Part shown: positions 1 to 64,000 of the stretch, one piece after another
Numbering within the stretch: position 1 is the first letter of the stretch
Layout of the letters: every line of letters starts with the position of its first letter
Source of the DNA: Cheilinus undulatus
Lineage: Eukaryota > Chordata > Actinopteri > Labriformes > Labridae
Length of the DNA stretch: 64,000 bases
Assembly (NCBI RefSeq): GCF_018320785.1
Contig: NC_054882.1
Location: forward strand, 26,788,719 to 26,852,718
Direction of reading: 5' to 3'
Program-made: the position numbers and the translations under genes
The notes under the pieces: model-generated
The model's input: the letters and a program-made list of their open reading frames with translations, nothing else
What the model was told of the DNA's origin: nothing
Databases searched by the model: none

Positions 1-1
1 T

Positions 2-2518
2 GAGGGTCTTGAGGTTCTAGATCTGAGCTGGAATCACCTTCGGATGAAAGGAGCTGTGGCTCTTAGTGCTGGACTCAAAGTAAGACTTTATCGGAAGTGT
101 GTTTGACTGCTATCTTGTTTTACTAAACCCATTCACATGCTTCATATTTAGGTCAACATGATGTTAAAACACCTTGACTTATCATGGAATGGCTTTGGGA
201 ATGAGGGAGCCTTGGCTATGGGGGAGGCCCTGAAATTCAACAACACTCTTGTGCACCTCAATCTCAACAACAACCATCTCACCAACGAGGGTGCCGGGAT
301 GCTGTGCAGGGGCCTGGAGTTCAATGACACTCTAAGGGTCCTACTGGTGGGTAGACGGTTGCATTAATCCAGCCAAAATCATCCAAATGGTTGTGTAATA
401 CATTTAATCTTGCACTTTTGTAGTTGGCTTACAACTCTTTAACAGTAGAGGGAGCACTGGCCCTGGTTAACATGGTGAAGAACACATCGAAAACTGCCTT
501 AGAGGAGATCAACATATGTGTGAGTTACCAGGGCGTGATTTTACTTTCTGATCCTGCTCCAAAATGTTCATAGTATCACGAAGAAAAAAATGCTTGATAA
601 ATATGTGTTATAATTCAAAGTTTTTCCTATTTCTCTTTCTTCTTTTTCTGCATGTGCAGAATGTGCTGGTAAATGAGACCTTCCTGAACCTGCTAGAGGT
701 AGCATGTCAGGAGCATCCCAGTTTAGATGTACAGTACGGAGGAGTTGGGGGGTTTATCGCTAAGAAGCCACCAAAACGTGTTGATCCAATGAAGGTTATC
801 CAGGTGAGTTGGCTTTCTAAGTAGTACTGAATTTATTTATCCTATTTATTAAAAAAAATACAAGGAGAACCTTGTCGAGATTAAGAAAAGCGTCTTTTCC
901 AAGACAAGCAGCTGCATGGTTAAAAAGTTTCCAACAAAACACATCAGTTCATTAGATGATGCTAAAATAACACATAAAGGCTCATTTTTTTCCCCAAAAT
1001 TAACCATGATTAAAATATACAGTACTGTGCAGAACTTTTAGGCATGTTTACGTAAAACTACCAGGGGCATGGATGAATAATTTGTTGGGGGTAAGGGGTA
1101 GATGTGGCAAGTAAGCATGTCCCAGGGTACCGTCCAGGCAGGTAGATTCTCCAGGTGTCTTAGCCCGGACAAAAGATATGCCGCTGAGCTCGACCTTGGC
1201 TGCCAAGCAACAGACTTGTGTATCAACATTTGTTGAGCTTTTCTCTGGCCTACTCACCTCCTTCTCCTGCTCTGGGTTGTAACACATCAGCCCCATGATG
1301 AATCCTTAGCGCCCTACATGCCTAAAACTTAAGCACATGACTTCTGTTTTTTTAAAGTTACACTGCCATATGTATTTCTACAACTTTCAAAATGTCTTCA
1401 TCCAATGTTTTTTGTAGGACTACTTGGATCAGCGTAAGCTTCGCCTGTGGGATTTCTTCCGTAACATTGACAAAGATGGCACCATGCGAGTCCCTACTGC
1501 TGACTTCAGGAAGGCAGTGCAGGTTTCCAAACGAGATCATTTATTGATCTGTTAAGGGACAGTGATGTTTGAAGGATTAAAAATAAATTTAATTGCCCTG
1601 TTTTTCTTTTTACAAATGCAATGAAGCAATCAAGTATCCCTTTGGATCGATACCAGATTGAGGAGCTGATTCAGAGGCTTGACCGGGACAGGACAGGGAT
1701 GGTAGACTACAGGTGAGCTCTCTTGATGACCTCTCATTGTCTAGCTTTATGATATTTGATATGTTTTATTGCTGTAGACATTGGTTAATGGTGTTGTATA
1801 TCTTATCATCGCTCATAATGCTTGAAAATGTTGGATTTGCACTTGTCATAAGAGCTGGGAATTTCTCCAGATCTTCACCTTGAATGACGCCTTCAGAACA
1901 TCCGATGCAATGTTGATGTTTGTGTGCAGGGGTCTGGCAGATACGAGGAAACAGATGATGAGGGATCACCGTCGTCAGCTGAGGAAGGTCGAGTCCCGTC
2001 AGAAGAAAGAGAAACAGAAAAGTGACCGCATCCTAAAGACCTTCCAGAGCGCTGTGGAGGCTGTAACTCCACGCAGCTCTATGGTGATGTCTCCTGGGGG
2101 AACCAAGGAGGATTCAAGTGGCCCACAGCATTTCTCTGCCACCCCGCTCAGCTCCTGGCACCACATCGTCATGTCCAACAGCAGTCGATACTCTGTCACC
2201 AATCTGAGCAACGAACACATCCACTTGCCCATGCTAGGAGGTGCCACGCCATACCGCCCAACCAGTTCACCGGCCATGCGCTCCTATTCCCAACCGAACC
2301 TGCTGGATGAGTCCCCTTGCTCTGCTCCAGGCAAGTCCATCTCTGCTCAGGGTGTCCGCTCAGATCCAGAGATGGGTCACAGCAAGCTGAGCCCCACTGC
2401 TAACACTTTGACCAGATCCAGGCCTGCTCTGAATGACAAGCAGCCTACAGTTAAACTCAAAACCAAGAAAGTTAAGAAGAAGAAGAAAACAAAGAAAGTT
2501 TCAAAAAATCCTACATGA
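2..2518 (+). CDS. lrrc74a: LRRC74A-like leucine-rich repeat protein with EF-hands, 5' end outside window
   Basis: Exons read as 2-79, 152-346, 424-519, 660-803, 1418-1522, 1627-1712 and 1930-2518, all joined in frame with GT-AG introns, giving 430 residues up to the TGA at 2516-2518. The first four exons encode ribonuclease-inhibitor-type leucine-rich repeats (LDLSWNHL, LDLSWNGFGNEGA, LNLNNNHLTNEGA, LLAYNSLTVEGA). Two exons then encode an EF-hand pair: the first loop (DKDGTMRVPTADF) keeps several calcium ligands, the second (DRDRTGMVDY) is weaker. The last exon is a long Ser/Pro-rich tail ending in a lysine-rich stretch (KKVKKKKKTKK). LRRs followed by EF-hands fit LRRC74A, and human LRRC74A also lies on 14q24.3, but LRRC74B or another LRR/EF-hand paralogue is possible. 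Function is not known in detail. The acceptor at 1627 has a weak polypyrimidine tract. Confidence 0.8.
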
Positions 2519-2577
2519 AGATAATCTCTCCATTACTCTATATGTATGACTCCATTTGTCTAGGCTTTTGTTTTTTC

Positions 2578-2584
2578 ATTAAAT
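2578..2584 (+). other. Probable polyadenylation signal of the LRR gene
   Basis: An ATTAAA-type hexamer lies about 60 bases after the stop codon in AT-rich sequence. It is the first plausible poly(A) signal downstream; no transcript evidence is available. Confidence 0.4.
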
Positions 2585-2599
2585 AAGTTAGTATTGAAA

Positions 2600-3060
2600 C
2601 TTTACTCTGTAAATTTGAGTTTATCGCAATATCTTTCACATTTTTGAGACATTTGCAGAAGATTTCAGTGTATCAAAAGAAGAATTATCGATGGGACTTT
2701 TTACCAATGTCAAAAGCTGTTCCACAAGGTCAATGCTGAGCCCTGCCTGATTTCAATTTTGGATGCCATCTCTTCGTTAACTGACCATAATATTCACCTA
2801 TATGCAGATGACACAATGCTGTATTCTTTCCATGACTTTGCTGTTAAAAGCCTGTGTTATTCTATTAGTGAACAAAAAAAAAAATTAACAGCCTTAAATT
2901 CTAATTCTTACTGCAAGCAAAATAAATTTGAAGGAGTGAAGGTCAAGACATTATTTTAAAAGCCTGCTGCCATAATTGGTTTTATCATAAGGAAAGGATA
3001 GGCAGTTGCCAAGGATGCTCCAAAGAGCTTCAAGATATAGTCATATAGGTTTGTAGAGAC
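2600..3060 (+). mobile_element. LINE reverse-transcriptase fragment, copy 1 of a tandem pair
   Basis: A degenerate fragment of a non-LTR (L2/Rex-like) reverse transcriptase. Around 2710-2830 it reads as the conserved VPQG...LSP block followed by HLYADDTMLYS, which contains the catalytic YADD box. The frame is broken several times. The 5' and 3' flanks of this fragment recur beside the next copy (3237-3860), so RT piece and flank were duplicated together. Confidence 0.7.
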
Positions 3061-3236
3061 ACTTCCAGTGTACACTGTTTGTACATTTTAGACAGTGTGC
3101 ATTAGTTTGCCTGCAATTTTTGCTCATATTAGGTACCAAGGATTTCTATTTTTTTGTTACTGAAACATGCATCATTATTGTATACATTTTTAGTTTTTAC
3201 AAGTACCATACTGTAGTTAAAAATTTTTGAGTGAAA

Positions 3237-3860
3237 CCCTGCTCTGTAATTTTAGTTTTACTCAATTTCTTTCACATTTTTGAGACATTTGCAGAATATT
3301 TCAGTGTGTCAAAATGTGAAATATCCCTTAGGTTTTTACAACTGTAAAAAGGTGTTCCACAAGGATCAATTCTGGGCCCTGCCTTATTTTGAATTTAGAT
3401 GGTGTCTCTTTGTTAACTGACTATAATATTCACCTTTATGCAGATGACACAATTCTGTATTCTATGTCAGTTGTTCCCAACCTGGGGACTTGGAATCCCT
3501 TTGTTTTGACATTGTCAAAACTAGAAAGTGAAACATAAAGTACAATGGTGTATTAGACATCCTCTAAAACATAAAAAAAATCTGTTGATTTTTGAGAAAG
3601 AATTTGAAATTTCAGAGATTATGAGGACGTACATTTACAGGAGATCAAACTCTAAGTTTAAAAAGTTGTTGATTTAAAAAAAAACTTGAAATTTCAAAAG
3701 TTGTTTTAGCAAAATTTAATTTGAACGAATGCCAGGCAAGACATTATTTTGACATTTTGCACAAGTAAATGATTTTATCAGAAGGCAAAAGTAGGCAGTT
3801 GTCCAGGGCCTTGTGCTCCAAAGGGCTTCAAAATATAGTCATTTTGGATTTATATCAAAT
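3237..3860 (+). mobile_element. LINE reverse-transcriptase fragment, copy 2 of a tandem pair, with an insertion
   Basis: This matches 2600-3060 in order: a shared leader (ttgagacatttgcaga), the RT block reading VPQGSILGPALF, the YADD-box region near 3430-3465, and a shared tail near 3711-3860. About 240 bases absent from copy 1 sit at roughly 3465-3705. They begin with cagttgttcccaacctggg, which resembles a hAT/Charlie-type end also seen at 43172. This suggests a small DNA-element insertion after the duplication. Confidence 0.65.
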
Positions 3861-4329
3861 GTGACATATGTCTTATATGACTTTGAATGATTAAGGCATA
3901 TATTCTGAATGTAAATAAAGGAGTCATGAGTGAATAAAATTGTTTTTGGGGGATTTTAATTGACACTAAAAATGTCTTTAGGAGGTCCAAACTCCTCAAA
4001 AAGTTCTGATATGACTTCATATCAAGCAAATACAGTAGAAAGAGCCATACTGTGTGGTAAAATGAGATTCAGCAAATGAAAATGTATGATTTGTGGCAAA
4101 ATTCTTCACTTACTGTGAGTCGCATATGTTTTTTTATTTTTATAAGTTACACATGGTTTAAGACATGTTGACATATTTACATGTGGCGAATTTGAGTTAT
4201 GCTGCTATTCCAAAAGTGATGGGCAAATACTGTTTGGTATAAAGAGTTATTGTAAAGATCTGGGTAAGTCTTCTCTGGCTTTGTTGCTTGAAAAGAGATT
4301 TTTCAATATATGTTGTTCATTCACTATGA

Positions 4330-4870
4330 TTGCTTTTGGTTCAGTGGGAAAGAGTCTCGCTCTCTCTCTCACGCTATAACTAGGGCCTCCAAATGTCTAA
4401 AATCACTGCTGCCTGTACTTTTACACATTGAGTAGAGTCAGAAAGTATACATATCTTGGTTATTGGCTTGATGCATATTTCACATTTCACACAATGTTGT
4501 TTTGTACAGAAACTGATCCTGAGACCAGATCAATGCAGTTTTATAAATCAGTAAAGTCCTTCCATCAGTGCTCGATCATGATTACAGTTTCACATGCTGT
4601 TACTTCCAATGTCAAATCACTAGTCTCACTTGTCATTCAGCTGTATTAATATAGAGCTCTTTGATACTCACAGAGAGGTGTAATCAGTGCTTCTGTTTTT
4701 AATCTATTAACCCTTTACTGGATGTTCTCTACTCTATGACATCTACTGGACTCTCTCAATCTCACTGAACTAATTCCTCTAGTCCAGCATGTTAAGTCTG
4801 AACTTTTAAACATGCCTTACTTAGAAAAAGTATTCAAAACTGACCTTTAAGAGGAAATGCAATGATCTCA
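4330..4870 (+). mobile_element. Further LINE reverse-transcriptase debris
   Basis: A short open stretch at 4428-4649 reads YTYLGYWLDAYFTF near its start. This resembles the YLGxWLDxxLxF motif found C-terminal to the YADD box in L2/CR1-like LINEs. It lies in the same orientation and expected order after 2600-3860, so 2.6-4.9 kb is probably the decayed remains of one LINE lineage. No intact frame remains. Confidence 0.5.
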
Positions 4871-5124
4871 AAGTACTCTGTATTTTATGTTTGCTAAGAT
4901 GGACCATCTGATAACGCAAGGGAAGTCTGTCAGATTGTGGACCCACCCTTCACTAGTTCTTCGAATTCTGATGCACTGCCTGTCAATAAACTATCATATC
5001 AAACAACTATTCAAGGATGTGACCTTTGTTTGCTAAACATAATGTGCCACATCATGGCATGTACTTTGCTAACAATGCTGAGAACCAGAGCAGGTGCTGC
5101 AACATGCAAAATGCTGAAACTGGC

Positions 5125-5131
5125 TATATAA
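5125..5131 (+). promoter_or_regulatory. TATA box of olfactomedin-like gene A
   Basis: TATATAA lies 50 bases upstream of the start codon at 5181. That leaves about 25 bases to an inferred transcription start near 5155. No comparably clean TATA box was seen before genes B-D, where only a TTTAAAAA-type motif lies about 50 bases upstream in B and C. Confidence 0.6.
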
Positions 5132-5180
5132 GCCCTGAAGATCCAGCTAGGTTCACCATAACAGCTCTGACTGCAACAGA

Positions 5181-6938
5181 ATGATAGGCACACTGTATTT
5201 CTTAGCGGTGCTGAGCTCCACCACAGCCTGGGGTGTAAGTATTGCTCTAAAAGCCAAACTGGCTTACCTTACTCATTGGGTTTCATTGTCCTGATAATCT
5301 CTACATTGATATAATTCTTTATAGCGTGCAGGCCTGTGGAGTGAGGGCAGGAATGAGACAGGAGGTGGAAGTGAGGACAGGTGCACATGTGATGCCTTCT
5401 TGCCTACTGCCACCTTTCCTATCAAAGACCTTGTGGAGTTGGAGCAGGCTGCTGTGGAGATCTCACACCAACTGGAGTTGGAGATGGGCAAGGTACACAG
5501 ACTTATCTGAAGCATGTGCAATAGATCATGACATATTTGGGTTCGGAAAAAAAGTGCTTGAAATGTATTTTTGTTTCAGGTTGAAGAATACGAGTCTAAG
5601 CTGACATCCTATGCAGAAAAGATTGCAACGTTAACAGCAGAAATTGACAAAATGGAGAAGAACCCTGACAACTACAATGACGCCGACATGGAAGATGTAA
5701 AGGTAGAGATCAAACAAGTGGAGGCCCTGATCAAAGATCTTCAGCTCTCCATCAGCGGCTCCACAGCTGTCTTTGAGTCCCTGCAAACTCAGGTAAGACC
5801 TTACAGTAGCTGTCAGCAGACATAATGCCAATCTACATCTACTTATGGGCCGTGTATTTTCTATCAGATTACAGCCATGGTGGAAACCCTGAATAAGCTG
5901 GAGAAGACCTATGACAAGAATCTTGTCCTGGCTACCCGTCGAGAATACATTGAGGTGCAGGCACAACTGGAGGATTGTGAGAGACGCCACCAAGAGCTTT
6001 TCAACCCCAACATTGGTAGGCTCCTTCACAATCAGATCCACTTTGAAATCTAAGTCTTCTCATCGATACATTTGACCAATTTTTCGTTTTCTTCTGCAGG
6101 TTCTTGTGCACACACTGGTATCACCAGGATTGGCACACCAATTGTTAGCCATCTGAATGCACATCTTAGCACTAGCTATAAATATGGAGGCTGGGGTAAA
6201 GATTCAAAACCCATTCCTGACAGAGAATCTATGTACTGGTTCTCTGGCAAAACTGGGGCTTCTATTAGTGACATTAGATTCTACACTAACTACAAAAACC
6301 TCATTTTGGGAAACCACTTCCAGCATTACACTTTATCGAGCGGCTGGACAGGAACAGGGAATAACTACATAGTCCGCGACAACACCCTTTATTATCAGTT
6401 ATACAGCCCTTTTGGGTTGGGGAAGTACAATTTCACTTCCTCAAAATATGCGTCCAGGGTGATTCCAGGCGCTAGCAGTCGTTTTTCCTACACCAACTCT
6501 GGTAATCAGAATTTTGACTTTGCAGCAGATGAGACAGGCCTGTGGGTGACCTACGCTTCAGAGGAGTCCAGCGGGCTCATGATCATTGCTAAAATAGACG
6601 AGCCTTCATTTGGGGTTGTGGAGGAGTGGACGACTAGCGTCTATAAACCAGGTGTGAGCAATGCCTTTATGGTGTGTGGTGTTCTGTACGTCGTCAGAAC
6701 CATTGATATCAACACTGAAGAAATATTCTACAAGTTTGACACCAAAACCAAGGAGGAGAGCTACGTTAGCATTCCCTTTGAGAGGTTCCAGGATAAGTAC
6801 TCCAACCTGGACTACAATCCCACAGATCAGAAGCTCTACATGTACAATGACGGCTACTACGTTACATACCACCTGTGGTTTAACCACACAGCTACAACCA
6901 CAGTGGAACCACAAATGCTTCTGAGCAAATCACCATAA
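5181..6938 (+). CDS. Olfactomedin-4-like secreted glycoprotein, gene A of the tandem array
   Basis: Exons 5181-5234, 5325-5492, 5580-5792, 5868-6015 and 6100-6938 join in frame to 473 residues. Exon 1 is a signal peptide (MIGTLYFLAVLSSTTAWG). Exon 2 carries the CTCDAFLP...FP block typical of OLFM4-like proteins. Exons 3-4 are charged, heptad-like sequence that should form a coiled coil. Exon 5 (about residues 195-473) is a complete olfactomedin domain: GSCAHTG, YKYGGWGKDSKP, ETGLWVTYASEE, NAFMVCGVLYV, YNPTDQKLYMYNDGYYV. The two cysteines that form the domain disulphide in this family are present. Expected role is an extracellular oligomeric glycoprotein; the ligand is unknown. Unlike B-D, which end RFNKE, this copy ends in an 18-residue tail (NHTATTTVEPQMLLSKSP). 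It is the most divergent member of the array. Confidence 0.9.
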
Positions 6939-7043
6939 GTGACCTACTAAATGACATATCATTTGAATCAATTGAAGCAGTTGTTATCATGTCTTTCCTT
7001 TTTCTTGCACTTCCTGCATTGCCTCTGTTCTTTTATTCCCGCT

Positions 7044-7049
7044 AATAAA
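7044..7049 (+). other. Poly(A) signal of olfactomedin-like gene A
   Basis: AATAAA lies 106 bases after the stop codon of gene A and is the first canonical hexamer downstream. Confidence 0.7.
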
Positions 7050-7479
7050 TGATCTAAAGCATTGCAAAACATGTGTTGCCTGTCTTTGTGCAAATGTTCA
7101 TACTAAATCAAAACATTCTCAGAACATGACAGAAAACAACTACAAACAATAAGTTGACCATACCCCCCTGATGAAGTGAGTATGGAGAGAGTATGGTGAT
7201 GATACTTTTATAGTGCACAAATGCTGATGGTTACTGTGTTTTATCTTGCAAGTCTTAGAAGCATGGAGAATCTGATAAATGCATATAACTGCTTTCCAAT
7301 CGCAAAACATCAAGTCAGTATACTGAAATCCTAGCATGAAAATATAAAATTTCAAATAAAAAAAAACATAGCCTACTTAATAACCTATTAGATACCACCA
7401 GGACACTGATAATATTAGCACTCAACCACACACAAGGAAATAGCTTAGATAATTAAATTTTGAGAATCAGGATTATGAT

Positions 7480-8900
7480 TTAAAAAAGGTTTTATTTTAG
7501 ATATTAAAGCTCAGCTTAAACACTAGCTTAAGGTAACAATCACAGAATGTATATATTAACAACATAACATTATCTGTGTAGCTCTCTGCCCGCTCCACAG
7601 TTATCATTAGCATTGTCACTCTGGCCTGCTGTAGGCTAACTGTTGCATTTTTAGCTAGCTACAGTAAAGTTATATTTAGGACAGAAAAGAAACATTTTAT
7701 TTCAGATAATAAAGCTAAACTTGAATACTAGCTTTTGGTAACAATCATAGAATGTGTTACAACAAAACATTAACGGTGCAGTTTTCTACTGTTATTGTTA
7801 ACATATTGTCACTCAAGCCTAATGTAGACTAACTGTTATGTTGTAAGCTAGCTACAGTATAATTATGATAGTTTTCACAGAAAAAAAATCGTTTTTCAGC
7901 TATTAAAGCTCAGCTTTAACACAAGCTTTAGGGGACATCCACAGAATCTATATCAAAACAACACTTGCCCTGTAGCTCTCTGTCCAGGCTGTAATTGTTA
8001 GCATAATGCCACTTTAGCCTTCTGTAGACTAGTTGATAAGCTATATTTTCCACTAGCTAAAGTACAGTTATGATATGAGAAGTGTTTTATTTTAGATAAT
8101 AAAGCTCAGCTCAAACACAAGCTTCAGTAACATTCATAGAACGTATTTATTTGTACAGGTCAACATTTACTCTGTAGCTCTCTGTCCAGGTTTCACTTGT
8201 TAGCATACTGGCACTTTAGCCTGCTGTAGGCTAACTGCTGTATTTTGAGTTTGCCAAAACAAAGAAATGATAGAAATAACATTTTATGTTAAGCTTAGCT
8301 TGAACATTAGCTTAATAAATTATTAAATTATAATAATTATTAAATTAATTAATTGTTAGCATATTGTCACTTAAGTCTTCTGTAGACTAGTTGATGTATT
8401 TTTAGGAAACTTAAGTAAAGCTATGATATGAAATATGTTTTATTTCAGATATTAAAACTCAGCTTAAACACTAGCTTTAAGTAAAATTCATAGAATGTAT
8501 TAATATTTTAAATTAACACTGTGTAGCGCTTTGTCCAGGCTCCACTGTTGTCGTTGGCATATTGTCACTTTAGCTTGTTGTCGGCAAACTGTTGTATCTT
8601 TAACTAGCTTAGGTGAAGTTTTGACTGTTATGATCAAAGAGAATGTTTTATTTTAGATATTAAAGCTCAGCTTGAACACTAGTTTTAGGTTATATTCAGA
8701 ATGTTTTTATGTTAATAACAACATAACATTAATTGTGAAGTCTCTGCCTGCTTCAGTGTTATTGATAGTCACTTTCGGTCAGTTGTTTTATTTTAGATAT
8801 TTAAGTTCAGCTTGAGCTAAAGCTTGAGGTAACATTCTTTGTCATGTTTACAACACAACATTAACTGTGTAGCTCTCTGTCCAGGCTACACTATCAATAA
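7480..8900. repeat. Diverged tandem satellite, ~200-bp monomer, about 8 copies
   Basis: The landmark gttttattttagatattaaa followed by gctcagctt recurs near 7503, 7707, 7902, 8099, 8291, 8451, 8660 and 8800. Spacings are about 204, 195, 197, 192, 160, 209 and 140. Each unit also carries acattaactgtgtagctctc and a tgttagcatattgtcactt block in the same order. Shorter spacings mark internally deleted monomers. Copies are clearly diverged, so the array is not recent. No coding potential was seen. Confidence 0.8.
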
Positions 8901-9239
8901 ACTTAATACAAAAAGTTAGGAAATTTGTGTTTGGCAGAGAAGATTTGAAAAATTTTTCATGGGCACAACCCACATACTCAGCTCTGCTGCTCATCCCACA
9001 AATGCATGTTCCTTACAAATGTGGCACCATTTAAAAGGGAAATAAACAGGCTTTCCAACGGTATAAGATTTATTGCCAAGAAGCAATGTTACAACAAAGA
9101 AATAATCTACCAAACACAAATTTCCTTCCTTTTTTGCTAAGTTTAGTATATCCTTAAAACCTGCTGTAAGCAAGGGCTAGGATACAAAAAGTAAGTCAAA
9201 ACTTGACCTGCAAAACCTTATTACAAAATGCTTGATAAT

Positions 9240-9460
9240 GCCGAGCAAACACTCTGCTTACAGGAAAAACTTTGTCCCCCATGGAAACACTTTAACAAGG
9301 CTCATGTAGTTAAGGCTAAAGCTGATGCAGCTATGTTAGCTTTGTAAGTTGTATCGGTAACATAGCTAATGTAGCCAAAACAAATGCTAAAGAAGCTACA
9401 TTGGCTAAAGCTAACAAAGCTACATCGGTTTTAGCTACAAAGCTAATGTAGCTATGTCTT
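9240..9460. repeat. Imperfect short tandem repeat built on gctaa/agctac motifs
   Basis: The segment is dominated by reiterated agctacattagctaa-like words. Its left flank (ctgcttacaggaaaaactttgtc) is matched in reverse complement beside a similar run at 28850-29115, so this is a dispersed element with a tandem core rather than a chance simple repeat. Confidence 0.6.
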
Positions 9461-10070
9461 AATTTTGGCTGCCAGTGTAATTAACAACAGTGCTGCCTCC
9501 ATTAGCAGTGCTAATGTTATAACAAACTATCACGATATATATATTTGCAGAAAAAGTTCATTTTTTGATGAGAAAGTACTTTGAAAACCTTGTATTTGTG
9601 TTGAATGTTCCTTTTTAGTGGGGAATGTTGAGTCTACTATATTTTGCTTATGTTTTTTATGTTAACATGTTTTGGAAAAATAGGGCTGGTGTGTTCTTGT
9701 ATTTCTGTGACATGTCAGGTTGTACAGTGTGAAAATGGCCTGTGACATTTTTGTGAATAGCAAATTATTTTCACAATCACAAAACCTTTAAGCAATCTCT
9801 GCTGTCATGCATGTTCATTCACCATTCAAAGATGAGTCAAGCATAAGAATAGTGATTGAGGAAGCAATACTTAGAGGCCTATGAACCTGCCAATGTCATA
9901 TGAGAAGGTTTTTTTTTTTTAAAGATGATACAAACCCGGATGATCCATTGTGTTTTATTAGATTGGATCCAGTTTAATCACCATATCCATATCCAGCTAT
10001 AAATATGATGATTTCCTGCTGTATAACGCATGCAATACACAACTAACAGACCATAAACATAACAAAGAGC
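9461..10070. other. Intergenic DNA, nothing recognised
   Basis: AT-rich sequence with short poly(T) and TA runs. No convincing coding exon, RNA gene or element ends were seen. Confidence 0.5.
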
Positions 10071-10308
10071 AGACTAAATCACTACACCTGGTATTTTTCT
10101 CATACTCCTCCCATAATGATATTAAACTTGATGTGGTGGACTCAGCAATGTCACCTTAAGTAAACAAGGATATGATCATTACCTAATCATTCAAGACAAA
10201 CCAAGCATGGGAAGAGAGAAGGTGTCTGCGATGAGATGATAACATTTGTCTTTAAAAACCCTCTGACCAGAAAGTCAAGGAGACACTTGAGAGGAAGACT
10301 GAGTCAAG
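10070..10308 (+). promoter_or_regulatory. Shared 5' flank of olfactomedin-like gene B
   Basis: This 240-base stretch is clearly homologous to 17798-18042 upstream of gene C. Shared words include ctgatgtggtgga versus cttgatgtggtgga, gggaagagagaaggtgtc and gatgagatgataacatttg, with near identity over the last 110 bases to the start codon. It probably holds the core promoter and 5' UTR; the TTTAAAAA run near 10250 is a possible TATA-like element. Confidence 0.5.
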
Positions 10309-12002
10309 ATGTTGTTGTTGTTTCTTCTTCTGTTGCTTCTACCAGCCCTCAGTCCGGCTTCAGCCTGGATTGTAAGTGACCCTTATTTTCTTTAAAACCC
10401 GTCAGGTGACCTTGTTGTTTATTACAGTAATGGTGGTCTTAATTTCAGCCAGTGGAGGACTGGGAGTCTGGCAATGTGACTGCATCAGAGGGAGAGTCTG
10501 GTCAGTGTGTTTGTCATGTTTATCTGCCAGAGACCACCTTCCCGGCCGACCGGGTTCAGCACATGCAACAAGTCAGCAAGGATCTGATCCTGGAAGTGGG
10601 CATTCAAATGGACAAGGTGCAGTGAGACCTATTTAGATTGCATTTGAATGATCATAAGCCAATAATGAATGCTGATCCCTGTTTCTTGTTTCAGATTGAG
10701 GGCTATGATGGTAAGCTGAACGTCTACCTAAAGGAACTGGCAGAGCTGAGTTTCCGAGTGGCCATGCTGGAGAGCAGCGCCGACAATTACATCAAGCTGG
10801 ACTTTGAGCTGCTCAGGATCGAGCTCAGAGAGTTCGAGGCTCTGGTGTCACAACTTAAAGACTCCCTCAACTCCTCCTCACCCATGTTTGACAGCCTGTA
10901 CAATGAGGTGAAGAAGATTTTTATAGACCTACCTGCAAATATTGTTGTCATTCTAGATTTGAATGTTAGATTTATATTTGATCGCAGATCCGCAACATGA
11001 CCCTCATTGTGAACCAACTTGAGACTTATGACAAGAGCAACCTGATGGTGATCCGCATTGAGTTTGCCAAGCTGCAGAAGAAGCTGGAGGAGTGCCAGCA
11101 GGAGCAGGATTACATTGAGCCAGATATCGGTAGAAAACCATCTGAAAGAAGACAGTGAATGGTTAAAAAGCCTTTTTGTGCTGACTGATGCCAACATTTC
11201 TCTTTTCTTTCCAGGCAACTGCAATCACACTGGAATCTTGAGCATCAGCAAACCATTGGTGGTCCAGCTGAATGCTCATCTGAGCGCAGGATACTATTAT
11301 GGTGGTTGGGGGAAAGACTCCAAACCCATTCGAGGTCACGAGTTGATGTACTGGTACGGTGCTTACAGCAGCACCAGTGTACATGACTTCTATCAGTATG
11401 CTGACTATGACAAGCTGCTTCTGAGGTCTAATTTTAAACACCATGACTTAGCTTGGCCTGGTACTGGTAACAATTACATTGTTCATGCTAACGCCATGTA
11501 TTACCAGATCAACAACCCTTTTAGTATGGCAAAACTGAATCTGACCAGCTCTGCCAAAGACTACAGAGTGATCCCATCTGCCAGCACAAAGTTCTCGTAC
11601 AGTTATTCAGGGAATCAGAACCTGGATTTTGCAGCTGATGAAACAGGATTGTGGGTAATGTATGCCTCAGAAGAGAGCAAAGGTAAAATAGTGCTTGCTA
11701 AAATCAACGAGAAATCATTTGGTATTGAGGATGAGATGAGCACCAGTGTGTTCAAACAGCTGGCTGGGAACGCTTTCATGGCCTGTGGAGTCATGTATGT
11801 CACCAGGTCAGTGGACCTGACCACAGAGGAGATCTTCTACTCCTTCGACAGCAGGACCAAGGAGGAGAAACACCTGAGCATCCGCTTCCCCAAGTTCCAG
11901 GAAACATACTCCAACCTGGACTACAATCCCACAGACCAGAAGCTCTACATGTACAACAACGGTTACTATGTGTCCTACAATGTGAGGTTCAACAAAGAAT
12001 GA
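10309..12002 (+). CDS. Olfactomedin-4-like secreted glycoprotein, gene B of the tandem array
   Basis: Exons 10309-10371, 10449-10616, 10695-10907, 10988-11129 and 11215-12002 join in frame to 457 residues. The signal peptide is MLLLFLLLLLPALSPASA-like (exon 1, ending SAWI). Exon 2 has an N-glycosylation site (NVT) and the CVCHVYLPETTFP block. Exons 3-4 form the predicted coiled coil (residues about 78-195). Exon 5 is the olfactomedin domain (about 196-457) with NCNHTG, YYYGGWGKDSKP, ETGLWVMYASEE and ACGVMYV, ending RFNKE. The start is the first ATG after the conserved flank and gives a proper signal peptide. Exons 1-4 are almost identical to gene C, while intron 3 and the first part of the olfactomedin domain differ strongly. 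An open frame running from exon 4 through intron 4 is a by-product. Confidence 0.92.
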
Positions 12003-12122
12003 GCCCTCTTCATCCATATGTGATCAGTCGATTATGATTAATAGGACTGATCTGCATTTACTCACTCTGTCACTTCAGTGGTATAGATCTACTCACTGTA
12101 ACACTAACACTGTCTTTTCCTG

Positions 12123-12128
12123 AATAAA
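12123..12128 (+). other. Poly(A) signal of olfactomedin-like gene B
   Basis: AATAAA about 120 bases past the stop codon, in a 3' flank homologous to that of gene C. Confidence 0.7.
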
Positions 12129-13257
12129 ATCAAACTGAAGCATTCAAGACATGTCTTTTTTTGCTTGATGCACACCATCAGTCAAAAGGTCTACTATTAA
12201 CATAACTGAAGTGTAGAAAGCTTTTTTCCAGATAGTCAAATGCAATTTTTGCATTAAAGCATTTATTATTTGAAGCAAGTTTATTTGTGTTACATCCAGT
12301 ATTAAACCAAGATAGTGATTAAAGCATTATCGATTAAGCATTCATCAATGTCAGTGATATTTCTTGCATGCCTTCCATTTGAACACATTTATCTTTACCA
12401 TATCTAAACTGGACAAAGACATGGCGCAGCTGAGACAGGTTTACATTTGTTACTAAATGGAAGTTTAAACAGGATATCTGTCGAAATCAAATAACTGATG
12501 CAACGGTGGGAGTGAGCCACTGTGGTTTATACCATGGACAACACCCTTTTCTTCCCACAATCTGCTCTTTGAGTGTTGCAACTAAATCAAATAAAATGCA
12601 GCTGCTCTAAAACTGTGTTAAAGAAAAAGAAAATCCTTTAACAGTGGGTGTTATTGTGATTTATTTTTTCATAGTTTTTAAGTGAAACTGATAAAGTTTT
12701 ATGAATGGGCACAGCTGCAGACAAGAACTACAACCCCAATTCCAAAAAAATTTTGAACTGCTGTGTGAAATGTACATAAGAAAATAATTTGTTTATTTTC
12801 AATTTTCATAAACCCATATTTTATGAACAGAAGAAAATAAACAACATCAAATGGTGAAATCGAGATATTTTACCATGTTGTGAAAAATATCGCCTAAGTT
12901 TGAATTTGATGGCAGCAACACATCTCAAAACAGTAGGGACAGGGTCATGTTTACCATTGTGTAGCATCCCCTCTTCCTTGAGCAACAGTCTATAAACATC
13001 TGTGAAGAGAGAGAGACCAGTTGCTGGAGTTTTGGCAGAGGAATGTTGTCCCATTCTTGTCTGATGTAGGATTCTAGCTGCTCAGCGTACCTGGGTCTTC
13101 TTTCCCATTTTATAATTTTCTTGTTTGTTTTTTTCACTTTTATGATGCTCCAAATGTTTTCTATTGGTGACAGGTCTGGACTGGACTGCAGGCATGTTAG
13201 TTCAGCACTCAGACTTGTGTAATGTTAAGCCATACTGATGTGACTGATGCTGTATGT

Positions 13258-14651
13258 CAGGGGTAATCAACTAAAATTCAAAGAGGTCCAGTCAGAGAAA
13301 ATGTATTAAACCAAAGGTTCGGAACATCCAGGGACTTCAGGGACTTGTTGCGCTGATAAAATATGAATATTTTCTTTGTCGACAGCTCACCTGTTTCTCT
13401 ATCTGTGACTCTCTCCTTTAGGGCCCTATGAAATCAGTTTAATTTTTTGCCAAATTTGGTTTAAATTTTTTGGAATTCCGTTTTTAAGCTTTCCAGATTT
13501 TACCATGAAAAAGTGTCCTTTTTATGTAAATGAATAAAATGTTCACAAATGAAATAGAAATAACCTTAAATTCATTGAAAAAGGGCCACAGTTAGCCCAG
13601 GGGCCACAGTTTGGATAACCCTGATATAAAATAAATATAACCAGTGTATCAGACATTTTACATTTTAAGACACATTCACGTGTATAATCACACACATTCT
13701 AACTGATGTTTATAATGTAAATGAAGAAATCCTTCTGTTCTCTCAAACAGAGTGATAGTGACTTATTAAGAAGGTCACATTAAAGTTAAATGGTTAAAAG
13801 TAAACCTGTACATTTTCTTTACCCTCACAGTCTGTAACAGTCCATGCAGTTTGATGCTGCATTGTTCTACTGACTGTAACTGTTCTCTCATCATCTCCCT
13901 CCAACTTCCTGTCTGTCTGTCTGCCTCAAATCAGACCGCTACATTAATGCAGACACGCATTGGCTCATTAAGCAACCAACAGTAGCTACGGAGGAATTAT
14001 GAAGCTAATTGATACTTGAATGTAACATCATTTAAACTACGGGACTTCAAGTCCGTCTGACATGAGTTTGAAGCCTCCATGGGGTGTGCAGGTCCTCAAG
14101 TTGTGACTTCATTTGTGTGCCTCACACACAGACACCTCTCTCTCTCTCTGTGACTCTCTGGTGTGGTGAGGTAAAATAACTTGTAGCACAGATGGGTTTT
14201 CTTGTGGGTGTAACATGTCGCACAGTACTGCCCCGTGCTGAGCAACCTGATGTTTGCCGGTGTTTCGTGCAGCTGCTTTGACATGCTTTGTATTGTTTAG
14301 GAGGGGGTGGGTGAGTGTTTGTGAAGTGAGGCACAAGTTGTGCCCCGCTTTAGTGATCTCCCGGAACATATTCCTCAGATATACGTTCCTCTTTCTAGAA
14401 AACACAACAATTCAGTCAAATTCATTCAATTTCCGCAATTTCCGCGTTAAAAAGTTGATTACGTTTTTATTGACCAATAACATAATTCCATTAACCCGGA
14501 AATCATAGGGTCCTAGACTCCTTGTGTCAGGTCACTCGTCTTTTTGTCTGCTCTCTTTGTCTTTGTAATGATTGTAGGTCCGGGTCCAGGTCCGTATTAG
14601 ATGGCGTCTAGGTCCGAACCCGGACTACAGTCCGCCAGTTAGTGGCCCCTG
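13258..14651. mobile_element. hAT-type DNA transposon inserted in the mariner element
   Basis: Ends read CAGGGGTAATCAACT at the left and, as reverse complement, CAGGGGCCACTAACT at the right. Both sides carry the perfect 8-bp duplication CTGTATGT (13250-13257 and 14652-14659), the hAT hallmark. The flanking mariner sequence continues across the site. No transposase frame was recognised, so the element is probably non-autonomous. It contains a further element (13419-14515). Confidence 0.8.
13419..14515. mobile_element. Second hAT-like element nested inside the first
   Basis: Ends read TAGGGCCCTATGAAATC and, as reverse complement, TAGGACCCTATGATTTC. The 8 bases outside are CTCTCCTT (13411-13418) and GACTCCTT (14516-14523), a 6-of-8 match. 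That is weaker than for the outer element but consistent with an aged hAT duplication. It has no recognisable transposase. A run near 13600-13624 resembles another hAT end and may be a still deeper insertion. Confidence 0.65.
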
Positions 14652-15679
14652 CTGTATGTGGTTAAGTACTGTCTTGCTAAAAAATGAAAGGCCTGCCCTG
14701 GAAGAGACATTGTCTAGACAGGAGCATATGTTGCACTAAAACCTCTATCTAGTTTTCAGTACTGATAGTGCCTTTCCAGATGTGTAAGCTGCCCATGCCA
14801 TGGGCACTAATGCAACCCCATACCATCAGAGATGGCTCCTCTCCTTTTTAGTCCACAGAACACAGCATCTGAGCTTTCAAAAAAAAAAAAAAATTCAAAT
14901 TTCTACTCATCTGACCACAGAACAGTTTTCCATTTTGCCTTAAAATGAGCTTTGGCCCATAAGAGATGGCGGCTTTTCTGGATCATTTTCACATATGGCT
15001 TCTTGCTTCTTCATTGTATCATACAGCTTTAAATAGCATTTTTGGATGGCACGGCTAACTATCTTGACAGGCAATGATTGATGGAAGTGTTCCTGAGTCC
15101 ATGCAGGGATGTCTAGTACAGAATCATACCTGTTTTTTTATGCAGTGCTGCCTGAGGGCCCATGGATCATGAGTATCTCTTGATAATATTAAGTACTGTA
15201 GATGGTGAGATATTCAAACTCTTTGCAATTTTATGTAGAGGAACAATTTTCTAAGATTGTTCCCAAAAGTTTAGCTTTTTCATATTGGTGAACCTCTCTA
15301 CATCTTTATTTCTGATAGGCTGTGCCTCTCTAAAATGCTCCTGGCAGGTTGCTATTTAACCTAATTAGTTGCAAAGTTCTCTTCAATCTGTTTTGCATAA
15401 GTACCACTTACTCTTCCAGACTTTATTTCATCCCTACTTTTTTGAGATGTGTTGCTGCCATTAAATTTAAAGGAGCTAATATTTTTCATGAAATGGGGAA
15501 ATGTGTCAGTTTCAACATCTGATATGTTGTTTATGTTCTATTGGGATGAAATATTGGTTTATGAGATTTGTAATCATTGCATTCAGTTTTATTTATATTT
15601 TACACAATTCCAGAACTTTTTTGGAATTAGGGTTGTATATTAAACAAAGTAATTTATTGGAAAGTACTATCTAAATTTC

Positions 15680-16197
15680 TAGATTGCACTTGTTGAAACT
15701 TGGGCACTAACAATGGATGGAATCCCCTGAGGGTGGAATGAACTACCAGACTCCATTAAATCAGTTGATTCCTTTTCTACTTTCAAGAGAAAGCTAAAGA
15801 CCCAGCTCTTTCAGGAACACTGGTGACCCTCAGCTGGCGAAGTAAGTCAGTCCAGACGTCCCCCTCCCCAGCAATGCTTTCAAGTTCCTCTTTAGAGATT
15901 CTGAGGTGCTTCCAGGCCAGATGGGACATATGATCCCTCCAGCAAGTTCTGGGTCTGCCCTGAGGTCTTCCCAGGAGGCATCCGGATCAGATGCCTGGAC
16001 AATCTCAACTGGCTACTTTAGACGTGAAGGAGCAGCGGCTCTACTCGGAGATCTCTCCAGATGTCTGAGCTCCTCACCCTATCTGTGAAGCTGAGTCCAG
16101 ACAATCTCCCGAGGAATCTCGTTTCAACCACTTGAGCCCACACTCTCATTCTTTTGGCCGTTACCTAAAGTTCATGGCCATAGGTGAGGGTTGGAAC
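15680..16197 (-). mobile_element. LINE tail fragments, interrupted by a hAT insertion
   Basis: At 15715-15825 the plus strand reads WNELPDSIKSVDSFSTFKRK, the conserved C-terminal segment of L2/CR1-like reverse transcriptases. From about 15830 to 16197 the minus strand corresponds to the C-terminal region of another LINE type abundant in fish. The latter resumes at 17605 after the hAT at 16198-17596. These are two abutting LINE fragments in opposite orientation, both without open frames. Confidence 0.6.
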
Positions 16198-17596
16198 CAG
16201 TGTTGTAGCCGAGTCACCAAACCTCGAGTCTGAGTCGAGTCCAGAGTTCCTAGTGTTCAAGTCCGAGTCGAGTCTAAGCCACCAAAGAAAAATCTGAGTC
16301 GAGTCCCCAGTACCTAAAAACTAGAGCCAAATTAGTAATTTTTTTAAGCCATTCTAGCTAGACAGGTGGGTCACACTGATGTGTTTTATTAATGCATGCA
16401 TGTCTTTTTATTCTAAAGGACTGGAGGAGCTGTTTACAGCAGGGGTGCACAACCAGACATCTAGCAGCCTTAGAGAAAGTGTTATTTTGGCAACCATTTT
16501 TTAGTTTTAGTCTTTAGACAAAAATACTTTTAGTTTGAGTCACACTTTAGTTCTGATCCCCCTTCATAATTTTACTCGAGGTAGTCGTTGAAAACTCAAA
16601 AACATTCCAGTCCAGGATGAGGGTCCTTGATTTTTATTGATATTGACACTCTTATTAATACTCTTTAATGATCACACTTTATATGGATAATATTAGTTCT
16701 ATATTAACAGGATTATTTGTGTCTTTAGGGTGGAAAAATGAGATGTTTTTAACTGAACTCATGCTTTACATCTATCTTACACTAAATATTCCTCCTTTTA
16801 AATGACTGGATTTATTCAGATTTCCCACTAAAAACTAGAATTCTAATTTTTTCCGTTGAATATTTGAACACATCATGAAAAGGTCTTAACTTTGTCCCCC
16901 CTTCGATATTCTTTAGTCTGAGTTGTCAGTAAACACATCATCGTTTTACCATGCCACCTCATTTAGCTCACTAATCAGCATTATCTAACCAATGTCAACA
17001 CAGCTCAACGCTGGATTAATATTTTTGACTAACAGGACTCACTACAAGGTTTAAGAGTTTTTATCACCCTGCCAAAGACTGAGGAGGATTACTAATATGA
17101 CGAGTCTGAGCAGCTGATGGAGATTTTCTGTGATTCAAAGGTAGGCTGGCTGCATTTGAGTTTAATTTCTTGGAAAGATTACTGCGGGAATACAGAGGAG
17201 AGCCACAGGTTTAGGCTACCTATCAACCTATCAGCTCCTCTCTCTGTCACCCAGGCTCCTCCACTCCTCCTGTTCTCTCTCCTCTGGTTGTTTTCACAGA
17301 CAGCAGGTTAGATACACGTGAACGCGCATGCAGGTGAACGCATTTGCTGGGCGCTGCTTGAACGCTGATCAGTTATGCAGGATTTTCTCACACAAAAACA
17401 ACAAATATTAAAGAATAAAGTAGTCCTCAGCAAAAATGGGTTGGAGTCCTCCTCGAGTCCTGACACAATCATTAAAGATCGAGTCTGAGTCCGAGTCCAA
17501 GTCCAAGTCATCAGCGCTCGAGTCCAAGTTGAGTCACAAGTCCTCCAAATCAGGACTCGAGTCAGACTCAAGTTGGACTTGAGTACCAAAAGACTG
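16198..17596. mobile_element. hAT-type element with GAGTC-rich ends
   Basis: It begins CAGTGTTGTAGCCGAGTCACC and ends so that the reverse complement starts CAGTCTTTTGGTACTCAAGTCC. A perfect 8-bp duplication GTTGGAAC flanks it (16190-16197 and 17597-17604). The LINE sequence it entered continues on both sides. Both subterminal regions are runs of GAGTC/GACTC words (for example 16225-16310 and 17450-17590), likely transposase-binding repeats. The interior (16330-17440) has no recognised transposase frame, so it is probably non-autonomous. Confidence 0.8.
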
Positions 17597-18042
17597 GTTG
17601 GAACATAGATCAACTGGTAAATCGACTGTTGAATCCCACAGCCATTCTACTGTACTTATTTATAGTAATCAATAACCGTGTTCCTTTTAAGTATTTCAGC
17701 TGTGCTTTCTCTAAGATGACCTTCCAGTGTTTTTTTTCTCATAATGCACTAAAATAACCATGTTATTACCAGATAAATATTTGGTATAGGACCATAAAAG
17801 ACAGAATAACAGACTCAACTACATCTGGCATTGTTCTCATCCAGCTCCCATGATCAGGTCAAACCTGATGTGGTGGATTTGGCAACATTTCTTTTCTCAA
17901 ACAAGGATATTGTGTCTTCAAAATATGAACAAACCAAGCGTGGGAAGAGAGAAGGTGTCCGTGATGAGATGATAACATTTGTCTTTAAAAAACCCTCTGA
18001 CCAGAAAGTCAAGGAGACACATGAGAGGAAGACTGAGTCAAG

Positions 18043-19743
18043 ATGTTGTTGTTTCTTCTTCTGCTGCTTCTACCAGCCCTCAGTCCGGCTTCAGCCTGGA
18101 TTGTAAGTGACCCTTATTTTCTTTAAAACCCGTCAGGTGACCTTGTTGTTTATTACAATAATGGTGGTCTTAATTTCAGCCAGTGGAGGACTGGGAGTCT
18201 GGCAATGTGACTGCATCAGAGGGAGAGTCTGGTCAGTGTGTTTGTCATGTTTATCTGCCAGAGACCACCTTCCCGGCCAACCGGGTTCAGCACATGCAAC
18301 AAGTCAGCAAGGATCTGATCCTGGAAGTGGGCATTCAAACGGACAAGGTGCAGTGAGACCTATTTAGATTGCATTTGAATGATCATAAGCCAATAATGAA
18401 TGCTGATTCCTGTTTCTGCTGTTTCAGATTGAGGGCTATGATGGTAAGCTGAACGTCTACCTAAAGGAACTGGCAGAGCTGAGTTTCCGAGTGGCCATGC
18501 TGGAGAGCAGCGCCGACAATTACATCAAGCTGGACTTTGAGCTGCTCAGGATCGAGCTCAGAGAGTTCGAGGCTCTGGTGTCACAACTTAAAGACTCCCT
18601 CAACTCCTCCTCACCCATGTTTGACAGCCTGTACAATGAGGTGAAGGAGATATTTTCTGTAGTACTCAGAAGTAATGAAGTGTTAGATTCTCTTAATCTG
18701 AAGTATGTGGTCAATGCCAGATCCACAACATGACCCTCATTGTGAACCAACTTGAGACTTATGACAAGAGCAACCTGATGGTGATCCGCGTTGAGTTTGC
18801 CAAGCTGCAGAAGAAGCTGGAGGAGTGCCAGCAGGAGCAGGATTACATCGAGCCAGATATCGGTAAAAAAAACCATCAAAAAGAAGACAGTGAATGGTTA
18901 AAAAGCCTTTTTGTGCTGACTGATGCCAACATTTCTCTTTTCTTTCCAGGCAACTGCAATCACACTGGAATCTTGAGCATCAGCAAACCATTGGTGGTCC
19001 AGCTGAATGCTCATTTGAGCTCAAGTTACTACTATGGCGGCTGGGGGAAAGACTCCAAACCCATTCGAGGTCATGAGTCGATGTACTGGTACGGTGCTTA
19101 CAGCACTCCCCATGTTTACGAGGTCTTTTTCTACTCTGACTATGAGAAGCTGCTCCTGAGGTCTGCATTTAGAAAATACACCTTTTCAAGTGGTTGGATC
19201 AGTATTGGTAACAATTACATTGTTCATGGTAACACCATGTACTACCAAACTCACCATCCTTTTAGCATTGGCAAATTAAATCTGACCAGCTCTGCCAAAA
19301 GCTACATAGTGGTCCCATCTGCCAGTGAAAAGTTCTCGTACAGCTACTCAGAGAATCAGAACCTGGATTTAGCTGCTGATGAAACAGGATTGTGGGTAAT
19401 GTATGCCTCAGAAGAGAGCAAAGGTAAAATAGTGCTTGCTAAAATCAACGAGAAATCATTTGGTATTGAGGATGAGATGAGCACCAGTGTGTTCAAACAG
19501 CTGGCTGGGAACGCTTTCATGGCCTGTGGAGTCATGTATGTCACCAGGTCAGTGGACCTGACCACAGAGGAGATCTTCTACTCCTTCGACAGCAGGACCA
19601 AGGAGGAGAAACACCTGAGCATCCGCTTCCCCAAGTTCCAGGAGAAATACTTCAACCTGGACTACAATCCCACAGACCAGAAGCTCTACATGTACAACAA
19701 CGGCTACTACGTGTCCTACAATGTGAGGTTCAACAAAGAATAA
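18043..19743 (+). CDS. Olfactomedin-4-like secreted glycoprotein, gene C of the tandem array
   Basis: Exons 18043-18102, 18180-18347, 18428-18640, 18721-18862 and 18950-19743 join in frame to 458 residues. Signal peptide (exon 1), CVCHVYLP block (exon 2), coiled coil (exons 3-4) and a complete olfactomedin domain (exon 5; GNCNHTG to RFNKE) are as in gene B. Exon 2 differs from B at two codons (Asp to Asn, Met to Thr), and exon 3 looks identical. Residues after NAHL in the olfactomedin domain diverge for about 110 positions, then become identical again from ADETGLWVMYASEE almost to the end. All splice sites are GT-AG. The 80-base intron 3 shares little with that of gene B although both flanking exons match. 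The gene appears intact. Confidence 0.92.
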
Positions 19744-19857
19744 GCCCTCTTCATCCATATGTGATCAGTCAATCATGATTAATAGGACTGATCTGTGTTG
19801 ACTCACCCTGTCTCTTCATAAATTTACTCACTGTAACCATATCACTTTCATTTTCTC

Positions 19858-19863
19858 AGTAAA
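19858..19863 (+). other. Variant poly(A) signal of olfactomedin-like gene C
   Basis: AGTAAA occupies the place where gene B has AATAAA in an otherwise homologous 3' flank (both are followed by atcaaactgaagcattc). It is a known weaker hexamer variant, so 3' end use may differ between the two near-identical genes. Confidence 0.5.
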
Positions 19864-19869
19864 ATCAAA

Positions 19870-20930
19870 CTGAAGCATTCCAAGACATGTCTTCTGGTCT
19901 TTGCCTTCAATGCATATTTCCCACTCCATCATAGCTGTCCTATTGAATGTCAAGGTAAATAAAAAGAAGAATTGAAAACTGATGTATTATGTATTGTGTT
20001 TCATCCAAAAAGACTAATGAAGTTTGTGCAATGGAAAAACACTATCAATAATTACTGAATGTTAAAAAATAAAAGTCCAATTAACAGCATGTCTTCTGGC
20101 TGAAATTAATACGCTATCAAGCACATTTTATCTTCATCATATCTGAAGTGGACTACGAAATGAGACATGCACTAAATCTGAAAGAGGTGCTTTGATAGAA
20201 GATTAAACAGGATATCAAACAAAATGAATTATTGACAATGGGTGGGGGGGTGCCATTGCTGGAGTCCATGTGAAACACACACATTGCCCACAACAGCGCC
20301 AACAGAAAAGGGTTATCTAACATGTTTGCATAAAAATGGAGTCTAAATGGTATTATCATCCAATCAATCAGTCAATCAGTGTTTTTATAGCAGTAGTTTC
20401 TAACCAATGTTATCTCAAGATACTCTACAAAGAGGGAAGGTGTTGACTGTACTCTGTTATATTGTTCATATGTATCTAACATTAAGCACTAAGCAACCAT
20501 TAGTAAAGTTACAGTGGCTGAAGAAGAAGAAGAAAATGCAGGGAGTAAGGGGAAGAAGCTAAAAGAGAGGAGAGGAGGTGCCAAAAAAGATAAGAGAGAA
20601 ATGCAGAAAAAAAAACAAGCAAAACAACAACAGTGAATAAAATAGATTAAGGCTGTTCTGTCCTTGGCTTTATTCACACTCAAAAAATTGGAATAAAAAA
20701 TGTAAGGACTATCACTAGAATCCTACAATCCTCTTCAGGTGGTTAAAATTGCTCTCATTGCAGTAAAATCAAAAATCTGTTAACTGAACATTTAATCGTG
20801 CTCCGGACACAGACTGTCCTGTGACATGAGAGCTTGTTTGGTGCAGCACTGAAAGTCATCCAAAATTACCTAGAGAGATGGGACAGTTCTAACCTTGCCA
20901 AGCAGATGGATACACCCGTTTCTGTTTCTC
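19870..20930. other. Intergenic DNA with a decayed dispersed repeat
   Basis: Around 20355-20660 a caatcaatcagtcaatcag run is followed by sequence like common teleost interspersed repeats (ttatctcaagatactctacaaagag) and a purine-rich stretch. No gene was recognised. Confidence 0.4.
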
Positions 20931-20933
20931 ACT

Positions 20934-21560
20934 GGCGAATCCATCTCGCAAAGCTCCCGTCTAAACTGTTTGGGCCCAGTTAGAAAGTGACAGGACCAAT
21001 CAGCGTCGAGGGGCAGTACTTTCGGGCGCAGCAGAATCGTAACATAAGCAAGCAGGATGCTGCTAAAGTGCCAGTTTTATTAGAACGTGACAACATTTCT
21101 ATGTTAAAAGAAAAACAAAGAGCAGCATTGAGTTGTTTTCTTTTTAAAAACAACAAAAGTTGTCTACTGACATGTCTATAGTCGCCATGGTTTGTGGCGT
21201 TACGCAGTGCTCTATCAGCTCAGCAGTGGCTACGTCACGTGTTTTGTTGCTCTGATTGGCCCGTAAAGATGTGACAGACAGAACGTTCATCCAGTCGCCT
21301 TCTGAATTTTTTTTCAAAGGCTCTGCCCTTTCCCAAACGCTTTGTATAAATGGTTTCACATCCATCCGGCGTGCCAAGTTTGCACAGTTCATGGCGCATA
21401 AAAGACTGCCAGGGGGATTCAGATAGTACACTAACTCACAGAGGAACGACTGTAGGGGCTCATTCAAGTTACAAAATCCGGGTTCTATTTAGCAGAAGTG
21501 CTTGGAACTCTGACCAGGCTTATCGGTCACGGGATTATATGCTGTGACCAATAACTCTCC
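20934..21560 (+). repeat. Dispersed repeat carrying RecQ-helicase-like coding debris, copy 1
   Basis: The open stretch at 20987-21181 reads VPVLLERDNISMLKEKQRAA. Its QR-containing part resembles the segment just before motif I of RecQ-type SF2 helicases. The same DNA family occurs at 61990-62580, where the downstream part (VFTLLPT) is also visible. Further on come gctctgattggcccgtaaag and gtgacagacagaacgttc, the latter echoed at 62510-62535. No full helicase remains, and the element's ends were not defined. Confidence 0.5.
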
Positions 21561-21599
21561 GCTATGAATCTCTCTCTCCCTACTCGCTGGGCTCTGTAT

Positions 21600-22270
21600 A
21601 GTTAACGAAGCCCATTGATCCCAGGTCAGGTGAAATAACCCCGGTGTCAGATCAGATATCATATAAATCTGTAGCTATTTTACAGCCTAAAAACAATACA
21701 AATAATTTTACCAGAGGGGACCAGCATCATGAAGACCTGATTAAGGCAATAAAGTCATTTTTGTCAATAAATGACTTAGCCATTATTTTTAGGAAGGTTA
21801 CAATTTTCAGGTAAAGCACTTAAACTGGTGGGATTACCAGCAATGTGAGCTTGAATATCACTGGCGTTTGGTCAAAACCTCCTATCTCCATTTTTCATTA
21901 GTTTAATGTTTTCTTAAATCAGTACAAAATATGTTGACTCGGACCATTCAGTCTTAAATAGTTTAAAGAAAACAATGTTTTCCTCTTCCCTCTCTGCAAT
22001 CATAGGGAGGGAGATTTTTTCAGATGTGTCCGTAGAGTGAGTAGGTTTCTTACCATGCGAACATTTGTCAATAAAATACAACCAAGAAGTCATAAACCTG
22101 CTGTAAATCCTAGAATGTCTTATCAGTACACACAGCTGCACTGATCTCAAGGATGTGAATACATGAATGATGACTGCTGAATGTTGTCACATGTGTTATC
22201 TTGGATGATAAGAGGTCTACACCCACAAACTACAGCAGCAGTCTCCTCAGGTATCCTAAAAGTAACGACA
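21600..22270. other. Intergenic DNA upstream of gene D, nothing recognised
   Basis: No exon, RNA gene or clear element ends. The last ~100 bases should include the gene D promoter and 5' UTR, but no strong TATA box was seen. Confidence 0.4.
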
Positions 22271-22272
22271 CA

Positions 22273-24389
22273 ATGTTTGGGATTCTGCTGCTTCTCTTTT
22301 CCATCCTGAGCCCTGCGCTGGCCTGGCTCGTAAGTTGACATGATAAATGTCCTTGTTGAATACTGCCTCTGTGAGCTCTTTAATGTCAATAACAAGGTTT
22401 GCTTGCAGCCGATGGAGGACTGGGAGTCAGGGAACGTGACTTCATCTGGTGGAGAACTGGAGTGTAAGTGCAGCGTGTTTCTGCCTGACATCAGCTTTCC
22501 TGCTGACCGAATGCAACAAATGCAGCAGGTCAGCTCCGACCTGAGAGTGGAGGTGCAGATCCAAATGAAAAATGTGAGTTTAAAAAATCCTTATTTATGA
22601 TTTTTAGCATTATTTGTGTTCCTTACAATATGAGCTTAGGCTACACATAGTGTCACCAGTTACCAGTTAAACCATGACACCAGTTCTGTACTACAGATAA
22701 AATCAAATGAAAATTGAGATGCTTACTGTTTCATTGTTGTAGTCATTACTGAATCTACACAACTTGGCATTGAGCCAATCAGTCCATGGCACTGCTGAGG
22801 TGTTATGAAGCCCAGGTTGCTCTGATAGTAGCCCTCAGCCCTTCTGCATTGTTGAGTCTGGTGTCTCTCATCTTCCTCTAGACCAGGGGTGTCCAAACTA
22901 TAAAAAAAGCAACAGAAGGAGCATCCTCCCAACACTAAACTTAGGACTTAGACGCGCTTTGGAGTTTCTCTATGGGGATCGGGACAGACCAGTTGGCTGG
23001 CCAGTCAAACACAGTAATACCATGGTAAAACACCCTGTGGTCCTGACTGTTTCATGCTGATTTATGCTTTCGTCACTCCTCAGATGGAGAACTATGACGG
23101 TAAGCTAAATGTCTACCTGAAGGAGCTGGCACAGCTGAGTTTCCGAGTGGCCATGCTGGAGACCAGCGCTGCCAATTACGTCAAGCTGGACTTTGAGCTG
23201 CTAAGGATCGAGCTCAGGGAGTTTGAGGCTCTGGTGTCTCAGCTCAAAGACTCCTTCAACTCCTCCTCACCCGTGCTGGAGGATCTGCTTACAGAGGCAG
23301 GCAGAAATCATTCAGCTTCACTGCTCTCTTCCAATTTTTTTCTTATCTTACTGTGACTTCATCTATTCTTCCAGATTCACAATATGACCAACCTTGTTAA
23401 CCAAATGGAGACTTTTGATAAAAGCAACCTGGAAGTGATCCGCATTGAGTTTGCTAAGCTGCAGAGGAAGCTGGAGGAATGCCTGAAGGCGCAGGACTAC
23501 ATCGAGCCGGATATTGGTAAATGCATGTGCCATTTTTGTGGTGCAGTATCTGCTTAGCAGGTTGCATGTGACAGTAACCTTTTTTTCTTTTCCAGGCAAC
23601 TGCAATCACACAGGAATCCTGAGTGTAAGCAAGCCCACAGTGATCCAAATAAATGCCCACTTGAACTCAGGATACCATTATGGCGGCTGGGGAAAAGACT
23701 CTAAGCCAGTCCGTGGCTATGAGTCGATGTACTGGTACGGCGCCTACAGCAGTCCCAATGTTTATGAGTTTTACTTGTACTCTGATTATGACAAACTCCT
23801 TCAGAGATCCACCTTCACTCATTACACGCTGCCACAAGGCTACGTAGGCACAGGGAATAATTACATTGTCCATGGTAATACAATCTACTATCAGGCTGCT
23901 GCTCCTTTCAGAATGTCCAAATTAAACATGACCTCCTCGGTGTTTAGTCACATGGAGATCTCACAGGCAAGCGAGAAATTCACCTACACCTATTCACCAA
24001 GCCAGTATCTTGATTTCTCAGCTGATGAGAATGGATTGTGGGTAATGTATACCAATGATGAGGCAAGAGGTAAAATAGTTGTTGCTAAAATCAATGAGAA
24101 GTCATTTGGCATTGAGGATGAGTGGACCACCAGTGCATACAAGCCTCTAGCTGGTAATGCTTTCATGGTTTGTGGGGTTATGTACGCCACCAGGCCTAGT
24201 GATCTGAAGACAGAGGAGATCTATTATTCCTATGACACCACGACAGGTGAGGAGAAATACATGAGCATTCCCATCCAGAAGTTCCAGGAGAAACTCGTCA
24301 ACCTGCACTATAACCCCACTGATCAGAGGCTTTACATGTACAACGATGGCTATTATGTGTCCTACAACGTGAGGTTTAACAAAGAGTGA
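22273..24389 (+). CDS. Olfactomedin-4-like secreted glycoprotein, gene D of the tandem array
   Basis: Exons 22273-22329, 22409-22573, 23084-23296, 23375-23516 and 23596-24389 join in frame to 456 residues. Exon 1 encodes MFGILLLLFSILSPALAWL, a signal peptide. Exon 2 has NVT and CKCSVFLP. Exons 3-4 are the coiled coil, and exon 5 is the olfactomedin domain (GNCNHTG, YHYGGWGKDSKP, ENGLWVMYTNDE, VCGVMYA, ending RFNKE). Exon lengths match genes B and C (exon 3 is 213 bases, exon 4 is 142 bases). Intron 3 (23297-23374) begins GC, not GT, making it a GC-AG intron; no usable GT donor lies nearby. Intron 2 is longer than in the siblings and holds a hAT-like end near 22890. The gene appears intact. 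Confidence 0.9.
22888..22912. mobile_element. Solitary hAT/Charlie-like end in intron 2 of gene D
   Basis: The word caggggtgtccaaacta matches the left end of the hAT element at 33700 (caggagtgtccaaacta). No matching right end was found nearby, so this is a truncated copy or a chance match. Confidence 0.35.
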
Positions 24390-24489
24390 TATGTCTTTTT
24401 CTTTGATCTAATGTATTTTAATTGATACAAATGATCTAAACTGTCTTTCTTGTGTCTGTGCAAGGCATGGAGGCTATTTCTGTTTCTGC

Positions 24490-24495
24490 AATAAA
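24490..24495 (+). other. Poly(A) signal of olfactomedin-like gene D
   Basis: AATAAA 101 bases beyond the stop codon, in the same relative place and context (ataaaatcaa) as in gene B. Confidence 0.7.
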
Positions 24496-24539
24496 ATCAA
24501 TGTTGAGCATTCAAATGAGTCTCTTGTTTCATTTCCGTT

Positions 24540-24740
24540 TAGTTGTGAGTTTCCAAAGGGGTCCATTCTAGGACCATCACTAATCTTATCTTTACTTGGG
24601 ATTTGTTGAATGTCTCATTTGTTCTTTTGGCAATATTTTCGCCGATGACACAACTCTCTCATTCAAATTTTGGTTTGTTGATAAGGGATGCTAATGCTGC
24701 TTTAACTTCAGAAGGTTCAGGTTAATCAAATATTCTTTAA
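24540..24740 (+). mobile_element. Degenerate LINE reverse-transcriptase scrap
   Basis: ggggtccattctaggaccatca reads as the GSILGPS block, and about 80 bases later a gatgacacaactct run matches the DDT after the YADD box. The frame is broken. It resembles the family seen at 2600-3860. Confidence 0.45.
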
Positions 24741-26390
24741 ATATAAACATACAAAGTTTTTTCATTTTCCATGGGAAAAATATACTGTGAGTATATGTTG
24801 AAAATTACTCTGTTGAGATGCTTCAGGTATCAACCACTTAGTTTCAAAGAACTTTTGTTGTTGAGAATTTGAGATGGTAGAACAATTTTACACAATAAGA
24901 AGAAACAATACCAGCTATCTTGGTACCATAAGAAAGTTTATTCGTGTTCAGGAGCATTCTAAGTAATTAAGGGGCAAATAAGACTTCTACCCACACCTTG
25001 CTACTGGTAATCATAACAAGTAACCAAAATTTTGAAGCATCTTTTTCAGATTACAAAGCCAGAGAACTACAGGACATACCCAATTGTTGAATGAAGCCTA
25101 GCGTTAGTTCATGCAGGACACGTCATGCCAGTTGATCCCAATTCTCACCTACCAGCTCCCGCAGCCAATCACAGCTCTTCCTCTCAACACAGAGGTGCAT
25201 TTAAATATAACATACTTATCACTAATCCCTGCTTGCAAAGATGCTGATGCACCACACTGCTGCTGCTGGCAAAGCTTAACCTCCTCCACCCCAGCCTCCT
25301 CCTTTATAGCAGAGAGCTTCTTGCACCTTCATATTCAGATCCATGCTACTGTGGATTTACTGCTTTTGAACTAATTTTATTTCATTCAGTACACATTGTC
25401 ATAAATGTATCTATCTATATGGGGGGTTTCTAACCATGTGCTCCCTGGAAAGTCAAAGCATTCTGCTTGACTAACCCAGGGAGCATCTTTTCAGCAGAGC
25501 CTTCTCCACCAAATAAAACTGTATATCCATTTTGCAATGAAATGGTTCAATGTGTGACAAGAGTGTTCCTGACTTAAATATAAATACCCAACAGTACTCC
25601 ATAAGCAATTACAAGAGCATCATAACCCAAACTAGTGTTACTATCCATTCTTCTGCCACTAATTCTACATTTATTTACTGCATGCCATTTTTATCTCCCA
25701 AATAATAATTTGTTTGCTATGAAGATATGTTGGGGCTTTTGAGGAGTGTATTATAAGTTATTTGTTCAATACATATGTGTTCATATTTTCTGTTGATTGT
25801 GTGTTTCTCTGATTATGACAATTAAAAATGTTTAGGTGCAGGTTTCCTCTAAGTACTCTGAGTTCCCTGCCTCCTCTGTCCCACTCTGTATATCTGTAAA
25901 CTCTGTTTTAATTCACTTATGCATTGTAAAAAAGCAGATTTGTGATGTGAAAACTGTCAGAGCCCTGCCTTTTAGTTCTTTTTTGGTTAAGGTTGCAGCA
26001 TCTGATACATCTCAGCCCCCTCCTCTTCCTCTCCTGCCATCCTGCCACCCCTCCTCTGTAAGCCGGCCCTCCCTTGGGGAGGAAACGACTCTCCTTTGTG
26101 CTTTGGTCGGAGCCTGGCTCCATCTGGTACTGAGCACCAAGAACCAGCAGATTAAAGCTTCTGGGCAGGGTTTTCCCTCCATTCATACACAAGGGGAAAC
26201 ATCACGCAAAAACAAAAAACACATATTCTCTCAATTTTCTAATGGGATTTGGTTGTATTAAGTTGTACACGCTGACTGTAATCCATTTTAGGAGTGAAAC
26301 TGAGGGTTAAAAATGGCTTTCACTCAGTGCACACAAAAACAGTGCTGTCTCTTTAAAAGCCCAGCATCTGTCAGGATGAGGAGGAGGGGG
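24740..26390. other. Intergenic DNA between gene D and RPS6KL1, mostly unassigned
   Basis: At 25110-25375 a segment resembles a dispersed teleost repeat (ccaattctcacctaccagct, then a ctgctgctgctgg run). Open stretches at 25111-25374 and 25836-26261 have no recognisable domain and are not called genes. Confidence 0.4.
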
Positions 26391-26394
26391 AGTG

Positions 26395-26592
26395 AGCGCC
26401 TTGTGTGGAATGGTACCCTAAAGTGACATCACGCTCAGCCAATCAGCAACCTTGCCTGAGCTCTCTCTCTCCTCCTCCTCCTCTCATGAGAGGAGTGTGA
26501 TGAGGCGGGTGAAGACACGGGTGCTGCTGCTGATGATGCTGCTGGTGTAGCTGCTTGGGTGGAGGGACCAGAGCATGCTCGTGTCACGTCAG
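26395..26592 (+). promoter_or_regulatory. rps6kl1: RPS6KL1 promoter and non-coding first exon
   Basis: A CRE-like TGACATCA (26424-26431) and a CCAAT box (26439-26443) precede a TC-rich stretch (26460-26485) and a GC-richer run. A good donor (gtcag|gtacac) ends a probable 5' UTR exon at 26592. The next exon would start near 27502 and include the ATG at 27585. Transcript ends are inferred from signals only. Confidence 0.5.
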
Positions 26593-27584
26593 GTACACCT
26601 CTTTATCATCCCTTTATTTATCCTGGTTGAATAGCTAAATAATGTACTAGGGAGTTCATGTTTAGGGAGAAGATGGGCGGTGATGGAGGAGACAGAAGAT
26701 GGCTTTGTGTGTTTCATAACACCCCTTGAGGATGTTGCCTCCATGACTGTAACCAGGATGGGGTGTATGTGTGTGGGATGTTTGTTTTTCAGCCACATTT
26801 AGAACCACTGTAGTTGGCATCCAGGCCTTGTTTTGCATTTTTTCTTTAGATTTAACCTCATATGCCTTACTAGTATAACATTATGTTGGATCTAAAAAGG
26901 AGAAATGCATAATTAAAGTGATCTTAAAATTCTTAGCTGTAAAGAATGTATTCAGTATTTGAAAATAATCCATTTCATGTGACTTATGTGCTTATGTGGG
27001 TCTATTTCTGTGCTGCTTGAATTCAGAAACACACTCTTTTATTGCATGTTAAACTGTGAAAATAAAGCAAGACACCTTCCATAGTGTAATCTTAATTTTT
27101 AACTTAACCATGCATTGCCCAAGACATGCACCATGACACACATTGTGCCTCAGCACTCTGAGTAACCTCCCTGTCATTTTGGACGTTTGCATTTCTTTCC
27201 ATTCATCTAAAATAGTAAGCACGAGCTTGTGCTCACTTCCTGTGCTGGTTTGGAGGTTAACTCTTTGTTTCCTCTGAGGTTGCACAGATGATCATGCTCG
27301 GCTGCACGGACCTGAGCCTTGGAGTTGCTGGGGGCAGACACGCACACGGCCCAGTGACAACGGACAGAGATGTGCCCTGCTGTTGATAAAAGCAGGGAGC
27401 AAAGGTGAGACCAGAGAGAGCAGTTATGGTCTTTAAGAGCTGAGCAGAAACAGAAAGAGTCACTTGCAGCTAAAGTTTCAGCTCCTATTTCTGATTTCTA
27501 GTCCAGCTGAGTCAGCAGTATCTTTATTTTCGCTGCATGTGCTCAGGCCCATCCGGTCCCTGAAGGGTCCAAAACAAAGCAGCG

Positions 27585-30500
27585 ATGGCGAAGAGGGATT
27601 ACCTGGTAGAGGCGGCCAAGCAGATCCGCATGGCCTTGGACAGTGAGGTCAACGAGGACTATGAGGCTGCTTTCAGCTACTACAAGAATGGGGTGGACCT
27701 GCTGCTGAATGGGGTTCAGTGTAAGTGGAAAACACATAGCCTTTTAAATCTTGTGATAAAGAGGAATTTCTAAAGGCGTGTTTGTATAAGACACGTGATG
27801 GGGAACATGTGGACCAGAATAAAAACAGGAAGTCACAGACCAAAGGTTGGACAGTCATAAGTTGGCAGTGGAGGGTCCTGTTTTGCTGTTTTGTCTTCAC
27901 TGGTTCTGAATGTTTTACAGTGGATCCAAATAAGGATCGTCGGGAGGCTGTGAAGAGAAAAACAACTCAGTATCTGAAGAGGGCTGAGGAAATCTTCATC
28001 ACACATCTGCAGGATAACCTTGGGAAAGGAAGCTCTCATTTAGGGGTAAGACAGGCATCACATTTTGGCATTTATAGAAAACTACATTTTGGTTTGCTTG
28101 AAATGATTACTCTTGAGCTCCTAATGTAAGATAACAGCAATTTTGCTGCATTTTGAGGCCTTTATAGTCAGTTCTTGTAGCATATGGGGGAAAAACCCTC
28201 TTCTATCTAATACCATTACATATCTAGGGCCTGTTTTAGATTCAACATTTCAATGTCCCATGCTCATAGACCCGCACACAGAAATGGCCGTGTAAATGAG
28301 CCCTCTCCAGGTGTGCTTTGATTGTATTGGTGCATGTGTGTTGGGTCAGTAGCATTAGCATGAGACTCCTGGCTTAAATAAGCATCCTTGGCTTGTTTCC
28401 GATCAGTTTTCAGAGCAAAACCAATTCAGATAGTCAAATGCCATTCCCGGTCTTCCCCCATTTCTTCCCATTTCTTTTCTAGATTCCCAACTTTAGTGCT
28501 GGTCCTGGCTTGCCTGTACACTGTCTGACATTATCGGCCAAATGGTGGAGTTCCCAGGGCTTGCTAGGGTTAATAACATTACAGAAAGAAAGCCTAAAAC
28601 CATCTGAAGAGGAGGGGGTTTAAAGGATACATTCAACCGAAGCGGCAATAAACAAAACGTGTTATGTTTCTTTGACAAAATGTCAGTTAATTGAACGCTA
28701 ATTGTCCCTTTTAGCACACTTTGGCGAAACCGCTGCAGCCTTAGTAATGTAAAATAAGTCTACCACTGTGCATTTGTACCTTGTGTCATTAAAAATAACC
28801 TTTTACGTGTACCTTTCAATCCATAGCAAGTTCTTCTTTCCATGGATAAGTTTATGTCATAATCTTCATAGCTATGCAATGTCGCTAAGTTAGCTTTAGC
28901 AACATGAGCTTCAGCAAATGTAGCTAAAGCTGAAGTAGCTACATAGATAATGTAGCTAAGTTGCTTACATAGCTGCTTTGTGAGCTTAGCTTTAGCTATG
29001 TTAACTAAGTAGCTCATTTATCTACATAGCTTACACAGTTAAAGGAGCTAGGTGAGCTACGTCTGTTGCATCAGAGTGTTTTCACGGAGAACAAGCTTTT
29101 TCATGTAAGCAGACTTTTCAGATTACAACGATGAACTGAATCTTTTGAAAGCCCTACCATTATTTTCAGTTTTGTTGACCTCCATAGCCGCTCTTACCAT
29201 CCCACTGTGTCCCCAGAAGCTTCCCTTCTATCACCCCTTGCCTTCCTCATGCAGATGAGCAGTGCAGTGCAATGACTGTACCATGAAGCCTTACAATGAA
29301 AAAATACTCAAGGATTACTCTAAAAACCACAAAAAAATATGGAGAATGTGGACATATAAAATAAAAGATAAATTAAAAAAGGTAAAAAGAAGTGTACTGT
29401 GCTTTTATATTGCCTGTAAGCCTTAATCATGACACAAACATAGAAAATTGCATTTCTCCCTTGCTTCATTCAACCGTCACTAATATCTTCTGTGCCTTCC
29501 GTCTTCAGGGTTACAGCAGTCTGCGGTTCAGACCAATCAGACACTTGAGTTCGCCTGTGGAGGACCTCGAGATGTGTAAGGTGGTTGGAGTGACTGATAA
29601 GGTAAGACCGCTTTGCTGGTATCCTAAAGCCAAGGTCAGACTACATAATTCTTTTGTCTGTTACTACGGCCACTCTGTCAGATAAGGTGAACACAGAGCC
29701 AAAAATTCATGCCTTGGCTTTGCTGACAGTCGTGTCAGACCACAAGGAGGTATGCGATCAATCATGTGAAAACTTGAAGAAGATTCTAACAAACATGCTG
29801 TATTTACTGTACAGTACTATACTGTATTTGTTCGCCCAGCCAAACATTAAAACAAATTATACACTGCCTGGCCAAAAAAGTCGCCACCTGGATTTAACCA
29901 AGCAAATAGGTACGAGCCTCCTATTGGATAATTACTGCATGGGCGATTATCTTTCAGCTGGCAACTAGTTATTTAACCCCAGCTGATGCAATGAGTAACT
30001 TCTCATTTCTTAAACAACCATGTCGAAAGACACATCCTGTGGTCGTGGAAAAGATGTTAGTCTGTTTAAGAAGGGTCAAATCATTGGCATGCATAAAGCA
30101 GAGAAAATATCTAAGGAGACTGCAGAAACTACTAAAATTGGGTTAAGAACTGTCCAACACATTATTAAAAACTGGAAGGATAGTGGGGAACCATAGTCTT
30201 CCAGGAAGAAGAGTGGTTGGAAAACAATCCTGAATGATCGTGATCGGCGATCACTTAAATGTTTGGCCAAATCAAAAACAACAGTAGAACTCAGGGGTAT
30301 GTTTAATAGTGAAAGCAAGAGCATTTCCACATGCAGAATGCGAAGGGAACTCAAGGGATTGAGACTGAACAGCTGTGTAGCCTTAAGAAAACCGCTAATC
30401 AGTAAGGCCAACCGGAAAAAACGGCTTCAGTTTGCTAGGGAGCATAAAGATTGGATTCTGGAGGAATGGAAGAAGGTCATGTGGTCTGATGAGTCCAGAT

Positions 30501-33500
30501 TTACCCTGTTCCAGAGGGATGGGCGCATCAGGGTAAGAAGAGAGGCAGGTGAAGTGATGCACCTTTCATGCCTAGTGCCTACTGTACAAGCCTGTGGGGG
30601 CAGTGCTATGATCTGGGGTTGCTGCAGTTGGTCAGGTCTAGGTTCAGCAATATTATGTGCCCAAAGAATGAGGTCAGCTGACTACCTGAATACACTGAAT
30701 GACCAGGTTATTCCATCAATGGATTTTTTCTTCCCTAACAGCACGGGCATATTCCAAGATGACAATGCCAGGATTCATCGGGCTCAAATTGTGAAAGAGT
30801 AGTTCAAGGAGCACGAGACATCATTTTCACACATGGATTGGCCACCACAGAGTCCAGACCTTAACCCCATTGAGAATCTTTGAGATGTGCTGGAGAAGGC
30901 TTTGCACAGTGGTCAGACTCTCCCATCATCAATACAAGATCTTGGTGAAAAATTAATGCAACACTGGATGGAAATAAATCTGGTGACATTGCAGAAGCTT
31001 ATCGAAACAATACCACAGCGATTGCGTGCTGTAATCAAAACTAAAGGCGGTCCAACGAAATATTAGAGTGTGTGACCTTTTTGTTGGTGGCAACTTTGTT
31101 TTTGGCCAGGCAGTGTATGCTAGCATGATGCTAATGCTAATGACAGTTACTCAATTGCTGAAGTGTGTCCGCATCTCACCAACATTTCTCTTTATTCAGT
31201 CTGTCATGATTGATTCTATGACACATCATCAAGGCTGGGATGTTGTTGTCAGAGATGAACAAACTTTTCCTCAGACTTCCACAGGTAGACAGTGACTAAC
31301 TCGATGAACACCCTCACTCATGATGCAGAAGTGTTTAACATTAAAAACAACAACAATCCATCTGAGGCAAGAGCAAAGTTATCTCAGCAGTGATTACTGT
31401 ACAACAGGCAACGTAAACAAATCTAAACACTGTGTCCAAGGGCATAATGGGAAAACTCTGCCTATATATCCCCAGATTTGAATAGGCAGTGGGCGGATCT
31501 TAAACCTTTTGACCCTCTACGGCGACTTAAAATTACACTGAAGACCGTTTAACTCAGGATGGAGTTAAATTTATACTTTGGGAGTTAAATCCTCTGAACG
31601 CTGGGATATCAGCACTCCGGTTTTTAGAGTGTACGACTGTTGGATTATAATAGTGCTAAAAATGTGTAGTCTGACCACGGCTTGAGACTTACTACCTGTC
31701 TGTTTCAGAAACTGTGTTGGTTTTGTGTTTTGAACATTATTTGTATCTTCATTGTTTTTCCTAAAGGTCCTGATTGTCCAAAGTATGGTCAATAAGGAGA
31801 CATTTGTCGTTAAGGTTAGTCTTTATTTTCTCACACTAAAGTAAGTAGTGAATAATGCTTTTTACATTGCTTTGTGTTAAGCAAATTAAGTTCAAGCTCC
31901 CATGAAGAATCTTTGCTTTGTTTTGATTTGGTGTCCCCTTGTGTACAATCCCCCAACAGCCATGTTTTGTGTATTTTTTCCTGCATATTAATAAGTTACT
32001 AAGTAAGTAATAAGTTTATTTGCAGTTAAGGTAATGAAATAACTCCAAGGAACATCTTTTTGATGGTCTTTTTTAAAAAGAAGCATCATGGGTGTAGAGA
32101 TGGTTGAGTGGTTTTTACATACCCATGTACGCAGGTGGCTCAGGTTCGAATCCGGCCTGAGGCCTCTTACTGCATGTCCTTCCTTACCTTTCTTCCCTGT
32201 TTCCAAGTCTATCCACTGTCCCTTCTCTATCAAATAAAGGCATGAAAAGGCCTAAAAATAAATCTTTAAAAAAAAAGAAGCATCATTGTTAATTTTAGTC
32301 CATTTTATAACCAGATAAAAGCTCTTCACAGGAGCTTTAAAGACCAGTCCATGACAGACATCTACCCACTGATAGATGAGCCCGTCCTTGTATTGTGTGG
32401 CAGGCCAGTCGATGGGAGCTCTCTCCATCCTGTCTCCCTGAGTATCTCCTTGTACTGATGTGCATGAAAGTGCTCACCCTTTTAGACAGTGCAAGCGCAA
32501 CTCAAATTACACTGACTGGAGACAGCATGACTGACAGGCCATGATCTTTAAAGAAGCAGTTCTAGCAAGCAGTAGTAGTGTTATTTTTTAAAGCAGTTTC
32601 CTTCTTGCATATTTAATTCAATTCAAGTTTATTTGTATTGCAAATTTCATACAGGTGTAACTTAATGTGCTTTACAGAAGATTAAAAACAAACAGATAAA
32701 AGCAATCAGCAATTCAAGCAAATTGCCCCTTCCCACACACACACCTATATACAGTGCAAGTCAGGTGTACTCCTTAGAGTATAAAGGAAAAATGCAAATA
32801 TATTGCACTTCATCTAACAGTCAAAGGCATAAGAAAAAAGCAGTGTTTTCAGATTGCTCTTAAAAGAATTTCAAGTGTCTCCTGATCTCAGGTTAGTTGG
32901 CAGCTTATTCCATAGAACAGCACCATAATGTTTAAATGCACCTTCCCCTGATTTGCCTTTTACTTTAGGCACATTTAGAAGGACCATACTTGAAAATCTG
33001 AGTGACCTGGTTGGGTGATATGTGTGTATGTGCATTCTCCCTCTTTCATTTTATAAACTTTACGTTCCAGAGTCTGGTTAAGTCAAGCTGGGAGAGCAGG
33101 GATCAGCCGACCATTATTCCTCAGGGGGTGCCGTACATGGTAAAGCTGCTGAGATACTACGTCAGCGAGGATGCAGTGTACCTGCATCTGGAGCATGTGA
33201 AAGGTGAGATGTGAACTGCTCTGTTATATGTGCTGTTGGTTTGTGGAGCTTATAAGATGTGTAAATCTCAGTCCTTTGTTTATACAGGCAATTAAAGCTA
33301 GAGTATATAAAATTGTCTTTTTGAAATTTTAGTTACAATGAAGAATTTTGATCATTGCGTGTCACTAACAATTTTTAAGTTCAATGTTTCTTTGAATAAA
33401 TGTGAGTGACCTGTATGCAAGCCCTTTGTGTTTAGTTTGAAAAGCCAATAAGGTTTAGTATACACAAAACTAGCCAATAAGAACTATTGCGAAACTTACT

Positions 33501-36500
33501 GTGATGTAACAGAGTAGGAAAAAAATGTTTCTCCCTGTGGTTAAATATAATGGATAACCACCAAAAGTAGGGCGGGGTATTTCCCAAAGCTTCAAAATAT
33601 GATACGTATTGGAATGCATGTTGATTTGGGATAATAAACATGATGCAACAAACATGCCCCACACAGACTTCACCACAGCAGCTGTTCTTTATTGTAGAGC
33701 AGGAGTGTCCAAACTATGGCCCTGGGGCCTTATGTGGACTGTGGCCCACTATTACCGGTACCCAAAAATTATTTAAATTAAATTAAATTAAATGAAAAAT
33801 GGCCCTTAATAGAGCATGAAGCTTGTGCTACAATGTATTATTCTTCTTAGTTTCGAAACAAAGCAGTGCTACCATGTTAATACTGTAAACAAACATTTTG
33901 ACAAGGAGAAATAGCTGTTTTTTCAGAACTTAATTGAGATGACACTATAAATAGTAAAAATATTTGCAACTAAAACAATAAAGATATCTTGAATGACCTA
34001 AAGTATTACAGCAGCAAATAGCAACACCAATGATGTTCCAGGGCGGGGCCAGTGGTAGCCAGAGCTGCTTAGGGCCCCCTGAAATCTGATTGGCCTCCTC
34101 AAAATCCTTAAAATGATTGACCATTTGCCTTGTCAACTTTCAACTAGCCATTTAAGCATACCCAATCACTCAGTATATCTTAACCAACATTGCATTGGTT
34201 TTACTCTTAACTAACTTTACTTACTTCTTGGACACCCCTGTAGTAGAGGATAACAGAAAAGATATAGTTTAAAGGTTCTTACACTTCAAAACACTTAGAT
34301 TCAGAACCTCATAGATCTGAGTAAATGAAAATAGTCTAGTTATAGTCACTTTGATTAAAAATGTGCTGAAGAAGTGTTGTGAAGTGACAGCAGCTGCTCT
34401 CTGTGTGGGCATGGGCTCATGGTTTACACCCCTTCACCTTAGATTTCTCCTGCTAACTGGTCTACACTGAAGTTTTTCACCTCTCTCTTTCTTCTCGCTG
34501 AGTCTCCATCTGTAGAAGTTGTTCAATTTACTCTGGCTAATTAAAGTACCCAGTCGAAGCCACAGCACACAGGACGTCATCATCACTTGCTGCCCGCAGA
34601 CACAAACAGCTGACTACGTACACTGAGGTGGAAGAGCACATAGCCAGTAACTGAAGCTTGCATTGCAAAATAGGGCCAAACACAGAGGCTTCCTGGGTGA
34701 AAATAAAATGCTTAAAAAATGTTCCGATATAGCGTACAACTGAGCCAGCATTTCTGGCTCATTTTTACCTTAATCTCTCAAAATTATGCAGACAAACTGT
34801 ACCTGTCTGCTAGCTATATAGCCTAGCTTCCTCCAACGCGTCCTGTTTGAGGAGTCAACACTCACTAAAATCACTAGAGGCCAATGCCACTTTCATTGCC
34901 AAATACCTCATATAACTCAACTTCAAAAATACAGAAATATCCATTGAAGGCCCTGACTTGGCTCTACGTCTGTTAAGATATGAAGCTAATAAAGTTAGCT
35001 AAACATGCTTGTGTTTTTTTTTTTTTTTTTAATCAGAGGCCATTCCTTCATTGTCTTTCCATCCCAGTGGGAAGTGGAGGAATGATCACTTCATACCATT
35101 TGAGTATGACAGATGACATTTACACATTTTTAAAATCTCTTAACCACTTTAATTATCAGGATTAGCATCTTGTTGCTATAAAACGTACCACTTTCTCATT
35201 CAGTGGTAGAAGACGCCAGAGGTCGCACCCAGAGTTTACGCAAGGTATCATGAGGGCTAGGAAAAGATGCTATGGCTACCTAGCTAGCTCTGCCATTAGA
35301 TAGTCTGTGTAGTCACAAGGAATTATGGGGAAGTTGGGTACAATACTTAAAAATTCTGGCCATACAATTTTTTTTTGAACACAAAATTGAAATAGCCTAT
35401 TTTTGTTTGATGTAATTTTGGGCTGTGTGTTGTTTACTGCCATTTTTGGCATGGTTAGCTTGCAGCATTAACATTAGCATTAACATTAGCATTAGCATTA
35501 GCATTAGAAGGCATGAAAAGTATCACAGTTTGGGTATTTGATTGATTGTTTCTGACCTTATTGTCCTAGGTGGGAGGCTCTTCTCTAAGCTGAACAAACT
35601 AAGGAACGAGAAGGCTAAGGAACACCCAGAGTGCTTCACCGCTGGGCAGCCAAGCATCAAAATGAAGACCAGCTACACCTCACCTTCAATCAGCACAGAC
35701 TACCAGCACAACACTGGAGAAGGCACAAGAGTTAAGCTAAGTGATGAGAGTGCTGATACTGACTTTCCCACCTCATGGGACGAGACTCAGCAGCTTGTGG
35801 AAAGCTGCGGCACTCACTCTTACATCGAAGAGACGGGCTGTCTGCAGAACAAACGCTCCGCGGCTTCATTTTATACCAAGCTAGAAAGGCTAACCCTGCA
35901 TACTGGCCCCACAAGAGCGCAGGTCAACACCCACATCCATCCACCAGCTCCCAGTTTGTGTTTGCATTCTGGTGAAACTCAGGAACAGCCCGCTCTTCCT
36001 CTGTCTTGCGCTCGTGTCAGTCAGGCCCTTAACACCATGTCAGGCCTGCATGCGAAGAAGGCCGGGATGGGACTGACGGAATGCAGCTCTGAGTTTGAAG
36101 TGGCTTGGAAAGCTGCTGAACCAGCACAAAACTGTGAGAAAATCAACCCCTATGCAGTAACTGATAGTCATTCACTTAACTTAATAGGACCAACATCACC
36201 TCATACCAACCAGACCTCATTGACAAAAGCAGGATCACCCAGCAGTGAATATAACGGTTTGAGTTCCTCCCCAGCCATTTTACATCTTCCTCTCCATTGC
36301 CAAACCCAAATTCGAGGCAGGGCTTCATGGGACACCAATGGCTCCCACCAAGGGTCTGTTTTGACTGGTCATGCCACAGAAATGGTTACAGACTCAAAGC
36401 AGGAAAGCAGCCCAACCAGCGAGGAAAGAAACGGGATGGTAGTCGTCAAAAGTACAGACAGAGCAGTATTTTCTGAACACACGGACTCACAGATTTCTGT

Positions 36501-39500
36501 AGAGAGCCATTGGACTTCCTCTTCCTCCCTCTGTCACAGCTTTGCAGCAAAACAGGGGACATTTTTAGGGGTCCAACTGGCCCTCTCAGGGGACATGTAC
36601 AAAGGTGGAACAAGCTCAAAAGATGGTGTAGAGGAGGCATGTGAATTAAGTCCAAAAGAGAAGGTACCACCTACAAAAGAGCGCTCATTCATGAGCTGGT
36701 TTTCCTCCAACACTGCTGAAGCCCTGCCCCACAGGAAGACAGAGGATGTTGTCCTCAAATCAGAGGGATCAGAGGGACAGGGGGAAGATCAGATCATAGA
36801 AGTAGACGGCTGGTGCCACCTGCCTCGGTTTCCTATGAAGCCCTCCAGGCCTGCAGAAAAGACCATGCAGACTTGTTGGGGGCTTCCAGAAGCGGAGGTG
36901 CGTGTCTGGGGGGCTCAGATCCTTCTGGCACTGGAGAGTCTGCATCAGCAAGGCATCCTGTGTCGGGATCTCAACCCGAGAAATGTGCTGCTTACCAGCA
37001 ATGGTGAGTTTATAGAGTTTCCTTTAAGATCGATGTGGGAAACTGAAATTTACTGAAGCCTTAAGCAGAGGTTTCTATCAATTTTATTCAAATTGTTATG
37101 ACCAGATCTTGATTGATTTATCTCATACACAAAATTAAGCTTAACTTTGCTTATTAGAGTCGGTGCTGCAGCATGCAATGCCACTGATTTGGCCTGTCGC
37201 AGTTTTTTTTTTTCCAGATTACAAGAAAATTATCTGACATCATGAGAATACCAGGTTTATTATCTAATAGTAATGAGTAAAATTAACTTGTTATCCAGAA
37301 AGGTTGGGACATTGTGTTAAAAATATAAAAAACAAATGTGATTACTTCAAGACATTTAAAGCCTATAGCTGATCAAAAAAAGCTCAGACATCATAATGTG
37401 ACACCTTTCTTTAAATGTTGCACTATTTTTCAGTTAAGATTGGTGAATCTCTTCCTATCCTTTCTCAGACAGACTTCGCCTCTCTGAGATTCTATTTTTA
37501 TACCCAGTCATGTGACTAAGTTGTTGGCCCTGATTTATTGTGCTCAGCAGTGCCAGGGTTAGTGCCGTTGCCTCGCTTAAGAAGGTTCCTGTGCAGAATC
37601 CCTGTTGGACAGGCCCTTTCTGTGAGGAGTTTGCATATTCTCCCTGTGTATTTGTAGTTCTCTTCAGGTACTCTGGCTATCACATAAAAATACATGCTTG
37701 TTAGATTAATTGGTGACTAAATTGCCCATAAATGTGAGTGTGTGACTGTTTTTTTGTCTCATTATGTCAGCCCTGTGACTGACTGGCGACCAGTCCAGAG
37801 TGTACTTTGTTTACTTATATATGCATTTACATATTTATTGTAAGGGACAGTGCACATTAATGAACATGGACATGTAAATGCGCCAGACTGCAGTCAGGCT
37901 AATTCCCATCTGTAGCCTCTGGCAGGTAGGTGGTATACATATAAAAGTGTACATCAAGCATGTACATAATGAAAATAAAAAATATACATAACATCAGACA
38001 ACACATAGAGACTAAACAAAGACCTATACAACAATGCAGAAGGCGGATTTATTCGCTTAAGACTGACTAGGAATAAAGTGTCCATTACACTTATAGTGCA
38101 TAAGGCAGATGGTAAAGTGTTAATGTAATGCACATGATTATAAATGTGCTTGAGGAAACACATTTGCCCTTGGCCTGTTTATTTAAAAGTGCTCAATTTA
38201 ATTGCACATATCCCTATTGCACATAATTTGCATATAAAGATGTGTTTATGCATGTATTATTACACAGGGAAAGCATACATAACTGTATCTATGTATGCAA
38301 TATTGCACAAAAGATGCATACATAGTTATATGTAAGTATGTAGGCATGGAGATAATTAGGTGGTTAAGCATGGTAACAACTCTCCTGCCCAATGACGGCT
38401 GGAATCGTCTCTAGCCTTTGTGACTCTGTAGGGAGTAGCAGTAAAGTTAATGAATGCATCGATGGCTGTCCCACCAGATTTTTTCTTTCAGCATTCAACT
38501 TTTCTGCTCTTTTGTTGCTACTGTACTAATTTTTATGAAAGGTATTGTGAGCATAATATTTAAAAAGGTCATATATTTTCCCCCAAATTATGAGATCACT
38601 TGGTTTCAGCATTTTCAAAGCTTTATTTTGGGACTTTTTGCCTTTAAGGTACAGATAGTAAAGCAGCTGAAGTCAGAAACAAGGAGTGAATGACAGGCAA
38701 TGGAAGACCAACAAACTGGATGAGCTGTGTAGCGCAACATTACAGCAAGGCCATCTGTGCCCCTCACTTTTGACATTTGACATGCTGCTTTTGTGTTTTT
38801 TAATGCAATATGGTATTTCAATAGTTTAAAACAATCACATTATATTTTTACATTTTGAACACTGTATCCCAACTTTTTAGGCAATAGGGCTTTAGAAAAA
38901 TTAGTTGTTAGCACTTTGAATTCATGGTAAAACCAGCATGTTATCTTGAACTAAGACAAATAAGTCCAGATCTTATAAAGACATATACCTCACAGAATGA
39001 ATAAAATATACTAATGTGTGTCTGCTCAGGGCTTCTGTAGCTATAAGATTCTGATTAAATGTGATGTTTTCACAGGAAAGGTGTGTTTGACATTTTTCGG
39101 CCAGTGGAGTGAGGTTCAGTCAGAGATTTGCTCCAAAGCCATGGACCAGATGTACTGTGCTCCAGGTAAAAGCTGCCTTCACTGGACTCAAAGAAGTTCT
39201 TTGGTGTAAGGTGCCACCTAGTGGCAGGATTTAAATGCCTCAATTCTGTTGAAAATGCAGTACTGCCCACAAAGACAGGGTTATTTTCAGAGCTGTTTTG
39301 AGATACAAACTAAATCTAAAATCATGTGATTGCATGTTGACAGAGATCGGTGGGGTATCCAGAGTGACTGAGGCGTGTGATTGGTGGAGTCTGGGAGCTT
39401 TGCTGTTTGAGCTCCTCACAGGAATGGTAAGTGACAGATTTTAGTAGTAAACTGATTTGCATCATTCATGAAAAAACTACAACACTGTCATGTTTTCTTT

Positions 39501-39833
39501 GCCTGCAGCCACTCTGGCAGCTCCATCCAGCAGGAATCCACTCCCACACCCAGCTGCTCATCCCCGACCACCTGAGCACAGCAGCTGCGTCTCTGCTCAC
39601 TGAGGTCAGATCTTAGGCTTCAAACACCCTCAAGGATTCTGTTCTCCATCAATTACACACAGCAACATTCACTCAGTGGAATCTGAATTGATGTCTCTGT
39701 CCTTCTTTATTCTGCCCCATAGCTGCTTCAGTTTGACGCAGGCTATCGTCTGGGTTCTGGAGGTGGAGGTGTCAGCGACATCAAGTGTCACCCTTTCTTC
39801 AGCGCCATCTCCTGGAAAGCTCTGAGCTGTTAG
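27585..39833 (+). CDS. rps6kl1: Ribosomal protein S6 kinase-like 1 (MIT-domain pseudokinase)
   Basis: Ten coding exons: 27585-27720, 27921-28045, 29509-29601, 31767-31814, 33071-33203, 35570-37003, 39076-39165, 39344-39426, 39509-39604 and 39723-39833. They join in frame to 782 residues with GT-AG introns. Residues 1-80 ([18 protein letters not shown]...[14 protein letters not shown], then [20 protein letters not shown]) are an MIT domain, which in this family binds ESCRT-III-type tails on endosomes. The kinase-like domain has a VVK lysine (about 134) and [15 protein letters not shown] ~420-residue low-complexity insert sits in the 1.4-kb exon. Then come LCRDLNPRN (about 642-650) and TFFGQWSEV (about 662-670). 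The catalytic lysine of HRDLK is Asn and the DFG aspartate is Phe, so it is probably kinase-dead, as is human RPS6KL1 (CRDLHPGN, YFGQW). The exon-1/2 junction codes Leu where human has Val. Confidence 0.93.
28850..29115. repeat. gctaa/agctac short tandem repeat with shared flank
   Basis: A run of tagctaaagct/tagctacat words within RPS6KL1 intron 2. Its right flank (gagtgttttcacggagaac, then tttttcatgtaagcag) is the reverse complement, with changes, of 9240-9300. The two loci are therefore inverted copies of one dispersed element. Confidence 0.55.
29862..31115 (+). mobile_element. Tc1-like transposon in RPS6KL1 intron 3, nearly whole
   Basis: The ends read CACTGCCTGGCCAAAAAA and, reversed, CACTGCCTGGCCAAAAACA, flanked by TA at 29860-29861 and 31116-31117. 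The length of 1254 bases is normal for Tc1. It contains one transposase frame (30020-31066) in the host gene's orientation. This copy looks much younger than the mariner element at 12731. Confidence 0.9.
30020..31066 (+). pseudogene. Tc1 transposase, same frame throughout with three premature stops
   Basis: The frame from the ATG at 30020 to the TAG at 31064-31066 spans 348 codons without a shift. It is interrupted by in-frame stops at 30194 (TAG), 30800 (TAG) and 30881 (TGA, where the family has Trp). The N-terminal paired-like DNA-binding part is at about 30030-30420 (ending [12 protein letters not shown]). The DDE catalytic region shows [18 protein letters not shown] and [14 protein letters not shown], so the DD34E residues are present. 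Because of the stops it is not expected to make active transposase. Confidence 0.85.
31125..31640 (-). repeat. Dispersed repeat, inverted relative to the copy near 56300
   Basis: Its core, ccaagggcataatgggaaaa, is the exact reverse complement of the core at 56498-56520. Flanking blocks also pair in reverse (caacaacaatccat versus tggattgttgtttttg; agtgactaactc versus gatagtgactaact). It ends with agttaaat and agagtgt words typical of a teleost MITE-like family. No coding sequence. Confidence 0.5.
32090..32271 (+). mobile_element. tRNA-derived SINE with a 15-bp target-site duplication
   Basis: The head has tRNA-like promoter boxes: an A-box-like gtagagatggttgagtgg and a B box ggttcgaatcc near 32143. 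The body is pyrimidine-rich and the tail is A-rich (aaaaataaatctttaaaaaa). Flanks are the same 15 bases, aaaaagaagcatcat, at 32075-32089 and 32272-32286. It sits in RPS6KL1 intron 4 in the sense direction. It is not a functional tRNA gene because the rest of the cloverleaf is not preserved. Confidence 0.8.
32610..32990. repeat. Teleost interspersed repeat tail
   Basis: The segment opens with ttcaattcaagtttatttgta and later contains agtgttttcagattgctctt and cagcttattccatagaac. I recognise these as phrases of an abundant fish interspersed repeat. Its family and ends were not determined. Confidence 0.45.
33700..34240. mobile_element. hAT/Charlie-type MITE in RPS6KL1 intron 5
   Basis: It starts CAGGAGTGTCCAA and its right end reverse-complements to CAGGGGTGTCCAA. 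The flanking 8-mers TTGTAGAG (33692-33699) and TAGTAGAG (34241-34248) match at 7 of 8 positions. The 541-base interior has no transposase, so it is non-autonomous. Confidence 0.75.
35464..35507. repeat. Hexamer microsatellite (cattag/cattaa)n
   Basis: About seven units of gcattag or acattag in a row, 60 bases upstream of the large RPS6KL1 exon. Confidence 0.8.
37285..38890. mobile_element. Partial mariner-family copy invaded by other repeats
   Basis: 37300-37530 shares phrases with 15260-15400 (gattggtgaatctctt, ttgcctctctgaga-like, tttatacccagtcatgt). The far end near 38860-38890 has a matching catcccaactttttaggcaa. Between them lie a SINE-like element (37545-37810) and a different interspersed repeat (37830-38450, acagtgcacattaatgaaca). 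It lies in RPS6KL1 intron 6. Confidence 0.5.
37545..37810 (+). mobile_element. SINE-like element, copy 1
   Basis: Phrases gtttgcatattctccctgtg, ttctcttcaggtactctggct, cttgttagattaattggtgac and gactggcgaccagtccagag occur in the same order as in the copy at 55325-55590. This is a very common teleost SINE-type repeat. No clear duplication was found at its ends. Confidence 0.6.
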
Positions 39834-39893
39834 CAGGAACAGCAGAAGCTCCATTGATACTCCCTGCTCGCTGTTAGACTGTGGTTAATCTGA

Positions 39894-39899
39894 ATTAAA
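39894..39899 (+). other. rps6kl1: Probable RPS6KL1 poly(A) signal
   Basis: ATTAAA lies 60 bases past the stop codon. The DLST 3' end points toward it from the other strand, about 0.7 kb away. Confidence 0.5.
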
Positions 39900-39909
39900 G
39901 CATCCTCAT

Positions 39910-40650
39910 ACGGCTGAATGGGTGCAGTGACAGATCCTGGTTTCCTTTGACTTTTGGGCTTCCACAAGAAAAATGACAAAATACACTGAAACAAGAACAA
40001 AAGTGATCATATGCCCCTTTTCACAGCATTTCGTATTTCTATCAAGACTTCACAAATGGGAATTTAAAGTTATATTCTGTTTTATCCATGCATATCACCC
40101 TTTGTTACCATGCATGAAAATTGAAACCAACAGACTCAGAAATATTTGGACCAACTCACAACAAATGTACAAATATAAGGAAATGAGGCAATAAATTGTA
40201 ACCTCTTCTCTATCCCTGGTATTTGGTCGATATGGGTAATCATTTTGTAATTTCTTAATTTTTTTTTATCAGCTGTTGAATCCAATTTGATCCAACATGT
40301 TCTCTAATAAATCATACAGTAGTATCTACTGTTTATTTAAGCTTGAGAACATTTTAAAATCAAATGTGTTTTAAAGTTTCTATCAAGACTTTATAAAAAA
40401 AAATCAGGAATAATTAAGTTGTACATCTCACGTTAAGGTAAAATCTTAATGTATAAGGTGAGAAACCGCAAGTTCAGGTCAGATTTATGTAAAAAAGGTA
40501 GTTAATATCATCTAGAAGCAGCCTCTTTAAAATTAAATTGTATTGAGTTTAGTTTATACAACATAAATCACTGTATTACACCATATGGAGATGACTACAG
40601 AGTGTTAACATGAAAGCACAAAAAATACAAAACAAAGGCAACAGTCAAGT
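39910..40650. other. Gap between the convergent 3' ends of RPS6KL1 and DLST
   Basis: AT-rich DNA with no recognised exon or element. It probably contains only transcript ends. Confidence 0.45.
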
Positions 40651-40672
40651 AATGCAGCTTTTATTTTTTTAA

Positions 40673-40684
40673 AACTTTATTTTC
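40673..40684 (-). other. dlst: Probable DLST poly(A) signal
   Basis: tttatt (AATAAA on the minus strand) occurs within aaactttattttc at about 40676, giving a 3' UTR of roughly 520 bases after the DLST stop at 41201-41203. Confidence 0.45.
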
Positions 40685-41200
40685 TTAAATAGTCTTTCTT
40701 ACACATCATATAGAGAATTATCCTCATTTTTGTAAAACAGATGACAATTTTTCCAGAGGGTTTCTTCACTTTGGACATTTTTTACATAGTGTTTCTTGGT
40801 TTCTGGCTGCATATGTTCTCATTGTTCTTCTCTCAACCAAAATAATCAAATGATACAATGCAGTTTATCCGTTTGATGTCCATCTTTTACGATATTTTTT
40901 CTGCTGAATGTAGAAAATGACACATGGCGAGTGGGTTATAGGATATCATTTTTTGATCTAGAGACCAGCACCACAGAAAACCCAGACCCCGACATTTGTC
41001 CACGTCAGAACTAAACCTTCCCAGAACCACCTGCCCTCCAAATGTCCAGTGCACAACCAAACTGTTCTCCAAAAATCCTCTTTTTCTACTTAACCAATAC
41101 AACAATACATTAACTGCAGTTACAGTAATGTTCATCGGGTGGAAATGGCCGCTGTTTGTGTAGGGTGATTTGTTTGGCTGGGCCTGGAGTTCACAAGGGC

Positions 41201-44200
41201 TCACATGTCAAGGAGCAGCACCCGGGGATCCTCCACCACTGACTTGATCTTGCGCAGGAAAGTGACGGCCTCTCTTCCGTCGATGAGACGATGGTCGTAC
41301 GTCAGGGCAACATACATCATGGGACGGATCTCCACCTGAGAGAGAGAGATAATCAGTGAGACTGGATTCTAATTCACTGAAGAGAAAATGAGGGAAAATC
41401 AAGCAGATTCTGTTTTGAGAGAGTATCTGGTCTGATAAATGCAACAAGGACACAGGCTTGTCAGACATATAAACTCCCTGTAAAGTAATAATCTGTATTT
41501 TAGGTTTGTTGTATGATAGCCGGCTGTGCTATGAACCACCAGGCCAAGTTTCAGTCATGAAAAACATTTCTAAGTTGAGCATAGATTTAAACACACCTTC
41601 AGCAGGTAAGATGTTTGTTCCTGCTGCATCTGGTTTGAGTGAAAAATAAAAAAGCACTCCAGCAATTAGCCTGCCCCCTGACCTTACAGGTAACTATAGC
41701 CAGAGCTGCCTGCCTTTGTGACAGGAATTTGTTTTCTGTCACCAAATATCAGCGTTTAGCTGGCTGTTTTTCAAAGAAGGCAGTGTTATAGTATAACAAC
41801 AGACTGTTTTGAGATAAGCCTGTAGCAAGGGGGGGGGGGCTGTGTTTGCCTTGCGCAAATTAAACGTAGCTTCTAAAGTGGTGAAAAACTTTCTGTCTAA
41901 ATCCAAAATTCAGTCACACAGAGAGATCTGAGTTTTCACATTTTTACTGCAACCTTATTCTAATATATCTAGTTTTTTAGGTGTAAACTTTGGATTTCAC
42001 TTCACAGGGACTTTAACCATTACTTACATCTCCAAAGTTTTAGCTACGTAAGTGGTCAAAATGGACATTTTAAGACCAAGCTGAAGAACTAAACAATTAA
42101 ATTAACCATGCATTCAGAAATATATACATTCAGGAAAAGTCGATATTTTCCTTGGAAAAACCTTTGTGTTAACTTATTTTCAACCAAGGTTAGTACAAAT
42201 ATTACACTTTTTAGTAAAATGTTTAAAACATATATATAAAATACACTGATCATTATTGTAATTTCATTCTGCATTTTCAGTAAAAAGCATCAATTCAATA
42301 AGTCCATAAGTTGCTGCAATGATAATAATGAAGAATGTTTCAGGTGTTTTCTCCAGATCTTGAATTTTCTTCTTAATCAATGCATGGTAACAATGCTGCT
42401 TTTCCGGTGACAAGACAGAAAGTTGTCAAGATCGAGAAATTGACTTCATTTCATGAAAACCAACATTTTAATCCAATAATAATGGCATACATGAGGTGAG
42501 ATCTCAAAAAAAAAATTGACAGATTTAAAAATTTACTCAAAAAAATAGGAAATACAATGCCTTTTCACATATACAATCCTGAAATTTTTAGGAAGTTTCC
42601 CATCTTGCTTGTTCACCACAGTAGAAGTTTTTCAGTAATCTGTCTGTCTGACAAAGAAGCGATAGGGAAGGGGAAATACCAGGGGGCAAGCAGGGACAAT
42701 TCTGGGTAAAGTCCTGAAGAAATATTCAGCTGTTTGCATTCAGACATGCAGCCCACCTGGGAAGTTATCAGGAGTTTTGAGTATGTCAAAAAAACAGCCT
42801 TAGGTATAAAAATGCATGGATGCATATCCTCTTAGGGCTTCCATAACAACACAACAAATTCTATCAGGATCTCCTCAAACACTGACAATGCCTACTAAAT
42901 TTACAACAGTTTTTCATGTTTCTAATATTGAAGCAACTCACCTTGCCACTGACTGCGACCGGCCTGTCAAAGATGCCATGCATGCCTAAAATAGCAGACT
43001 GTGGTGGATTGATGATAGGTGTGCCGAACATGGACCCAAACACGCCACCGTTACTGATGGTGAAGGTTCCTCCATCCATGTCTTCAACGGCCAGCTCATT
43101 CTTACGGGCCTGCAAGACAAAAAAACACCATCCTCAGGTTTTATCATGCCTATTATTGTAACATCTTAGAGCAGTGGTTCCCAATCTGGGGTCCAGGGAC
43201 CTCTAGGAGGTGCACACAGGACCCTGCCTGCTCTGGCATTTCCAAAATTAGTTGTATAAATACAGTTTATTATTTACAAAAAATATACTCCAATTCTGGC
43301 ATTTAAAAATGTGTTTATCTATGAAAAGAAACTTAAAATTCCTTAGTTTAAAAAGACTTACATTTTGACATTAGAAACTCAAAATAAATCAAGATTTCAA
43401 AATGAAAAATTAACAGTGTAAAGTCAAATTTACAAGAAAATACAACTTTAAAGTAAAAGAATATCTTTTTTCTCTTAAATTAACAACTTTTTAAACTTGC
43501 AGCACTTTAACAGATTCTCTTTATTTTTGTTTTCAACAGTTGCCCAAATACAGCGTTGTAAGAAAAGTTGGTTTATACATAGATCTTTCATCAAGACCAA
43601 GTGTAAGCAGGCCTGTTATATCGGGATTTTGTCAAAGAAAACCAATAAAGTTGGGGTGTATTTTTTTCAAGGAAGGCCTTGGTGGGGCTTATCTTTTCTT
43701 AGACACAAGTAGGTGGGGTTAAGGAAAAAAGGTTGGGAACTACCGTCTTAGAAGGTAAGAGTGAAACCAAGAATTGACAGATATTAGGACCACCCCTTTA
43801 CAACTTGTAATACTTAAAAATTAAAAAAAAAAAAATCTTACTTTTTCTCCCAGCAAATTGATGGCTTTCTCAATGTCTGCAAAGTTCATTCCCTCTACGT
43901 TTCGGATTACAGGAACCACCAGACCCTGAAAGAAAAGTCTGTTACTCAATTTTCTGCCGTCACATTAGTGAAAAGTGGACCACTGAACCCTTAACATTAC
44001 AACATAATGCACTTGTCTCACCTTTGGCGTGGCCACAGCTACACTAATGTCCACATATTCCCTGTACACAATCTCTTTGGTTGTGTCATCAATCACTGAA
44101 AACAAAGAGACGAGAACAAATAGGTTTACAGCCTTAAAAACATTATAGATTATATTACATTATAAAGATTATATATGTCATCTACTTTTCCTTTATGTGT

Positions 44201-47200
44201 GACATTTCCTATACTGTGCAACTGTGAAAACCACAGATTTTTAAAAGCAAGAAAAACACCCTCCCACCCCCCACTCAGTGGTCTGTCTAAATAGGGCAGG
44301 GTGGTCTGAAGGCAGTAAATAAGTTGGTGTTGGTTTTGAGGTCTGTGAATGGAATACCAAGGCCTAAAATTGCTAACTTCACCAAGCACTTGCTTGCAGT
44401 AGCTTGGAAACCAAACGTGCATAGAAACCGATAGGCAGAGACCACAAAGACAGATTTCTCAATCTTTGATGGTTAAATTTATACCGGCATTGACAGCAGG
44501 TTGGTCTGTCAGAGCGTAGGCAGCGGCCTTCACAAACGCAGACATGAAGCCCAACTTGATGTTGTGCTTTTTTAGGAAGGCATCTTTGTACGTCTTCCTC
44601 ATCTCTGAGATGTTGCTGCAGGAGAGAAAAACACAAAATGCATTCAATTTTCTATCATTAGGCATCTAGCAGCATCAAAACTTTATCTTTTTGAAGAAAA
44701 AATATAAAATGATTTCAATGACCTGATTTTCTAAATCACTGAATGTTCATGTTTTAGCCGTTTTTTCCAACGTTTATAATTGTGTTGCTTTGATGCTGTT
44801 GAAACCAATGCAGAGATTTATCAGTGATCTTTTGAAAAACTAATACTTGTCTCACACATGGCATTACTTACAAAACAAAACAGAGCATTTTTATGGCTGT
44901 GACACACTGCTGTGTATTTGGGTGAATTTAAGCTATTGAAAATTTCCTGCTAATCGTTTCATCATCGCTCATTTTTCTCTTGTATCTCTCTTTTTAATTG
45001 TTTGTTTTCCTGTCTCTAACCCTGTTGAAGCTCTAGGGTTTCTCCGCTAACAAAATTAGCCCCTCCCAAGACACAGACTCTCCGAGAAAGGAGAGAAGAA
45101 GCGATAAAAATCTTCACTTTCTAGAGCCTGTAAATCTTATTGGGCTGTCATAAAAGCCCATATCGGTTGAGGCAGCTCTTCCACTCAGCACGTGGGTCTC
45201 TGTGGGCCCCCGCAGATGCTCCAGCCTCCTGCTCTGACTCGCTCCTTCGGCTCCAGATGAGCCCTAGCCTGGGAAGTCTTCCTCCAGACCGTCAATGTCA
45301 ATCCAATTAGGATACATAGAAAACCCTGAATAGCTGAAAGACGACACCGCACATTTGCGGGGAAAAAGAAATCCTCAAAGTGTCCTCTTCAGCGCAGAGG
45401 GCAAGTGGAGACAATAACATTTCCTTGTAAATTAATAAAACCTCTTTTACCAATTCTTATCTTCGTGTTAGATGGCATTACCACCAAATATTTACATTCC
45501 AGTGTTTAAGAGGAGATTAGGTTTCAAAAAGCTTTTCCTATTTGGCTGATTCCAATCTATAACCATGTTAACCAGTGTTGTTTGGGCTTTTAACACAGAT
45601 GTACATACACTGTGCATCCTGTATAGTACTATGTAAGAATGCACTTTAACAGAAATAAAGAAAATTATTTTAAAAAGTTGGGATTTCTTCACTTTTTAAA
45701 GCCTGACTTTTCCCCTCCACAGATTCTTTTTATGTATGTAGCTGAGAACTTTACATTTATTTTTAAAAGACACCGAGGGCTAAATGATGTAGGTCATCTA
45801 ATTCAGTATTTCATACCTCATGTCGACCTCATTAAACGTAGTCAACATAGCACAGGTGTTTTGGGCTTCTTTCAGTCTCTGAGCAATTCTCAGTCTCATG
45901 CGGTTCATCTTAACCTTTAATTAAAAAAAAAATACGAGTCCATAAACACAGAAGTTCTTAAATTGTATCCATCTCTACTTGATCATTAAACAAGCCTAGA
46001 CAACTTTAGACAATCCAAATTCTTTGTGAATTATGTGCTTTACCCTGCTCTCTGTCCGAGCTCCTTTGGCCACAGCTTCTGCTTGAACTGCTGCAGCAGC
46101 CGGAGCAGGAGTGGGCTTGATGGCTGAAACTAAGACAAGGCATAAAGGAGCAGTTAGTGTCTATAGACGCACAGTTTATTGGTGCCTATAGAGAGCTGAA
46201 CAATGATTAATCCTGTAAGCTAGAGGTCAAGAGCACAGATGTCAAGCAAAACACTTCTCACATGACACAGGCCGGCTGTCCCATTACAACTAACCTGGTT
46301 TGGTGTCCATAGCATGTGCTGGCACAGGTGGCACAGGGGGCATAGTGGTGGGAATGGGGCCCACAGCTGAGGGGGGAGGAGGTGGAGGAGGAGCAGCAGA
46401 AGGTGGTGGAGGGGCTGCGGCAGGGGCCTCTGCTTTTGGAGCTTCTGCAGCTTTGGGTGCACCAGCTAAAACACACAAGATAACAGTAATTGTTAAACAG
46501 ACTTAAAGCTTTACATCAACAACCACTTTTCTGGTAAATTTTAGCTACAAAAATAGATAGCTGCAGACCTCCTTTTCTAAGCTTAAACAGGGGAGTCCCT
46601 CCTTCGACCTTTCCTCCATCTGGGACCAAAAGCTCCTCAATCACTCCAGCAGCAGGGGAGGGAACCTGCACTGATGTCTGAAAGAAGACAGAAACAAAGC
46701 CATTTGAAAACTGAAATGCAAAAAGCTCAAGAAAGCTTGCAAAAAGTGAATAACCATGATAACAGGGTGTATACCCTGGACCTTTTTTAAAACCTTCATC
46801 ATACATTTTAAGACCCTATCGCATCATCGGTTTCTAACCAGTTTAATTAATGACACAGGTGCATATATGTTTTGTGCTGACAGTAAGGCAAGAATGTGAC
46901 TAAAGAAAAGAAAAGCCAGTAGTATCATTTAATGTAGAATGAAAATGAAGCTTTCTTTGAGCATTTTGAGATTAGACTATGACAAAAAAAGAACCAAATG
47001 CCATAAGGTGCTTAAAGGCAGGGCTTATTTTGTAATTAAGAGGCCTAAAAATATATAATTGCCAATTTCAGGATATTATAATGGTTAATACTGATTTTAA
47101 AGCAGTGATGTGTCAGTGATAACTTCACTGCTGCAGCTGATCAGCCACAGCTCCCAACAGTTGCATTATATTCAATTCAAAAATTTATCTCAATAAATCT

Positions 47201-49718
47201 GGGAAAAATTCAGGTCTGACCTGGCAGAGTTTCTAAAGATTCTCATGTGTGATTAAATCCAAAATATCAAAAAACAAACAAACAGATAAACTAGCCCACC
47301 TATAAAGATAAACATGCTATGGAAAAGAAATTAAGACCATAAAGTCTTGCATTTGAGACTTTATGACTTTCTTGAATTCAGATGGAGTCAAACTAATGAG
47401 TGCATCTTTGTAAATATAGTTAACCTTTGATCAAATGTTTATGTATTTTCTTATGGTTTCATAACATCTTTGAAAAGGATAAAACTCACTATTTCCTTGT
47501 TTGACTGTCTGTTTTATCCCCCAAAGCAGTCAACACAAGCAAATGTCTTCAACAAAATCAAAAGACACAACACGTCCTAAATCTGTCATGTTATGCATGG
47601 TAGGTATCCACTTTTTAAGCAAAGCTTCCCATTTAACAATAATCACACAGAATATCCTTTATAACTTTTACCTTATCAGTCTCAATCTCACACACCACCT
47701 CATCCTCCGAGACGCTGTCTCCAACAGCTGTAAACACAGAATATGTTTAGCATCTTACATAAAGCAGACTTACATTGTATTGTTTAGCTCATGTTTTCAA
47801 CAGAAATACTAATCAATTTTCCACTTATTAAGGAGTTACCTTTTTCCCACCTCACATCCCCCTCTGTGACAGATTCTGCAAACGCAGGAGTCTTAACTGT
47901 GACGACTTCATCTCCTGAAAGACAAAGAAGAGGGGCAAGTTTAAAGACATGCATTTCTTTCTCTCCCCAGAAACCGTAGTTGTGATAAGGATGGGGTGGC
48001 ATTCATTTTTTTTATTGCCATTATTCCCTCCCCAAATTTTACCAGGGTATACGACATAATTGTCAGATGTTTTTAAAAACCACAGTAATACCGTGATACC
48101 CCCCCGTGTTATGTCTAGTTGTAATCACAATTTTAACAGCTGTAGCAACTGAAGGCTCAAACATACTGTAGGCTGCAGATGTCCTAAAGTACTGAATTTG
48201 GAAGACACTGGACCGGGGATCAGGTTTTCTGGAGAGAAAAAAGAAAAGCATAAAAAATTCATCAAACAAAGATAAAATCTTAAGAGGGCTGAAAGAGTGA
48301 TACAAACATAGATCTTGTGGCTAGAAATACATGTGCTATATTTTATATAGATGCTGATGAAAAAATGCATGGAGTATTTTTGCATAGTTATGATGTTTTA
48401 AGGGTCAATAAAGGCTATCCAGATCAGTAGTAAGTATTTGACAGTAAAGTGTTTTATTTCTTAAAATTGCTGGGTGTTTTCTGGTTGGTTTACTTACACA
48501 TTCTTGTTGAGAGTGACCGAATGGTTAACTGATAGAGCTGCGGGAAAACAAAAAAACAGCAATGTGTTATACACGTTCTTGCAGCTTAACAACCCCCAAA
48601 GCAAGTTGAAATGCAAGACATTATGCTTAAACAGTAAGAAAACATACCTGCAGTGGCTCGACGAGCTAACACATTATTTCCCTGAAAGAACAGGCAAAAA
48701 GTATGTGTCACGATATGTTGGTTACTCAATGAGTTTTAAGAATTAGTAAAAGTAAAACAAAAACATTCATCAAGAATATAATGTTAAGGAAAAATGCCCC
48801 CTCCTAACTTAACGATTAAATCAAATTAAATTCCAATATTGCACTTTGATTAATATAAAAAACAAATTGAAATATATGGTCACTTATTCCAGGTGACAAC
48901 AGTCTGCTGTCAGCAGTCACTAGTACCCTGCAGACAGTGACCTTTGAAATAATCGATCAAAAGTTCTGACAAACAGGTGATTTGAGAAACATAAGAGCTG
49001 AACGAGCAAATTTACAACATTTCTTTAAATTAGAACAACTATATTAGTGCTTTATTATCAACTAATAATATCCTTGCAGGCTTCTCAGACATTTACTCAT
49101 ACATTATTAACATTTAACATTGCTAACTTAGCTTAATTTGTATGCAGCAACAAAAAAACAACACCCTAAATGAGAGCAAACATTTGCTTCAACAGGTTAG
49201 TCAAACAGGGCTTTCTTTCTCCATACAGCACAATATGACCTCAGCATGATAGCTAAAAGCACAAAGCTAACCTCTCAGTGTGGCTAGCATGATTGTGCTA
49301 GCTCCAAACATGTTATTGAATAAGTTTAGTATGACCCTAACATGGACGTGATAATGATACTGAATGCTTATATAAGAAGCGTGTGGTATGCATGTCAACT
49401 CGAGAGGCATACTAGAGAGTTTGGGCACTGCTTTAACTTTCCCAGACTGCAGCAGAGATTTGTCAAGGAAAGTGTCAGACTGTCCTTGGCTTACAATGTT
49501 AAGGCCTCCCCGTGGCCTACAGCAGCTAGCTGGCTAATGCTAATGCTAGCTCTGGGAGCTCAACAAACAGACTTTGAGACCACACCCGCTAACAAAGACA
49601 GTGAGGCGACCTGGAGCGAGTAGCAGAGACAACACTTCGTTTGTTTGTTGCCTACCTGGCGGATGGCAGAGAGGGAACGGCCAAAATTCCTGGTGAGACA
49701 CCGGGAATGGGATAACAT
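41201..49718 (-). CDS. dlst: Dihydrolipoamide S-succinyltransferase (E2 of 2-oxoglutarate dehydrogenase), mitochondrial
   Basis: Fifteen coding exons on the minus strand, in transcript order: 49656-49718, 48648-48681, 48498-48537, 48167-48228, 47840-47914, 47672-47727, 46569-46677, 46295-46465, 46044-46123, 45817-45914, 44485-44615, 44022-44095, 43842-43925, 42942-43109, 41201-41335. All join in frame with GT-AG introns to 459 residues (human 453). Residues 1-~66 are an Arg/Ser-rich mitochondrial presequence. The lipoyl domain ([14 protein letters not shown]...[17 protein letters not shown]) has its lipoyl lysine in ETDK at about 110. An Ala/Pro linker (exons 8-9) follows, then the catalytic core from [18 protein letters not shown]. 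The active-site motif DHRLIDGRE is in the last exon (His ~430, Asp ~434). The enzyme transfers succinyl groups from lipoamide to CoA in the TCA cycle. As in other animal E2o proteins no E3-binding domain is seen between lipoyl domain and core. The gene appears intact. Confidence 0.97.
43172..43745. mobile_element. hAT/Charlie-type MITE in a DLST intron
   Basis: Ends CAGTGGTTCCCAA and, reversed, CGGTAGTTCCCAA. The 8-bp flanks TCTTAGAG (43164-43171) and TCTTAGAA (43746-43753) differ at one position. The 574-base element has no transposase. Related end sequence occurs inside the LINE debris near 3470. Confidence 0.8.
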
Positions 49719-50900
49719 GGTGGCTGTGTGACAGCAGCCTGTCGGCGGAAGGGAATCTGTGGTCACAGCGACAGGCGCGGATGGGCACGCGCAAGAAACG
49801 AGGAAGTAGTGTGGGAGAAACCAAGTTTCCAAGAGGGAGGGGGGAGGGGGAGCCCACTTTATAGTGCCCTCTGATCCCTGAAAGTACTGGAAAGTACAAA
49901 AAAGTGCAAATACGATACAGTAGCCGCCACTTTCAGGTAGGTAAGGAGCGTATAAAAACGAAATATGATAAAATAGTACGAGAAACGTCAAAGCTATCAG
50001 ACGACAGTCAAGATAAGATCAGAAGGATGGAAAGTATGATTTAAAATGGTAGTTTACACAACTAGAAAAGTAAGAAGTCATTAGATTTACTTACATATGT
50101 TTTATTTTACTTTATTCTCCCATGAACATATTACATTTCAGTTGTTTATTCCTGACGACTATTTATCTTTTGGGCACAGATTACAACCCTTGGTAAGAAG
50201 TCAATTTCCGATGTTTCATGAGACCTAGAGAAAGTAACTGCACAGGAAAACCAGCGTTTTTTGTAGTGAGATAACTACATAGATAATATGTAAAGAAAGC
50301 AGCTCTTAATCACAGAACAGAAAACGTTTATAGCATAATTATGCCCCCCAACGGCTTCCGTCTAAAAGACAAACACCTCTCTGGGGTATGTGTAAAGTAA
50401 AAAATATTATTACTGAATAGCAAAATATTCCACGTGACATTCTAAGTGATGACGTTTGTGTGGACTCTAACTTGTAATGACTGTTAAGAGTTTAGAGATG
50501 GGAAAGTATAATCATTTAGCTTTTCTTTTTGATACGACTAATTTAACCGGTGCCCTCATGTCTTATTTATTTATTTATTTATTTGTTTGTTTGTTTGTTT
50601 ATATTCTGTCTTACTGCTAGGTCAAAATGATTTATTTAGATTTATGTAGGCAGCCATTATGAATGCATGCACACCAGGCTAAATTAGTTATTTTATAATT
50701 GTTATTCTTAATTTTCATGTCGCTAAATGCCTACATAATTGTTGACAAATTGTCAAAGGGCAATGAAAACAAAAGTCTATTACCAGACATGACCATATTA
50801 TTTTATTAATTTGCCCTCAGTCCAGCAATTTTGATAACCCTACTTCATGCACCACGACTAGACTATAACGCCAACACCTCACAGCAAACAGTTTCCTTTT
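49719..50900. promoter_or_regulatory. Intergenic region between divergent DLST and PROX2
   Basis: The first ~200 bases are GC-richer and should hold the DLST 5' UTR and promoter. The rest is AT-rich, with a tttatttatttgtttg simple repeat at 50565-50600. No further gene was seen. PROX2 transcription starts toward the other side, so regulatory DNA may be shared. Confidence 0.4.
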
Positions 50901-51053
50901 CTTGGCAGATTGTGGTTGATGTTCGACCACCTCGTTGCTGTGTGATGGCCACGCCCCGGCTCCGTTTGATGCCTCTCTTCTCCCTCGTGCTGCTGCTGAG
51001 AGTGTCTGACAGTTAGTGCAGGCCAGCAGCTCGGCAGCACGTCCCAGCAACAG
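50900..51053 (+). other. prox2: Probable non-coding first exon of PROX2
   Basis: A good donor (caacag|gtaagg) at 51053/51054 ends a GC-richer stretch. The next acceptor (actacag|attctt) is at 52431/52432, just upstream of the PROX2 start codon. The 5' end is unknown. Short upstream ORFs such as 50831-51016 are not considered genes. Confidence 0.45.
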
Positions 51054-51059
51054 GTAAGG

Positions 51060-52430
51060 TCCCATCACTGCCGCTCTCTCACTCTTGTCTGTCTTTTAAC
51101 CGTGTCAGACTGCATGCTGTAGGGCTGTGACAAATTGCAGGTCTGTTATTATCTTCCAAACCTATTACTTCAGCTTTGAGAGTTTTGGTAAGTTTTTATC
51201 ATAACTGAAAAGTGTTTATTGTTGTGTAATTTTGTCTTAAATTATTAGTAAAATGCTCTGCTTATTTGCTTCTGTATCTCATTTATTCGAAGGGTAAAAA
51301 TTATAAATGACACTTGCATGCAGATTCTCCTGACATGATTTGTCACATGGATGTTATGTTTTAAAATGTAAAAGTCTATTTACTATAAATTTTATGTGTA
51401 CTACCTGTTAATTATAACAGCCTGTGTATTTTAGAATTGGTAAAAGTGAATAAAACACTGTAGTTACTCATACACAAATTATAACTAAAATGTGTCGAAC
51501 TTTGCAGTGTGGGATATGTGAGTGCACTTCTAAGGCATTTTATATCCTCATGGAATTTTCATGAAATAAAAAATTAAAAAAAGTTGGGAAACATGAGTGT
51601 AAATTACTGATAAGTAAAGGATTTTTAATGTTACTATAAAGTTGAATCTATCATTTTCCATTTAACATCCAGCTTGCAGAATTATTTCTGTCAGTTAACG
51701 TGTGTTACAGCTCACAAATTTGTTTTTACAGAAATCTAAAGTAAAGAAAATTATTCCAGTGATTGTAAAATGGCTGCAATCCAGCTCTCTATTTTCAAAC
51801 CTTGAACTCATTCTTGATCTTTCCTCAAGATAAAAAGCCATGAAAGAGTTTGTCTGGTTTCTCATCTTAAATAATGTATACACAGAGCCGTTCTGCATGC
51901 CTGCCTTTGGCTTTAATATGCAGACATTTATTTTCATGCTTGTATTACAACTGACGTTTTATCCTTTATGTTAACTATTGCTGCAAACCCAAGATGAAAT
52001 AATATTGAATACACTCCTCATCATGTTAAGATGAAGGACCTCTTTTTATTATAGATCTGAGAATCTTGCTAATAATGCCAGGCTCTTTGCCTATCTTTGA
52101 TATGTTGAAGTGATTCACATTTGTTGTAAATGTTTTATTTTTGGAACTAATAAGAGCCTTATATGTAATTTTATATAGACCAAGATAACTTATGAAGGAT
52201 ACATATATAATCATTTGTCTATTAAAACATCTAGTCTTTGCTATGCATTAAAAAAAAACTTTAAATGGTAAGGTGAAACTAGCCGTAAACACAAAACACA
52301 TGTTTCTTTCTTTTTTATAGAGGGAAAAAAGCATTAAAAAAAATCAAAATAAAAAACTATTAATTTGTATATGACTCAGTTTTTTTTGCTCATCTGTTCT
52401 CATAATATTCTTCTATTTTCTGTCACTACA
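51060..52430 (+). other. PROX2 first intron, AT-rich
   Basis: No exon, element ends or RNA gene recognised in this AT-rich stretch. Confidence 0.4.
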
Positions 52431-52466
52431 GATTCTTATATTTGAATTATCCTGATCCTAAGAAGC

Positions 52467-55400
52467 ATGAACCTCAGTCTCCCTGACCAGAACATGCACA
52501 GCTCTTCTGAAAGCTGCCTGGAGGATGACAAACCTGATGTTATGTTGCCGTGTTTCCGTAGAAACATGTATGACGAGCCTCTGGCCTCATACCCCAACGG
52601 CTCCATCATCTCCCAACTCCTCCGCAAGACAATCCAAAACAAGAGGGCACTGGATGAGAGTCACTTCTTCCTTTCCTCCTCTGCTGCTGACTCCAGCCAG
52701 GAGGACCAGAGCAGCGTCTCCTCTAAGGACAGCACGGTGGATGCTGCCTCTCCCAGTGCTCACGTGTCCACGGGAGGAAGCCCAGAGGGAGAGCATCCCA
52801 TCGCTGATCACCTGCAGGCAAAGAGGGCCAGGGTGGAGAACATTATCAGGGTGATGGCCGGCTCTCCAAACAGCAGGCAGCATGGAGACAGTGAGAGGTC
52901 TGACACGGATGCTCGAGACGTCAGAGAGACCAGAGAGACGTACAGAGAGAATAAACGCAAGCAGAGGCTGCCTCAGCATCAGGAACACAGTATTGGAGGA
53001 CCGGCAAGCAGAAGCAGTAGCAGTGAAACATGCAAAGCTAAAGATGAGGAGTGTCATAAGCTGAAGGAGCAGCTCCACAGCATGCAGAGGCTCCTGCGTC
53101 AGCTGCAGGAAAAGTTTCTTCAAGTTTACAACCAGGATGAGCCTGAACATGACACGGATGAGACAGAAGTCACAGCTGAGCATGATGGCCTGGAAGAAAG
53201 CTACACAAACACTGAAGAGGATTTGGAGAGGAAGACTAAGGACAGAATGAAAGTTCTGGTCCACCAGAGAGAAAGTCAGAACCTGCAAGAGACCCTGAAG
53301 CAGGAGCTGTCCCGGGCTGTGAATGACTGTGTGGACAGAGTCTTCAAAAAAATCTCCTCCTCAGGGTTGGATCTGTCCCCTCAGCAGCGCATGTGCTCCT
53401 CTCCTGAGCTGCAGACCAGCATGGGTGCAGACAGGAAGAGTCAGCAGGCTGGATCCACCCAGGAGCAGCCCCAGGCCGAGGAGGCTGCAGGGAAGCGCCG
53501 CTCTTTGGAGTATTATGAAAGCTCCGAGGCTCAGAGCCCTCAAGACCAGACTGAAGCATTGTCCCTGGTGGTGCGCAAGCCAGCGGTAACCCCTCTGAGC
53601 TCGGTCACCCCGACTGTGAAGAGGCCCTATCCTGTGCACCAGACGCCATTTCAGTTCAATTACCCCACCCCTCTGCATGACAGTCAGATCCTGGAGCACC
53701 TTCTCAAGTATGGGCCGCATTCAAGCTTCGGGGGTCTTCCGTGCCTTCCTCCATCCATGGACAGGACCTCCCCTGACTCAGTGGAGCTGCCCTGGGAGGC
53801 CATCTCCATGAGGTCCAAGGTGACATCCGGCCACCTGGGACACCACCCTCGCCCCTCCGCCCTGGGGGCAGTGACGGTGGACAATCTGTGTCTCCCTCAT
53901 GTGAAGATCGAGTGTGGAGAGCTGCAAAGCATGGCTGAAAGAAACCCCTACATGTCACTCAATATATCCTTTTATAAAAAAAGAAATATTTTAGCCAAAT
54001 CAGCATAAATATTTGTGTTTTAGCCTTTAAGAAAAAGATTTAAGATGTAAAACAAAAGCCGTTTATTCAAGTATTTACTATAAAAATTTAATTTAACTGT
54101 CAAAACCTTTTACAGAGTGGTTAAAAAGGATTTATTCAAGCATTTTAATTCTGCTGGCACAAATTGACACAATTTTCAGTGACAACTTTGATTTCACATC
54201 ATATTTTTATGTGCTATTGCAAATTACAACAGGCTATGTCTGATAATTTCCCATATATACTGTTTTGATATCAAACAAACTCTCTTTATTTCAGCTCCTC
54301 CATCGGAACAATGGCTGGTTGAAGCTCATTGCAGCATGGGCAGTTCCAGTAACAAACTTCAAGGAGAATTTTTTCTTTGATCTCGCTAACCCCATAGAAA
54401 ATTACAGCGTCTTCTTTAATCTGAGCCGAGTAATGACTTTAAGTTTAGAAAAAGACAAATAAAAAGGAATACAAGGCTTTGATAAGAATTGCCAGGAACA
54501 AAAGCCAATTTTTCAAAGGGAGAGAAAGCATCGGTTTCTGTTTCAGGAAGCGTCGTTTTTTCTGACTTGAAAAGGTGCAGGATCTATTTCTCCATCATCA
54601 GAGTGATGGGGGTGCATCTGAAAGGTCACATCTGAGTGCTGGTTGGAAATCAAAAGTGCCTCCCAACCACAACACTTGAGCTCTTGTCTTGAGCATTTGT
54701 TGTAGGATGCATTTGTCAGGATGTACGAGGGAAATCAAGTGCAAGATAACAGTGCTTATTCCTCAAAGGAAGTCAAGAAATCACTGGGTAATAAAATATA
54801 TCCAAGCAAAAATATCTGAAGAAGTCAGAACCAGAATTACATCCAGGTATTGCAAAACCTGAAGTCTTATCAACAAATGTATAATCTAAAAAAAAATCTA
54901 AAAACATCTTATTTAAGAATAAAAAATAAAAGGCCCGATAGGTTAAAAAATATCCGCCAATGCACAAGCAAAAGCAAATGTCTTGAAATGAGATGGGCTC
55001 ACTGATAGAAACCCAAAAGGACATGCATCTTTCATTGTGCTCCTGTAATAATTAGAGACGAATCGTTAATGAATGAGGTGGCACTTTTATGTAAAAGACA
55101 GGAGCCGGATCCTGTTTGAGAGTCAGTTTCTCTATTTATTATTATTATTTTAGATACAAATATATACAAAATCAGGAGATCATTTTTCCACCACAGGCAT
55201 ATCAGGCAAATGAGAACTCATACAAGATGGTATAATATTGTTTAACCTGAGCAGGTTTTGTAGGGACGGGATATATCTCAGAAAATAAATTCATGAGATT
55301 TTCATAATTTAAAAGAAAATACTGAGGCCTGCACGGTGGCACAGGGGTTATGCACAGGTTCTCTTCAGGTACTCTGGCTCCCACTACTAAAAGCATGCTT

Positions 55401-58400
55401 GTTAGGTTACCTGGTGACACTAAATTGCCCGTAGACATGAGTGTGAGAGTGCCTGGTTGTTCGTCTCTGTATGTCAGCATTGCCATTGACTGGTGACCAG
55501 TCCAGGGCGTACCCTGCCTCTCGCCCAATGGCAGCTGGGATCCGCGACCCCAAAAAATGGGATAAGCGGTGTAAATAATGGAAGGATGGATGAGCACCGG
55601 CTTGGCAGGGTCCCACATGCAGAGGCTAGAGTCCTCGAAAAACACTGGTTGCAGGAATGATTCTTGGTCCCAGTGCTGTTTGGTGCTTGGATCCACTCTC
55701 TCACTCTCTCTCCCTGTGTTTCCTTTTTCTTTTCACCTGTCTCCTGTCCTATTGAAATAAACACAAAAACCCACCAATAGCAATATTTAGAAAATATGGA
55801 ATAAAATACATGTACACATATCAATCTTGTGTCAAAAAATACTAAATTTCGCTGACTTGTTGAAGTCCAAGTGGTACCAAATGAGAGCCGTCTCTTCTTG
55901 CTGAGCCAAAATGATCTGGATCCCTAAAAAGATACACAATTCCCCTCTCTAGCAATAATGATTACATTTTCACATTTTCAGATGTGGATATCAAGAAATT
56001 AACTCACTAATACAGGAAAAACAGTTTTGTCATCAAAAATAACAAGATTAATCATTCAAAATCTTAAAAAAAAACAACCAAAATGTACTCAAAAAATGAG
56101 TAAAATAAAATAGATGTTTGTCCTCTTCAGGCCTTCACTTACCAACCTAGAATTAATATCTAATTTCAAGACATTTACCAAATATAATGTGCTTGCTGCA
56201 TTTGCAGATATTTTTTTTGCATTACAAGCAATTCAGGTTTTGTTTTTGCACTTTCTTATTCCTTTAAATAGAAGTTTGTCTGGACCTGTCAGATTGGTCT
56301 GGTGTACAGAAACTGAGCGTTGAAATCTCTATGTTGAACATCACAGATTTGCTTTTTACTCTGAAGTATAATTTTAACTCCATTCTGAATCAAATGGTGT
56401 TCGGTGTTTGTTTTATTTGACAGTGTTGATCAAATCAGTGTTAGTCCAACTGTCATCAACCCACTGCAAATTTCAAATCTGGGGGAATATGTGGGCTGAG
56501 TTTTCCCATTATGCCCTTGGGTAGAGAGTTTAGATGTGTTAAGATGTATTTAGATATGTGTCTAGATGTTGCCTGTTGTGCGTTGAATACTGCTGGGATT
56601 CATTAGTTCACGTGTCTGGTGGATTGTTGTTTTTGATGTAAGATGCTTTTGCACCATGAGTGAGGCTACCCACTGAGATAGTGACTAACTGACGGTGGAA
56701 ATAGATGAGTTTAAGTTGAGCGTGGTGTTATTTTGATGCCAACGACTGTCCTCTAGCCATAAATTTGACTCTTGGCTTCTTACTTGCCAGAGAGCCTTGC
56801 AACAAATGTTCAACACAAAGTGGTAATCTTTATAAAGCTTTAGAATATATTGTTTTTTTGTTTTTTTTTTGATAAGTAACATTTTAAATACTTATTTACA
56901 CCCTTAGTGAAAGGAAATAACACAATGTGTTAAAAGTGCCCTTAAATGTGCAAAAAACAATATGAGAGTTAAATAAATTAACACTACAAGAGAGTTAAAA
57001 TATTAACTTTAATTTAACAAATGAATTTAACTCGAAACCAGGGAGAATTATAGTAATTCTAATTTAAACTAACCAATTTAAAAATTTTAAATTTAACAGT
57101 ATGTGAGTTAAAATGAAACAGATGATTTTGCTGTGTGTAATGTGATATTTTTTAACAATTAAATAGACAAATACACTTTCTTAGAATGGATTTTTTGCAG
57201 TTTTGCAGAAATTAAATTTGCTTTAGGATTTTTGTTGCAACTAACAAAAAATATGGAGGAAGAAATTGAAAGTAGAAGGCTTGTGAACAACAGTAATCAT
57301 ACTATAAGGGTAATTTAGATAAATAAACATTAAGCAATCAAATGTATGAAGTTTTAATACAAAGTAAAATAACACTAGTGATGACAGAGCTGCACAAAAA
57401 GGTGCAGGATTTTTTTAGAGCATATACTGTAAAATAAAGCTATGCATGATACAGTAAACAATGATTTAATATTACACACAATTTATATTGTAATAATAAT
57501 GTGAAATAGATTTAATTATTCTTTAACTCAGTTAGATCTGTTTTTATTTTTGATTGTAATAAGGAAAGGTTAAAAATTTTTTAAATATTTTCAATAAAAA
57601 TATTTTTAAATCCATGCAACCTCTGTTATTTTGATAATCGATGAAATGGCATTAGTGAATGAGGCCTTAATACTTCACATCTCCAAAAGCTGCAGCAAGT
57701 GAAAGAGAGAGGCAGAGTATTGCTACAGATACATTGCTCAAATATTTATGCAGTCAAACAATTTTACAGGAGTCTATTTATTTTTTGGTACCTAATAAGA
57801 CATGGCCCAGCACTAGGAGCCTAGGACTTTTATTTTTGTTGCTGTGGTATTAAAACATGAATTATTCCCAAAGTCACATCAGAGTTTTAATTCTGGTATC
57901 ATTTCAACCTTATTATTACATAAATTATCTCCCCTATTATTTCCCCCTAAAAGCCCTCATAAAGTCAGAACTTTTTGGTTTAGTTGGCTTTATTTTTGCG
58001 AGGCATTAGAGAGATATTGTTATGTGATGCCTCTCAGGACTCACTTTCTCTTTACAGTGCAAAAGAGCTCTGCTTCTCTTTGAACAATATCGCATAAATC
58101 TTTCATCCCAACTTCCTTATTTCAAAGGTAGGGATCCCTAATAAAATGTACACGCTGGGGTGACCTGATAAGGAAATATTATGACCTAAGGCATACTGCT
58201 GGACTACAGAGGAAATGCTCTGGAGCGTCTTCTTTGCCATAGGGGAGAAAACTTGAGTAGGTATAGAATTTATTCATTCTTGCAGTAAAGAAAATATATA
58301 TGGAAAGGCAGTATGTGTCAGATAAAATCAAATCATTTACATTTGCAAAAAAAAAAAGTATCTTTTTATTTGTCAAAATAATACTTGTCAAAATTTCTAA

Positions 58401-60275
58401 GACAAATACACAGCAACATCTGCTGTCTTTAAACCAACTTAATTATATCAGAAAGTCAGCTCCTTTTTCAAAACATTTCCAAACACGCCATCTTAACTGC
58501 CAGCCATGAAGTGCTCCGCTCTCTAATTAAAAATCCCTAATCAAATTCGTAATTCTGTTTTGCCAATAAGCACATGTTAGGGTCATTATTGACTCTCTGG
58601 TTAATGTCGGGCTGTTCTTTAGGGAAATTCAATTTAACTGAAGATTGAGGCAACACAATACTCTGCTCTGCTATCACTTTGCACTGGATTGTTAATGTGT
58701 GTGTGTGTTTTTGTATTTAATTGTCAGTTTTTGTGCCTTAACATTAATGTGAACATCCAGGAAGGTCTCACCCCGAGCCACCTGAAGAAGGCGAAGCTCA
58801 TGTTCTTTTACACTCGCTACCCCAGCTCCAACGTGCTGAAAACCTACTTCCCTGATGTCAAGGTAATTCTTGTCTACTTTTATTTCAACAGATTGTTTTC
58901 GCTGTGTTGAACTCACCGGTTTCTACTTGTCAGGGTGTGTTCGGGACAGAAAAATCAGCAGTGTGTCGGAGGAGAGAAACAAAAAGGCAGAGGGTTTAAA
59001 CAACAAAGGCGCTGAGCTGCTAGTATGTCCTGGGGGCAGAGGGAGATACACGGGCATTCTCTCTGTAAAAAGGCCACTCCAGTCAGCAAATGGAGTGACA
59101 AAGGACTCTGTAGGAAAGGCATTGCTATTGAGTGTCAACACAGAGTTGGTATTAGAGACTTGTGCGGCTGTGAGCTGGTTCTAAACACAACATCCTGTCT
59201 GTTTTGGCCTTGGTCTCATGTCATGGCTTCTCCTCTGTGTCCTCATCTCCTTATCTGGTTCCTTTTATTATTACTTCTCATGATCCTTTTTATCATATCT
59301 TTCTAGTATTTTAAATAGTATAAGTTTTATTCATTTTTTCCTCCAACACCTCTCAGGTTTCTCCTCTTCTTCTACCTTTATTTCTGAGCCCATGCGGGCC
59401 CCTGCTCTGACCCCCAGGGTCAGGGGGGAGGATGCTGTCGCTGCAGCCCCTGCGAACGTCTCCTCCTTGCTTACAATCCTGTGGTGGGAAGTGGCAGTGA
59501 ACAAAAGAGCACCTAATCCCAGTGTCTGATTCCATCCTATCAGCCCGAGTCAATGAGAGGGAAGCTTCCTTCTGTCCTTACGCTGCCGCTTTCTCACCCA
59601 CCACACCAGAGGGAAGAAGCGTCTTTGATGCCTGCCCAGCCCTTAGGCATTTTTTTCTGTCTTTCTGGATGAGGAGATAGAATAACAAGACTAATGTCAA
59701 GACTGAGTTTAGAAACACAGAGCCTGACAGATGTTTTTTCACCCAGGATATTGGTGGGAAAGGATCAGAGCAATTAATTTTGCGTAGAGTGACAGACCAT
59801 TTGGTGGCATTTTGCCCTACAGGTACCCGATGAAGCTTTTCAGGCAATTACAGAAACGCACAGTGGATTTTATAATTGAAAATACTGGAGATTCCTGTTT
59901 TTTACATTTCTTTTTGCTCTTATTGGCTCTTAGAATTAAATTCTGCATTAACACAGACCCTCCTTACAGGTGGATTAAATGTTAAGGAAGCTCTCCAGCA
60001 CCTTGAAGGAAGTCATTTTCCCATAATCCTTTGATTAAACAAACATGTTATAAAACGCTTTTTTCTCGCTCTGTTTCTAGTTTAATCGCTGCATCACCTC
60101 TCAGCTCATCAAGTGGTTCAGTAACTTCAGGGAGTTTTACTACATCCAGATGGAGAAGTTTGCCCGTCAGGCCATCGTGGACGGCATCAGTGATGTCAAA
60201 GACATTACAGTCAGCAGAGACTCAGAGCTTTTCCGGGCACTCAACATGCACTACAACAAAGCCAACGACTTCCAT
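52467..60275 (+). CDS. prox2: Prospero homeobox 2 transcription factor, last exon outside window
   Basis: Coding exons in the window: 52467-53963 (499 codons), 58755-58862 and 60081-60275, joined in frame to 600 residues. The first exon has family motifs: [61 protein letters not shown] and VKIECGELQ. Exons 2-3 carry the start of the homeo-prospero domain ([20 protein letters not shown]...[20 protein letters not shown], then [20 protein letters not shown]). The expected last exon (VPERFLEV-type start, ~55-60 residues) was not found before 64000. The intron 53964-58754 is of U12 AT-AC type, and the next one is GT-AG. Synteny with DLST and RPS6KL1 favours PROX2 over PROX1 or PROX3. It acts in the nucleus as a DNA-binding regulator of differentiation. 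Confidence 0.93.
53964..53973 (+). promoter_or_regulatory. prox2: U12-type AT-AC 5' splice site in PROX2
   Basis: The intron starts ATATCCTTTT, the U12 AT-AC donor consensus, directly after the in-frame codon AAT. No plausible U2-type GT donor fits the frame here. Confidence 0.85.
55325..55590 (+). mobile_element. SINE-like element, copy 2, internally deleted
   Basis: It opens gcacggtggcacaggggttatg, jumps to ttctcttcaggtactctggct, and continues with gaccagtccagggcgtaccctgcctctcgcc. It is the same family as 37545-37810 but lacks the B-box region. It lies in the U12 intron of PROX2. Confidence 0.65.
56290..57130 (+). repeat. Dispersed MITE-like repeat, partner of 31125-31640
   Basis: It contains gagttttcccattatgccct, the reverse complement of the core near 31440-31460, and several agttaaat/taactt words. 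Edges are unclear. It lies in the PROX2 U12 intron. Confidence 0.45.
58734..58754 (+). promoter_or_regulatory. prox2: U12-type branch point and AC acceptor in PROX2
   Basis: TGCCTTAAC (58734-58742) is close to the U12 branch-site consensus TCCTTAAC. The intron ends with AC at 58753-58754, 13 nucleotides after the likely branch adenosine, within the tight spacing typical of this class. The exon then reads ATC CAG GAA GGT, restoring the conserved QEGL(T/S)P. Confidence 0.85.
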
Positions 60276-60984
60276 GTAAGTGTCACTGATTACTCATTTA
60301 TCCCTTCATACAACAGTTTGCACTGTTGGTGTCTAGATAATTCTAGCTGAATATCCTGGAGTCATTCTTAAATGAGTCTTATTAATTAGTCATATACTTA
60401 GTTTTAAAGCAAACTATTGACATTTTAGCGTACACACATTTTTTCCTTTGCATTACTGGATTCCAAAATGAACCCTTAATTTGAAGACATGTTTACTATA
60501 TTAGATTAACAGTAGTGTCTTTTACAGATGTGTTATACGAAGAAACAATAGATTTTGAAAAATGTCACATACACTGCCATTGTTGTGCAATGCACTCTGG
60601 GTAGTGACACCAAATGGTTGTTTCTCTCCCCACATCGTCCAAGTGAAGCCTACTTACCTCCATCCATGTTACACTAACGTCTTCCTTATAGCCTTTCTTT
60701 GTACATCGTACACATAGGATATACTAATCACTGGCATCAGGCCAAAGTCTCATTTCTCCAGAGTCACTACTTTTCAGGGAATAAGAAAAACACTGTATTT
60801 TAAATTAATTTAACAGTGGATAGTCATAGGCAGCTTCTTTTTGAAGTCTTGTTTTGAAAGGTGTTAAAATTAAAAACATGAAAAAAGGAAGAAGGGAGGT
60901 TTTGCCCTAAAACCAGCATAATGTTTATCCAATAGTTTCAGTTTATCTTAATAAGGAGGGTTCCCTGTAAGATAAAGATTTAAA

Positions 60985-61025
60985 TAACCTCTGTTTCTTT
61001 TTCTTTTTTTTTTTTTTTTTTTTAC
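60985..61025. repeat. Poly(T) tract
   Basis: A nearly uninterrupted T run in PROX2 intron 3, possibly the tail of a reversed retroposon; no body was identified. Confidence 0.6.
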
Positions 61026-61285
61026 AAATTGTGAAGTTACAACCAGCCACAAGTTAGCTTAACTTAGCACAAAAAAATGACAAGGCAAAATAGTCACCCC
61101 AGCTTCTTATACTATAACAAAATTAGCCTTTTAGCAAGTCTACAAGTTAAATGACAGGCATGCAGTATTTCGATGGTTTTATATGGTTTATATGTATGAC
61201 AATAGGAGAAAATGTGTTTTCTTGCAGAGTTAGAATAATATTGATGACACTGTTGTTCCCACAGGCTCAGTTGATGCTAAGCTTA

Positions 61286-61700
61286 CAGTGTGTCTCAAAT
61301 CGTACACTTCTGTTGCTGTGATAGGTTAGTAGTGTCTCAAATTGTGCACTGCTGTTTTGCAATAACAGAAAGTGATAACCTTTAAACAGCCCGTTTTCTT
61401 CTTGTACTTCTTTTTAACAAGCAGACGGCGTTTACTCAGCTGTTTTCACTCACTACTAAATTTATGTAACTTGTATTTGCCCACATTATTTGCTTCAGTT
61501 AAACAAACTTATTTAGCCTTTTTCTTGATTTAAATCTGCTACCGTTGCTGATGATATTAGCTAGCTAGTGGATGCTAAAGTTAGCTAGTGCACTAGCATG
61601 CTAACAGTACAACATCATTTATGCCATCAATATGGCATTCAGTGAGGGTGCAAAGTCTCCATGGTACCACACTCAATTCTTACACATTTTACATAGATGT
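61286..61700 (+). repeat. Direct repeat unit 1 in the last PROX2 intron
   Basis: Matches 63060-63430 in order: ttttcttcttgtacttcttttt, ttatgtaacttgtattt, ttcttgatttaaatctgc, gttagctagtgc, gcatgctaacagtacaa, and gagggtgcaaagt. It ends in a gctagc-rich stretch. It could be two copies of a dispersed element or a local duplication. Confidence 0.6.
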
Positions 61701-61989
61701 GAAATTACATTGAACTGTTGTTTGGGTTAGCTCAGTGTCAAGCTAGGTGCTAGCACTAGTTTAGCATAGTTTAGCATTAAGTAAGCCAAAGGGGGAATCT
61801 GCTAGCCTAGCTTCCATATTAGCTACACTAAGAATCCACAAATCTTTCCTCTTAAAGGTCATTGTATACAACTTTCATAATCCCACCTCACAGTGCCTCT
61901 CAAAGTTAAAATTGTTATGCCCCCTGTGATTTTTCACCTTCACTTTAAACATAACTGAGGCTTTAAGGAGGGACAAGGCAATCCACTTC

Positions 61990-62220
61990 TATGTGAGGGT
62001 AGCAATGGCTGCCATCTGTGTAGCATTTAGCTCAGATGTAGCTATACTACAGTGGCAATTTTATCAGAACAGGACTACATACCATTATTAAATAAAGGGC
62101 AAAGAACAATACTGAAAGCTTTTCATGAAGAAAAATACGTTTTCACTCTTCTCCCAACCTGCTTCAGTCTGAGTTTTAGATGGTTCTGGGAGAGGTTCAG
62201 ATCCAGTATATACAATGGCT
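61990..62220 (+). repeat. RecQ-helicase-like repeat, copy 2
   Basis: The open stretch from 62052 reads IPLLNKGQRTILKAF and then VFTLLPTCFS. This resembles the region of RecQ-type helicases that leads into motif I (family form LLPTGFGKS), with the Walker A lysine lost here. It is directly followed by a second, more broken copy. Confidence 0.55.
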
Positions 62221-62590
62221 GTTGCCAGTGTAGCGATTAGCTTGGATGTAGCTATCATATAGCAGCAGTTTTATCAGAGTTAAGTCACATTTCTTTATTA
62301 AAACAAGAGCAAAGAGCCACAATGAAAGATTCGCTTGGCAGAGATGATGTTAATTGTACTTCTCTGAACCAGCATTGGCATGAGTTTTATCCACCAACAA
62401 GCTCCGCCATTCATAAACTATGGGTACACCTGACCCGAGCATAGGTTACCACTAGAGCTGTGCATGCCTACTACCTCATTTTGTCTTGTCTCTGTTATTG
62501 GTCTTAAATGAATGTGACAAGAGGGAATGTTCGTCCAATCACCTCACAAGAAAACACCTATTCACTCTTAAGGATTTATATTAAAATGAG
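62221..62590 (+). repeat. RecQ-helicase-like repeat, copy 3
   Basis: tagcttggatgtagctatc followed by gcagcagttttatcagagtt repeats the start of copy 2. Next comes a segment reading EQRATMKDSLGRDDV, parallel to QRTILKAF in copy 2. Frames are broken. The right part (cacctgacccgagcat, then gttcgtccaatcacctc) parallels the tail of the copy near 20934-21560. Confidence 0.5.
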
Positions 62591-63059
62591 AGCCAGAGAG
62601 AAAAAGCTTTATTAAATCTTAAACAAATGACATTGGCAATACATTTTTAGTTTTCTAGCTGAGAGTTAAAATCAAGATTCCTTTCATAGTTCAGTGTTAA
62701 GCTACAGTCAGGAGCCAGTTGGCCTAGCTTAGGGAAATGGGTGTAAACCAAAACCAGCTATCTTTGCTCTGCCTAAAGTTAAAAAAATCGACTTACCAGC
62801 ACCTCAAAAGCTGGAAAGGAGAGCACTTGTATCTATTTTTTCCTCAGTAACTACATGGAAACCCTGCTTTTTGGGTTCCATTTTGCAGATTATAATAATA
62901 AAGTGACACAGCATGTTGGCTAGCCTGCTATAGCTTTTCCGGTAAGTCTAACCAAGCAAGGCTACCTGCTTCTCTCTAATTTCCAGTCTTTCAGTGTGTT
63001 TAAAATCACATACTTATGTTAGAAAGCATACTGTATTACACATAAATGCATTAAAGAGC

Positions 63060-63430
63060 ACTTACTCATGGAAAGTTAGCATTGCCTCAAATTTTGCACT
63101 AATGGCAAGTGACATTGGTTTAACAGCCTCTGTTTTCTTGTTCTACTTCTTTTTTAACATTAAGTTTTAGACATTAGGCATTTATAATGGAAATTTGAAA
63201 GCTATTTTCACTGACTATTAGATTTATGTGACTTGTATTTTAACATTATTTGCCTGAAGAACATTAACTTATTTTGCATTAAATGCCCTTTTCTTGATTG
63301 AAATCTGCGGATGCCAACGTTAGCTAGCGCGCCAGTATGCTAACAGTACAATGTCTGCCACGTCATCAATACGGCGTTGCTTGAGAGTGCAAAGTGTCCT
63401 TCATTCCACACTTAATTCTTGGATTTTTTT
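63060..63430 (+). repeat. Direct repeat unit 2 in the last PROX2 intron
   Basis: Second copy of the 61286-61700 unit, about 1.74 kb downstream, with visible divergence and small indels. The pair brackets the RecQ-like repeat copies. Confidence 0.6.
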
Positions 63431-63489
63431 GGGTGCCCCAGTAGTGTACTGTATTGGAGTATACTTTGCAGAGTGAACACACTGTGTGC

Positions 63490-64000
63490 ATTCATGCACT
63501 CAAAATATTTATTTAGTACATAACACACTGTTTAAGCTAAGCTAACTAGCGTCATATCTAACACTTTGAGAGTTGGATCAGTCTTCTCTTCTTCAGGCCA
63601 TGAGTAGCAAATAAGAGTATTTTTCCTTAACGTCAAAGCACTCTTTAGCTGAAGTTGCGACAGTGGCCACAGTGGTTACCAACCTGCTGAAGTATGTCCT
63701 CATGTCAGCATGTAGCTGCTGTGGTCACATATGTCCGAGTGCTGACCTGTTTGTCACACTGCACCTGTGGCTGGCCGGCCTTTACAGCCATTATCTAAAC
63801 TCCAGAGTGATGCTTTATCAAACTGTGGGAAGAGGAAGCCGCAAAATCCCACTAAAACAACTCAGGATTAGAGGACCAGTACGCCTGAGCGAGACTCAGA
63901 TTGCTACTGATGCGGAATGCTGAGAAAGACGCTGTGGATGCCGAGGGAGAAGGCCGTTTGGTGGGAAAGGGACGAGACCGTTTTCTTTACCTTGGGACCA
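63490..64000. other. Right edge of window, PROX2 intron, nothing recognised
   Basis: An open stretch at 63663-63923 (86 residues, Cys-rich near its start) has no recognised domain, lacks good flanking splice sites in the PROX2 frame, and does not resemble the missing PROX2 exon. It is not called a gene. Confidence 0.4.

Follow-up and report, generated by a model that had tools for sequence, protein, structure and literature searches.

The window analyzed here, a 64,000-nucleotide stretch of the Cheilinus undulatus genome, contains a 4,791-nt intron (53964..58754, + strand) that, with a probability that we put at about 0.97, would be the ancestral minor-spliceosome intron of prospero and PROX genes, residing in the PROX2 gene of this wrasse. 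The intron begins ATATCCTTTT, ends in AC, is of phase 0, and adjoins the homeo-prospero (DNA-binding) domain on the 5′ side of that domain. The splicing is taken from a deposited wrasse protein (P0001) together with the signals in the sequence, and the junction is common to many vertebrate PROX2 and PROX1 proteins. When the sequence was re-read, the coordinates, the AT-AC ends and the letters were those given in a first-pass annotation of the same DNA.

The wrasse PROX2 gene

The first coding exon (52467..53963, + strand) contains 499 codons, running from an ATG at 52467 to an end that reads ...MSLN with AAT as its last codon, and corresponds to residues 1–499 of P0001. The next coding exon (58755..58862, +; 36 codons) opens with ATC CAG GAA GGT and starts the homeo-prospero domain, as judged by Pfam HPD and by alignment to human PROX1 (2lmd). 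This exon is followed by an intron with ordinary GT-AG ends (58863..60080, +; GTAATT...TTTCTAG) and by a coding exon that carries on the domain (60081..60275, +), with GTAAGT directly 3′. Spliced together, 52467–53963, 58755–58862, and 60081–60275 give 600 codons in frame.

The best match in a protein search, at 100% identity over the whole query, was P0001, a protein of 655 amino acids deposited as prospero homeobox protein 2 [Cheilinus undulatus], and letter-by-letter comparison revealed that all 600 of the 600 spliced residues are identical to its first 600. Since the identity is complete, the gene is, by its sequence, PROX2, the name that it had been given at first pass. The choice between PROX2 and PROX1 is based on this identity and on bit scores against two sets of listed proteins: the window protein scores 827–1251 against the best 120 of 839 PROX2-search proteins and 189–372 against the best 120 of 881 PROX1-search proteins. 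These ranges do not overlap, and for the listed matches they rule out a PROX1 identity. As a search of the window with the last 55 residues of P0001 gave no significant match, the last PROX2 coding exon should sit outside the window.

In the spliced protein, the Pfam HPD match (PF05044, E = 2.3e-58) starts at residue 503 and spans profile positions 1–98 of 154; the positions past 98 would fall outside the window. The top match in the Protein Data Bank was human PROX1 (2lmd), to which query residues 497–599 were aligned. The read-through open reading frame (ORF; 52446–54005) had no match in a Pfam search at E 0.001. Scans of the whole window against Rfam, at gathering thresholds, and for tRNAs found nothing.

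Elsewhere in the window, four tandem ORFs on the + strand (6054–6935, 11052–11999, 18697–19740, and 23487–24386) each contain an olfactomedin domain (PF02191), and the region that they span (6054–24386) looks like what we take to be an olfactomedin-4-like array. ORFs at 10626, 18407, and 23018 have a long similar stretch in common, without a Pfam match. A weak MIT-domain match (27740–28126) and a partial protein-kinase match (35542–37053), both below curated cut-offs, suggest an S6-kinase-like gene, presumably of the RPS6KL1/RPS6KC1 type; on our assumption, RPS6KL1 beside PROX2 would fit human synteny. A Tc1/Tc3-type transposase match (PF01498, 7.3e-11) lies at 30197–30799.

Signals of an AT-AC intron

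The 5′ splice sites of U12 AT-AC introns follow the consensus RTATCCTTT, and U12 branch sites follow TTCCTTRAC, approximately 10–15 nt before the acceptor. At the donor junction of the wrasse intron (AAT|ATATCCTTTTATA, 53963/53964), the 5′ splice site ATATCCTTT (53964..53972, +) lies directly at the exon end and matches the consensus at 9/9 positions. The branch-site motif TGCCTTAAC (58734..58742, +) has one mismatch to the consensus (8/9) and ends 12 nt before the end of the intron. The branch adenosine is probably 58740 or 58741; counted from 58741, the branch lies 13 nt before the AC end, as had been annotated, although counted from the end of the motif the distance is 12 nt. The intron ends with the AC at 58753..58754 (+), as read in the sequence; its 3′ end reads TGCCTTAACATTAATGTGAAC, and the acceptor junction is TGAAC|ATCCAGGAAGG at 58754/58755. 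Between the branch motif and the acceptor lies ATTAATGTGAAC, in which there is no polypyrimidine tract; a TTTTT run sits 5′ of the motif. The U12 intron of human SMYD2, as given in Table 1 of PMC7367187, begins with the same nine letters as the wrasse donor.

By themselves, the splice motifs are unremarkable in the window. RTATCCTTT has 3 matches on both strands, compared with a mean of 1.57 in shuffles, and TTCCTTRAC with up to one mismatch occurs 37 times, compared with 38.39 in shuffles. What counts is that the motifs coincide with the exon ends demanded by homology. Under a first-order Markov model of the intron, RTATCCWT would fall within 31 nt with a probability of 0.0024, and an AC end with a branch motif (up to one mismatch) 8–20 nt upstream would fall within 31 nt with a probability of 0.011, giving a product of ∼2.6e-5 for the placement of donor and acceptor/branch together, with the 31-nt zones being our own choice.

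If the intron stays in, translation past the donor reaches an in-frame TAA at 54006..54008 (+), the false stop at 54008 that had been predicted, and the product would have 513 residues, 14 of them beyond the junction. The intron had also been described as having absorbed repeats. This is partly supported, as two stretches resemble other parts of the window and are dispersed repeats: 55358–55512 is 77% identical to 37657–37805, and 56364–56700 is 66% identical, in inverted orientation, to 31277–31578.

The junction in other PROX proteins

For comparison with relatives, we used the best 120 of 839 matches in the PROX2 search and the best 120 of 881 in the PROX1 search; all counts are of database clusters, not species. 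Among the listed PROX2-search proteins, 64/120 have a clean x|IQEGL join by a pattern count that is loose: 52 of the 64 read exactly YMSLNIQEGL, 12 do not, and P0004 and P0056 look doubtful. The in-frame junction N|IQEGLTP proposed at first pass is borne out both by these joins and by the identity of the spliced protein to P0001. The other 56 comprise 19 proteins that stop short of the domain, 15 that read past the donor and rejoin beyond the acceptor, 1 that reads through on both sides, 11 in which the next exon begins too early, ahead of the true acceptor, 5 that read NIS|EGL, and 5 others.

Could the intron instead be of the ordinary U2 type, with GT-AG ends at nearby sites such as donor 53901 or 53954 and acceptor 58727, 58760, or 58777? 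Joining GT donors in 53880–54005 to AG acceptors in 58640–58800 (GC donors were listed, not joined) yielded 12 in-frame, stop-free possibilities, and some proteins of other fish look as if they were joined in this way (LCLPH|EGLTP in P0041 and NPYI|HLKK in P0047). However, all 12 joins lose or gain residues relative to the deposited wrasse protein, the best GT donors match only 6/9 consensus positions, and the 64 clean joins are at the AT-AC position. We consider a U2-type intron extremely improbable, and the enumerated alternatives are ruled out by the altered protein (12/12) and by donors matching at most 6/9 positions.

The U12-type AT-AC reading also accounts for a sequence seen in many of the proteins that lack a clean join. 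LNISF, which is the translation of AAT-ATA-TCC-TTT, the exon end plus the donor, is present in 35 of the best 120 of 839 PROX2-search proteins (19 truncated and 16 read-through), and all 19 that stop before the DNA-binding domain do so through it. These proteins provide strong but indirect evidence that the ATATCCTTT donor is conserved in other fish, and would also record mispredicted exon ends, with the proviso that ATA-TCC-TTT is not the only codon series that yields ISF and back-translation to the donor is not unique. A gene finder bound to GT-AG introns had been expected to misread the end of this exon. Such misreading is seen in other fish, both in the LNISF proteins and in P0041 and P0047, but the deposited Cheilinus undulatus model reads the junction correctly.

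In 20 of the 35, LNISF is followed by H. Despite this, the tails soon differ: the 19 truncated proteins have 17 distinct six-residue starts after LNISF and continue for 1 to 87 residues to their ends. Such divergence is more in keeping with conservation of a splice site than of a coding tail, and we think a conserved read-through C terminus unlikely. It also bears on the idea of a conserved switch, compatible with a U12-type intron, in which retention of the intron yields a short PROX2 lacking the homeo-prospero domain. The 513-residue product is what such a switch would make, and PMC6717393 names PROX1 among the genes that ground a model of minor-intron retention, where the matching reference is a fly prospero paper. 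However, the tails diverge, and 17 of the 19 truncated proteins (16 from lgn and 1 from ena) are probably plain ORF calls on DNA; we regard the switch as unlikely.

On the acceptor side, the misread models P0022, P0046, and P0098 carry FCLNxNVN ahead of IQEGL, which is a reading of the branch motif. In the 11 proteins that start upstream of the acceptor, LN stands four residues before the join in 8 and LT in 3 (P0069, P0073, and P0120), a spacing that the class pattern itself fixes and that is no independent result. P0040, which is not one of these 8 misread models, also has LN four residues before IQEGL. Apart from the 19 truncated proteins, the proteins without a clean join (37 of the 56) are records named from NCBI, UniRef, or nr. 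We attribute the 56 to faulty gene models or to plain ORF calls, and some could be real variants.

In the best 120 of 881 PROX1-search proteins, the junction reads ST|IQEGLSP in 44 and SA|MQEGLSP in 25, which is the matching place in PROX1. Neither main form is found in 51, of which 18 fall outside the pattern and 33 have other or extra junction residues and may be misread models or use other acceptors. Read-through of the donor, as GSAISF or GSTISF, occurs in 4/120 (P0122, P0161, P0200, and P0231). By their sequences, the listed PROX1 proteins mostly join where PROX2 does. Four PROX1 isoforms of the frog Pyxicephalus adspersus (P0137, P0139, P0140, and P0144) differ at the U12 junction, with GSA|MQEGL in two and GSAFY|MQEGL in two; the FY might come from a choice between two acceptors separated by 6 nt. 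Two-residue insertions of this kind also occur in PROX1 models of some other amphibians and of some sharks and rays.

Relation to prospero and possible regulation

A 2010 paper on zebrafish prox1b (PMC2956630) states that a U12 AT/AC intron lies at the start of the homeobox in all vertebrate Prox genes and in fly prospero, a statement for which it refers to studies of zebrafish prox2 and mouse Prox1. Table 2 of a 2010 survey (PMC2831892) classes pros as an AT-AC twintron and gives human PROX1 as the U12 ortholog, and in that survey such human orthologs share the subtype of the fly intron. Together with the comparison of junctions, these two sources support the first-pass proposal that a minor-spliceosome intron occupies an ancient position common to PROX1 and prospero. 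Compared with the zebrafish prox1b intron, the wrasse intron differs in species and in paralogue, and is 4.8 kb long with its two dispersed repeats. Compared with the human PROX1 intron, it is of the same AT-AC subtype (PMC2831892) and has a matching protein junction, in a paralogous gene. The wrasse intron is therefore an already-described feature, correctly read in one more fish, and is ordinary for the family.

The parallel with Drosophila that had been drawn holds in part. Like the fly intron, which PMC2831892 counts as orthologous to that of human PROX1, the wrasse intron is a U12 intron of the AT-AC subtype. According to PMC3564746, the prospero U12 intron is ancestral and its U2 sites were added early in insects; in the fly, splicing can use the U2 intron in place of the U12 intron, which gives a second isoform (PMC3564746; PMC6865273). 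A similar arrangement in the wrasse would be compatible with the U12 intron, and a shifted U2 alternative, such as one from donor 53901, would be compatible with the sequence. However, the donor GT of a nested U2 intron would have to fall after the start of the U12 intron (53964) and before the in-frame stop (54006); there is no GT in 53964–54008 and the first is at 54015, past the stop, so a nested intron of the fly type is excluded on the donor side. Moreover, Table 1 of PMC3564746, which gives 18 human twintron genes, contains no PROX gene. We consider a twintron of either form very improbable.

A literature search that paired PROX2 with minor introns found no paper. PMC7730772 describes PROX2 of human and cow as a candidate case of intron sliding without canonical sites; we suspect that the case concerns this same U12 intron under a different alignment.

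How might an ancestral minor intron affect PROX2? In the established scheme of minor splicing, the U11 and U12 snRNPs would recognize ATATCCTTT and TGCCTTAAC, after which U4atac/U6atac/U5 would join, and AAT would be joined to ATC so that the homeo-prospero domain follows in frame. What the sequences show is the signals, the match to the deposited protein, and the junction and donor readings in relatives; that cells employ the U12 machinery here, like any effect on dosage, is our inference. Were the intron kept, the chain would stop 14 residues past the junction and lack the DNA-binding domain. Slow removal by the minor spliceosome could thus cap how much functional PROX2 is made. It is conceivable, if doubtful, that minor-spliceosome activity sets the level of full-length PROX2 by cell or stage, with retention leading to a domain-less protein or to decay.

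The wrasse PROX2 intron is a clean positive control for the reading of minor introns from raw sequence. In public collections, PROX2 proteins frequently contain errors at the U12 junction, and comparisons of PROX2 should allow for this. If minor-spliceosome activity does set PROX2 levels, the dosage of PROX2 in vertebrates would depend on the supply of minor spliceosomes, with regulation at the point where fly prospero is regulated.
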